In this document: positions 1 to 64,000 of the stretch, piece after piece
Numbering within the stretch: position 1 is the first letter of the stretch
How the letters are laid out: every line of letters begins with the position of its first letter
Assembly (NCBI RefSeq): GCF_041260155.1
Contig: NC_091945.1
Coordinates: forward strand, 34,106,296-34,170,295
Source of the DNA: Ptychodera flava
Taxonomy: Eukaryota > Hemichordata > Enteropneusta > Ptychoderidae
DNA length: 64,000 bases
Direction of reading: 5' to 3'
Program-made: the position numbers and the translations under genes
Notes under the pieces: model-generated
The model's database searches: none
Seen by the model: only the letters and a program-made list of their open reading frames with translations
What the model was told of the DNA's origin: nothing

Positions 1-2886
1 AGGGTTACTCTATACTCAGTATATGGCGAGAGTGTCCTAGCTGTCTCAGTGTCCCATCGGAACCTCGTGGACCGTAATTCTTGCTCTAATTCTGCGACCT
101 TTGAATCGTCCAATAATTGCTACATCCAATTCATGACGACCCCAAATGATAAGGAATGCGACTGATTCTGAGACTCTCAGTTCATAGAAGAGTCAAAGTG
201 CGATCACGTTTGCGACTGAACTTGAGACTCCCATTTCGCTTTGTGATGTACATTTGCGAGTGAATTTGAGACCGGGTCTGAGGCTCTCATTTAACGTGCA
301 AACAGCAAATGCGACCGTCCTTACGACTGACTTCCTGACGTAAGGTATAAAGGGTACCGGAAATCGACAAGTGCGAGGCTAAAGTTACGAGAGCGAATGT
401 GAGGGCTTGAAGTGTACGTGCTCACTTTGAAAGTGCGAGCGATAGTGAGAATGTGAAGTGAACTCGGACTGTACATAGTTAGTGCTTGTCAGCATTTATT
501 TCATCACTTTGGTCGAATGAAAACTTACGATCAAAGTCATTGCTGAAAACAGCGATACGATCTCCATGGAAGTACAGTGCTGTGTATCATGAGCGAACAG
601 CTGAGTGAATTCATCATTGGAGTCCCCGATGGAAAGTATTGCAACACTCTTATTTCCAAACACCAAGAAGTTGATATATTCGTCTAAATAAAATATGAAT
701 GAGACATTCATCTTTACATAATGGAGAATAGAATATTATATCTGACTACGAAGAACTTTATTCACCAGGTTTTAAAAATCAGCGAGAGATTGATCGGGCT
801 GGGACGTACGATTCACAGACTGATTCAAAGTGCTGGTCAAAGTGAAAGGGGACGCAATGAACACTCAATCCTGACGGATATTTATATAGTTATGTCAAAA
901 ACGGGAGTCACAACCATGATTAGGTTATTCAGAGTCAATTAACCTTGAAACTGACCAAACGATAGCACACAATTACATACAATCTAGGTCTAGAGTCCTG
1001 TGACACTATGGCGGGTTTCCGAGTCCCTGTCGCGGTTTGGAAAACGACCTGCTGACAGCTGATGACAAAACACGCTCATACTTTTGATCATAGACCCTGG
1101 AGCGATGTTTTGATGGATTTCTAGCTTCCTTACCCTATAAACAACTTGAAACTAAAATGAAAGACGAAAAAAGATCCGTGAACGGACGAGAGGTTTCCTG
1201 TAGAAACTTCAGATATTTACTGAGGCGGATCATCGATTTTTTTACATCCATGGGCGGATCATGGCAGTGAAATTTACCTCAATGGATGGATCAATCGGAG
1301 CACCGAGAATATTGCATTTCCCGTTTGATTTCCAAAACATCATCGTGGAGTTTCTAACAGAAAGGAAAAAATTGAAACGACAACTGATATCGTGTCATTT
1401 AAATACGGGCTTTTAATCGTTCATTCATTTTAGTTACTATCGTCGTGCCGTTTTAGAAGATTTGTGAGGACCTAAACGACATCATGTGTTGGTCCATTGC
1501 CATGGAATCCTATGCCAACGAAAGGTGGTGACTTTTTTCAAAGTTGAATAAAATTTCCTTTTTGGTTGTGTTAGTCAATTAATCGAAATATTTTTGTTCC
1601 CAATTGATCATAAACCCTCGATTCTCCCGTCTATGATTCGATATTCACGTCACTGACTCATTCTTTCTCTTCTTTGTCGATCGATGAAAGTAATTTAATC
1701 TTCAATACTCTTTGACAGATGTAACATCTTCACCTATATATTGTCATTAGTTTCTAACCAACGTACAAAAAAATTGGCCCGTTTGCCAAAGCACATGGGT
1801 CTATGATTGCGTGAACGGCCGTACTCTATGCATTGGAAAGATATTCATGTTGCAGTCTGCCCGAAAACAAAACCCGAGGATGTTTAGGCGATAACAAAGG
1901 CGATGACTCAGTTGCATAAAACAAAACTAAACTTTTCGGACATCATATTTTTATCTTGGCGTCGATTCGATGTGCAACCATACGCTGATCGCCCATATTC
2001 TCCATAAACAGATAAAGCTAGTCATAACACTTCTGCGACAAATCCGTGGTGTTTCTCCCAGTGAACGTCCTTGAACCCGTAGCCGCGACCATTGTTTTTG
2101 ATGTGTTCCGTGTTTGATGATCGGTAGAATTAATGTATCAAAATTTGAAGACACATGTGACTAAATCCTGTGATTGTTAGACAATTGATGGTGTGTAGGG
2201 GCGAGACGGAAAGCAACAATCCAAGGACCAAGCTAGGGAGCATCATGCATTGCATGCTTTCTAACAAAGAGCTGCGTGTTTCCATATCTATAGGCCTATA
2301 CCATACAAATCCGGCTTTGACCAATGTTCCTGTCCTGTTTCGGAGGATAACTTTCGAGCTGCGTAACCGATGTTGAGGTTCAGATTGAGGTTCAGATATC
2401 CGAATATCTTTCGTGTTCGAAAGGCTTATTGATTTACAGTGAATACAACTTTTGTATAATTAGTTTACGTGTACATAACCCAGCACACGGGGAAAAGCCA
2501 AATACTTACCAATACCAGGTTGGAAAATTTCAGCGAGTCGCTCTCATCAGAGGTCGAGGAAAATAAATATGTCGGTATCGTTGCTCCGCCATGTTTATTG
2601 TTGTTTGTGCGACTAGTTTGAAAGTCATAGACTTTCTATAGGTAAATTCATATTGCCATTCAATATTTTACACACGAAGTCACCTGTCACCTCCATTCGG
2701 AAGCAAAAACGTTTACACAGAATGTTTTTATAGTGAAAACTAGCTCCAGGCCGTGACATGTCTCTAGTCACGAAGAAACTCCGTAAATCAAAATCGACAT
2801 CAACATTGAGCGGTGATCGTGAACCGTTAAATAAATGTCGGCAAAATAAAACATCAAATGGCTAAACTTTTGGGGAGAGAGAGAGG

Positions 2887-2945
<59 letters not shown>

Positions 2946-4591
2946 TTCTGCAGTCGCGAACTGATCATGGTCTTTAGGATGGATAAATGCAGGGTCGGTT
3001 TACACATTTGCGCTGCACAGATATCGAAAATGTACAGATACTTTCCCGAAATTTGACTTATTTTATAACATGAGTAGAACAAAACCAAAATTATTGACGT
3101 TACTCTTCGGATGTTTGACTTGCAAGTTTGCTAAAGTTAGATTACATGTATACTTACAGAAAATGGACGCCGTAGTCTTCTGTTCAAAAAATATATGTTC
3201 TTCAACACCACGTTTCTTATGATCGGTGATGTCACATTTTATTATTTTTATAAATATAAATTAATGCACCGATTTCAAACCGTAATTATTTTTCTTGTCG
3301 AATTGAGAGAGTTTTTAGTAGTTCTGTAGACAAAACGATCGGAAACAGCAGAGTATCTTGGCAATGGCACGACATCTACGCTATCGTTTAGCTGCAATAA
3401 TTGTACAGTTGCAGCCAGAGCCCCGGGTAAGCCGAATTCGGAACGTAATAACGCCAGTTGCAGCGGCGTCGTGGATTGACTGTACCTTTGTCATTTCTGT
3501 TGAAGTACACCTATTATTGCTACAAGAATTGTGGGCTTCATGAAACGTTGTTTCTCTGTACATGTATAGGCCTACTGGTCTTGCCGTTATATTCAGTGTC
3601 GTATAATCTGTTGTTTGCATGTCAACACATTGGCCTGTGTACAACCTCCTGTGCACACTAATCGTGACCGTAATTTACACAGACATAAACTTTCGATCCC
3701 GTCCGTGGATGTCAAAGGTGAACGGGATTAACTTGATCCCGGGTATCAAGTCCCTGGCCTTTATGGAGATGCAAAATTCACAAATTTTGACTGCTGCTGA
3801 GGCCAAGCCACGATACCGCCAAGTGAGTGTAATCCGTCCCATACAAACATAACATGGTCTCGTACCTCCGAGACTCCGTGAAAACATGTCATATCATTTT
3901 TCGAGCTGCATTTTTTAGGGCACGGATATTAATATCTACAGTCTGCACTGCCAAAGCGTCCTGCTACGCAAGTGCGACTACTCGATGTTGTGACACTCGG
4001 TAGGCCTAAGGGCGCAGTTTGGGCGGCGCAATATACCGGCGCAAAATGGGGGCGCCAGTTTGAAATGCGCCCGCGCAGATTGCCGGCGCACTTTGGTGAT
4101 TTCAGACCGCTTACATACCTGGATATGGGCCACAACTTGGAAAGGAAACAAACGGCGTCGAGTGTCCGGAAGCAAGGGTGTGCACAGATTGATATAGCGA
4201 AGCTTTGGATTCTTATGGCCAGGATGGGCCGCCCGGGTGGGTTCTTGTAATTTTGAAAAATGCCAAACGGATCTTGCGTTTTGCAACACAGAACTTTCAA
4301 AATTGCAAACGCAAGAGAAACCCGTTTCAGTGTACATGTTTCCCGAAAATACGCGATTCACCGCATGTTTTGTTATATATTGTGAAGACATTGTTTTGTC
4401 GTTATAGGCCAGACAACAATAAATTGTTCCCCGGAATCGCCACATCTTCTTTTGCCGTGTTTCGATTTGGAATTCATTTCGTCAAACTGTTGTGTGAGAT
4501 TCGTTTAATGACAAACAGAAATAACGTTAATTTGCGATTTCCGTTTTCACTTGACAGGTACTGGATGATACAAAAGGTTTGACTAATCACC
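1..4591. other. No convincing gene; upstream region of ROCO copy A
   Basis: Open frames here are short and show no recognisable domain. At about 157-330 a loose repeat recurs about every 45-50 bases (TTGCGACTGA..TGAGACT type). A GA-rich microsatellite lies near 2,874-2,935. At about 4,005-4,110 the DNA turns GC-rich, with GGCGCA-type words repeated. This last stretch lies about 500 bases upstream of the first exon of copy A and could be part of its promoter, but that is inference only. Confidence 0.5.
2874..2945. repeat. GA microsatellite ending in a G run
   Basis: An almost pure (GA)n tract with occasional GG interruptions, followed by a run of G. The Ser/Leu-rich open frame read through it on the minus strand is a by-product of the simple repeat. 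Confidence 0.9.
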
Positions 4592-7500
4592 ATGGAGACG
4601 ACAGAGAGTAGATTCGACAATTATCTGAGAGAACTGTCCGAAAAGATAAGTCTAGGTGAGATATGCACAGTGTTTCATAGAACGATTCTAGTATTATAGT
4701 GAACATCCTTCTCTTCACCTAAAAGTTCATTCTCACTTCGTCAGCTTCTTTGCGTCGTGCCAGTTAAACTCTTTGTCACACTCCGGAGTGCATAGAAGTG
4801 CATGAGACCATGCTATTAATTATAATAAATTAGTAAAGATTTGTTCGGGATACTAGAATTTCGGATCTCGTTCCCATTTACATGAAGCATCCTCATTCTC
4901 AGCAAAGAATTGCCTTGGCATCTGGACGAGCTTGCGAAGCCAGCTGGCCTTCGGTAGGGCTATGCAACACCGTTGAGGGCACATCAGGGATTAGTCAATA
5001 TACTGCATAGCGAACCAAGAGCTGTGAGAGTCTTGTCTTAATCCAATTTTCTTCGGATTCAATGATAATTTCTTTCTACATTCAGCGACATATCCAAGCA
5101 TTCACTTATTGTAGTCAACATGTGCATGCACGTGAATCATCAGAATAAATTAAGTCCGAACTCGAATTCAATTTCACCGTTATATATTCATACCTACAAT
5201 TATATCATCATATTCAACTAAGGACCATTCATATAAGAAAATCGCAAAGTATGTCTCTGTTTGTTTCAAGCGCCCTCAAGATAAGCAAATTACTACTGAG
5301 ACGAAGACACGCTATTTGCGTGCACTAATTGCTACAGATACAAATATTTTCAATGTTGTGTTGAACTCAAGAATTTTAACAATGTTTAGTCTGTTACAAT
5401 GAACTGAAGTGTAGAAGATTTTGTAAACACAACATTGGTACATTTACAACTTTCAGATGATTTACGGAAACTTGTGGCCCTGTGCGGTGGTCTGACACCC
5501 AGTATCACGAGGAAAGACAGAGCTGACATCCTGAGCCGAGGCAACACACATGCTTTGCTAGCAAAACTGAGAGAAATTGGGCATATCTCAGAAACAAAAC
5601 ACGTGGTGATTGTGCAACTTCTACAAAAAGTCAACAGACCAGACTTGGTCGATGATCTCAGAGTGAGGTATTCCCTAGGCTTTCACAGACACGTCACAGC
5701 TTGACTATGACAAGGCGTTGGAGGAAAGAAATCGTCATCAAGCTAAACTAAGATCGCGCCAGTGTACGACAGAAATTGCTCAACCAATAAAAGCGGGTGA
5801 ATCGCTTGAAGAAAATATCCTTCGCAAACAACGGGTATTGGCGAGTTTCATATTTTTCTGTCTGTTTGTGCGCTTGTTTTTCGTTATCCAGCATGTATTG
5901 TTCATAGAATGTGTGGGTTTTTCTTTCCCTTGGACAAAATATATCGCACAGTGAGGCCATAAAGCGTGATAATCCATGAGCAGTGAGAGTGAAGTTTAGA
6001 TACTCATTTTTGTTCGTCTGTTTGTTTGTTTTTTCAATCCTCTGGAATATTCAAACACAGGCCAGCGGTACTTTCCTAATGTACTCTCACCATTTTCTTT
6101 TAATTCTACCAATATACGTTATTACTGCAATGATGTGTGTACCGATCTGAACGGTTAGTTTAGATATTGTTAGCTAGTTTCAGTGAAAGCAAAGCCGTTT
6201 GCTACGATTTGAAAACTTATCATGTAAATATATCAATGCTACTATATCGTGACATAGGACAGTCAAAAGTATCGTCTGATTGCTGATTATGGCGACAAGA
6301 CAGTGTTAAAACACTTTCAAATACATTTTACTTATAGTTCACGCTTGGAATATGTATTCTCCATATGTTCATCTTTTGTTTTTATTTTTTCAGAATTTGC
6401 TACCGACTGGCAAAGAAGTAAAACCCACGCTGTCGAAGCCGAAAAAAACCTCCTGGAGTCAGATATTAAAATCAAAACAAAACGAGGACGAGTGATGATT
6501 GTTGGCCAGTTTGGAGTCGGGAAAACAAGTCTGAAACGAAGTCTCTTCAAAGAAGAGTTTAATTCTAGACACGATTCTACAAAAGGCATAGACTTGGTTC
6601 GATTTTCCATCGATATCTCGAACCTTTTTGAAGGTATGTGTGTTTCCAGATATCATTCCAATGGTAATCTTACCTGCATCACACAACATATTTTACCTCA
6701 TGAGAAGTGCAATTCCATCGCTTGACGTGACGTCATGTTCAATTTCAGTTGCTGACAAGACCAAAGTTTCACCAACACAAATGGTCATGCGCAAATTACT
6801 AGCAGACGAGATGCGAGAACTGTTGAGTCCATCGAAGAAGATGCAAGAAAAGTCGATTTCAAATCACAACTCAAACGTGCCTGTGAAATCGGAACAGGAT
6901 GTCCCCTTACGTCAAATTAAACATGATGATGACGAACACCCCAATGTCGATGATGACGTCTTCCAAGATGAGAATAATGGCGACAATCTGGAGTCACTCA
7001 ATTTGTTGTCACAGTTGCTGTTCGAAGACGAGGATGAACAAAAACTTCTTGAAAACTTAAACGTCAGTCAGATTGGAATGGGGATGGAGTCGTTCTGTGA
7101 TTTCGGTTTATGGGATTTTGCAGGACAAAGTGTCTATTATACAACTCACCAGGTAATAACTCGACAAGTCTCTAGGATCGTCGACATAAAAAAGTTTTCG
7201 CATGGATAACGTATTCCATGTTGATGCAGCCTCAGTCTGTCTCCTCAAAACAAAACTCATTTCGTTAAGTAGATTTCATTGTGGTAATCTGTATTATAAA
7301 TGCGATTTCGATGCCCGAAGAGTAAATATAGGTCTCATTATCTCCCTCTAACAATCAGCGAAGGAATTACAGTTAGCATTCTTCAGTTTCTATCATCGAT
7401 GGCGTCATTTGTATATGTCTACGTTTTGTTCACTTCCACCAGTGGACATGCAGGAAATGTCATATTCAGCCAACACTCTGATCGAAATGACTTCATCGAT

Positions 7501-10500
7501 ATAAATTGAAGAATAATTTACATTCATTCAACACTATAATACATATTTAATGTAAAGGTGATCAATAAACTCATTTGTTTATAAGGTGTTCCTGGACAAC
7601 AAGTCGATATTCATCCTAGTTGCGGATGCGTCACGTGATCTGGACGACGAGTGTCCAATAGACGAGAGTGATTCTAGGGGTGAACGCCAATGCTGGAAAA
7701 AGAATATGAATTATAAAGGTGATAAATTGTTGTGTTTCCCGTTTATAATGGTTAGTTCATGGATTTATTTTCAAGTCAACCTAACAATTTAAGAGCTTCG
7801 TAGGTCATGATCAGTTCTGAGATAATAATCAGCAACGATGTAATGTGAACAATTGGACTGGGCCAGGGGAATACGGTAGTTGCGAAATGGACAATGGATC
7901 AAATCAGCGTGGCTTTGGAACTGAGTATTAAACAACACTTTTACGCAGTTTTCACGACTGGACGGTTGTCACGACACGATCAGTTGCTGCCATTAGCACG
8001 TGATCTTTGCATCCCGTCCGAAACGACAAGCAGAAATTCTCTATCCACGCATTGCTTGTGGCTGTCGGTCATTGGTAAAGTTAACCTAGAGTAATTACAA
8101 ATGAACAAGAAAAGTGATCTCTGGTAGAACCATATATCTTTCAAATATTCCACGTTCCGTTCTTAAGTGAAAGAATCATAACGAAAAACACTTATATTAC
8201 TTATTATAAATTACAGATTACCTGACATTTTGGTTGAATTCAATACACACATGCAGTAAGAGATCAACGGAGACTATCGTAATTGATGACCAAGAATATA
8301 CGACTCCTCTGATAATATTGGTTGCCACAAAGAAGGACAAATTAAACAAAGATCAACAGGTTAGTTTATCTTCAGATACAGTGCTGGGACAACAATCTCT
8401 GGCCAATTGCAATGCTCTGTAACGTCGTAATTTTTTATCGATATTTCACACTTTCGGTTTCCAAAATGACAGGGCTGCTCTCTTTAAAACTTGAATACAT
8501 CCATGAAAGATATGCAAAATTGTCATCATTGTTCCCTGTCACTTGTCTGTCAGCGGACAGCTGTATACAACCATGTAGTACCTATCGGATAACGGTACTA
8601 GCATGAAATGCAGACCACGTCACACACTTGTGTGCCCTGTGACACCACTATACACATCTTTATAGTGCTGTACACAGACCTGTGTGAGAGCACTGTGAAA
8701 TTCAATGTCATCTTCGCTGACATTGACGAGGAGAACGGTTTGTGACAGGGCTGTCATGGTCTGTCACAGGGCTCAACCTTTTTTCTATGTCGTAATTTCA
8801 GGCCACCAAGACAGCATGAAGGCTTCTTACTGACAATGTAAACATTTGACTCTGCCGTTAATTATTATTCTTTGACCAACTTTCGGCGTCGCCGGCTAAC
8901 AGAGAGAAATGTTGGTTACAGGATTTGTATAAATTGTGTAACTGTTACGGCAACCTTTTACACTCACAGGATGATTTTGTCCAAGAGATGAGGTTGTATC
9001 TGGCTGAGGAATGCGAAGAGGCGTTCGACGCTCATATATTCCAGGAAACGTTCATTGTTGACAACAGCAAAAGTGGAACAGATGAAGAGGATCCTGAAAT
9101 CAAGCGGTTGAGAGAGTGTTTGAAACTGATCGCCGATGCACCAATATTCACAACAGATGTTCCCGTGAAATGGTTACGGTTAGAACTTGTCCTGAAGGCG
9201 CTGAAAGATCTCAACAAACACGTCACCAGCATTTCCTTCGTCAACCACTATGCAACGAAGCTTGGAATCACTGAAAAAGAAACGTCAGAAATCTTGAAAT
9301 ATTTCCATGCAATCGGCATCGTCTATTTCTTTCAAGATTTGCTCGTTTTGGAAGCGCAATGGCTGACTGGCATTCTAAGTAGAGTGATACTAATGAAACT
9401 TGGCGATTTTCCGATTAAACATCCAAAGAAGAAGATGGAGCGTTTCCTTATAAACCTTAGAAGATACGGCATCTTGCACGATGAACTGTTGGATTTTATT
9501 TTGGATGAACGAAAACGAATCAAAAACAAAAAATCCGACGTGATCGAACGCGATCTTACCGGCAAAAACAAAGCAGTTGAAAAAAGTCTTGCGTATGATG
9601 CTCGCCAGTCTGTTCAAGATATCACTTCTGTGTCAAACGACGAAGCGATGTGTGCAGACAGCGGTGATTCGAGAACCACTAAGGGACGACAAAGAGTTGT
9701 TGAACTTCTGAAGCACTTTGATCTCGTATATCCTTTGAACCATGCTGCCTTGTCGAAATCTTACATCGTACCTTCCTTACTTCAACTTGACAGATTAGAA
9801 GTGCTTCCTCTTGGAGCAGAGAAGAGTTACCACACCCTGCCTTTATATTACCATTTCTCTGGTGGTTTTCTTCCAGAAGGGTTTTACTATCGACTTGTCG
9901 TTCGCTGTTTGGAAAATTGGCGCGGAGAGATCGACGAAACCACTCTCAGGAAAAACCTGAAATATCACCATGCTCGCATTCCCGTCAGTAGACGACACAG
10001 AATGACACTGACAAAGATTGGATCAGACATTGTCATGGTGATGTGGTATTCCACAACGGAGCGAACATTTCAACCTCTTCATCCAAAACCAGATCCGGCG
10101 AAGTGCATAGATGCTAGAATATTTGTGGAAAGTGCCATGAATGACATCATCAAGACATGGATGCCGTCATTAAGGTACTACAGTTGTAACACTACGCGAG
10201 AGCCGCTAAAATGTATTGTATAATAAAAAAAGTATGCACAGTGATAAACAACACATCATGAGGCTATCCGGATCCATTATTAATCTGACATTACCCATTT
10301 TAATACTCAAATTTCAGTTTAAATTTGTCTGTTTCATTGAAATACGCTACCCTGCAGAGTACCAATATATGCATTCCAGACTAATGCATGGACATATAGT
10401 AGTGTCGGAGGGCCGGTCAATGAAAAAGACTTCACAATTGTTGAAACATTTTATGCAACCAATGTTAATTTTTGAGAAAATCACACGACGGTTGGTTGAT

Positions 10501-13500
10501 AAAAATATGTATAAATTCTAGGTGACTTGAATGCACAAAATCTGAGAAAAGAATTGTCAAATTTTCGTACGAATGTCAGCATCCCAACTACAGGTACCGA
10601 GATCTAACAGTCAATGTCGTCCTAGGTCACACCACACAAGTGTTGGAGGCACCTTCGTAAGTGCGTTCATGTAAATATGAGTTAAACTCAGTAGCCCGTT
10701 TTTTTAGTCCCCTTGGACACCGTCCGGGGGGACTTATAGGTTTGGTCGTGTCCGTGCGTGCGTATGTCCGTGCGTGCGTGCGTGCGAGCGTTCGTCCATC
10801 CGTTCACACAGATATCTCAAAGATGCAAGGAGCGATTTCATTCAAACTTGGTACAAGGATTACTTCATATGTCATACAGATGCACGTCAATTTGTTTTGT
10901 GATACAATCCAATATGGCCGCCAGGCGGCCATTTTGCTATGATTTTTTTCATGTACAGAGCCATAACTCAGACATGTTTCAACAAATTTCATTCAAAGTT
11001 GGTACAAGGACATCGACCAATGTCATAGATATGCACGTCAATTTGTTATGTGATACGATCCAATATGGCCACCAGGCGGCCATGTTATTACGATTTTTTC
11101 ATGTACAGAGCCATAACTCAGAACTGTTTCAACCGATTTTATTCAAACTTGGTACAAGGACATTGACCAATGTCATAGATATGCATGTCAATTTGTTTTG
11201 TGATACGATCCAATATGGCCGCCAGACGGCCATTTTATTACGATTATTTCATGTACAGAGCCATAACTCAGACATGTTTCAACCGATTTTATTCAAAGTT
11301 TGTACAAGGACATTGACCAATGTCATAGATATGCACATCGATTTAATTTGTGATACGATCCAATATGGCTGCTGTGTGGCCATTTTGTTACGATTTTTTC
11401 ATGTACAAAGCCATACCTCAGGCATGTCTCAACCGATTTTATTCAAAGTTGGTACAAGGACATTGACCTATGTCATACATATGCACGTCGATTTGTTTTG
11501 TGATACGATCCAATATGGCCGCTAGGCAGCCATTTTATTACGATTTTTTCATGTACACAGCCATAACTCAGACATGTTTCAGCCGATTTTATTCAAAGTT
11601 GGTACATGGACATTGACCAATGTCATAGATATGCATGTCAATTTGTTTTGTGATATGATCCAATAGGGCTGCCTTGCGGCCATTTTGTTACGATGTTTTC
11701 ATGTACAGAGCCATAATACTCAGACATATCTCAACGGATTTTATTCAAAGTTGGTACAAGAACATTAACCTAGGTCATACATATGTACGTCAATTTGTTT
11801 CATGATTTGATCCAATATGGCTGCATGGAAGCCATTTAGTTACGATTTTTTCATGTCCTTAACCAAAACTTGGGCACGTCTCAACTGATTTTATTCACCG
11901 ATTTTATTCAAACTTAGTACAAGGACATTGACCTATGTCATACATATGCACATTGATTTGTTTTTTGATACAATCCAATATGGCCGCCTGTGACCATTTT
12001 CTCCCAATTTTTTCATGTCGGGAACCACAACTCAGACATGTATGAAGCAAATTTATTCAAAGTTGGTACAAGGACATTGACTTATATATACCGGTACATA
12101 TGTATGTTGATTGGTTTCTCGAGATTGATCAATATGGCCACATGGTAGCAATTTGTTATGGTTTTTCATGTCGAGAGCCATAACTCTGGCAAGTCTCAAC
12201 TGATCTTATTCAAAGTTGGTACATGGACAATGACTTATGTCATGATACATATATGTGTTGATTTTCTAAACAGTAAGATCAAATATCGCTGCATGGTGGT
12301 GATTTTGTTACAATTTTCTAATGTACAGAGCCACAAGTCGGACATATTTCCACCAGTATCATTCAAAGTTGGTACAAGAACATTGACCTATTTCATACAT
12401 ATGCTCGTCAATTTGTTTCACGTCATGTAGCAGTAACATGTCAATTATTGAAGTTTCTAAAGTAGGCTGATATGTCGAGAAATACTGCATCAAATTTCAT
12501 GAAACTTTGTACATTAATTTGTTATAGCATATGTAATGAACTTTCCTAATTAGAGTGATATAGCCACAAATTAATACAAAGTCAAATTTGATGAAACTTG
12601 ATACAGATGTTGATCTCATAGTCTTGTAAATACTGCATCAAACTTTATGAAATATGAGACCGGTGATAATCTGTTAAGTGTAAGGATTGTATGCAAAATG
12701 TTTTGCAACATCCTATTGATTAATTCCAAGTTGACTCATTTTACAAACTTCAGGATGGTGGCCTACACTGGTTTTGTGTTTTCATCACCATGAAACTCAT
12801 TCTTGGCCATTGACTCAAGCGCCATCTGTATTAAAGTATTTTTATCACAGACCTAATTAATGAAGAGGACTCTATCCTCTCTGAGGACTTGTAATCAAAG
12901 TACCCATTAACAAGTGGGGACTGTGTCATCAACGATGACTTGTTAAAATTCCATTCTGAGTCATAGACGTGTGTATATACGCCTAAGAAGAACACTTCTT
13001 AGGCGTATATACGCAGGTGTATGGGGCGTGTATGCGCAGAGCGGAATTTTAGAAAACCGGCGACTGTGAGTAAAATCACCATATATAATCATAAATGTTG
13101 ACGTCACAACATCTATATGTATCGATAAACCTAACATGTAATAAAATTTATTTTATCAGATATGATGCCAAAGTTCGATGCAGCTGTAAAGGTCACAAGA
13201 ATAAACATGAAGATGCCGACTGTGAGAAATGGATCGGTGATAATGATTTCGTCTTCCACGATATCAAAGTAGATCCACCGTACCAAGTCACCAAGGAGTG
13301 TCAATCGGTTCCTGAAATGAATCTGAGGAAAGGTATTGAACAAATCAGAAAGTACGTCGGACCCAACAGAGTTCAGTGTACAGAGATGCCTTGTATGATG
13401 GATTTACAACCAGTAAAGACTTGGTTTGGTAAGTGCATCGTGGGAATTGGCGTAAACTCGCCCTTAGTTCTTGTTAATGTAACATTTACAAGCAGATATA

Positions 13501-15396
13501 CGGATGAAATAAACTGATGAAGCTAGGACAAGTGGAAGTGAAATGAGTTGGCTCAGTACGTCTGAGATATCAGAGGTCATTGACACCCACAAAATAAATA
13601 CAGCGAGACACAAAAATACCACATATGGCAGAGCAGAAGCTCTGATTTTTCTCAGGTTGTAATGTCTACCAATTTTTCATATTCTCAGACACGTTAGCGA
13701 CGCCCACTGTTTTACTGGTGAGAATCTCAGGATGGAGTAACTAGCCAATTAGCTGAATTTCCACAATTTTGTGTCCATGTTTCTGTAATGTGCTTTTTCT
13801 TTTTTTGATTACTGACCAAACTCATGCTATAATGACAGCAAAATAGGAACTACAGCTTTTCGCCCATAAGCTAATGATTCGTGACCGGCCTGATCACTTC
13901 AATTACGGTTATTGACATCATCGACTTTTTGTTCGGTGTTTTAAAGCTAAACTATACCATACCTCGTCTCTTGATGAGAAAAATATAACTGTAACAATTT
14001 CTTTACAGTAATTGTCATTTTATGTTCTATATTCAGGTGTTTCCAACTCTGTCAGACTGACATTGAAAGACTTTACGGAGAGGATGCCAAAGTTAGGTGT
14101 AAGTCTCGGACATTCTCACTCATAGACCTGCATGATTGGATTTTCAGCTTCCTATTGTGTGTGTATTTCCATTGCTGATAATCTTAAACTGTGAATTGTG
14201 ACAGATTGGCATGACAAATAATCATTACATTATTTAATTCTATTTAAAGTGCGGCGCCCTGATCTTTTTTTATCTGATTGGTATTTCCATTGCTAATAAT
14301 CTTAAACTGTGAATTGTGACAGATTGGCATGACAAATAATCATTACATTATTTAATTCTATTTAAAGTGCGGCGCCCTGATCTTTTTTATCTGATTGGTT
14401 TTACTCGTTTTATTTTTCCCTGTAGGTGGTTGCCATGTCATGTGTAGTCATCGTCTTCTTCTGGTTGTTTGTTCTGGCAATAGAGTCAGTCTTGATTGAG
14501 TGCGAATCGATTCATCCTCAACGGGCATTGCTATGTTGGTCCAGTGCATCGCGATATTTCTCATTCTCATCTGTTCATTCTCATTGGCTACTTGGCTGTG
14601 TATATTTTACAGCAGGAATGAAGACGAATACCGAAATGTGAGGGCGCTGTTCCTCGTCGTGATATCCATGATGTCCATTTACATGTCTATCTTCGCCAAA
14701 GAGGTCAGTCAATGTTATAGAAACTTGTATCTGTGTCTTTAGAAGTTATTCAAACAGATGTATAGAAATTTGACATGTTTGAATCTGGGCAAATTTAAAC
14801 AAATATGAAGCTGCGAAGTTTCAACGATTTGATCTAGACAGACAGTTTATTTCACCCTTTCATCCCTTGAACATCGTATATTTAGTATAACTAGGCGCAA
14901 ACGTTTTTTGGGGTTTGAAATTTTGACTCACCTCACTATGCGAATTTTATTTTTTGAAATGTATGAAATGAAAAGCAACCCATGCGGGACTTGAACCCAT
15001 CTCCCGAATACATTTCGGATGATCTACCAACATGCTCTGCATGTCATTTTATGACGTTTGTCATGAATGACATGCATTGCATATCACATTCGATTTTGCA
15101 ATCGTTTTCTCCTCCTCTTACTTTTTTCTTTAATTTCGATCACCTTGAGACTTGTTTCTGTCACAGCTGCATGTTTGTTCACTGTACAAATGCCTAGCCG
15201 CTACTGCGAGTCAAATGAAACCCATTCTTAGAAGACGATTAATCCCGACTTAACACTGTAATTTCGGTAAAAACAACAATGATGTTACACTTTTCACCGT
15301 TTTTGTTTCCTTGTTTTCTTACAGATCTCAAAGATGACAGAGGACTGTCCGCATGCAGAGATAGCTGGTGTGCCCAGCAATCAAACCGTGACCTAG
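4592..15396 (+). CDS. DED-Roc-COR protein with C-terminal membrane helices (ROCO copy A)
   Basis: Host gene read as candidate exons 4592-4655, 5457-5667, 5700-5834 (unsure), 6394-6633, 6749-7152, 7586-7718, 8217-8359, 8970-10174, 13160-13428, 14037-14098, 14426-14703 and 15325-15396, about 1,070 residues. Borders are GT/AG and phases fit from 6394 onward. Exons 1-2 resemble a death-effector domain (start METTESRFDNYL, then LVALCGG and a closing RPDL like the DED RxDL motif). The Roc GTPase shows P-loop GQFGVGKTS, an acidic insert, DFAGQ (G3) and VATKKD (G4). Exon 8970-10174 is COR (WLRLELVLKALKDLNKH, FLPEGFYYRL). A six-Cys exon and three hydrophobic helices follow, then a short tail ending PSNQTVT. 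Inferred role: membrane-bound signalling adaptor or GTPase. Odd points: the membrane exon is one base shorter than in copy B, which shifts its frame, and exon 5700-5834 does not join its neighbours in phase, with only 32 bases separating it from the exon before. Confidence 0.8.
10706..12957 (-). mobile_element. Hairpin/microsatellite/core element, class 1 (HINE-like), in an intron of ROCO copy A
   Basis: One end is a hairpin (AGTCCCC at 10706-10712 pairing with GGGGGACT at 10727-10734), preceded by a T run and followed by a (TGCG)n tract. The far end carries GTGGGGACT near 12,926, the inverted match of the hairpin arm, then a short tail ending near TTAAAATTCC. A terminal hairpin whose arm is also complementary to the other end, plus a microsatellite beside it, is the layout described for non-autonomous Helentrons (HINEs/DINEs). 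On that reading the hairpin is the 3' end and the element lies on the minus strand. The family assignment is inference. Confidence 0.55.
10812..12430. repeat. About eleven tandem copies of a ~150-bp unit
   Basis: Units begin near 10817, 10963, 11111, 11260, 11410, 11560, 11710, 11863, 12023, 12176 and 12329. Each holds 'CATAACTCAGACATGTTTCA', 'TTCAAAGTTGGTACAAGGAC', a GTCATAnATATGCA block and CCAATATGGCCGCC. Later copies are more diverged. Several periods are close to 150 bases, a multiple of three, so a 255-residue frame stays open across copies. The frame follows the repeat and there is no sign of selection on it, so it is not called as a gene. Confidence 0.85.
12940..13056. repeat. Hairpin beside the Cys-exon acceptor of ROCO copy A
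   Basis: A perfect 17-bp stem (TATATACGCCTAAGAAG with its complement, loop AACA, 12974-13011) lies within a longer imperfect inverted repeat reaching GGAATTTT on both sides. It is about 100 bases upstream of the exon starting at 13160. One arm is also found near 60,154 (TACACACGTCTATG followed by GGGGCG), so it is a dispersed small element rather than a private structure of this gene. Confidence 0.7.
14163..14398. repeat. Recent 118-bp tandem duplication in an intron
   Basis: Two almost identical units, 14163-14280 and 14281-14398, run from GTATTTCCATTGC to ATCTGATTG. They differ at only one or two positions. The duplication ends just before the acceptor of the membrane exon at 14426, so it lengthens the intron next to the splice branch region without touching the exon. 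Confidence 0.9.
14971..15050 (-). repeat. tRNA-like sequence, probably a SINE head or tRNA relic
   Basis: On the minus strand a B-box-like GGGTTCAAGTCCCGC is preceded, at about the right spacing, by an A-box-like GTTGGTAGATC. A short stem (CCGAA..TTCGG) sits where an anticodon arm would be. The loop is shorter than in a normal tRNA and the acceptor stem does not close well, so a SINE head or tRNA pseudogene fits better than a working tRNA. It lies in the last intron of ROCO copy A. Confidence 0.45.
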
Positions 15397-16081
15397 GCTT
15401 TTTGTTCCCTTGGTTGTGTTTGTTCATCGACAATATTACACAGACAACGTGCGTTTCATTCCATAGACGTTACGGATAACGCATTTCGTATATGTTTGTA
15501 AAATAATCGGGTTTAACGATTTGTATAATGTTGTTCAAAGTTGTGAAGAATAATAATATATACCTCAAATGGATTAAACAATTACATAGATGTTAGCTGG
15601 TGGGCTACACAATAGGGTTTATACATGTGAGTCACATTATTATGATTCGTCTTTTTAAGCGATGACAGCCGCAAATAGATACAGCTACTACAATTACAAC
15701 AATATATATGTTTTCTTTCCGCGATGAGACCGTGATAGATTTGACAATTATGTATTAATGCACTGTGTCATTCATTAACAACTATTGAAAATAGACAACG
15801 GCACCCACTTACATCACGTTTGCTGAAGTGTTGGGGGCATGCATACCTCCATGATCAATTTCAATTGGAAAAGAGTGCTATTGTTGTGTTTCAGTGCAAC
15901 TGTATGCCTTGTGATCATCAGTAAAATGTTTGCCTTCGTTCAAAGCAGTTTTATTTCAATATTTATGATAATTACCAGGATCTGAATGTTGTGAGTTCAT
16001 GGGTCGATATTTGTACACCTGCGTATACGTGCGCCGTAAAATTTGATTGTTTGTTCTATTAACTCAGCCCCTGCATCTTGA
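15397..16081. other. 3' flank of ROCO copy A; nothing recognised
   Basis: AT-rich sequence after the stop codon, presumably including the 3' untranslated region. No clear AATAAA was found close to the stop. No repeats or domains were recognised before the inverted-repeat element that begins at about 16,082. Confidence 0.5.
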
Positions 16082-17246
16082 GGGGGCCGTCGGAACTGTA
16101 ACCTCCATTAATGTAATAATCTCCATAAATGTAACAGCAACCATAATTGTATAAAATGCACCCATAAATGTATTATCACCCATAAATGTAATAAAAACAC
16201 CAACCACAATTGTAATATTTGTCAACCATAAATGTAATAAATCTATTTTGTCGTTGCAATTGAGGAATTATCCCTTAAATATTTATCTGTGTAATAAGAA
16301 AAGCAACTCCATACATTATTCATATCTTAATTGTTTGCGTTTAGTGTGTATTGTGTATTTGAAAGTGTATTTTACCTTTCCCTGTTGTGTGTGCAGACTT
16401 GATCGGCCATGGCGAGACACAGCTTTAATTTGAACGTCAGTGCAGTCTCTACTCCAGAGTGGGAAGACTATAACACTTCAATCCTTTAACGCCGTTTTCC
16501 CTCGAAATGTTGCCGTACTTTCTTAATCAGTTGACTCAAATTCGTCTTCAGTGGATAAATTGTCTGGAAAAAACGATAGATTGTCTGTATTCCTATCTTG
16601 TCCAACTTGAAGTTTGTTCCTTCACTGGGGATGTTAGGATGTCTAATTTTGTTCTACTGTGTTCAAGCTAGTGATCGTATTGTTTTTACTTGATTGAAAT
16701 GAAGAAAAGTTCTCGCAACATGTTTTGTGTCGTAACTTTCTGTTATAAGGTTGTATATTTCTCTGTTATTTGTTCTGAGTCATTTGTCATAAACTTTGTG
16801 GTATCACTGGTTGACGAGTTATTTTGACGCTTCCTTATTATGTAATTATCAGTGTCTAGAACTGCTGTTCCACTTCCATTATCTAACGGTTTGATCAGTA
16901 CCTCGCCGTTTTCTGATAGTTTTCTCAAAGTATTCTATTCTGTGTTTCGGAAAGGAAACCTAGTTTCAGGAAAGTATGCAACACATTACACTAGTCTTAT
17001 TAAAGTTATTATTTACTCAGGACATTGATAAACAGAATATCACATAATTATGCAAGCTCAAGTTTATTACATTTATGGTTGAGTTTTATTACATTTAGGG
17101 TTAATTTGTTTATTACATTTGTTGTTGCGGGTTTTTACATTAATGGTCGACTGTTCTATTACATTTGTGGTTGATTTTATAACAATTGTGGTTGATATTA
17201 CATTTATGGAGATTATTACATTTATGGAGGTTACAGGAACTGCCCC
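16082..17246. mobile_element. Inverted-repeat element with subterminal CATAAATGTAATAA repeats
   Basis: Left end GGGGGCCGTCGGAACTGTAA and right end GGTTACAGGAACTGCCCC are imperfect inverted repeats. Inside each end a short word (CCATAAATGTAATAA or its complement) recurs five or more times, at about 16,105-16,245 and 17,060-17,235. Arrays of short subterminal repeats in inverted orientation are typical of foldback-type elements. No clear target duplication was found. The interior carries a Penelope-like fragment on the minus strand. Confidence 0.75.
16743..16928 (-). pseudogene. Penelope-like element reverse transcriptase fragment
   Basis: The frame reads MRKLSENGEVLIKPLDNGSG, TAVLDTDNYI, then SDTTKFMTNDSEQITEK. 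In Penelope-like retroelements the N-terminal part of the RT region has the pattern 'vIkPADKGsgtVvld..dYi....rqLsDttkF..l..Dpteqi', and this matches in order and spacing. Only this part is recognisable; no catalytic RT motif or GIY-YIG endonuclease was seen. It lies inside the inverted-repeat element, so it is either captured cargo or the remnant of that element's own gene. Confidence 0.6.
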
Positions 17247-17777
17247 TGTGCAACTTTCTAGTTTGCAAACCAATGTATTTCATACACGATATCTAGACAT
17301 CACGTCATTGTAGCTACAACATTTAAATTTTACTATCTGTACATGACAAACATTTTTAACTTTCATTAATCGCCAACGTACATTGGATACAACGTTTACA
17401 TCGGTCGTTATGTATCGCACGACCTTTGAGGGCAGTTCTGAGTACCCTTCCTTTGTATAGGCAGCTCCGCGGCTGTTCATAGAATGACGGTACATGTACA
17501 TGTCACGGACTGTATTGATGGAGTTATGTTGGGCCATAATAAGGACGTGCACATCTGGTAATGGCATCCATATCAGGTCAAGATATTTTCATGAAAATTA
17601 ACGTAGGGACTCGTTGACAGTATTAAGACTATACTATGACAACATAGTATCCTCACCTACAGAGGTTTTACTTGTTTGGAGAAACACTTAAAAAGCGCCG
17701 TTATCGTCGTCTGCGCATGTGCAGGATTTCGTGTTTACAAACATTACGTTCAATCCCACAAATCATTGCAATCCACG

Positions 17778-20080
17778 ATGGCGAGCGAGGATCCCATGAG
17801 CGCTAGCTTTGATATGAGCGGAGTGGACGCTGCTCTTGCCGATGTTTATGAAAAATAACTCACAAGAACCAAATCATGTAATTGTAGAGGAATGTGCTCA
17901 AGGAAACGTGGCCGTGGTGCATGCCCGTGCAAGGCCATAGACGAGTATTGCAATAATGGATGCACCTGTGGCAGACGACGTCCTTGTGTGAATATAGAAC
18001 CGGTAAGTACTGTAACGCTACCATACTACAGCTTGGTCGATCATTATTATTTATCGGTATTTATGGCCCGAAATATTTGCATCTAATACTAGCATGTGGA
18101 CAGTCCTGTCCTTTGAGTACTACTATCTAAGCCTAGTATGTGCGTTCATTTTTCCAATATATGACTGCATTCAAAAAGTTCGGACGAACGAAGCATGGCC
18201 TCGCCACAGCTTATGCCGTTATGTGCACACCCTATTTATAACCAAGTGTAGAAATGCTGTTTGTCCCAGTTGGGATAACAATTTCCAAGCGTACTTTTTC
18301 CACGGAATCGGCCATGTGTAAACCAAAATGCTATATGATCGACCATCCAGCTTTCCGGGCACTCTTTTTCGTAGATAGACCCTGACCTCAAATATCGTTT
18401 GATACTTATCTTACTTCCCGGATTTCAATCTCTAGACTAGTCTATGAATTCCTTTTGATACGCTTCATAATGGGCGAGAGCACTTGTAATGAACTTCTGT
18501 GACTTCGTCAGTCGCTGATTTGGAAAAAAGGTTGCCGTATAGGTTTGGAACCAACATTGAATCGGTATTCATTGCATAGTTGCTGCTATGATTGTAATTC
18601 ATAGACGATGATTTCAGTGAAAAGTCGACTTGAATTATTAAATCTGACAAAGTGAGATACTATCTCAGTATCTCCATACTTCATACTGGTACACAAGTTG
18701 CAAAAGGAGCAGCAACTAACATGTAATCCGAGAAAAACATTTCACACAACTATGAACTTCAGCCTACTACTGAAAAAGTGGCTTGTCAGAAAACTCAAAG
18801 TGGCTGGTAGATTTGGCTAGCTTCTGGCTCTTGTCCTCACCATCATTGCATCATAAATTGTGATGTGTTTTCTCTACAGATGAGTGAAATTTTCAGGGTG
18901 TACATCCTGGTGGAGGCAGTAAGCAGTAATTATTTGTCAACAACTGCCATACAGTTTCTTATATCATGTCACTAAAAAGTATGTTGTTGTGTAGCTATAG
19001 TGTTACCTTGCCAGCATTACCATTATTGATATTAGTTATTGCTTTTCCAATATCTTTATTTATATTTTTGAAATCTTAATCATGTGTACCTTTTCTGGTG
19101 ATTTATTTATTTATTTGTTGGGTGTTTTTTTTTGGGGGGGGGGGGCTGTGTTTTGTAGGAGTCGTCATCATCTGAGGAAGATGAGAATACTGTACAACCT
19201 GAACAGTCAAACATTAGGAAAAGACGACGTGTTGCTTACCAGCCTGAACAGCTATCACAGGTGCTAGATTGCATGGATGAACAGGACAGGCACAGTGCTC
19301 ATGAAAGAAATGTACAGGTTTGTAGAAAACTACCTTTGTTGTCAGTTTTACACATTTGTTTTTCATTTCATTTGATTGACATGTGAACAACAGAAGTGTT
19401 AAAGTCAAGTATAAAAATTTGAACAGGCAGTGCTAAGACTGTATGGGTAAAATAATATTCAAAATGATGTTAGACATTTGCTATGATTTTTCAAAATCAA
19501 ATAAGTAGGATTTTAAGCCTGTTAATCTTTGTTTTCTTTCATTGCTTTCAGCAATATATACAGAATTTAACAAGAGAAAGACTGGAAGAAGTGACCATGG
19601 AATTGATCAGAAGGCAACCGGATGCATGGGCAGACTTTGTCTTGGATAGAACCGATCAAGGCTTCAATCAGTTTCATCAGCAGCCATCCCTGATCCAAAA
19701 CCTGATGACATAGTATCTCCTCCATGGTGTAGGTGTGGAGAATGTCGACCAATGCCTTCACAGGTTGAAAACAAATGTTGTGCAAAAAGGACTGGCCAAG
19801 AATGCATAGCAAGGACATGGTTATTTCAACAACTTGTTATGGACCCTAATGTTTTAGAAATTGCCATGAGAACAGTTGCAGACACTTATGCGCAAGATCA
19901 ACCAAGGAACATGCATGCTACAGACACTTTGCATATCGCCAGTTTATATATTGGCAACATGGTCGGTTGGGCAGAGGAAACCGTCGTGTTATTCCATCAT
20001 GTTGTGTTCTAGTTATTAGAAGACGCTATTCAAGTCCTAATAACGTGTATGTTGGCTACATAGGAGAAATTCAGGACTAG
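17778..20080 (+). pseudogene. CXC-like plus P2X7-type ballast domain protein (transposon gene)
   Basis: Three exons: 17778-18002, 19159-19317 and 19552-20080, with clean GT/AG borders and phase 0 joins. Exon 1 begins MASEDPMSASFDMSGVDAAL and then has a Cys-rich stretch (CNCRGMC, ACPCK, YCNNGCTCG, PCVN) like a CXC/TCR DNA-binding motif. Exon 2 is acidic with a basic RKRRR patch. Exon 3 has an RLEEVTMELIRRQPDAW helix and then the P2X7 C-terminal 'ballast' signature: [64 protein letters not shown], ending YIGEIQD. The P2X7 ballast binds zinc and guanine nucleotides, and stand-alone versions are known from invertebrates. No channel domain is present. Breaks seen: a TAA at 17856-17858 before the Cys region, a frame change near 19,640-19,690, and another near 19,895-19,915. 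Confidence 0.75.
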
Positions 20081-21100
20081 CTTGTGAACTGTGAACTGCT
20101 TTATTTATCCTCGATGCTGTCAAAGTAGATATTGACAACATAAACCACAATATTTCTGTTCAAACAATTTTTTTATTAACATTTGAATATGCATGTGATG
20201 TGTCTGGTTCACTTTCTTCAGGTATGTATCAGTCATTGCAAACTGGTAATATACAATAAAATAAACAACACCTTGAGCTGTCCTATAGCATGGTCATTCT
20301 TACAAAACTGTATGCATGGACATTCATGATGTCTGTTTTTTCTGGGGTATGTACCACTCCTGAAAAGTCAACTTTTATGAAATTTCAATAATTCACATAA
20401 ACCCCTTCAAAGCCCAGGAAAAATAAATTTACACTTCCGGATGATTAACTTCAAAAACAAATGTTAACTTTTGCATGAAATTCATAGGGATCCAAGCCAG
20501 CTAAAAACTGCAAAATAATTCATTGAAAATGGCAGTTTTACCACACAATCTCGTTTGGAAAACTAAAGCAGTGAATAAGAGAACTAATTTTTCAGTTCTT
20601 CTTGGCTTTATGCCACATGTGTATTTATGAAATACTGAAGTGTTAGGTGTTGAGTAGAAAAACCTTTTACTCCTATTCAGGCCATCAACTATCCTCTCTA
20701 CAGTGCAAGGTTGGCTGAATACTGAGGCCAGTGTGTGTCACTGATTTTGAAGCTAAAAATTCAATGATGTCATTTGACCTAGCTTGGGTATGATATCTCT
20801 GCTCCAACATAGTGACAGACTCAAGTATACAATAAGCAGTAAATCAATAAAGTTTTTATCAATGAAAGAAATGACCAAACAGTTTATATAAATTGGTTCA
20901 TGAACCTCTCAAAATATTAATCTGAGTTCAGTAATTTTAGAACAGCAGTTTTCTGTTACTGGATATGACAGATACACGTATCAATAATGCAATATTTATG
21001 TCAATGATAAAATCAATGGAGGCAATAGAAGATCACACTATGAACACTTTCAAAGGTTTCTAATGTTCTATTTCCTTGCTGGATAAAGTTTACAGTGCAT
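20081..21100. other. Gap between the two convergent transposon genes
   Basis: No coding signal on either strand. It should hold both 3' ends; AATAAA-type words on the plus strand near 20,258 suit the ballast gene. Nothing else was recognised. Confidence 0.6.
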
Positions 21101-24100
21101 TCATTGATTAGAACTACCAGTAAGTTCATGAGACTGTGATGTGGCAAATCTACTCTGATACTGTGCTGTAACTTGACTTAAACTAGGCCTTGTCACCAAA
21201 TGTCTAGTGCTATGGATTCGCCTGGGATCATTCTCATCCAAGGACACATGCCAGGACATATGGCCATAGTCATTTTGCCGAGACTGGAAGATCTGCCTTT
21301 GCAGCTCACCAATGTATTCATACTTCTTGGGCTCTAGTTTGGCAGTAGGATAAAACCTCTTGGACTGCTTAGAGTATTTGACTTCAAACCTGAAAAACAA
21401 TCATGAAGATAGTTTTAAAGCAACTCTCAAGCAGTATAGATTATCATAAACATGACTGTGTGATTCTAATGTATCCTGATATGTCAAACATAACAAGACT
21501 GTGATTATGCAGCCTATTGTAAAAAGTCTAGACGGTACAATCTGAAGTTCAAATCCATAACCAGCATCAGGATAGTTTTGTCGGCTATTCACACTTTCAA
21601 CAATATCATTTACCAATGTGTGTGGAGGCAATGTGTCAGTACTAAAGGGTCTACAATAGTAACATTAGGGTATTTCTTTTTTCGATTTTCATTGTGAATA
21701 TAAAATGAAGTTTCTTGTTCTGCCTACAGCAATCCTACAAAGCCGAGTATGTACTGGTAGGTATCACACACCTTGGTTTCCCTTCTTTGTCCAGAGCTTG
21801 CTTCCGATTAGTATGTTTATTAAAATCTATGGCAGCCAACTGAATTCTTGCTTTATAGGCAACATATCTGAAGTTTAAGAAAGTATGAAATGGTCATGTT
21901 TTAAATTTGGATTCTCCTCATCCCTAAAGAGTCTACGATGAAAATATGGATAAAACTGTACATGCACATCGTTTACATTATACAGTATGACTTCAATAAT
22001 TTGCAGACGTAATACTGCCCCCAACTTTTACTTTCCCAAGACATAAACAATCAGTCTAACAGTAATTTCTACGTACAATCAGTACACTGTAAAATTTGTC
22101 TATTAAAATGGGACATTGAAGGCAAGGAGGACATTTTTTTGGGTTTGCAGAGGTGTTCGGAGTCTGGTTTATTGAAGTTCTTTGAACACAGTGTGTATGT
22201 AGAAGATGTACTGAGTGCAACCAGATTTGGTTTAGACAAGCTGTACGGTGCAACATATGATACTAAAGAACACACAAATATACTTACGTGTATGCATGTC
22301 TCTTTGGGGCATACATCAAAAGGTGACTGTGGAAAGACTCTACAAAGCCACTGTGTCTGGTGAAAAATGAAACAAATAGCATCAAATGACACTCTGCTTC
22401 CAGCTGGATCATTATAAACACATACTCATATGTCACAAATATTATCTCTCTGTATTAAAGCAAGACCTGGGTCTGTCAGGCAGCCTAAACAGAAAAATTC
22501 ACACAGACCTGTACAGAAACCTGTACAGTTTCCATTACATGTAACGGTACAGACATGAGCACACAGCTGTACCAGCTCTGAAAATCTACAGGGACTGTAC
22601 CAGCTATGAGAAATACTCGTCTGATATAGCATTGTCATAGGTCAGCAAAATGGTGTTACCACTAACAGTTGCATTTCATATCCATGAACCATAGATGCGC
22701 ACGTTTCAAGGCCAGTAAAAATAGAGCTTGTAGATGCTGTGCTAGAATGCTGACAAAAGTATGCACATCTTTCCTATGATGGTAAAGATTTCCTGTGTAG
22801 CATACATGTATTTGTTCATTAACATTAACCACTGATAGTTTTCTCATAATGAACATATCTGAACACCCATCGAAACCTAAACACAAAAATTTCTAAAGAT
22901 TTGAACAAGGCATTGCAAAAGTTGCAGATTTCAGTGGATTCTGTTATTGTACTTGAACTTTCTGTGTCAAGGATTGTTCCAAATGAGTGTACAGACATGG
23001 CTATGGTAGCAAATAACAACATACCTGAAATTTACATAGTAGCTGAATGTTCTCAGGAATCTTTTATCTTCAACAATCCCTTTGAGTGCCACGTGAGCAG
23101 GTGACCCTTTCTGTAGCCATGGTCTTTGCTGATTCTCCTCTGTCAATGGTGAATGTGCACATTTGCCATAAGTTCCATCATATTTAGCAGCCATTCATGT
23201 TCATTTACAACATGATGCAGAATGCCAAACCATATTGCCTATTGGGTAAACAACAATAAAAAAGCATTTGGCACCAATATATTTATGATGCTGCTTATTT
23301 GTTAGCACTATTTACCCATGCAGAACATTCCACATGCTTAAAATTTCAACATGGATATAAGCCTCAATAACTAGTACTGCTGTACTCCACACATTTCAGA
23401 TTAGACAGAACATGAAAAACTTACAGTATGTTCATGGTGCAGTCATATTGGATTGTCATGTACAATATCACTGACAGTATTTGTACATTGTTACACACTG
23501 TTCTGATGCTACCATCAAAGAGTACTGTCTGTAAATTGGTGGACAGACTAACATGTGAAACACACACTTCCCTTCTTCTCAGGCTGTTTTGTATTTTAAC
23601 ATTAAAAATACTCACTTTCATTTTCCTTTCACTTCCCTTGCTCTCTTTGGCAGCATACCAGAAGTGATTTCTGATAGTTGATGCCCATGGCAAAAGGTCT
23701 CGACATTTCTTATTTTGGGAAGCCTGTAGACCATGATAAAATTAAGTGAAATTTAGATATGTACATATTGCCTCTGCATTTTTTTGCAATTCAGCACGAT
23801 ACACTAACAAATACAATGTAGCTAAAACCTTCCTTTCCCATGGTGTAGCACTGGATAAAACTGGGCCAGCCCAATGCTAGCCTACTGACAGTCTGATATT
23901 TATCATATTCTTTATCCAACATCCTGTTCTTTGCTCATGTAGTCATACACTAATGATGTGATATCCATATCTCAATCTGTGTTGTTACACTTAAAGCTCA
24001 TAAGCTAAGAAGTGTCAAATCAACAATTACTAAGGTACATGTATCAAATGATCTTATAAAATCCACAAATTTCAACACAACACTTCTTGGTCAGCAGTCT

Positions 24101-24974
24101 GAATAAACTGCATGATTTATGATATCTAACATGTTGCTCCACTATGACAATGCCAGCTGGCAAAATGTTTTCCTTTGTTACTCTGAAATTTAAAGAATTC
24201 AGCATACTTTGCCGTCTTCAATACCAATACCAATACCAACTTGAATAGCAGATGAGATTCAAGAAAATTTTGCCTGCAAAGAACTAACATGATGTTAAGC
24301 TATGAAAGTGTGCATTGATAAACTAAAGATAACATACCTTTACTACCTTTTTGTGAATGTTCTTTCCTCCATGCCACAAGTCCCAGGAATGTTTGACTCC
24401 TTTAAACTTATCACACTTTTCTGGATGTAATAGAGAGTAAAACAAAAAAAAATTATATATATACATATATATAAGTATTTATAACAATAATCTATATTTA
24501 TCATTAAAGGAGCATTAATAAAGTCAGGTGTAGAATACTATCTGAATACTATCTGATGACCACTGTGAACAAAATATACCATTTTGAAATAGATGTAGTC
24601 AGACAATAATGAGAATGGTAAATGCAGGAAAAGCTGTCCAGAGGAGTGTTAAAAGCAACAAATACTAATCTTGTATATAAATGATATACTGTTGCTGATT
24701 CACTTTCTAACAGTGACCCTAACACCAAGGGTTTGTGAGTTTCATTTTACATGAATTGTACTGTAACAGTTTTCTGTTCAAAGGCTAGGTCAGCTGGTGG
24801 AAGCAATATCAAACCTCTAGGACTATGCTTGCTTTGCTCTCTCCCTACCTGAGTCACAGACATCACTAACCCTAAGTTGACTTAGCTTATGGATAGGAAA
24901 TTACTCAAAAACTAAGTACTTGAACTCTGTGAATCATGAATGACTTCTGTAACAGTAATCACCTAATCATGCAT

Positions 24975-25165
24975 TAAAGGTATACTGTCACCTGTTCCAA
25001 TTTTGCCACCGTTACCATGGAAAGAGAAAATCTAACCAATCACAGATTTTAAGCGGGTTGCCGCTTTTTAAAAACAGCGCCCCAACATGGGCATTTTGAA
25101 TACCAAGGAATGTCCCTTTGACCATATATGGGCATATTTAGATTACAGGTGACTGTATACCTTTA
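24975..25165. mobile_element. TA-flanked MITE inside the transposase gene
   Basis: TA at 24975-24976 and 25164-25165 brackets inverted ends AAGGTATACTGTCACCTG and CAGGTGACTGTATACCTT (one mismatch). The interior is short and non-coding. A TA duplication with an 18-bp inverted end suggests a Tc1/mariner-type non-autonomous element. It lies in the intron between transposase exons 4 and 5 and therefore inserted after, or moved along with, the large transposon. Confidence 0.8.
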
Positions 25166-28100
25166 GCACATATAGGTTTTTGCCACCCTAATCTGCAAGT
25201 CATCAAAAGTGGTTTGCTCAAGGTCATGAAGGTCTGATAGTATTCTACGGGCAATCCCATAATTTGCAGAACAGCATGAATAGCTTATAATATAAAATAG
25301 GAGTAGCTAAGATTACAAATTTATCCTTTTTAAATTTTGGTCAATAATGTATACCATCACTTTTACTACAGAAGAGACATGTACATACTCAAACGTACAT
25401 AAATGCATATATAAATAGGTACAATGAAAGACATAAAATATATGTCCATGTACTGCAGCACAAACACTTACTCATGACTGCAGCTATCTGTGAATGTGCA
25501 TCTGTCACCATCTCATCAATGACTATGTTCTTCTGTAATTGATCCATGGACCTTTCAAACCCAAGCCGCTCCATGTTTGGACTTTTACCATTCACTTCTC
25601 TGACATCAACCACTTCTGTGTGAACTATCACCTTTTTTTCTGGATCACCAACATTGTATGATAGATACTGTGATGAATGACCCGGTGAATCATTTCTTCC
25701 ATCACCACTTAGTAAAGCTTTTTCACCTTGGTAAGCACTCAGTAACTCAGCCTGAAGAGTCTTCCAAAATGATCAATCGTTGGTGCTAGGTATAGATTTT
25801 GCATACGATAGAATGTAGTTTGTGATATGTTAGCGATGTTAGCAAACTGGAACATCAATTTGATCTTTGCAAAACTGTTCCCAGAAAGTAGAATACAGGC
25901 TGCTATTTGAAGATTTCAAGCAAACATATCATGGACTCTAGGTTGTGATTGCCAACTTCCAACAGGGTGCCCAGCATGACATGTCCAGGTAACAATAACT
26001 GCAGTACCAATGAATGCTGTCTTATATGCAAGGGCTTCTTTACAGTCTTTTCTATTACATAAGTTTCCATTGGATTTTTTAAGCAAGTCCACGATGCAAG
26101 GAACAAAAGCTATACACTTCTGCTGTTCAATCACATTCATATCATCATCAATGTCATCAACCATCAGTTCATCATTGCTGATGTCATCTGTACCAGTGTC
26201 CTGAACATCAAACACAGCTTCCTCAATGGACACATGTGGATTGCCTCTGAAATGGGATGGAAAGTCCATTGAACATTGTAGTAAAACATTTTAATTTGTT
26301 GAGTAAACATTCATGTAGCAGCACAACCTAACAGGAACATCAAAGACTGAATACTGCTCACCTTCCTGCACTGCAGTTTAACTCGGAGTGAACATCACTT
26401 TCTCCATCGCTGGAGTCACTTTCAATAGCTGACAGAGTGTCTTCACTATCTCTTTCTTCACTATCTCACAAAAGCAAAAAATTATCATTCGATATTTTCA
26501 AAAGTCCAAAACAAGAAAAATCACTACATTTTGTATTTCAAAAAAGGAGAACAGTAAACATACATGGTCTACTATTACCAGTATGTCTGCCAGACAAGTA
26601 TGATCACAAAATTGTAATAATTGAATGTGCATATCAACAACATGGATAGTGTGTAACTGTACATATAAATTAAACTGAATTTCCAGTTATGATTACAGAT
26701 AATGGAGCATCTGAACACCGATTAAGGATGGAAACTTTTAGTCTGACATCTATACATTATAGATGTACTGTTGTCTTTTAATTCTAGATGGGATACAAGT
26801 GGTAAGGGAAAACGAAAAATAAATTGTTCAAATATTGTTATAAATCTGCAAAGTATATTTTTACTTGAATAACATGAAATCTTAAAAAAACACTCGCCCA
26901 TAAAAATGGCAGGAATACTACCATTCAGTCTGATTTCCTTCTCTATACCTCAAAAAATTTAGTATCATTAGAAGTACATACCAAAGAGGTTGTTTACAAA
27001 TGCCTGGTTTCCTTGAAGTTGATGTTGCAATGGGGCCTTGGCATACATCTGCAAATATAAATAACATACAAGTGAAAATATAAATGGGTTCAAGAAGTAC
27101 TAGAAAGCATTCACAAACACCTCTGGAGGAAGGGGGTATGGTAGGGGCAAGAAAATCAGGACAGTTTTGAAATACATCTAACAAACTCAGAACTTCTCAA
27201 GTTTCCTCCTTTCAATTGGCAATACAACAAAACAGGTAAGAAAGTTTAATATTGGTATGGCCAGATTTCAGATTTCTTAAGTTTATGGACGTTTAACAAC
27301 ACTTTCTGTACACAGCAAATACCAGTCACATTATCTTGTTGAAAAGCAAAACTGTGATCCCATATCAAGCCCCCAGGTGTTTGTAAATGGTGCCTAAAAT
27401 TTTAGGAAAAGTGCCAACAACAAAATACATGCGTTTGTCAGCATCTGATTTTTCAAAATTGGAATGGACATGCAGGCATAATCAAAGTTACAACATTTTC
27501 ATCTACAGTAAGTTTCTCTACATTTTAATTACTCTATTTTGAAATTGATAGAAAAATAGAAAGTGGAACAATTACATAAACACTACTATTTTGACTAAAA
27601 AGATTATAGTTAGTGGAAATTCCCATAGAGAATACTACACATGCATTTCTAAAACTAGCAGAAAAAACTAGCTGAATCATCGAAACAATCAGTCAAACAA
27701 TAATGAAGTGTGTAGTTAGGGTCGAAATAGTGGTGGTACATGCCCTTTGGGGAAGTCATCATTATGTAATAAAAATGAATATATAAAACATGTTTTAATA
27801 AAAAATATAAAAACATGAAACGACCAACAAATAATAAGGTATTATCAAATGTTATGTACATGTAACAACATGATTTTGTGGGGGCTAGAAGACTAGTGAA
27901 TGTTATAAGGTAATTGCCATATCATGCATATATTTTACTTCATCTTGTCATACATGTAGACTTAATCAAAGCAAGTGTCCATTCAACACTTAGGACATTT
28001 GTCAGTTTCTCTACATTTCAAGTATATGTAAACAAATAAATGCAAAAAGTAAAGATTTCAACATCTTATGTAAAATACTAAAATTTGTAGAATAGCATTC

Positions 28101-28652
28101 AGAAAATCAACAAATAGTCAAACCGTGATGTACTATAGTTACCTTTGAGAGTACCTTCAATGGGAGAGATGCTAAGAAAAATATCTTGAGCTGTTATAAA
28201 TATCATTAATGGCATGACCATGCACTCTTTACAAGAGACCCTTTCCATGCTTCTCCAGTGTCTAAATTCTTTGCAGAACAAATTACAGTATCTGCTCTAA
28301 TAATGTGAAACTGTTTCACTTCTACTTGTTATGTTATACTTGCATGGAGAGTGCCCTATAGCTGGCAACATGTAATTATCATAAAGACACTACAGTGTAT
28401 ATGCCTTTGCTGCAACTGTGCGTGGGTAGGCCTATACACTAATCATGGAGACTAACAATATTACGAGGTTGACAGTGTAAAATGAAGATTTTTTACGCAG
28501 GAGAGATTTCAGCCTGCGTTTCAGCACTAAAACTTGGAAACTAGAGACAATTTGGCCTTAGATTCAGAAACCAGAGACATTTCGGTCCGGTTTTTTCTAG
28601 CTTTTCTAGCTCCATGTTTCTCGCTTCATGTTTGATCGCTGTCTGGGCATGG

Positions 28653-28694
28653 CCATGGAGGTAGAAGGAGAGATCTCTTCTTCTACCTCCATGG
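28653..28694. repeat. 15-bp perfect stem hairpin
   Basis: CCATGGAGGTAGAAG pairs with CTTCTACCTCCATGG across a short loop. It lies in the first intron of the transposase gene, about 40 bases from the foldback element at 28,730. It may be part of the same insertion complex; no function is evident. Confidence 0.7.
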
Positions 28695-28729
28695 TCTGGG
28701 TAAGTTTGTACATGCACTTGCAGGCTTTG

Positions 28730-28885
28730 TAGCTGTGGGTCCATAGCTGTGGTGTTTTCGGACGGGGTTTCTGACTTTTACATGCTGGTTTTGACTTTTA
28801 CGTGGGGTTAATGACGTTAAAGTCAAAACCAGCACGTAAAAGTCGGAAATCCCGTCCAAAACAGCACACTATGGACCCACAGCTA
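28730..28885. mobile_element. TAGCTGTGGG foldback element, short form
   Basis: The 156-bp element is a near palindrome: TAGCTGTGGGTCC..GTGTTTTCGGACGGG at the left returns as the complement at the right, with CTTTTAC/GTAAAAG blocks inside and a few mismatches. The same ends bound the 971-bp foldback at 32,369-33,339, whose interior is entirely different. It lies in the first intron of the transposase gene. No target duplication is clear. Confidence 0.75.
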
Positions 28886-29649
28886 TTACCAGACACCATC
28901 CTCCGTATTCGGTGTGCACATGCTGCGTTCCCGAAAATTGCCGGACAGGCTTTACAACTAACATGTAAACTGATACAATGTACAAGCTCACAAGAACGAT
29001 CCACTCACCTTTTGGATTGGATAGTAGCAGCTGTAAGTTCTCCACTTGTGTTTCCACGTCTTTGACTGTCTCCGTCGGAGTCGCGATTTATACCACACTC
29101 ACGAACAGAGGGAAACATTCGTGACAGTTTTCCCGGTGGGAAGCAAGGACATGTTCGGCAAATTTTGCATTTGATGCAGTCATGTAGCGGACTGCCTTCG
29201 CCTCCTTCCATGTCTCGTGTGCACTGTACAAATAAATTTTAGTTTTGTCCCTTCTTTTTACCCAATTCGGAGCCTTTTCACGACCTCCAACACAGACTAT
29301 GGTCGCCGCCATCTTGCTTGTGAGCCTTGGTAATACACTGCCTTATGGGATACACTGTACATTTATTCTCGTAACCAGAGACTCGGTCTGGCACCTGCGC
29401 AGACGACGATAACGGCGCTTTAAGTCATTTATTGAAAAGTCGTAAGCATTTGGAAAGTCATCGTATAGCGTTATGTTTGAACAGTATCCGATGCTAATGG
29501 TTGAAAACTGTGTCCGATGATCTTGTTGATTGATGTCAAAATAATGTGTTCTAATGGGTCTGTCTTTGTCTTTTCATCTGATCAGTTTGTTTGTTTGTTT
29601 GTTTGTTTGTTCAATCTTTTCGATTACCTATATTAATGAGAACATATTC

Positions 29650-29953
29650 TTCTCACGTCCCCAGTGCGCTGGGAGTGTGAGAACACAGTGTGAGAATAAT
29701 AGAATCCCACACCCCAACGGGTTGGGATGGAATGTCTCACACGAGTTCGGGAATTCTGTCTCACACGAGCCGAAGGCGAGTGTGAGACAGAATTCCCCAA
29801 CGAGTGTGAGACATTCCATCCCAACCCGTTGGGGTGTGGGATTATTTTTCTCACGTCCCTCCAATATCTTTAGAAAATGCATTTTATTGTGGTAGGTTTA
29901 TACTATCAAAACCTGTGTTCTCACACTCCCAGCGCACTGGGGACGTGAGAACA
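29650..29953. mobile_element. Nested palindromes (CCCACACCCCAACGGGTTGG family)
   Basis: The outer pair is TTCTCACGTCCCCAGTGCGC (29650 on) with its complement at about 29,918-29,953. The inner pair has arms of about 75 bases, running from CCCACACCCCAACGGGTTGG through TGTGAGACAGAATT and back, at about 29,694-29,850. A tail with CTCCAATATCTTTAGAAAATGC lies between inner and outer right arms. The inner element plus this tail recurs in reverse orientation at 50,424-50,640, so it is a separate mobile unit inserted into the outer one. Open frames on both strands are by-products of the palindrome. Confidence 0.8.
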
Positions 29954-30566
29954 ATTTGTTCTCACACTCTGTATTGTTGCGCAACCGAACACCTCGTATG
30001 TGAAACGTTATGTTGATTGGTCAATTCTGCTCAGCGCCTAGTTCTCTGTACGAATTATTTGACGAATAGAACATTGCGTAATGTACAACTGGCACTATAG
30101 GGGACAGACGACTGAACTGCAGAGTGAACAGGTTGTTCTAGATTTGAGTACGGTCAGCGTGGCGTCGGCTACAAATACACGGAGGATGACCGCTTTCATG
30201 TTGTAACGGGAGAATTCAGGCCATTACAAACCTATCGGCTATTTACGCTCGTCGACATATTTTCTGGAGAAGAACTGACTTGACAGCGATACAGTTAGCG
30301 AAAGACTTCGATGAGCGAGCCATTTGCACACGAGGCTGTAGCAGACGACAGCTTTCACGCAATGTCATCAACAGATGGCCACCAGAGCTGTTTCGCAACA
30401 TTTTCCTCAGATGACCTGGAGAATTTTGTGGCTGACCAACAAAACAAAATTGCCATATCGGTAATATACATGTTAACGTGTTTGATATGCTCATCAATGA
30501 ACGGAACTTCATTTTTCTTTGCGGAATGACACAAATGAAACAAGTGCAATCGTGTGCTGGTTTTTT

Positions 30567-31600
30567 GCTCACGTGTGAACACGTGAGCATATGTCGCAGC
30601 GATGTCTGTCTGTCTGTCTGTCTGTGTGTCTGTCTGTCTGTCTGTTGGTCCATTTTCTCAAAAACGGCTGAACGTATTTCAGTCAAATTTGGTAGACATC
30701 TTCAGAATTCAAATGGCTAGAACTGAAAAGGTTTTGGTGGGCGTGGCTTGGATATTAATGAAGTTATGAAAGTTTTAATTTTTCTGTTACGCCGCGTATG
30801 ACAAGTGAAAACAATCGACTGTTTGAGGGCGCTGTGAAATGTGCTTGTCCAGGTTGGCTACAGCTGGATAGCTCTGGTTTCAACCACGGTCCCTCCGTGT
30901 TTCAACCTCGTATTGAACATTAAAAATATGATATTTTATTACTCATTCAACTCACTATTCAAGATAAAATATCGTTTAGCAAATTAGCTTTATCCTTGGT
31001 AATTGATTGTTTCCCTCGCTGCTCGATCGCCAGAAATGAGTACATACGTTCTCTACCTAGCCTCATGGCATGGAAGTGCTGATGAATAATAACTTTGGGT
31101 CAAAGGTATTGAAGTGTCCAATCAGGTTCGTGCACAGAGTCCAAGGCCATGACCTACTTCATGTACTTCTGCACTGTTTTGATTTTGCTTCGCCAAGAAA
31201 CGTGTTCGTCATTGTCCATAGAAGTATGTTTGCTCTCCTTTGAGGTTGTTTGTGAAACAAATTCCGGGATAGGCCTTGGAATGCATACGATCGGCATCGC
31301 GGCAGTGCATGTAGCTAGCCCTACGAGTATGACGAGAGTGTCCGGCTTTGGCTACGCCGCCTCCCACCTCCGGTAGGCGGCGTAGCCAAAGCCGGACACT
31401 GTCGCCATACTCGTAGGGCTATGCATGTAGCGTACCATGCTTGTGTAACTGCCGAGCTCAACGTGCATTCACGGTTGATACTCGTGTACAATCATGATGT
31501 GTTCAATTCTGATGAAGATTCATAAGTCTTACTTTTGCAGTCTTTTTTCCGTACGATAATCCCGACAATACGTGTTACTGTTAGACGAGGTGGCCATTTT
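30567..31600 (-). mobile_element. Hairpin/microsatellite/core element, class 2, copy 1
   Basis: Hairpin GCTCACGTGTGAACACGTGA(GC) at 30567-30588 follows a run of six T. Then come ATATGTCGCAGCGATG, a (TGTC)n tract, and the core CTCAAAAACGGCTGAACG..TCAAATTTGGTAGACATC. The body continues to GGTGGCCATTTT at 31,600. The body is nearly identical to 31,602-34,000 once the 1.3-kb insertion there is set aside, but the terminal hairpin differs. HINE-like layout; orientation given with the hairpin as 3' end. Confidence 0.65.
31316..31421. mobile_element. TAGCCCTACGAG palindromic MITE
   Basis: The 106-bp unit starts TAGCCCTACGAGTATG and ends CATACTCGTAGGGCTA; it folds into a stem of nearly 50 bp with a loop around CCCACCTCCGGT. 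It is flanked by TGCATGTAGC on both sides; part of the ten bases may belong to the element, since sister elements show an 8-base duplication. The homologous copy at 33,700-33,822 sits at the same place in the duplicated body, so the insertion came before that duplication. Confidence 0.8.
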
Positions 31601-32109
31601 TACCTCGAGTGCGCATGCGCGCAGCGAGGTTATGTCGCAGCGATGTCTGTCTGTCTGTCCGTCTGTGTGTCTGTGTGTCTGTCTGTCTGTCTGTCTGTCT
31701 GTTGGTCCATTTTCTCAAAAACGGCTGAACGTATTTCAGTCAAATTTGGTAGACATCTTCAGAATTCAAATGGCTAGAACTGAAAAGGTTTTGGTGGGCG
31801 TGGCTTGGATATTAATGAAGTTATGAAAGTTTTAATTTTTCTGTTACGCCGCGTATGACAAGTGAAAACAATCGACTGTTTGAGGGCGCTGTGAAATGTG
31901 CTTGTCCAGGTTGGCTACAGCTGGATAGCTCTGGTTTCAACCACGGTCCCTCCGTGTTTCAACCTCGTATTGAACATTAAAAATATGATATTTTATTACT
32001 CATTCAACTCACTATTCAAGATAAAATATCGTTTAGCAAATTAGCTTCATCCTTGGTAATTGATTGTTTCCCTCGCTGCTCGATCGCCAGAAATGAGTAC
32101 ATACGTTCT

Positions 32110-33427
32110 TAGCCCTGCGTACGATGCTGTGTGTTCCGCTACAGCTATTAATAGCCCCGCTCACCACAGCCCTGCAAAGACCCGTACGTAGAGTTGGTGA
32201 CTTCAAATCCATTTTGGACTTGACGTAAAAAGCCAAATTACTGCCGAAATTCAGCGTTCTTGGGCCCAAGTCGTATCCCTGCCTACCGCAGCTACTCGAT
32301 CGCTTCCAAAAATGACAGTCTTTTATTCTTTTTTCGTAAATAACCGTCGATGTCGGCAACTCTCTCGCTAGCTGTGGGTCCATAGCTGTGGTGTTTTCAG
32401 ACGGGATTCCTGCCTTTTACGGGCCGGTTTTGACTTTTACGATTTTTAACCCCGCCACCACAGCTATGGGATATTCCATAGACTAGCGTCCAAATCCGCC
32501 GCAAGCACCCTTTGCGCAAGTTTGCTCGATGATATTTCGAAAAATTTTCCATCCAAATTACAAATTGCCAACACTCATCGACAGCTTGGTTATTAGGGAC
32601 TCACCAGACCAGAAATCCGCTCAAAATTCACTGAAATATCGCCTTTTTTCTAAGTTTGCGCGACATGACTACACGTAGACCGCCATTTTGCTAGCGTAAA
32701 ACTGTTGGTCGAGGATCCCTGCAGTACGTCACTACAGTGACGTAGGGCCGTGACCTCTCAACTTCTAAACACAAACTGAGAGATTCATCGTGTGATATCG
32801 ATGACCATCGTTCGTCCTATGGACATTCCCAGTCTCACAAAACTGAAACCAAACTTTTACTTGGGGGAAAAAGTTCAGTCCTAGGATCTATAATTATTCG
32901 TGGCGCGCCGCGCGGATGCTGGCCGTAAGTTAGTTTGTGTTCAGAAGTTGAGAGGTCACGGCCCTACGTCACTGTAGTGACGTACTGCAGGGATCCTCGA
33001 CCAACAGTTTTACGCTAGCAAAATGGCGGTCTACGTGTAGTCATGTCGTGCAAACTTAGAAAAAAGGCGATATTTCAGTGAATTTTGAGCGGATTTCTGG
33101 TCTGGTGAGTCCCTAATAACCAAGCTGTCGATGAGTGTTGGCAATTTGTAATTTGGATGGAAAATTTTTCGAAATATCGTCGAGCAAACTTGCGCAAAGG
33201 GTGCTTGCGGCGGATTTGGACGCTAGTCTATGGAATATCCCATAGCTGTGGTGGCGGGGTTAAAATCGTAAAAGTCAAAACCAGCCCGTAAAAGGCATGA
33301 ATCCCGTCTGAAAACACCACAGCTATGGACCCACAGCTACTCTCCTCGCTAGCCCTGCGTACGTACGCAGTGTACGCTGTGCATTCCCTGTGTGCGTTCC
33401 TAACACACAGCGTACACTGCGTACGTA
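32110..33427. mobile_element. 1.3-kb insertion with 9-base target duplication
   Basis: ATACGTTCT stands at 32101-32109 and again at 33428-33436, while copy 1 of the host repeat has it once (31044-31052). This is a clean filled/empty comparison. The inserted DNA starts TAGCCCTGCGTACG..GCTGTGTGTT and ends with a related inverted sequence (..CACACAGCGTAC..TGCGTACGTA). A strong hairpin lies at 33,361-33,426. Most of the interior is the 971-bp foldback at 32,369-33,339, itself nested. Confidence 0.8.
32369..33339. mobile_element. 971-bp foldback with ~408-bp inverted arms
   Basis: Left arm 32369-32777 and right arm 32932-33339 are near-perfect inverted copies (sample word GGGATATTCCATAGACTAGC with its complement), separated by about 154 bases rich in GCGCGCC-type words. 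Ends are TAGCTGTGGGTCC, as in the short element at 28,730. The flanks CTCTCTCGC and CTCTCCTCGC resemble a 9-10-base target duplication, as Mutator-like elements make, but with an indel. No coding sequence was recognised. Confidence 0.85.
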
Positions 33428-33699
33428 ATACGTTCTCTACCTAGCCTCATGGCATGGAAGTGCTGATGAATAATAACTTTGGGTCAAAGGTATTGAAGTG
33501 TCCAATCAGGTTCGTGCACAGAGTCCAAGGCCATGACCTACTTCATGTACTGCTGCACTGTTTTGATTTTGCTTCGCCAAGAAACGTATTCGTCATTGTC
33601 CATAGAAGTATGTTTGCTCTCCTTTGAGGTTGTTTGTGAAACAAATTCCGGGATAGGCCTTGGAATGCATACGATCGGCATCGCGGCAGTGCATGTAGC

Positions 33700-33822
33700 T
33701 AGCCGTACGAGTATGGCGAGAGTGTCCGGCTTTGGGTTGGCTACACCGCCTCCCACCTCCGGTAGGCGGCGTAGCCCCCGGCGTAGCCAAAGCCGGACAC
33801 TGTCGCCATACTCGTAGGGCTA
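33700..33822. mobile_element. TAGCC palindromic MITE, second copy
   Basis: Same element and same position as 31,316-31,421, with small differences (a GTTGG insertion and an extra CCCCGGCGTAG segment near the loop). The changes lie at the hairpin tip, the part expected to slip during replication. Confidence 0.75.
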
Positions 33823-34000
33823 TGCATGTAGCGTACCATGCTTGTGTAACTGCCGAGCTCAACGTGCATTCACGGTTGATACTCGTGTACATCATGATGT
33901 GTTCAATTCTGATGAAGATTCATAAGTCTTAGTTTTGCAGTCTTTTTTCCGTACGATAATCCTGACAATACGTGTTACTGTTAGACGAGGTGGCCATTTT

Positions 34001-35728
34001 ATGATAAGTTTCAATACTGCACAGCTACATAGCGTCACTATCGTGTGATCGAGGTACAGCGTTGTTGAACGGGATACAGAAACTCTGCAGAGGGAGAAAC
34101 GATCGTTGACATGAACAGTCAATGTACTTCAGCACGTAGTCCGCAGATAGCGGATCGAGAAAATAAACGTGTCCCAGTAATAACGGAATATTTATGTACA
34201 TTAACTCGATATTAATCAAATTTCCAGCTCATCGCAAAAAAATGTATTGCAAAGATTAATTTGTCACTGACAAATACTGCACTGTATGGAAAAAACAGTC
34301 TGTAGAATAGTTCAACTTCAACTGGTAGGCATAGTATTACCCGAGACAAACACTTGTGTTGTCAATTTTGATTTCATTTCATAAACTTCATACTTCATCG
34401 AGTATCGTGTATTTCAGCCTTTGTGAAGCCATTTTATTGATATTTTCAATTTTTGTCTTGGCTTTGTTGTTGAACATGTTGAATCGTCTCCGTGGACATG
34501 TACGCAAAAGTGTGACGGGGTCGAAGTGACTTGGGTACCTGGGGCCGACCAAAACCGTGTGAATTACTGGGGTCAAAGCGGACAGCGGCCGGGATGACGT
34601 GTTCCCCAAGCGAGCTACCTTCAGAAGTCTGTTTCATCGCAACTTTTAAAACCCGTCATTTATTTACTGATGTTATTCTCAGCATCACAAACATATACGC
34701 CTCTGCTATGTATCACAGCAAATAGTTATATTTGAGCGCCCCGTAAATGGGATCCTCGTTTTTTTGCGAACCCGGAAGTGTGTCTTGCTCAATGCATTTC
34801 CTACCCATAGCGAGGGAAACTGCCCGCGTTCCCATGCTCCCATGCACCCTTTTTCAATGCCAGTGCAACGCCATCTGTGCAAAATTTGTGGTGGTATGGT
34901 CCCGTTTGATGGAAAACCTCTCTTATTCTAACAATGACGTAGTTGACTTTGGACTTCGATTTCGTAAATGTGATGTCCATGCAGTGAGTTTGGGTTGGCG
35001 CGCTTATAATGTAGCTCTGCATGGCAGGGCTGTGTGTTACCGGCGTTACACGGCCTCCCACCACAGGTGGGAGGCCGTGTAACGCCGGTAACACACAGCC
35101 CTGCCATGCAGAGCTAGCTTATAATGCAATCTTCGCCCGCCTGCGGTCCGATATCCCGCATTTATTAGCGATATTTATCTGTTTTGACTTGACCAAAGTT
35201 GGCAAAACTTGCTATGTACGTTAAAGATACTATGATACAAGATTATTGAAAGTCATTTGACATTTTTTTCAGCCAATTCCCAATATGCATATTAATGAAC
35301 CTTCCAAATTAGGGATATATACTGGCATTTACTTGATAAAATTTGGCGAAACATGCTGTGTACATTGATCATTATACCAGGTTATAACAGTATTGAAAGT
35401 CATTTTGCATTTTCATGTCAGCTAATTCATAATTTGCATAAATAGCTAACAAGCTTTCACGGTTTGGCATATAGAGCTTGAAGGACTTGACCAAAGGTAA
35501 TTACACATGCTATATTGTGATACAATGACAGTACTCAAAGAAATTAATTATTTTTATTTCAGCTAATTACATATTTGAATACTTAATGACCTTTAGAATT
35601 GATCTGTGGTGAAATTCATTGTGTTGATCATAACACTTTAAATGTAGCAAAGCATGTAGCAAAGGTTCAAACTTGCACATAAATGCAATATATAATGAAA
35701 CACGTGAGCATTTTCAGTTCATATCTGG
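34001..35728. repeat. 1.7-kb 3' module ending ACACGTGAGC..ATCTGG, copy 1
   Basis: Runs from ATGATAAGTTTCAATACTGC to CACGTGAGCATTTTCAGTTC..CTGG. It matches 48,807-50,421 almost base for base apart from a nested 107-bp element (35,012-35,118) and small indels. The last ~30 bases contain ACACGTGAGC, the inverted match of the hairpin arm at 30,567. This suggests it is the far end of the same type of element. Its second half carries AT-rich diverged 'core' repeats (ACTTGACCAAAGTTGGCAAAACTTGC and relatives). No coding sequence was recognised. Confidence 0.8.
35012..35118. mobile_element. 107-bp palindromic MITE with an empty site elsewhere in the window
   Basis: TTATAATG at 35004-35011 and 35119-35126 flanks a near-perfect palindrome beginning TAGCTCTGCATGGCAGGGCT and ending AGCCCTGCCATGCAGAGCTAGC. 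The other copy of the surrounding repeat has TTATAATG only once (49812-49819). This gives an exact insertion point and an 8-base target duplication, as in hAT-type transposons. The inner words GGCGTTACACGGCC and GTGTGTTAC are shared with the element at 38,261-38,710. Confidence 0.9.
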
Positions 35729-35730
35729 TT

Positions 35731-36117
35731 GTATAATAGCGTGTAGAACAAAGATGTTATCTGTAGTACAATGGTTCTTTCTGAAGCCAGCCTGACAATC
35801 TGAAATGATATTTACGTTATCAGACACTTAGTTAATCTGTCATTCAGGATCGCAGTAAATATTTTTCCTAATGCGTTGAGAAGAGAAATACCCCTGTAAT
35901 TGTTCACATCTTTTCTGTCACCCTTTTAAAAGAGCGGGATAACAATAGCGATAGTCCATTCTGACGGGAAAATTCCAGACTCAAAAATACAATTAAAAAG
36001 CTCAACAAGTAAAGGTAGAATAATGTCTGAGGCATACTTGTAGAACTCATTTGGAAGGCCATCTGGACCTGGGGCTTTACCTGATTTTAATTTTTTCAGA
36101 CATTTTAACACCTCATT
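35731..36117 (-). pseudogene. LINE reverse transcriptase fragment
   Basis: The minus strand reads LKKLKSGKAPGPDGLPNEFY, then FESGIFPSEWTIAIVIPLF; after an in-frame TAA it continues KGDRKDVNNYRGISLLNALG and KIFTAILNDRL, and after a frame change QAGFRK and TTDNIFVLHAII. These are the early RT motifs of non-LTR retrotransposons in their usual order. Neither the catalytic YADD box nor the endonuclease is present. The piece is bounded on one side by the ATCTGG tail of a repeat and on the other by the hairpin at 36,121. Confidence 0.85.
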
Positions 36118-36120
36118 TTT

Positions 36121-37496
36121 ACCTCGCGTGCGCATGCGCGCAGCGAGGTTATGGTTTAGGCGTTTCTGTGTGTGTGTCTGTCTGTCTGTCTGTTAGCACG
36201 ATATCTCAAAAACGGCTTGGCAGATTCCGATCACATTTCGCACACAATTTGTTCTTCAAATTTGCAAGAACTGATTAGTTTTTGGTGGTTGTGCTTTGCG
36301 AATTTATCAAGTTATGAGTAAAAGAAAATTTGTGGCCTGTATAAGTCTATCGGAGGCTAAATAAGTATGTTTGAGGGCGCTATACTAAAACATTTTACAC
36401 AAAGTGATTTCTGAATTCAGTCACTCGGCCGCGCTGATCGCTAATCTTGAGTTTTGACTGTTGATGTCGTCGTGTCGACGTTTGACTTTAAGAATCGTGT
36501 GGGTTACTCTGGACATAGCGAACCAAAAGCTAGATTATCGAAGGTTAGCGTCATAATATTTGATCAATGCATTTTTCTCTGAGAATGAGATGTAGAGTGA
36601 CACTTTTCAATCTTGTGTGTGTGTCAGCGAATTTATATTCCGGCATGGTTCCGCTGAGATCAGCATAATATTATGGCGACGTATTGACAGTCTGTGTCTT
36701 TTAAGTTGCTTTTCAAGATTGTATTATAGCTACAGAACCAACAATGACAAATTTTTCATGAGATTTCCATGTTGGCATTGATGTTAAATCAGGAGCAGTA
36801 GGCTAGCTCCTGCCATGCTCCTGCGTACAATAGGTCTGCGTTTCCCGGCGGTACGGTGGTAGGCCGACGGCTTGTACCACACTGTCCACAGGACAGCACG
36901 TGGTAGAGGCCGTGTGCACAACCTGTACGCAGAGCTTCGAATACACTAGACAGAGTTCGTGTTTCCGTAAATTAGGCATTGAACTTGACAATATAGGCAA
37001 TAACCAGAATCATCGACCATCGCCTGACAAGTGCACCATAGTCAGCTGTACATGAGTTGCGTGGCGTGGTGAGCAGGTTCCCATGGGTATTTATTTTTTG
37101 AAACGCGTACTTCAAAGGTCACGAACTCATTTTGCTGCTACACGGCGCGGCACAGATGATTGTATCGTTTTTGGGCGCATTGAGATACTGTGAAGTAGGT
37201 CAACTCGTTCTACATGGCAATTATATGTGAAATATGCAGAATTTATACGCAAACGCGACCTCTGCCAGTTAAGAGCCTGCTCAGCCATTTGCACTTGCAT
37301 CGACAGATATTGTTGGATCATAATTTTTCAAATGGTTTCTTTTCTTTTTTTTCATTGCGTAATACAGTGGGGATAATGTCAAATTTAGATAGATTGGATT
37401 AATTTCGGGAATAAAAACAATGTAATGTCATAAAAGCCAATACCCCAAGAAGTACTTTACAAAATGTGCACGCGAGGCAATTCAGTTCATATCTGG
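36121..37496 (-). mobile_element. Complete hairpin/microsatellite/core element, class 2b
   Basis: Hairpin ACCTCGCGTGCGCATGCGCG(CAGCGAGGT) at 36121-36149 after a T run, then a (TGTC)n tract and the core ATCTCAAAAACGGCTTGGCA. The other end near 37,467-37,496 reads GTGCACGCGAGGC followed by AATTCAGTTCATATCTGG. CACGCGAGG there is the inverted match of the hairpin arm CCTCGCGTG. Both ends are therefore present, about 1.38 kb apart. The next element starts three bases further on. The interior holds AT-rich sequence and a diverged palindromic insertion near 36,800-36,940. Confidence 0.65.
36800..36945. repeat. Diverged relative of the TAGCYCTGCG inverted-repeat family
   Basis: CTCCTGCGTACAAT..GGCGGTACGGTGGTAGGCC on the left and GTGGTAGAGGCCGTGTGCAC..CTGTACGCAGAGCTTCG on the right are imperfect inverted repeats sharing TGCGTAC and GGTGGTAGGCC-type words with the elements at 35,012 and 38,261. 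No target duplication seen. Confidence 0.45.
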
Positions 37497-37499
37497 TTT

Positions 37500-37798
37500 G
37501 CTCACGTGTGAACACGTGAGCATATGTCGCAGCGATGTCTGTCTGTCTGTGTGTCTGTCTGTCTGTCTGTTGGTCCATTTTCTCAAAAACGGCTGAACGT
37601 ATTTCAGTCAAATTTGGTAGACATCTTCAGAATTCAAATGGCTAGAACTGAAAAGGTTTTGGTGGGCGTGGCTTGGATATTAATGAAGTTATGAAAGTTT
37701 TAATTTTTCTGTTACGCCGCGTATGACAAGTGAAAACAATCGACTGTTTGAGGGCGCTGTGAAATGTGCTTGTCCAGGTTGGCTACAGCTGGATACAT
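37500..37798 (-). mobile_element. Hairpin/microsatellite/core element, class 2, truncated copy
   Basis: Hairpin GCTCACGTGTGAACACGTGA(GC), (TGTC)n and core are nearly identical to 30,567 onward for about 298 bases. Identity stops after GGCTACAGCTGGATA, where unrelated sequence begins. It directly follows the complete element ending at 37,496, so the two are in tandem. Confidence 0.7.
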
Positions 37799-38260
37799 TT
37801 TACCCACAAACCCTAGCGGCATAAAGCCAGTCTTACTGCACTTACTGTACTTGTACATTTCGTCTCCCCGCCATCGTCGCGTAAATCAAGTTATACCGCC
37901 GTATCATAACGAGCACATAGTTCTTCGCTTGTCTCCACAGCCTTTCTGTGCTGTGAGTACGCTTATCCGGCTTTTTGCTGTACAAATTCTGAAGCGTGAT
38001 TTTGATGGACTGTCGGTGTGGTGTCGGTAAGTAATTCAAAGTAATTTGTGTGTGATGTGTTGATTCTATGTCGTGATTTGATGTATGCACCTTTGTTCGA
38101 TACCACGATTTGACTTGGACGCTTTGAGTTTACGGTTGAGAAAGTGAATAGTACGGTACATGCATCAAAAGAATTGAGAAGGAGCGCGACTGTGACTCGA
38201 TCGCGACTGGGAGCTGTAGTTCCGAACTTGACTTTTTCATGGCATAGATTTGTACGGTCG

Positions 38261-38710
38261 GCTCTTGCCCTGCGTACCCTGCTGTGTGTTTCGGGCGTTA
38301 CACGGCCCCCGCCACTATCATCTACATCATCACATCTTTCATCTAGTCTAATGAGGTCTTCCAAATCCTTTGTATTCATTTAGACCCATATTTTTTGAGC
38401 AACGGCTTTTGAGATTTTCTGGCGCACGTTTGTTGGCTCATTATAAAGTGAGTCTTGGGGTCGACTGTTCAGAGATGACAGCTGTAGTTGCTTCATTGTA
38501 AGAAGGCAGACAAGGCCCTCTGTCACAAACCTTAAAAAGTCTGTAGCATGATTGAAAGAATCCATTACTTTACGCTTCACTGTTCTGTGATTAAATGTTT
38601 TCTTGGCGTGCGCCAATGTCAGCTACGCTGGCTCCTCTGTAGAATTCATCCATTAGATGTGGTGGGGCCGTGTAACACCTGAAACACACAGCACGGTACG
38701 CAGAGCTAGC
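38261..38710. mobile_element. 450-bp terminal-inverted-repeat element (TAGCYCTGCG family)
   Basis: Left end GCTCTTGCCCTGCGTACCCT..GGCGTTACACGGCCCC and right end GGGGCCGTGTAACACC..GGTACGCAGAGCTAGC are inverted repeats of about 50 bases with several mismatches. GGTCGG occurs on both sides near the ends, but an exact target duplication is unclear. The roughly 300-base interior has two adjoining minus-strand open frames (MNTKDLEDLIRLDERCDDVD and MAHAKKTFNHRTVKRKVMDS) that match nothing I recognise; they may be transposase remnants. Confidence 0.65.
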
Positions 38711-40139
38711 TAGGTCGGGTAGATTTCTGTGTACGCTGCACTGTCTCCAAAACCCACGTGGGTCCGGCCCGACAGCGTATCCCTTAGCGTACACGAGAGG
38801 TCCTGCACGAAGAATAACAACTTGACTGGTGTCAATGTTATTACTATTTCATAAAAATAGTCCACGTAAAGATTGTTTTGTGACAATCGACGAGAGTCAT
38901 AGGCTGGTTAGGCTAATTTTGTCATGGCACCTAATTTTGTCGTGGCAAAGCCATAGATTAGGGTTAGGGATTTTAGATTGGGCAATAGTTTTCGTTCTCG
39001 TAGATGTCGCGGGGACATGGATATTCTAGGTACACTGGTAGCAATGATGAATAGTTACTATTATTGTTTGTGTATAGGGTCTGTTGTGGTGCTCCGAAAG
39101 GGTTTCAGGTAATATTTTCATGATATCGTCATAATAATATGTCTGATCATTTACATACTTTTTTAGTTTCCTATAATGTGGGACAAGCTACTGAATTTCG
39201 ATGGTTGGTACTCAGTGGCAAAGACTTTGCTCGGAAAATGCGTTACCATCAAAAGCGAATAAGAATGTAAAATGCCCCCAAAAATCTTCCAGACCCCCCA
39301 CCCCCCAGGATATCAAATGGTCCACCCCATAGGTGGGAAGGCTTGTATAATGAAAAATGACATTTATTCATCATATCCATAACTTCCAGACAAATATTGC
39401 TTGCAAGATCCTGGTAGTAGGCCACCACTGTAATTGTTGATAGATCAATAAAGCCTGTCGGCTGGTAGGAACTGATCAATTAGTGTGTGTGTGTAGTGTG
39501 GAGATTTCCTGACTTTCCATCCTGTAAATTTTGACAATTTTCTAAAGTACAGCTTGTAAAAAATTACACAAGTTTAGTAATATGCAGATTAATTTTAGTG
39601 CCCTTTCTTATCCAGCTTTGAGTGTTGAATGAATCATTATGAGGACAAAATGGTAATGTGATGAAATGTCACAGGACAAAGTGATGATAAACCATGAATT
39701 CATTATTATTCATGAAAAGTATACTCTATGAGTGAACTAATGAGGTTTAAATGGGTCCTAAAAGATAAACTTAATTTGATGAGATTTACATCCGTGTGTT
39801 GCCCTTATATTTCATTAAAACAAAATGACATGTCATACACACATCAAAAACATTAAGATAGCTATTTGAAGAGATTGTTGGACATGGAAGTTGTGTGAGA
39901 AATGTTAACAGAGCTTTCGATAATGTTGTATCACTGTTCTAGTAAATGATATGGCACTTCATGGAGTCAACAAAATTTATGACAGTGGTCATTTTAATCC
40001 TTGGTGTTATGTTTTTTTTCATTTGCAGAAGTGGTCTATTGATGATTACATCACCACAGGGCATTCATTAGGACATTCCAATTAAATCCACATATTTTTT
40101 TGTGTGAGTTCATTCACTTTTGCCATTCTTTGTTAGTCC
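38711..40139. other. No gene recognised
   Basis: AT-rich DNA with scattered short open frames. A GT-rich stretch near 39,480 and C-rich runs near 39,275-39,305 are simple sequence. A possible further relative of the TGCGTAC repeats lies at 38,720-38,790. Confidence 0.5.
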
Positions 40140-40375
40140 ATGCAGCTTTTCATTGTGTGTGCATTCAGGCATCTAGGTAGATATTTCAGACATGCCCAAA
40201 CCGATTTCAATTTGTTCTTTGATACTATCAATGCCATCAGGCAGCCATTATGTTATATTTTGTGGCCATTCACAAAGATATGTCTGACATACCTGGACCA
40301 ATGTCATGCAAACTTGCCTTTGTAGGAATGGTGTCGTGTCATCAATGATGAACTTGTTGGTCAATAATTTCCATG
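40140..40375 (-). repeat. Diverged class 1 element tail
   Basis: Words such as TTTGATACTATCAATGCCAT, CAGGCAGCCATTATGTTA, ACCAATGTCATGCA and, at the end, GTGTCATCAATGATGAACTT follow the same order as the 150-bp units and tail of the element at 10,706-12,957. This looks like an older, shortened copy of that family. Confidence 0.55.
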
Positions 40376-40539
40376 AAAAAAATGGAATAAGTTCTTTACA
40401 TGTTGTAAAACATCAAATTCATCTTTTTTGCCAATTTTTTTCACTGGTACAAATATGTATATTTAACAGGATGCAATGGATGTCTTACTTTGATTTTTTG
40501 TTTCTTTAACAGATTATACCAGGAGGCCATATACGTGGT

Positions 40540-40790
40540 GACATTCACTCGCCCATAGGAGGCACAGCAATAACTTGCCCACAGGAGGCGCAATAATAAC
40601 TTGCCCATAGGAAGGGCGCAATAATAACTTGCCCATAGGAGGCGCAATAATCATTTGCCCATAGGAGGCGCAAACAATAACTTGCCCAAAGGGGTACAAC
40701 ACAATCACTTGCCTATAAGAGGCACAGACTGCCCAGTTGAGGCACAGTTGCCCATAGACGGTACAGACTGCCTGTAGAGGCGCGTTCAAG
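40540..40790. repeat. Minisatellite, unit about 26-29 bp
   Basis: About nine degenerate copies of CTTGCCCATAGGAGGCGCAA followed by TAATAA. The first copies are most alike; later ones (GCCCAGTTGAGGCACAG, GCCTGTAGAGGCGC) are diverged. It lies 0.8 kb upstream of the Helentron coding region and could be part of that element's terminal region, but no matching 3' end was found. Confidence 0.85.
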
Positions 40791-41590
40791 ATCACAAATT
40801 GATAGTCAACAAGCATTGGTTACAACATTGCTGATAGTACTTTGAGCAAACACTGTTGTGGTTAATTTTGCATTTAGATCACAACTGATTTGACATTGAT
40901 AATATTCAGTATTAACTTGCAGAAGAAAAAAAATAAGGCAGTAAAGTTTTGTCTTTGTCTTCCTCAGTGAACATTGTGAAATTATACTGTGAATATTTAA
41001 CAGCACACAAGTTAGTGCTCTATCATTTACTTCCTGATAGGAAACAAAGATTGTTTACAGGCAGATTATTTGCAATCAAATAATTACTTCAGCGTACTGA
41101 ATATATAAGGAAGACTGACATTTCTCTACAATTTCTGAAAATTGGCATTCATTTACTTCATAATAAACAAGAACAGTCATACCACATTCTATCATTGTCT
41201 ACTTATTACTGACAACCCTTTTAACTGCTTTTTTCTGTCTAGGTCCAGCTTCCCCAATAAAGTTGGACCTAAATTTTGTAGTGAAAGGGTTCAACGTCTA
41301 ACTGCACAATATTGACAAGCAATAACACATTCATAGTCTACAATCTCAACAAACACAATCATTCTTTCATCAATACTTCAACTTTTAAGGTTTCACTTTC
41401 ATAGCATCAGAAGAAATCAAGGAAGCAATAAGCAACATCAGTCAAATTATTAATTTTTCTTCCTATACAAGTGCTTGAATTGACTGTAAGAACTTATTAT
41501 AATATTAAGCACACCCATAACACAACGTTACTATAAAAGTACAATGAGAGTAAAAAAACTGAGCATAAAAGCAAAAATGAAAGAAGTAAA

Positions 41591-42241
41591 TTGTACATGC
41601 AACGAAAAAGACAGTTGCAGACTCCTCACAGATGTTACACAAAGGTTAATGTCGAAGGTGATGGTAATTGCTTGTTCCGTGCTATAAGTCTAGGACTCTA
41701 TGGAACACAAGATCATCATCATGCAATAAGAGTACATACTGTTGACTATGTAATTGAACATTGGGACAGATATGAGGATCCAATTAAAGGTGAATATGAA
41801 AGATGGCATATTGTCTCTCAAGATGACTATAGGCAGTATATGTCCAGATCTGAACCAGGTAATGCAACTTATGGAGGGGACATTGAAATAAATGCTGCAG
41901 CGCTTGCATATAACATTAATATTGCAGTTCATCTTGACACTTTAAGTGAACCATTAGAGACTGTTGGTAATTCTTCTGTAAGTATACATCTTTTGTATCA
42001 TGCAATCCGTGTTGAAGGAGAAATTGATAGTGGTCACTATGACTTTCTGCAAAGCACAGAGCAAAATTTGTCACAAGCAATAAATGTAAACAGTTTTGGA
42101 CCAGTACAAACAGAGAAATCTATGCCGCAAAATGAACATTGTGTAAATTATAGAGAAATAGAGAAACAGAGAGACATGATTGCCAAGAGAGAAAAGAGAG
42201 AACAAATAGAGTTTAGGCAAAGCGAAACCAAAGAGATTTAA
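41591..42241 (+). pseudogene. Helentron OTU-family cysteine protease domain
   Basis: VEGDGNCLFRAISLGLYG holds the catalytic Asp and Cys of OTU proteases, and SGHYDFLQ supplies the C-terminal His. The spacing, about 120 residues, fits. Between them lie WDRYEDPIKGEYERWHIVSQ and NAAALAYNINIAVHLDT, typical of OTU domains in transposons. This segment is open throughout. OTU domains in Helitrons are thought to act as proteases or deubiquitinases; the role here is not known. Confidence 0.85.
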
Positions 42242-42500
42242 CAGCCAAGCAAAATAAACGAGCTGATCCAGCATACAGGCAAACTGAAAGGCAAAGAGAT
42301 ATGAATGCTAAGAAAATTATGAGAACTGATGAGCTGTACAGACAAACTGAAAGGCAAAGAGATGTCAATGCTAAGAAAACTATGAGAGCTGATGATGTGT
42401 ATAAACAAACTGAAAACAAGAGAAACAGGACATCAATGAAATTGAGACGGTGTGATGATGAGTACAGAGAAAATGAAAGGGAAAAAATGCTAATGCTAAA
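42180..42500 (+). repeat. 63-bp coding repeats in the Helentron
   Basis: Units of about 63 bases encode the pattern RADDxYRQTERQRDxNAKKxM. Four copies can be followed before it decays. Arrays of this kind are common in the N-terminal part of Helitron Rep/helicase proteins. The frame changes between the first copy and the rest. Confidence 0.8.
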
Positions 42501-42605
42501 AAGACAAAGAGAACTGACCAGGTCTTCAGGGAAAGCGAAAAGATCAGAGATGCCAATATTAAAAGTATTAAAAGAACTGATAAATCATATAGAGAGAGAG
42601 AGCAA

Positions 42606-43300
42606 ATGAGAGATAGATTAAACAAACTAAACAACAGAAGATGTAGTGCTGCCAAATCTATTGAAGAGCTGATACAAATTTTTCACGGTGCAGTTCAGAA
42701 TGGCCCAAATTTTGTATGTGTGTGCTGCCAACAGCTGTGGTACAGAGAAAGTGTTTTGAACTACAATAATGTTAAAGAAAAGTTAAACACCTTTGCATCA
42801 TCTCAGGCTACAGATAATGATATGGCACCATTATGTAAAACTTGTTATTCATATTTAAAAGAGTCAAAGTTGCCTCCTTGTTCTGTGGCCAATAACATGT
42901 CATTTCCATTAATTCCCCCCGAGTTACAGTTACATCCACTAGAAGAAAGACTTGTTGCCTTACGCATTCCATTCATGCAAATAAGAGAATTGCCAAGAGG
43001 TAGACAAGTTAGTCTCAGAGGTAACATAGTCAATGTTATAGCTGATGTATCAACTACTGTCTCTACATTACCTAGAACTTTAAATGAATCGCAGACAATA
43101 CCTGTCAAATTTAAAAGAAAGATTAGCTATAGTCATGCCTATCAGGTAGAGAATGTCAGACCAGTGAAAGTCTTACAAGCAGCTAATTGGTTAGTTAAAA
43201 ATAGCCCCTTATATAAAGCAGAACTGATTACAATATCTACAGATTGGGTTGTTTGCAGAAAGGATGAAAACCACAATTGGCAGGAATTTTGTGAGAAAAT
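42606..43300 (+). pseudogene. Helentron DUF6570-like Cys domain
   Basis: FVCVCCQQLWYRESV and LCKTCYSYLKESKLPPCSVA form a paired-Cys region. ELQLHPLEERLVALRIPFMQ, RGNIVNVIADV, LPRTLNE and VKFKRKISYSHAYQVENVRP follow, the usual series upstream of the Helitron Rep domain. It is commonly annotated as DUF6570 and its function is unknown. Past about 43,300 the frame changes. Confidence 0.75.
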
Positions 43301-43899
43301 GACGATCATGATTATTCTCACATGTCTGACAAACAAACATGTAAACAAGATGACAGTAATGATCATGATGATCATGATGATGATGATAATTGGACTGAAG
43401 AAATAAAATTGGAAGATCATCCTGCTGGCACACTGGATACAATGCTGTCACCTTTATATGATCAACACACAGACTCTGATGGCGCAGTTTGTTATGCACC
43501 AGGCGAGAACAATAAACCACTAGGAATATTTCAAGACAATATTCTGAGGAGCTCTCATTTCCAACAATATATTGTGGTCAACCCAGACAAAAGAAACGCA
43601 TAGTCCCTGTATTATATAGTACATTGTGTAAATGGGAACTTCGACACAAAGATAGGAGAGTTGCAAAGTCGATGCCTAACATTTTCTTTAAACTAAAAAA
43701 TTACAAATCAAGCAGATTAAAGACAAGGCAACATTATGTTTGCGAAAATGTAATCTGAAGGGCCGCAATTAACAGCTGGTGAGCTTCAATCACCACAAAA
43801 TGTTGATAAAATTGTTCGACTTGATGAGGGATTCAGAGTGTTGAAGACACTTAGAGGTTCACCACCATACTGGAGAGTGCAAAGAAGGATATATTTGCC

Positions 43900-44929
43900 A
43901 TGATACGTCAACTTGGTATTCCAACATTTTTCATGTCATTTTCATCAGCAGAATCTAAATGGATACATCTATTGAAAATTCTTGGAAGGACAGTTCACAA
44001 CAAGGAATACACAGATGACGATGTATTGAACATGTCTTGGAATACAAAATCTGATTTGATAAAATCTGACCCTGTTACGTGTGCTCGACACTTTGACTAT
44101 TCATTTCAACGATTTATGCATGATTTCCTAATGAGCTCACATCATCCAATTGGTGAAATACACGATTACTTTTACAGAGTGGAATTCCAACAAAGAGGAT
44201 CACCACATATACACATGCTTGTATGGATTAATGATGCACCACAATATGGTGAAAATAGTGATGATGACATCACACAATTCATAGATCAGTATATTACATG
44301 TTCAAATGATACCAGTAATGAATCCTTCGCTGAATTGATAAATTATCAAATGCACAGACATGCAAAACCTGTAAGAAAAAGGCCAATGTGTTTGCAGATT
44401 TGGATTTCCTGTGCCACCTATGCCAAGAACAATGATATTGCAGCCATTGCCAATGGATACTGATGAAAGCACAGAACAGATCCTTCAAAAGCACTATGAA
44501 AATATCAAGACTGTTGTTACTGATTTACAATTTGGAGAAACTCTTTCTTTTTCTGAATTCTTAAATAAACTACAACTTGATGAACAAACCTATATTAATG
44601 CAATACAGTCATCTCTAACATCAGATAAAATATTCCTCAAGAGGTCACCAAATGAAATAAGAATTAACAGCTACAATGAAACCCTACTCAAAGCTTGGAG
44701 AGCAAACATGGACATTCAATTCATTCTTGATCCATATGCATGTGCCATGTACATCGCATCTTACATTAGTAAAGCTCAACGTGGAATGAGTAATTTGCTC
44801 AGTAGGGCTGTGGAAGAAGCAAGGGAAGGATGTCATGATATCAGAGAAAGTGTCAGGCATATAGGAAACAAATTCTTAATCATGTTGAAGTTAGTGCTCA
44901 AGAAGCTGTTTACCTTGTTATGCAAATGA
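43900..44929 (+). pseudogene. Helentron Rep (HUH) nuclease domain
   Basis: The segment starts near IPTFFMSFSSAESKWIHLLK and has FQQRGSPHIHMLVWINDAPQ, whose HIH is the metal-binding HUH motif. After one frame change comes CAMYIASYISKAQRGMS, carrying the paired tyrosines (YxxxYxxK) that cut and join the DNA strand in rolling-circle transposition. These are the hallmark residues of Helitron Rep. Confidence 0.85.
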
Positions 44930-45101
44930 GACTAAGAAGAGCTTCACGCGGCTTCACATTTATTAACACATCACCCCCTGATGATAGAGTTATCCTATTG
45001 AAACCTCTTGATGACATACAAAACATGCGTCCAAATGCTACTGACATAGAAAGTGATAGCATCTTGAAAAATATGAGAGGCGCCCAAAAGCCCTTGAGAA
45101 A

Positions 45102-47190
45102 TTGTGCTTGGCAGACTTGGCAGCATGGTACAGTTTTCAAAAGTTAAAAGATAACCCGCAAGATCATTATCAAGATAATGATGACTTCTACAAAACTGAT
45201 GAAGAGGATGATGATGATGAAAACAACACAATATATCAGATACGTGGCCTTGTGTATAAAAAACGCACCAAAAGTAAAGTTATCAGATATGTTCGTTTCC
45301 ATAGGGAAAAAGACAAAGAAAATCATTACAGAGAGTTAATAATGTTGTTTTATCCTTGGCGAAATGAAAATGAACTCCTTGCAGGGTGCAAAACATACTA
45401 TGATCGTTACATGCAAGTAAAATTTGAAGTAGATTCTAAAGAAAAGGAGTACAATAAAAATGCTCAGGAATTAGATCAAGCTATTGAAGCAGTACAAAAC
45501 ACAGCCATTGATATGTTTGATAATGTTGCTCCAAATACACAACATCAGGAACATCAAGACATTTTAGAAGGATCAAGGCCAAGTGACACATTGAGTATGT
45601 TTGCACCATGTGATGAGAGTCATTCTAAATATGACATTGGACAGGACATTGGCATCAGTACAAATAATCCCATTATTGAAGATCTTCAACAACCACGAAT
45701 GGCTGATAATGAATTATATCCACTTTTACAGAAACTCAACAAGAAACAAAAAGAAATATTCTATCACATAGTACATTGGATGAAAACAAGGACAGAGCCG
45801 TTAAATATTTTTGTAACAGGTGGCGCTGGTGTAGGAAATCTCTTGTTCTCAAATCATTGTATCAAGTACTTTTAAATATCTTTCAAATCTTCCTGGTGAA
45901 AATCCTGACAACATACACTTATTACTAGTTGCACCTACTGGAAAAGCTGCTTACAACATTAAGGGTACTACAATTCATTCAGCTTTTCAAATTCCTGCAT
46001 CCCAAGGTTTTCATTATAGACCACTGACATCAGAAAGACTTAATACTCTACAAGCAAAATACAGGAACTTAAAAGTCATATTCATAGATGAAATCTCCAT
46101 GGTTGGTAATGGTATGTTAAACTATATCAATCTCAGACTACAACAGATAATGGCCAACAATAAAATCTTTGGTGGTGTCAGCGTTGTTAGCTTTGGCGAC
46201 TTATATCAATTAAAACCTGTCTTTGATGGTTGGATATTTAACGACCTTCAACATGATTATGGGCCATTGGCTGTCAACATCTGGAAAGACCTGTTCAAAA
46301 TGTTTGAATTAACAGATATTATGAGGCAAAAGGATGACCAGAATTTTGCTAAATTACTCACCGTATACGTGAGGGAAAGCATACATCTCATGACATAAAA
46401 GTTCTGCAAACTCGAATAGTCAGTGTTGATAAAAAAACTTCATCTATTGATGAGTCGACAGTACATCTTTATTGCGAGAACAGACTTGTTGATGACCACA
46501 ATGCAATAGCATATGACAGACTTACAGGAATAAAAACATGTATACCTGCTACTGATACAGTCATTGGCGATGTCTCTGAGATCATAAAACACAAAACATT
46601 AGGTATTGTTGTCATGCTTCCTGCTCAAAAAAAATGGGGTTAGTTTCTAAATTATCAATTGGAACAAATCAGCGTATTGAGCTTTGCATTAATCTGTCTG
46701 TAAATGATGGATTGATAAATGGTACTCCAGGAGTAATCAAATACATCGATGGACCTGATTTGCATCATGTTACTATTCTATGGATTTTATTTGATGACGA
46801 TTGTGTTGGCAAAAACCTGCGACGTGAAAAACGGCATTTAATACATGACAAAGTATCTCACAGATGGACGCCAGTTTTACAGATATCACGGCAATTTAGA
46901 GTGGGAAGACACAAAATGCAGAAGTTGTGAGAAAACAATTTCCACTCACACCAGCTAGTGCCAAAACAATACATCGTTGTCAAGGTGATACACTTAACAA
47001 TGTGGTTGTGGACTTCAGTACAGCAAACAAGAGAAATCAGTGTCATGTACACTATGTTGCTTTAAGCAGAGTGACTAAACTTACAGGTCTCAACATAACC
47101 ACATTACAAGAAAATCAAATATCAGTTAGCACTGATGTTACACAAGAGATGCAACGCATGAGAACCCATTCCATGCTACAACTCTGTTTC
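45102..47190 (+). pseudogene. Helentron PIF1-type helicase domain
   Basis: Motifs in order: FVTGGAGVG (Walker A, where the frame breaks at the expected Lys), LLLVAPTGKAAYNIKGTTIH, IFIDEISMVG (Walker B), GGVSVVSFGDLYQLKPV, MRQKDDQNFA, then IGTNQRIELCINLSVNDGLI, PLTPASAKTIHRCQGDTLNN and VHYVALSRVTKLTGL. This is a complete superfamily 1 helicase series spread over several frames. Confidence 0.85.
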
Positions 47191-47204
47191 ACATTACCAT
47201 ATAT

Positions 47205-47858
47205 TATATCGAACAGATTCATTATTACTTATCAAAATGTGAGATCTCTTCATTGCCATTTTCAAGATGTTGCTAGTGATTTCAGCTTAACTTCAGCTGA
47301 TGTACTAATTTGCAGTGAATCAAGACTACAAACCGGCGATCACAATGATGACTTCAAAATAGCAGACTTCAACCTTTTCAGACAGGATGATAAAAACCGT
47401 CAAAACACACCAGACCATATCATGGTATGGTTATGTACAGCAAAGAAAACACTCTTGAAGCTACCCCACAGACACTGCATTGTTTTAATACAGATTTCTT
47501 AATTGCAATACACAAAACAACATTTGGTTTAGTTCAAATTGTTGGTGTTTACAATCCACCATCATCACCTACATCAAACTTACAACATGCTCTTCTTCAG
47601 CTCATCCATACACTTGAGTACAATCTACCAACCGTGATCATTGGTGATTTCAATGTTGACTTACAAAAGCAAACACAATCTACAAGACAACTATCTGAAC
47701 TTATGACAAAGCACTTCAACTACACACAAGTTATTGAGGAGTCAACAACAGACTATGGATCATGCCTTGATCACATTTACACTAACATCCATTGCATGCA
47801 AAGTGGTGTACTTGAGTCATACTATAGTGACCACAAACCAATTTGGATTGCATTGTAA
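47205..47858 (+). pseudogene. Helentron C-terminal EEP endonuclease domain
   Basis: IITYQNVRSLHCHFQDVASD, ADVLICSESRL, VGVYNPPSSPTSN, PTVIIGDFNVDL, DYGSCLDHIYTN and YYSDHKPIWIAL match the endonuclease/exonuclease/phosphatase fold (N, E, GDFN, D and SDH residues present). The closest general likeness is to LINE-type apurinic endonucleases, from which Helentrons are thought to have gained this domain. One frame change occurs near 47,430-47,500. Confidence 0.85.
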
Positions 47859-48650
47859 AATAGAATAAATCAAAAACTGCGGTCATACTAATTACTGCCC
47901 GTGACTACCCGTAGCTGCCGTAGAGCTGCCTGAGAACGCCCGAGGAAAAGTGGGACAAACAGGTTCAGTTTATTTCATGCCCAGCCAACCCAAAATATCA
48001 TTGATTTGACGTTAACCTGATGTTTTCTCCAGCCGTTTTGAAACACTGAAGACACCGGGCTTCGAGGACGTCGCCAGCTTGACATTGAGTTCATACCATT
48101 CAGTCGAGAGATGGTACAATAATCTCGCCAAACGCTCACAGTTTGACAGCTTACCACCCCTTGCACTGAATGGTATGATCTCACAATCAACTGTAAAGAA
48201 AAAAATTGAAAGATTTCTGCAGTGATGTCAATTACACTTAAGGATTACTCAGCAAGGGCACTTTGCAAGACCAGTACTGGTTAGCCACTTTCATACAGAG
48301 GAATTTCTCCTTACTACTCTTACACAAAAACACTCCATTATTTCTCCGTACTACTCATACTAACTCTCTATTGCTATTTAAACTATGTCCTTCTCAATGG
48401 CTCATTTTAATCTATTTTCTTGAAAGATTTATCAAAAATAGCCATGTTGTTTATCTTTTACTTGAGTTCTTAAAAATAAAAATGGTTTTCTGAAAGAATG
48501 CGTATATGGCTTTTCATTACTTTATGGTGATATCACTTTGGCCTATACAGTGTGAAGCACTGTACCAATCAATTGCACTTGTTATGTAAATGCTGATACA
48601 ATGCCAGAAGCCAAAGACATTCAGCATTTTTTCCACCGAATTCATATTTG
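47859..48650. other. 3' flank of the Helentron; nothing firm
   Basis: Short GC-richer words (ACTGCCCGTGACTACCCGTAG) at about 47,893-47,945 recall the minisatellite at 40,540 only loosely. Between 48,040 and 48,230 a stretch may encode a worn C-terminal end of a retroelement protein, but this is too weak to call. The rest is AT-rich. Confidence 0.35.
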
Positions 48651-48806
48651 TAAATAAAAAGGCCGTTGTCATTGGTCTGTCATGATAATGTCCATGATCT
48701 TGATCATCACAGCTTAAAAAACTTTAAAACTATTGGCAAAAGTTTAAATTTACAGACAAATGCAATATCTATGAAAACACGTGAGCATTTTCAGTTCATG
48801 TCTGGT
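48650..48806. repeat. Tail of an older class 2 element
   Basis: Ends ACACGTGAGCATTTTCAGTT..TGTCTGGT, with TGCAATATCTATGAAA just before it. This is a diverged version of the ending seen at 35,670-35,728 and 50,360-50,421. The next repeat module begins directly after it. Confidence 0.65.
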
Positions 48807-50421
48807 ATGATAAGTTTCAATACTGCACAGCTACATAGCGTCACTATCGTGTGATCGAGGTACAGCGTTGTTGAACGGGATACAGAAACTCTGCAGAGGG
48901 AGAAACAATCGTTGACATGAACAGTAATGTACTTCAGCACGTAGTCCGCAGATAGCGGATCGAGAAAATAAACGTGTCCCAGTAAATAACGGAATATTTA
49001 TGTACATTAACTCGATATTAATCAAATTTCCAGCTCATCGCAAAAAAATGTATTGCAAAGATTAATTTGTCACTGACAAATACTGCACTGTATGGAAAAA
49101 ACAGTCTGTAGAATAGTTCAACTTCAAGTGGTATTACCCGAGACAAACACTTGTGTTGTCAATTTTGATTTCATTTCATAAACTTCATACTTCATCGAGT
49201 ATTGTGTATTTCAGCCTTTGTGAAGCCATTTTATTGATATTTTCAATTTTTGTCTTGGCTTTGTTGTGGAACATGTTGAATCGTCTCCGTGGACATGTAG
49301 GCAAAAGTGTGACGGGGTCGAAGTGACTTGGGTACCTGGGGCCGACCAAAACCAGTGTGAATTACTGGGGTCAAAGCGGACAGCGGCCGGGATGACGTGT
49401 TCCCCAAGCGAGCTACCTTCAGAAGTCTGTTTCATCGCAAAAAACCTCAACTTTTAAAACCCGTCATTTATTTACTGATGTTATTCTCAGCATCACAAAC
49501 ATATACGCCTCTGCTATGTATCACAGCAAATAGTTATATTTGAGCGCGCCGTAAATGGGATCCTCGTTTTTTTGCGAACCCGGAAGTGTGTCTTGCTCAA
49601 TGCATTTCCTACCCATAGCGAGGGAAACTGCCCGCGTTCCCATGCTCCCATGCACCCTTTTTCAATGCCAGTGCAACGCCATCTGTGCAAAATTTGTGGT
49701 GGTATGCTCCCGTGTGATGGAAAACCTCTCTTATTCTAACAATGACGTAGTTGACTTTGGACTTCGATTTCGTAAATGTGATGTCCATGCAGTGAGTTTG
49801 GGTTGGCGCGCTTATAATGCAATCTTCGCCCGCCTGCGGTCCGATATCCCGCATTTATTAGCGATATTTATCTGTTTTGACTTGACCAAAGTTGGCAAAA
49901 CTTGCTATGTACATTAAAGATACTATGATACAAGATATTGAAAGTCATTTGACATTTTTTTCAGCCAATTCCCAATATGCATATTTAATGAACCTTCCAA
50001 ATTAGGGATATATACTGGCATTTACTTGATAAAATTTGGCGAAACATGCTGTGTACATTGATCATTATACCAGGTTATAACAGTATTGAAAGTCATTTTG
50101 CATTTTCATGTCAGCTAATTCATAATTTGCATAAATAGCTAACAAGCTTTCACGGTTTGGCATATAGAGCTTGAAGGACTTGACCAAAGGTAATTACACA
50201 TGCTATATTGTGATACAATGACAGTACTCAAAGAAATTAGTTATTTTTATTTCAGCTAATTACATATTTGAATACTTAATGACCTTTAGAATTGATCTGT
50301 GGTGAAATTCATTGTGTTGATCATAACACTTTAAATGTAGCAAAGCATGTAGCAAAGGTTCAAACTTGCACATAAATGCAATATATAATGAAACACGTGA
50401 GCATTTTCAGTTCATATCTGG
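48807..50421. repeat. 1.6-kb 3' module, copy 2 (without the 107-bp MITE)
   Basis: Very close copy of 34,001-35,728, with the same start ATGATAAGTTTCAATACTGC and the same end. It lacks the nested element and keeps a single TTATAATG (49812-49819), so it is the unoccupied form. A few small indels separate the copies, for example AAAAACCTC near 49,440. The near identity points to a recent duplication or transposition. Confidence 0.85.
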
Positions 50422-50423
50422 TT

Positions 50424-50640
50424 GATAGTATAAACCTACCACAATAAAATGCAATTTTCTAAAGATATTGGAGGGACGTGAGAAAAATAATCCCACACCC
50501 CAATGGGTTGGGATGGAATGTCTCACACTCGTTGGGGAATTCTGTTTTCACACTTGCCTTCGGCTCGTGTGAGACAGAATTCCCCAACTCGTGTGAGACA
50601 TTCTATCCCAACCCGTTGGGGTGTGGGATTCTATTAATCT
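50424..50640. mobile_element. Palindromic element, second copy (reverse of 29,694-29,909)
   Basis: Starts with TAGTATAAACCTACCACAAT and CTAAAGATATTGGAGGGACG, then the large palindrome CCCACACCCCAATGGGTTGG..AACCCGTTGGGGTGTGGG. Seen from the other strand, this is the inner element of the 29.65-29.95 kb cluster. It lies directly after the 3' module, as if these repeats favour each other as targets. Confidence 0.8.
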
Positions 50641-52532
50641 CTGGCACTGAGTCCTCTACGAAGAAATGATGACACTGCGTCATAAGTTAAACGAAACTAA
50701 GTGTAGACGACCTTCATTCTGTATATGAGCCCCTTATTTTGAAAATGTTTGTCTTTGTGTAGGCAAAGCTTTTCTCTAAATATTTCTGTTGCTTAGTTTT
50801 TACTCTTCGCGTAATTGCAAGCGTTGTCCCAACTTGGCGTTAAGATCAGCTAAAAAGGAAGTTTATGACGTTAACGTTGATTTTACAACTTAACCTCAGA
50901 GGGGTTAAAGGTCAGAGGTCTACAAACTTTGGTGTGTATCACTTTGAATAAAAAGAATATACAATAACGATTACAGTCTTTATGCACGGTCAATTTCAGA
51001 GCGACCATTTTTTGTGTAGGAACTGATCATAATACAGTGTATGCTGGTTAAATTTATACTCTGGCGTATAATGACCTGCTGCAGGCTATTCTTAATGTTG
51101 ACTATAAACGACGGAAAAGAGTTATTATAACTTTTATTTTATTTTAACTGAAAGTGGGGAAAATGTTTGTTTATGGGCATGCCCAATTTCAGGGTTTGAG
51201 ATTTTCCACTTTAAGAAATTATTACAATGGTGGCGCCCATTATTTACAATGGTGGCGTCTCCTTACATTCGTAAAAGTTGCGTAATTCCTTGATATATAT
51301 GACAGAACACTGAATAATCTAACTGACACTCTGTGTTGTGGGAGAGAACGCACACGTAGGAAGGTGGAGTTTGGTGCTATACACACAACGGCACTGCAAA
51401 TTGACGTTTGTCACTCGTGACTAACTGAATCTGATTCAATCACATGAAGAAATCGCAACGTTTTCATATTTGCTCATTCTTTCCAGTCATTGTGTAGAGG
51501 CGTATCCCATCTCCCCGTCAGTGATTTCAATCAGATTCTAATCAAACTCCTCTATTCTTTGTTATTTTAAATTAATAATAAACTTGGAAATAAAATAGAA
51601 TCGAAAGTACTCGTAGCGAAAAATAAATTGTTCTTGCATTCTTTACTCAAAATCTTTACGTATGTTCATTTTGAATTTAATAAACATAGTTAGCCTAATC
51701 TAAAAATATTCCAGTCCGATGTATGATTGTATTCTGTACCATATTGTACATGTCAATCTGGCGGATTTGTCATGCAGAATACGTCAAGGTGAGCAAAGTT
51801 TTCTCCTCTAGCACTCAACTTGTCTGTCCTTTGTTAACTATTGTCAATAAGTTGTAAAACAATTCCCTTTGTAGTATGATTGTCTTTGCATGGGTTTGCA
51901 AAGGCTATATTGCTATTTCTACAACTTGAACTTACACAGAAAGACTTCCTCAAGTTATCTTCATCGAACTCACCTTCCGACTAATTCAGAATTAGAGCTG
52001 TGTTCATTCTGAATCTATTTGTTTGTCAGCTTTTGCTGTGAGAACTAGTGCTATATGCGAAACACGGTGACAAGGGGAGTTAACGGATCAATCGCCACAT
52101 TGTAAGATGGTTTTAATCGATAATTGTGTTTGCCCCGACCTTCCTTTAAATGTCAATTTAATGTAACATTGTCACTTTACTGAACTGTATCAATCAACAG
52201 AAATTTAGTACAAGGATAGGGAACCATCTGGGCATTCGTCTTACAACCGTCATCAAAAATCCCCTTCGAGACGCTCACACTTTGTTGCTTTTATACTACA
52301 GAAACACAGTAAGGTTATTTCGCAAAAAAGCCAAAACATGTCCTAAGCTGCCAAAGCTACAACTGTAATGTGCATCTTTGTTGCCCAACAATGAAGCGGA
52401 ACTTGGCGATAATATGTAAAAACCAGGCTTATTTCTCTCGTGAGAGTTAACATCGTTATAGGCGACCACAACTCCTGGCCGATCAATGTATTGGACCTTG
52501 CTAACAGACCAACTTCCCCGAATCTCTCGCAG
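50641..52532. other. Upstream region of ROCO copy B; no gene recognised
   Basis: AT-rich, with no domain-bearing frame. An equivalent of the first exon of copy A (start METTESRF) was looked for and not found, so copy B either lacks it or has a diverged one. Confidence 0.5.
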
Positions 52533-55500
52533 ATGACCTTGTACAGATGGTCAAATTGTGCGGTGGTTTAACTCCAAGCATCAAGAAAGGAGAGAGAATT
52601 ACTCGTGCAACAAGATCTATCGGCGGTATTTGAGAAACTTATTGAAATCAGTCATCTTTCGACAACCAAGTCCAGTGTGTTAGTCCAACTCCTGCAGAAG
52701 ATTAAGAGGTCAGATTTGGCTGAAGATGCAAAGGTCAGGTACCGTCTATTTACAAGTCAATTTACATTATGGTTGCTGATGCATCACGTGACCTGGACGA
52801 CGATTGTCCAATGGACAATGGACAATGCTGGAAAAAGAAAATGAAGTATAAAGCTAATCTTCACCGGCTTTACTTTTATGCGTATATTTACTACACTTCG
52901 CTTTGTAAAAGATTATGATGATGCCACTAATGTTTGGCTAGATGTACATAATATGTTGTTCTGTCGTCATGCTTTTTAAAAGCCAAGGTTTATAAAATGA
53001 TGAATTCCCAATAAGCAATAAAGAACGCCAGCAGGTAAAGTTCGAATTCTGCATTGGCAGTAGAGCTTTCAAGGGCTTTCAAATATACACTAATTGATAA
53101 CTGCAAATATGGCATTGTTCCAATAATGGTCTTTTGACTACAATTAGAAGTCAACGCCGACGCTAACGCAGAATTATGCTCATGAATTATTTTGTATAAC
53201 AAAATGATCAAAGTCACATGGCATTTCGAGTTTCATAACCATCATATCATCATTTGGCCTTTGAATATTGCCTGGTATGCAAAGTATTTGCTCACAAAAG
53301 ACAAAGCTGACTCACTTACCTACCTCTTCCGCCCTTCAGATTACTTGACATTTTGGCTGAATTCAATCCATACATGCAGCAAGAAGTCGAAGAGAAACTC
53401 GACATTAATGGTCAGAAATACAGTTCTCCACTGGTAATATTGGTCGCCACTAAGAAGGATGAGTTAAGCCAGGATGAACAGGTTATTTACAACAATCATT
53501 TGTGCTTTGATCTTTCCCAGACTTTGTCACAGCCTCAAGTTCTCCTCCATATCCTAGAGCGCCCTCATATTATATTCTCATATGAGAATAGCACGGTGCC
53601 TCTATAGCATTCTGGTTCTAGATCATTTTCAATTTCTTGAACTATCATCTCATGTTTTCAATACACAATAACCGCATGGCGTTTGGTTGGGAAATTCTAA
53701 ATGTAAATGTTTAAGCAGTTGACAGATATGTGTCATATATATGTGTTATAGACGTTTGCCAAAACACTATTCCAATCTGATAAAGTGCATTTTGCATTCG
53801 TCGCACCAAGGTAGCTGACGCCTCGAAAATGGAAGACTAAGGCTTTTACTCAAACTTATTCTCGAGCAAACTTTCAACCATTCTATTTCAAAGTACAGAA
53901 GAAAATTCGCGGGTTACCGTGCAAATTTTGGTTAGAGAGAAACAAATTACCCAAAATTTACAGATATTTGAAATTAAAATGGCCACGATCCCTTTGTGAT
54001 CCATGGGGAAATAAAGTTCCCGATTTCACAAAATTAAGTCTTTACTCCAGAATTTTCTGAATGATCCCCGCAAGTGGTAGATTAAAGGAATGCTCTAAGG
54101 CCAAAAAAATAATAGGTTTGTTTCTGGTCATTGACATGTGGCAAAAATGGTGCTGCGACGCGTTTTTTTTCAATCTTTTTTTTTATTTTAGGGCAAATGA
54201 AAAACAGGAAAAAAGAGTTGACGCACACTTTGAAGTGATGAGGGCGGTGACCAGAAACAAATCAATTTTATTTTGCCTAACAGTTTGAGAGTCCGAATAT
54301 CTGTCCCCGATGCACATTCTACCTTAATTTATTGAATTTCCATTTTAAACTATTTCAGGATGAATTCGTCCATGATGTTAGGCTGTATCTTGCAGAAGCA
54401 TGCGAAGAGGCGTTTGATGCTCATGTGTTTCAAGAAACCTTTATGGTGGACAACAGAAAAAGCGGAGAACGAGGAAGAAGATCCCGAAATCGAGAGGTTG
54501 AGAGAGTGTCTAAAAGAGGTCTCTGAAGTACCAATCTTCACCACAGATGTACCGGTGAGATGGCTCCGCTTAGAACTTGTACTCAAGGCGTTAAAAGACC
54601 TCAACAAACACGTTGTTACCATTTTGGCTAAGTTCGGCATCGGGGAAGAAGAATCGGAGAAAGTTCTCGAGTACTTCCATAAGACTGGCATCACGTACCA
54701 CTTTGAAGACTTACTGGTCTTAGAAGCAAAATGGCTAACCACCATCTTAGGTCGGGTGATATCGATTAAACTCGGTGACGTTCCTTTCAAAACATCCCAA
54801 GAAGGAAAGATTCCTCATCGACCTTCGTCGCCATGGCATCTTGCACGAGGAGCTCTTGGACTTGCTTCTCGAAGAAAGACAAAGGAATAACAGCAGAGGG
54901 CTATCGCAGACAGAAAGTGACTTTACTGGGATTTCGCAGATCGTTGATCATCCGGAACAAACCCAAACTTTTGACAGATCTGAAGATGAAAATGATGTGA
55001 TATGGAAGCGAAGATCGGAGGTTTTTTATCTTCCAAACAACAATAATCTCCCTGTGGTCAAGATCAGGTTGACGTCGGGCGCAATACGAAGTCACAAGAC
55101 TCAGACACAGACGCTCTCTGACAAGCGAAGGAAGGAAAAGATTCATAGAACTTCTCGGGAACTTTGATCTCGTATTTCCTTTGAATTCTAAACATGTGTC
55201 AACAGCGTACATAGTGCCATCCTTGCCTTAACTTGACAGATTAGAAGTGCTTCCTCTCGGAGAACAGAAGAGTTACCACACCCTGCCTCTGTGTTATCAT
55301 TTTTCTGGTGGTTTTCTTCCAGAAGGGTTTTACTACCGACTTGTCGTTCGCTGTTTGGAAAATTGGCGCGAAGAGATCGACGGAACCACATCTCAGGAAA
55401 ACCTGAAATATCACCATGCTCGCATTCCCGTCAGTAAGCGACACAGAATGACACTGACAAAGATTGGATCAGACATTGTCATGGTGATGTGGTATTCCAC

Positions 55501-57679
55501 AACGGAGAGGACATTTAAACCTCTTCATCCAAAACCTGATCCACGAAGTGCAGGGAAGTAAGAATATTTGTCGAAGAGCAGATGAATGATATCATCAGCA
55601 CATGGATGCCATCGCTCAGGTAAATTAAGGTACTTTATTATTCATATTATCACAACCACAATTCCTGTAATATTTGTGAAAAGAATTGAAAAAAGAATGC
55701 CCATCGTATTACATTTCTTCTTAACAGCTTTCTTAGGGAAACACTGAAAGCTGCTGCGACGTGCAGAATACATGTATGCTGTAGGCACATGTAACAAAAA
55801 TCGTTCGGTCAGATTGTATCTTAGTACTATTACATTTTTCCAAAGATATGAAACCAGAGTTCGGTGCAGCTGTGAAGGTCACAAGAAAAAATACCAAGAC
55901 TCTGACTGTGAGAAATGGATAGGTGATAATGATTTCGTCTACCACGATGTCAAAGTAGACACCACCGTACCAAGTCACCAAGGAGTGTCAATTAGTCCTG
56001 AAATGAATCTGAGGGAAGGTATTGAACAAACCAGAAAGTACGTCGGACCCAACAGAGTTCAGTGTACAGAGATGCCCTGTATGATGGATTTAGCACCCGT
56101 AAAGACTTGGTTTGGTGAGTAGTATTACTGCCATTTCCACATGTATGTTCGGGATGAAGTGTCTAGAATTACTTTGCTGGAAGAAGCCGTTGCTTTCTAT
56201 TAAATGCAAAGACAACTGTAAAGAGAAATAAAATGATGTCGACAACGTGTTATGGGCTAGGTGTAAACTATTTTGACTTCTGTATAATGTGCAAAGATTG
56301 TTTCAACATTTTGTGGACACAAAAAATTACATCAACGTGTGTGTTCAAACCTTAATGTGCTTAACTGTAAACATATGTACTTCCCTATCCCAGGTGTTTC
56401 GCATCCTCTCAAGATGGCTGCAAAAGAATTTATGGAAAGGCTGCCAAAATTAGGAGTGAGTTATTCACACGAGTATTATTTTTAACTCCATTCCAGATAT
56501 ATCTGTCTTAGTAAGGGAACATAAGAATAGCGAAGGCGATAATTGAAATCCGAAGATGAGATTCAAAATCATTTCGAATTGCCACCATGAACTAAAAACG
56601 TACATAAAATTATGTTAAATCGTCGCATTGTACAAATATGCTAGCGTTCTTCCATTACATCTCAATTAGCCGTATCGTTTCATGGATTTTCAGCATTTCA
56701 TGTTGTACTCAGAATATCAATTCGTGTAGCCCAGTATACGACTTCTCAACACCACATCCATTATCAGACATTACACGCAGGCTGTATTGACAAGTTTTAC
56801 ACTGGGATATACAGTGGTTTAGTGTCCGGACAAAGACAATGTGTCAACGATAATATTGCTCGGTGTTGACAAGGGTATTACTTTGATACCAACATGTTTT
56901 TTATGAGAAAAGAATACGATGTTTATTTGTTTTACAGAACAAAACAATAGAAATGTTTTAAAATGTCACAGCTTCCCGTAAAGAAATGCTGAGCTATGAA
57001 TTCAAGCTTTACATAAACCACAGGGCATTTGATTGCATTAGACAGAATTCGAAATTTTTTGCATCTTTTGATAACGCAAGATTCAGCGGGAATATGCGTG
57101 CTCATCGACGATTTGACAATCTTCTCAGAAATGATTGAATCGCTAGAGAGAGCTAGGTGAGCCACCTGATTACTTACGTATACCCTATCTTTTCTTTCAG
57201 GTTGTAACCTTTGTTTGCCTGATCTTCGTCTTCGTGTCGGTGTTCGTATTAGGCATTGAGTCTGTCCTTATCAAGTGCCAAGCCATTCCATCAGTTGCAG
57301 GAATTATTCTGCTTTCCCAGTGCGTCGCAACATTTATCATCCTCATCTGTGCCTTTGTACTGGCAACGTGGATGTGCATATTTTACAGTAGGGACGACGA
57401 CGAATACCGAACTGTGAGGGCGCTGTTTCTGGTCGTACTCTCTGTGACGTTTCTGTACCTTCCAATGTTTACCAGAGAGGTAAGAGTGTTCGCTTTTCGA
57501 TACAGAACATTGTAGACGTGTATTTTGGTGGTTATGTGTTTGAGCATTTCAAACATTATTACTATTTGACTCCAGCAACACAATAATTATGACCCTGCCT
57601 CTGTTTGTAGATCGCAAAGATGACAGAGGACTGCCCGGAAGAAGAAGTTACTCGTCTTGGTAACAACACCAGCACTTAG
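52533..57679 (+). pseudogene. Decayed ROCO copy B
   Basis: Pieces match copy A in order: DED 52533-52738, a joined fragment at about 52,755-52,853, G4 exon 53340-53481 (LVILVATKKDELS), COR 54359-55619, Cys exon 55846-56114, short exon 56394-56455, membrane exon 57201-57479 and last exon 57611-57679 (IAKMTEDCPEEEV..NNTST). The exons with the P-loop and G3 are missing: the DED exon runs almost directly into the exon after G3. Frame changes relative to copy A occur in the DED (near 52,590), the G4 exon (one base lost) and several times in COR, and a CAA-to-TAA change lies at about 55,229. The Cys exon has two compensating single-base changes. The splice donor after the joined fragment is lost (GT to CT). 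The three-helix membrane exon, by contrast, is fully open: VVTFVCLIFVFVSVFVLGIE, TFIILICAFVLATWMCIF and VRALFLVVLSVTFLYLPMF. Confidence 0.85.
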
Positions 57680-59147
57680 AAGAATACTGTGTAACAGAGA
57701 ATCTATGCATACTATGCCAAAACGAGTATAAATGGTTTGCTAACAGTCACTTTTCGGTCCAGACTTTCCTTCAGAACTCAGATATAATACTTTCAAATAT
57801 TTACTTTAAATTTTCATTCGTTTATAAATTTGCGGTGTTTGCGTTGAAAATTTACGTTGTCTTAAATACCTAGAGAATTTATAAGATTACGACAAACCTT
57901 AAAACTTAAACGTGAGCATCGCCTAACTATAAAACTTAAACTTGAGAATCGCCGTACCATGAAACTTACATATTCAGATTTGCTGAAAAGCTTTGGTGAT
58001 TATTTTTATATTGCCCCTCTGAGCAAAAAAAATATGCAATAATTACTGTTCAATTGTTTGTGTTATCCTCAACATATCACAACTCGTTTTACGACTGCCT
58101 TTCATATATAGGTCAATTTTATGCCAAAGATGTAACGATCTGATTTTTTTTCAAAACGATAGTCAGGATACCGTGTGCCATTTTTTCACGTAAATGAATT
58201 CCACAACTGCGAACAGCTAAGTCTGTTTGAGCCTGTGCCTTTTCAGAAAAGTCTTTTCAAACACACAGGGATAATGTCGGTTTGTTCTTCACAAGAAGAA
58301 TCTTTGAAATGTCGTTAAAATCAAAACATTTACAACTCAACTTTCCCAGGGATAGTTGTGTACATGTTTACTCAGCAACTGTTTTCGTGTTATTTTTGAC
58401 ATCGGATATGTACACCGTCCATGCGACATAACATATCGGGTACTGCAGTTACAAAAATCAAGAGTGTAGCTTTACTTTAAATGGAATAAAATAAAATACT
58501 TACCGGGAAAAGAAGTCTGTGTCTGTTTTTTTTTTACAGTGTGGCCGTTACGAGCCCTTCAGCTCTCATAGACCAAAAACGATAGTGACAATATCAGTAT
58601 ATCTTACTTCATTACTTTCTGTTATTGTTGTTGTTGTTGTTGTTCCTCGACATAGCAACAGGATGCCCAGTACGGTACCAGACGCTACGGGTGAAGTTGA
58701 CGTTTTAAAAACGTGTAATTTTAGAATGACTGATTGATTGTTCCACATATCCCAACAAGTCTTGAAAACCAGATCTGCAGAGTTTTTCAATCCCTTTTAA
58801 TGATAATATTTTGGTCTGAACTTGTTTTAAGAGTTTCTGTAGAGAGCGCCGTGATTATACCAATTTGATTTCAGTTTGATATCTGATTAGTTGAACAGCT
58901 GCATTCTGTGCAGCGGAGGAAGAGCTGCATGTGACGTCATTCGAGAGGAGTGCATTGTATCATTGCTCAACTATGACTCTTGGCGTTGGTAATATACTTC
59001 TTGTCCCAGCGTGGTCCAGAAGAGATCTAGGTCTTCTAGCAGTTCAAATTATCAATTTAAGAATGTGATGCATTCGGCGTCACTTCTAAATTGTCAACGT
59101 ACTTAGGGAAAATCATACGTATCTCTAAATACGGTTTCAATTTGTAA
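57680..59147. other. No gene recognised
   Basis: 3' flank of copy B and AT-rich DNA. A short (TTG)n tract lies near 58,623-58,643. Nothing else was seen. Confidence 0.5.
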
Positions 59148-60581
59148 ACGTCGGTTTCGAGTCGTCAGAAAACGCACAAAATTTTAACATCGGTCGCATG
59201 GGGCGCTCGAGATTTTGCAAAAGTGAGGGCTAAAATTTCCGTCATGGAGGGAAGTCACAACATCACGCGTGAAGACGTCCGCAAAATGAACATGAAAGAG
59301 CTAAGAGAATTTTTAAAAGCAAGGAAGATTCCTTCCAAAGCTAAAAAGGCTGAGTTGGATAGAGCTTGCTGAGAAATCCATTCACCTTGGGTGAGAAACT
59401 AATGTAAAAAAATGTGAAAGAGCCTCCCCACCATACTATCCAAAATGGTTTTTTTTTGTGTCGATTTTGTGTTTGATTCGTTTCGAATATGTGTTCCTAC
59501 ATTCTTATACGATTGTTTGTGTTAATAAAAATGTTTGTTTCGCTTCGGATATTTGTAGGGAAGTTTGGATTTGTGTGCACGGTAATGTTTTGTTCGTGTG
59601 GGAAAAGCTTATGGCGAGACGCAGCCGGGCCTATGGTGTGACAAAGTTGATAGAGTGGCCATTTGACGCTTGCGTTTTGAAACCCGAGTGTGTGGTTTCT
59701 CATCAGTCGCAGTGTAGATTCTTTACTTAGTTTGTGTTTGTGAAAATTTATTTTAATGCATTTTAGTGATCTTGCTCTTCGAGTAGCGAGGCAATTTCCG
59801 ATTTACAAGCGTTGGCAAGACGCCGACATCGAGACTGTTGCTGTTTCGTCTAGCGAGTACGTTGGTTGATATGTAAGAATTATCGCCCTCGAATAATGTC
59901 GAATAATGTCACTCACGCTTATGTTTTGGCGATGCGTCCGTCGAATTCGGCAGGAAATCACACGAAACGAGCGTTTTAGAAGCAAATTAAGTACCAGGTT
60001 ACGGTATGAATTTTGAGAATGATAGGGAACGGTCGACGGTTACATGATACACGAACTTGCTACTTTTCACGGTAAAATCGAACGTCGAAGATGACATGGC
60101 GGCATAATCCCTATAGGAAATAGCCATTTGGTTTCCCGACTTTCTTTTTTTCAGGCATATGTACACACGTCTATGGGGCGCATAGTCCGAGAGCGGAATA
60201 GATCACAAACATGTGGAAACTGTTAGTTACCCAGCTAAGTTCACGTCATGTCATCCTTATTCATGTCGATCTCAGGCGTTTCTCTTTCTTAACATCGGGA
60301 AACGGTGGAAGGTCACGCCATTCATCCATGGGTATTTTTCGAATTTGCCGGCTTTGCAGTAAAAGTTTGGCATAGTCAAAGCTTACGGTGACAACAGAGC
60401 AGATGAAAGTAGACTAAACTTAGGTTATGGATACGGAGTCTGTGTTATCGCAATATACGCACACCGGAGTCCAGAAAGTAGCCCTCACTTCCGGTCAAAG
60501 GAAGAGCGCCCCTAGTGCTAGTGGAGAAAGCTTAAAATCCTTGAATTACCGCATGGTCTTATGGTAACTCGAAACCGACGT
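59148..60581. mobile_element. 1.4-kb terminal-inverted-repeat element with a SAP exon
   Basis: ACGTCGGTTTCGAGT at 59148-59162 returns as a perfect complement at 60567-60581. Further in, AGTGAGGGCTA (59222-59232) pairs with 60479-60489, and GGGGCGCTC occurs in both ends between these blocks. Three matching blocks in the same order make ends of about 85-100 bases. The interior carries one coding exon and otherwise non-coding DNA, so this looks like a shortened derivative of a larger transposon. A target duplication was not found. Confidence 0.65.
59244..59390 (+). pseudogene. SAP-motif first exon
   Basis: Reads MEGSHNITREDVRKMNMKEL, REFLKARKIPSKAKKAELDR, then after a one-base frame change LAEKSIHLG and a GTGAGA donor. 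MKELREFLKARKIPSKAKKAEL fits the SAP DNA-binding helix-turn-helix pattern. Similar N-terminal exons occur in transposon-associated invertebrate proteins. No further exon of the gene lies inside the element, so it cannot make a complete protein here. Confidence 0.6.
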
Positions 60582-61202
60582 AATGCAATGCAGCGCTTGT
60601 ATATAGGATTAAACTCAAATTGTTTGCTGATTGTACGGTACCGCTGTATGTAGTCCGAGTTAAATGACTTGGAAACTTACTTTTCATGTATTTCCATTCA
60701 TTTTGTTCTATCTGAAAAAAGATTATGTGTCACAAGTTCTAACCCCACAATCATATCGAAATATCTAATGTCATTTCTTAACATTACCTTTTATATGTTT
60801 ACTGATCAATGTAATCATCTACAACTGACTTCTAGTTCGGCCAAAAATTCACGAAAATAAATGAAAACAAATTACCAAACTTCTTTTATCCTTGTCATTC
60901 ATGGTCTTTGTTCGATCACGCTTCATGATTAATGACGCCAAGGAATATGTACACAGTAGCCATTTAATACGAACCGTTGATGATATATTTTAGTGAGAGC
61001 TGATGCTCAACTGAAATAAACGTCAAAAATAGTTGTTCAGTCTACCATCCTGAACAGAATAATTTACATTGTATTTGATCATCTCGTTGCGAATCTACGG
61101 TGTTCTTATTCAGTACTAGTGTTCATTACTCCTTACAAATGTTGTAAAGACGCTATGAGAGACTGACCACGTGATAGACATGTGATAGTACAGAGTCCTC
61201 CA
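60582..61202. other. No gene recognised
   Basis: AT-rich sequence without recognisable frames or repeats. Confidence 0.5.
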
Positions 61203-61290
61203 TACATACATACATACATACATACATACATACATACATACATACATACATACATACATACATACATACATACATACATACATACATACA
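61203..61290. repeat. (CATA)n microsatellite
   Basis: About 22 uninterrupted copies of CATA. The (MYVC)n-like frame on the minus strand comes from the repeat. A shorter TTTACTTTAA-type repeat follows at about 61,368-61,397. Confidence 0.98.
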
Positions 61291-61780
61291 TTGTTGTTTT
61301 TGCAAAACCTTTATTGTACTTTATGATCAAGATCCCAACTGGGATACGATTTCAATAAAGGCTTACTTTAATTTACTTTAATTTACTTTACTTTACATAA
61401 GAACTTGACGCAGAGCATAACGCATGTATAGTGTTTCTCATATTTCGATGACGTCAATTTTTGAAATCTGAAGCCGGACAAGTCTGGAATGTGACTCTGC
61501 GGAAGACGGACATCACATAGACCACGAGTGCGGCCGCAGTGCTAGTAGTCGCCCTGCGAGTGTGCATGTGAAGGCAAGTAATGCCCAACAGATACAACTT
61601 GTCTTCTCACTAGATTTAATCTGAACCAAATGTGATCAAATAAGGTGAGAAATTATGATAGTATCTACTCACACATTCACAGTGTTTAACTTTTAACTGT
61701 ACGCCCACGACAACGACAGAACAGTCTATAGTGTATGTTGAGTATGGACGGTACCAGACAGCATGCAATGACTTGAAACA

Positions 61781-62004
61781 TTGAGTGGAATTCCCGGAAA
61801 CATGGAAAATGGCAAATGGAACATGGAAAATGGAAAATGGAAAATTAGACAGATTTGACAGATTAGACACTAAAGACTTACTATGCGCTATACCAATGTG
61901 TACTACATCGTGTAAACTACATGAAAAAAAATCGATTTTGTTTTCAAGTCCGTTTTGACTTACTGACAAGCGCCATTTTCCATGTTTCTGGGAATTCCAC
62001 TCAA
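61781..62004. mobile_element. 224-bp inverted-repeat element (MITE-like)
   Basis: 33-base arms, 61781-61813 and 61972-62004 (TTGAGTGGAATTCCC..AAACATGGAAAATGGC), with a single mismatch. Next to the left arm the sequence ATGGAAAATGG is repeated four times, a short internal amplification. No target duplication was recognised. Confidence 0.75.
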
Positions 62005-62309
62005 CGGATGGTATTGGGTTACTGCAATCTGCCATAACTATATACATTATTGTATATGTTCAGTATTGAAACTACTGTGTTTTATGGCTGACCTATACAT
62101 ATCATGTTTAATCGAAACTGACTACAGTTATATGAAAGGATGCCAAAGACTGAAAAATACAATTCGATTGTCCAGCGAATACATCAGTCCGTGTACACTC
62201 TAAAAGAGGAGACGTTCAAAATATATCCCATAAACGCAATCCGCTGCACGTTTCAGCTTGGTGCTTGGTGTGTGGATGCATCCTGGGCTATAGATGGGAT
62301 TTGTTCAAA

Positions 62310-63200
62310 TGAAGTCTGCATTGCCAAAATTATGCAAATGAGCTTACAAAATGTGAAAATGGTCAAGAATTAATATCTCGAGAACCGCTGTTTTGATTGC
62401 TTTGAAAATTTGTGTGCAAGTACCTTAGGTGAACCTTATACAGTTTTATGAATATTGTGAAGATATCTTTAATTTTGTATATTTTACTGAATGAATTTTT
62501 GGTGTTTTTTTCTCATTTTCTGTAAAAATTCTTCTTCTCTGAAACCGCCAGCTCAATCGCTCTCAACTTTAGGTTTGATCTTTGCGAGGGTGTTACTCTT
62601 CTAATTTGTTGAAATTATGACAAAAATGGGAAATTACTATTTTGGAGCAATTTTTGTCATTCTCGGTCAAAAAATCTTAAACAGTATTTTCTTTTTAAAC
62701 TCCTGGACAGACAGCTTTTATATTTGGTACACAGACGTACAGAGATGACAATAGTTAGATATGTGGAAATTGTCCTGAAATATAAAAATTTGTATTTTTA
62801 AGACAATAGTGTCATTTTTGGTAAAGGAAACTTGTTCTCAAAATTACTCGTTTGATAGCTTTGTAATTTGGTATAAAGTCCCGAGGGATGTCATTGGATA
62901 AATTTGCTGCTCAAAGTGTTGGGAAACCCCAAATTTGTATATTTTAGGTAATTTTTAGCTCATATTTGGTTTTGTATATAATACCAAAAGAGCTTATCGG
63001 TGGCGTCTGTATGTCTGTATATTTGTGGGTATGTATGTGCGGATGTATGTCCGTCACACACAAAGGCTCTCATACCGCCAGAGCTACCATCTCAGTATTT
63101 GGTGTACAGGTAGTAGATGCAGGGGTTGAGATGTGAATTTGTTCAAATGAACACATCAGTGTCAAAAATGTGCAAATGAGGGAAGAAAAAGTTAAATCCT
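62310..63200 (-). mobile_element. Hairpin/microsatellite/core element, class 3, with core-like modules
   Basis: A hairpin at 62957-62994 (AGCTC..TTTGGT with ACCAAA..GAGCT) is followed by a (TGTATGTC)n-type tract at 63,005-63,055 and a core-like CTCATACCGCCAGAGCTACC..ATTTGGTGTACAG. Upstream, similar core-like words recur near 62,377, 62,540, 62,698 and 62,850 (AACCGCT.., ..ATTTGGTACACAG). GTTCAAATGAA and GCAAATGAG words occur at both 62,310-62,345 and 63,135-63,180. The architecture matches classes 1 and 2 although the sequences are unrelated. The far end was not found. Confidence 0.45.
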
Positions 63201-63720
63201 GCAAATGTGCAGGAGTGATGGCATGCCAGTAAGAACGGGCCAACTCCACTGATCTTCAGTCATTTCCTGTCATTGTTCACGATTTTTACATATTAACAGA
63301 CCTGCTGAAACCATAGACAGTAGAGGGGGGGGGGGGGAGACCGTCTATACTCAAACTAAGAGGGGTTTGTTTCTGCTATGCATGTTGCTAAAGTTGACCT
63401 CCAGTACCTAAAGTTTCAGACCTTGATTACTTTTGTCAATCTTGTTTTTCTGGTTTAATATTTCTTGTTGTTTTTCTGGTTTGTACTGTGCAGAAATCAT
63501 TGTCATAATATCAACGTAGAATTTTCCTCCACTGAACAGATAGAAACAACATTTATTGTTGATCATTGGTAACCCATACTGGTATATACCAATTTTGATC
63601 AAATTTGAGCGACACCGTATAATAGCGCTATTTTCTCAGTTTGTGACCTTAAATGACCTATGTTGTGAGACAGTTTTGAAGGCTGTGAACATAATTTTGT
63701 CATATTTGGTATCATTTGTA

Positions 63721-63891
63721 GGAAAATTTGAACCAGGAAACAAAGCTGAGGTGAATTTTTTCATTGCGGAACAATTTTTGCAACTTTTCTATGTAAGACA
63801 TACAAGAACTGATGAGAAATTTGGATCCAGGATAATTCCAGATGTTGTAATCACCGCCCACAGTGGAAGGCATTTCACCATCTTTAACTAA
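63721..63891 (+). CDS. Possible terminal exon of an unrecognised gene
   Basis: A TTTGTAG acceptor is followed by an open frame GKFEPGNKAEVNFFIAEQFL, QLFYVRHTRTDEKFGSRIIP, DVVITAHSGRHFTIFN and a stop. Amino acid use looks protein-like, but I recognise no family and no partner exon upstream. It could also be chance. Confidence 0.25.
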   Translation, partial: GKFEPGNKAEVNFFIAEQFLQLFYVRHTRTDEKFGSRIIPDVVITAHSGRHFTIFN

Positions 63892-63928
63892 CTTAAGTGC
63901 TGTTTACATTAGAATGATAACACTCACA

Positions 63929-63990
63929 TTGTATTTACAACCACAAGGTTGTAAATACAATGTATTTACAACCACAAGGTTGTAAATACA
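63929..63990. repeat. Doubled palindrome TGTATTTACAACC..GGTTGTAAATACA
   Basis: Two head-to-tail copies of the same ~31-base hairpin (loop ACAA), nearly perfect. Because each copy is itself palindromic, the pair can also fold as one longer cruciform. It lies at the very end of the window, so its full extent is not visible. Confidence 0.85.
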
Positions 63991-64000
63991 TTTCCTGTCA

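Follow-up and report, generated by a model that had tools for sequence, protein, structure and literature searches.

Kolobok DNA transposons of the Kol0 lineage, represented by Kolobok-1_XT, encode a transposase and a second protein, KolX, which has the fold of the ballast domain of the P2X7 receptor; they use TTAA as target and have RR..YY ends (Kojima and Bao 2022, PMC9587614, in the parts of the paper available). The same parts give seven as the number of zinc cysteines of the ballast fold, name RR..YY ends as a feature that distinguishes Kolobok from piggyBac, derive P2X7 from a P2X4-like gene that became fused to KolX and suggest that Nanor of zebrafish is a domesticated KolX. They also place a zinc finger between the C/DxxH motif and the last E in all Kolobok lineages except Kolobok1, and describe a CCHC finger after the first D for KolobokP, KolobokE, KolobokD, Kolobok5 and a few families.

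Ballast domains have also been described outside transposons. Stand-alone ballast (ZCD) genes occur across Metazoa, the only group in which that study found the domain, and an “ancestral synteny” has been reported around them (Rump et al. 2020, PMC7016195, available sections). That paper regards the stand-alone genes as host genes; its main text, as far as available, contains no word starting with “transpos”, and H547 of P2X7 was not found among its invertebrate sequences. In P2X7, this domain carries sites for GTP/GDP and for zinc (PMC9859053, abstract). Among the literature matches listed, PMC9587614 was the only paper linking the ballast domain with a transposon, and no paper contained both “kolobok” and “cxc domain”.

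Positions 17688 to 29423 of the window (the whole stretch of 64,000 nucleotides that was analysed) very probably hold a Kol0-type copy of a Kolobok DNA transposon that has decayed. The host is probably an animal, given that PMC7016195 found the ballast domain in Metazoa only. The element is approximately 11.7 kb long and is bounded by 31-nt terminal inverted repeats at 17692-17722 (+ strand) and 29391-29421 (- strand), with an intervening spacing of 11,668 nt. The repeats match at 30 of 31 positions and share 26 consecutive identical bases. The longest exact inverted pairs at least 5 kb apart in eight dinucleotide-shuffled windows reached only 14 to 17 nt. The first-pass annotation had proposed TTAA with inverted ends of 24 bases; the ends and the TTAA stand, and the length is corrected to 31 nt with one mismatch.

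The left TTAA (17688-17691) and the right TTAA (29420-29423, its first two bases shared with the 31-nt repeat) probably represent the target site duplication expected of Kolobok, as read from the sequence of one occupied site. The left end carries two extra A between TTAA and the shared end sequence in comparison with the right end. The element has RR..YY ends, with AA following the left TTAA and AG following the right TTAA on the complementary strand. A further occurrence of the end sequence was not found in the window, either as a 31-mer with up to five substitutions or as an 18-mer with up to three; an end pattern that included TTAA recovered only the left end because of the two-A difference. 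Likewise, tblastn of the window with both element proteins returned only the 17688-29423 element. The joined flanks, matched against the window as a model of the empty site, gave no match spanning the junction; besides themselves they matched only 31 bases (6009-6039), within a GTTT run of the right flank.

KolobokP, KolobokE and KolobokD belong to the same superfamily as the present element but differ from it in having a CCHC finger and either long terminal repeats in direct orientation or nuclease partners of another kind (PMC9587614, available sections). Self-comparison of the element revealed only the 31-nt inverted ends and fold-back repeats; direct terminal repeats, including the long ones of KolobokP (~450 or 660 bp), were absent. 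The His-Me finger nuclease of KolobokP had no Pfam match among the element pieces scanned.

Two convergent multi-exon genes lie between the ends, one on the + strand (17778-20080) and the other on the - strand (29312-21101), in agreement with the two convergent spliced genes of the first-pass annotation. The ATG of the ballast gene is 55 nt from the left repeat and that of the transposase-like gene 78 nt from the right repeat. As each gene begins less than 80 nt from its end of the element, both appear to be integral to it, and the same argument suggests that the ballast protein functions in the element rather than being the product of a host gene that strayed into it. The possibility that a host ballast gene came to lie inside a Kolobok element by chance or capture, as cargo and not as a regular part of the family, draws on the stand-alone ballast genes reported across Metazoa (PMC7016195, available sections) and on the examination of a single copy. 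It is nevertheless very unlikely, given the closeness of the ballast gene to the left repeat, its orientation towards the transposase gene, the decay seen in both genes and the published account of Kol0, in which a ballast protein regularly accompanies the transposase (PMC9587614, available sections). A Kolobok-type element with the ballast gene as an integral part is thus the best reading and is supported by the layout and by the published make-up of Kol0.

The ballast (KolX-like) gene consists of three exons, whose borders were chosen by eye and whose two junctions are both in phase 0. Exon 1 (17778-18002) starts with the ATG at 17778, contains a cysteine-rich, CXC-like motif (17877-17987) and ends at a GTAAGT donor; exon 2 (19159-19317) has no Pfam match on its own; and exon 3 (19552-20080) encodes the P2X7 ballast domain. 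Two reading frames of exon 3 matched the Pfam family P2RX7_C at 47.6 and 47.0 bits (cut-off, 23.5), and the joined exons, with X at the breaks, matched it at 95.4 bits (E = 5.4e-27) over profile positions 40-191 of 192. P2X7 chains in the PDB (6u9v, 8tr5, 9e3m and 9e3q) match both pieces of the domain. The ballast domain claimed by the first-pass annotation is therefore confirmed by profile and by structure-linked alignment.

The zinc-site cysteines of P2X7 align with those of the KolX-like protein. Six are aligned in one PDB alignment and the PSCC pair in another, and together these cover what we take to be the seven zinc ligands. The second protein of the element thus has both the ballast fold and the seven conserved cysteines of Kol0, by the Pfam and PDB alignments. 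By offset in the ungapped alignment with 9e3m, R546, H547, A549, Y550, P570, C572 and R578 of P2X7 are kept and K583 is not; R554, named in PMC7016195 (available sections), was left out of the comparison, the residue at its offset in the aligned chain being Ala. In contrast to P2X7, the domain is located here in a transposon protein that has no channel part. The stand-alone ballast genes and Nanor likewise encode short proteins with the domain at the C terminus (PMC7016195, available sections).

The motif in exon 1 contains nine cysteines, spaced C-x-C-x3-C-x8-C-x-C-x6-C-x3-C-x-C-x5-C. This spacing pattern had a single match in the six frames of the window and none in 100 shuffles, a test that is descriptive because its pattern was modelled on the motif itself and was relaxed once an initial version had failed to find it. 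The motif matched no Pfam family and no PDB chain up to E = 10, and neither source gave a profile or sequence match to a CXC domain of the tesmin, EZH2 or MSL2 type. The CXC-like motif of the first-pass annotation holds as a cysteine spacing and not as a recognised domain. What it shares with the CXC regions found in EZH2, MSL2 and tesmin is the spacing of cysteines only.

The transposase-like gene, on the - strand, opens with an ATG at 29312 and closes with a stop at 21101; the stretch from 29009 to 26464 is tentative. It comprises a tentative 5' exon (29009-29312), an acidic exon B (26362-26464; tentative extent, phase matching exon C), exon C (25472-26246), exon D (24338-24420), exon E (23616-23723), exon F (23025-23238), exon G (22288-22356), exon H (21772-21867) and exon I with the stop (21101-21389). 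Its exons were delimited by eye at GT..AG borders, and codon phases agree at each of the seven junctions linking exons B through I, which provides an independent check on these borders. The motifs GDGRNDSPG and VTDAH (exon C), DLWH (exon D; the DxxH motif) and VESFHS (exon G, with the putative last acidic residue) are ordered as expected of a Kolobok transposase. The catalytic acidic residues were also assigned by eye, and the resulting DDD/E and C/DxxH signature is weaker than the other features of the element, being a matter of motifs to which profiles and structures add nothing.

Pfam, NCBIfam and the PDB gave only chance-level matches to the transposase-like gene, of which the strongest, to zf-met2 with the 5' exon, stayed below the cut-off of that family (E = 0.0064). 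As profiles and solved structures gave no recognition, the identity of the gene depends on motifs and layout. The - strand gene is inferred to encode a Kolobok transposase from its motifs, the ends, the target site and the partner gene, and the first-pass assignment as Kolobok type is to that extent upheld. Cysteine is absent between GDGRNDSPG and VTDAH, and there is therefore no sign of the CCHC finger of KolobokP, KolobokE and KolobokD. The lack of this finger fits Kol0 but is not specific to it, as other lineages are also without the finger. Exons E and F, between DxxH and the last acidic motif, hold Cys and His, candidate residues for a zinc finger.

With Kol0, the present copy has in common TTAA, RR..YY ends, DDD/E-like motifs with DxxH and a second protein with the ballast fold (PMC9587614, available sections). 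Compared with Kol0 as described there, the copy, at about 11.7 kb, is decayed and carries nested repeats. A further difference is that its ballast domain is preceded by a CXC-like cysteine motif, of which the available parts of PMC9587614 make no mention.

A piggyBac-type element would share the TTAA target, and a KolX-like protein has been attributed to a few piggyBac families (PMC9587614, available sections). In that account, however, the piggyBac KolX-like proteins are without most of the seven cysteines, whereas the cysteines here align with those of P2X7, and RR..YY ends such as those of the present element are given as a difference from piggyBac. In addition, no Pfam transposase model matched. 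An assignment to piggyBac is therefore highly improbable.

Both genes of the Kolobok copy are broken, a feature absent from the first-pass annotation. The ballast gene has an in-frame TAA at 17856-17858 in exon 1, ahead of the CXC-like motif, and frame changes in exon 3 at approximately 19650 and between approximately 19869 and 19918. The transposase-like gene has a TGA at 25918-25916 and a frame change at approximately 25766, both in exon C, and another at 23185-23194 in exon F; a further frame change, judged by eye, is probably present at approximately 29114 in the 5' exon. These stops and frame changes probably represent real decay of both genes, with assembly error as another possible source. 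The copy as read yields neither protein intact and therefore could be mobile only if a full copy elsewhere supplied both. That the locus is domesticated, with both genes serving the host, has a precedent in the suggested origin of Nanor (PMC9587614, available sections) but is scarcely credible for genes with stops and frame changes, unless these are assembly errors.

Other repeats are nested in or adjoin the Kolobok copy. A fold-back repeat at 28730-28885, which is nested in the copy without belonging to the core element, has relatives at 32369-33340. A 191-base repeat at 24975-25165, between exons C and D, has 21-base inverted ends (95% identity) and is likely to be a small nested transposon. 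Adjoining the copy, at 29637-29964, is a short element whose inverted ends span 52 bases (96% identity); a relative of it is found at 50422-50656.

Relatives were also sought in viral contigs and prokaryote genomes. Four scans of viral contigs, with two transposase pieces, one ballast piece and the end sequence, gave no confirmed relatives; the peptide patterns picked out 7 and 4 stretches for the transposase pieces and 2 for the ballast piece, none of which was confirmed by tblastn. Two scans of prokaryote genomes, with a ballast piece (206 stretches) and a transposase piece (75 stretches), similarly ended with no relative confirmed by tblastn. The absence of relatives says little because these collections are of viruses and prokaryotes. 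Rfam gave no matches at gathering scores.

The first-pass annotation had linked the element to the evolution of P2X7. The link is sound and is not a new inference, since PMC9587614 states it outright: Kolobok elements probably gave the ballast domain to P2X7, as already published in 2022 (available sections). The present copy is an independent example of this published source of the P2X7 tail, in which the receptor domain lies within transposon ends beside a transposase-like gene. It adds two testable details, namely, the CXC-like motif ahead of the ballast domain and the kept H547 at the nucleotide site, the latter being of interest only if the host is an invertebrate.

In an intact element, by analogy with the family, the DDD/E transposase would bind the inverted ends, excise the element and join it at TTAA, and the element would also encode KolX with its ballast domain. 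The most likely role of KolX would be to aid transposition by helping the transposition complex to assemble. Its CXC-like motif would contact DNA, either the terminal repeats or the target, and its ballast domain could act as a zinc-stabilised assembly or guanine-nucleotide module. Transposition complexes of the P element assemble in a GTP-dependent manner, and the superfamily of the P element shares the C/DxxH motif. A joint reading, unlikely as a whole, would make KolX a two-part transposition co-factor, with a CXC-type DNA-binding head and a zinc-held, guanine-nucleotide-binding ballast domain, and would explain the nucleotide site of P2X7 as a remnant of a GTP-dependent step in assembling the transposition complex; in addition, the “ancestral synteny” around metazoan ballast genes (PMC7016195, available sections) might partly reflect this element's own transposase gene.

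Several other features are located in the window. The regions 6258-14708 and 52752-57484 are related, being 71 to 90% alike in pieces; the former has Roc and COR-A matches above the cut-off and represents a ROCO-type gene, and the latter, with a COR-A match below the cut-off, represents a relative of that gene. A tandem array with a 150-base unit in approximately 10 copies (10833-12418) begins approximately 0.6 kb after the COR-A reading frame. A Helitron-type element at 41537-47855 contains pieces of an OTU protease, DUF6570, a Helitron replication domain and a PIF1 helicase, and the reading frame that follows these pieces is endonuclease-like by eye. Direct repeats at 34179-35736 and 48985-50429, approximately 14.7 to 14.8 kb apart, are 99 to 100% identical in most pieces and 94% identical in the last, and this high identity points either to duplication in the recent past or to one young element present twice.
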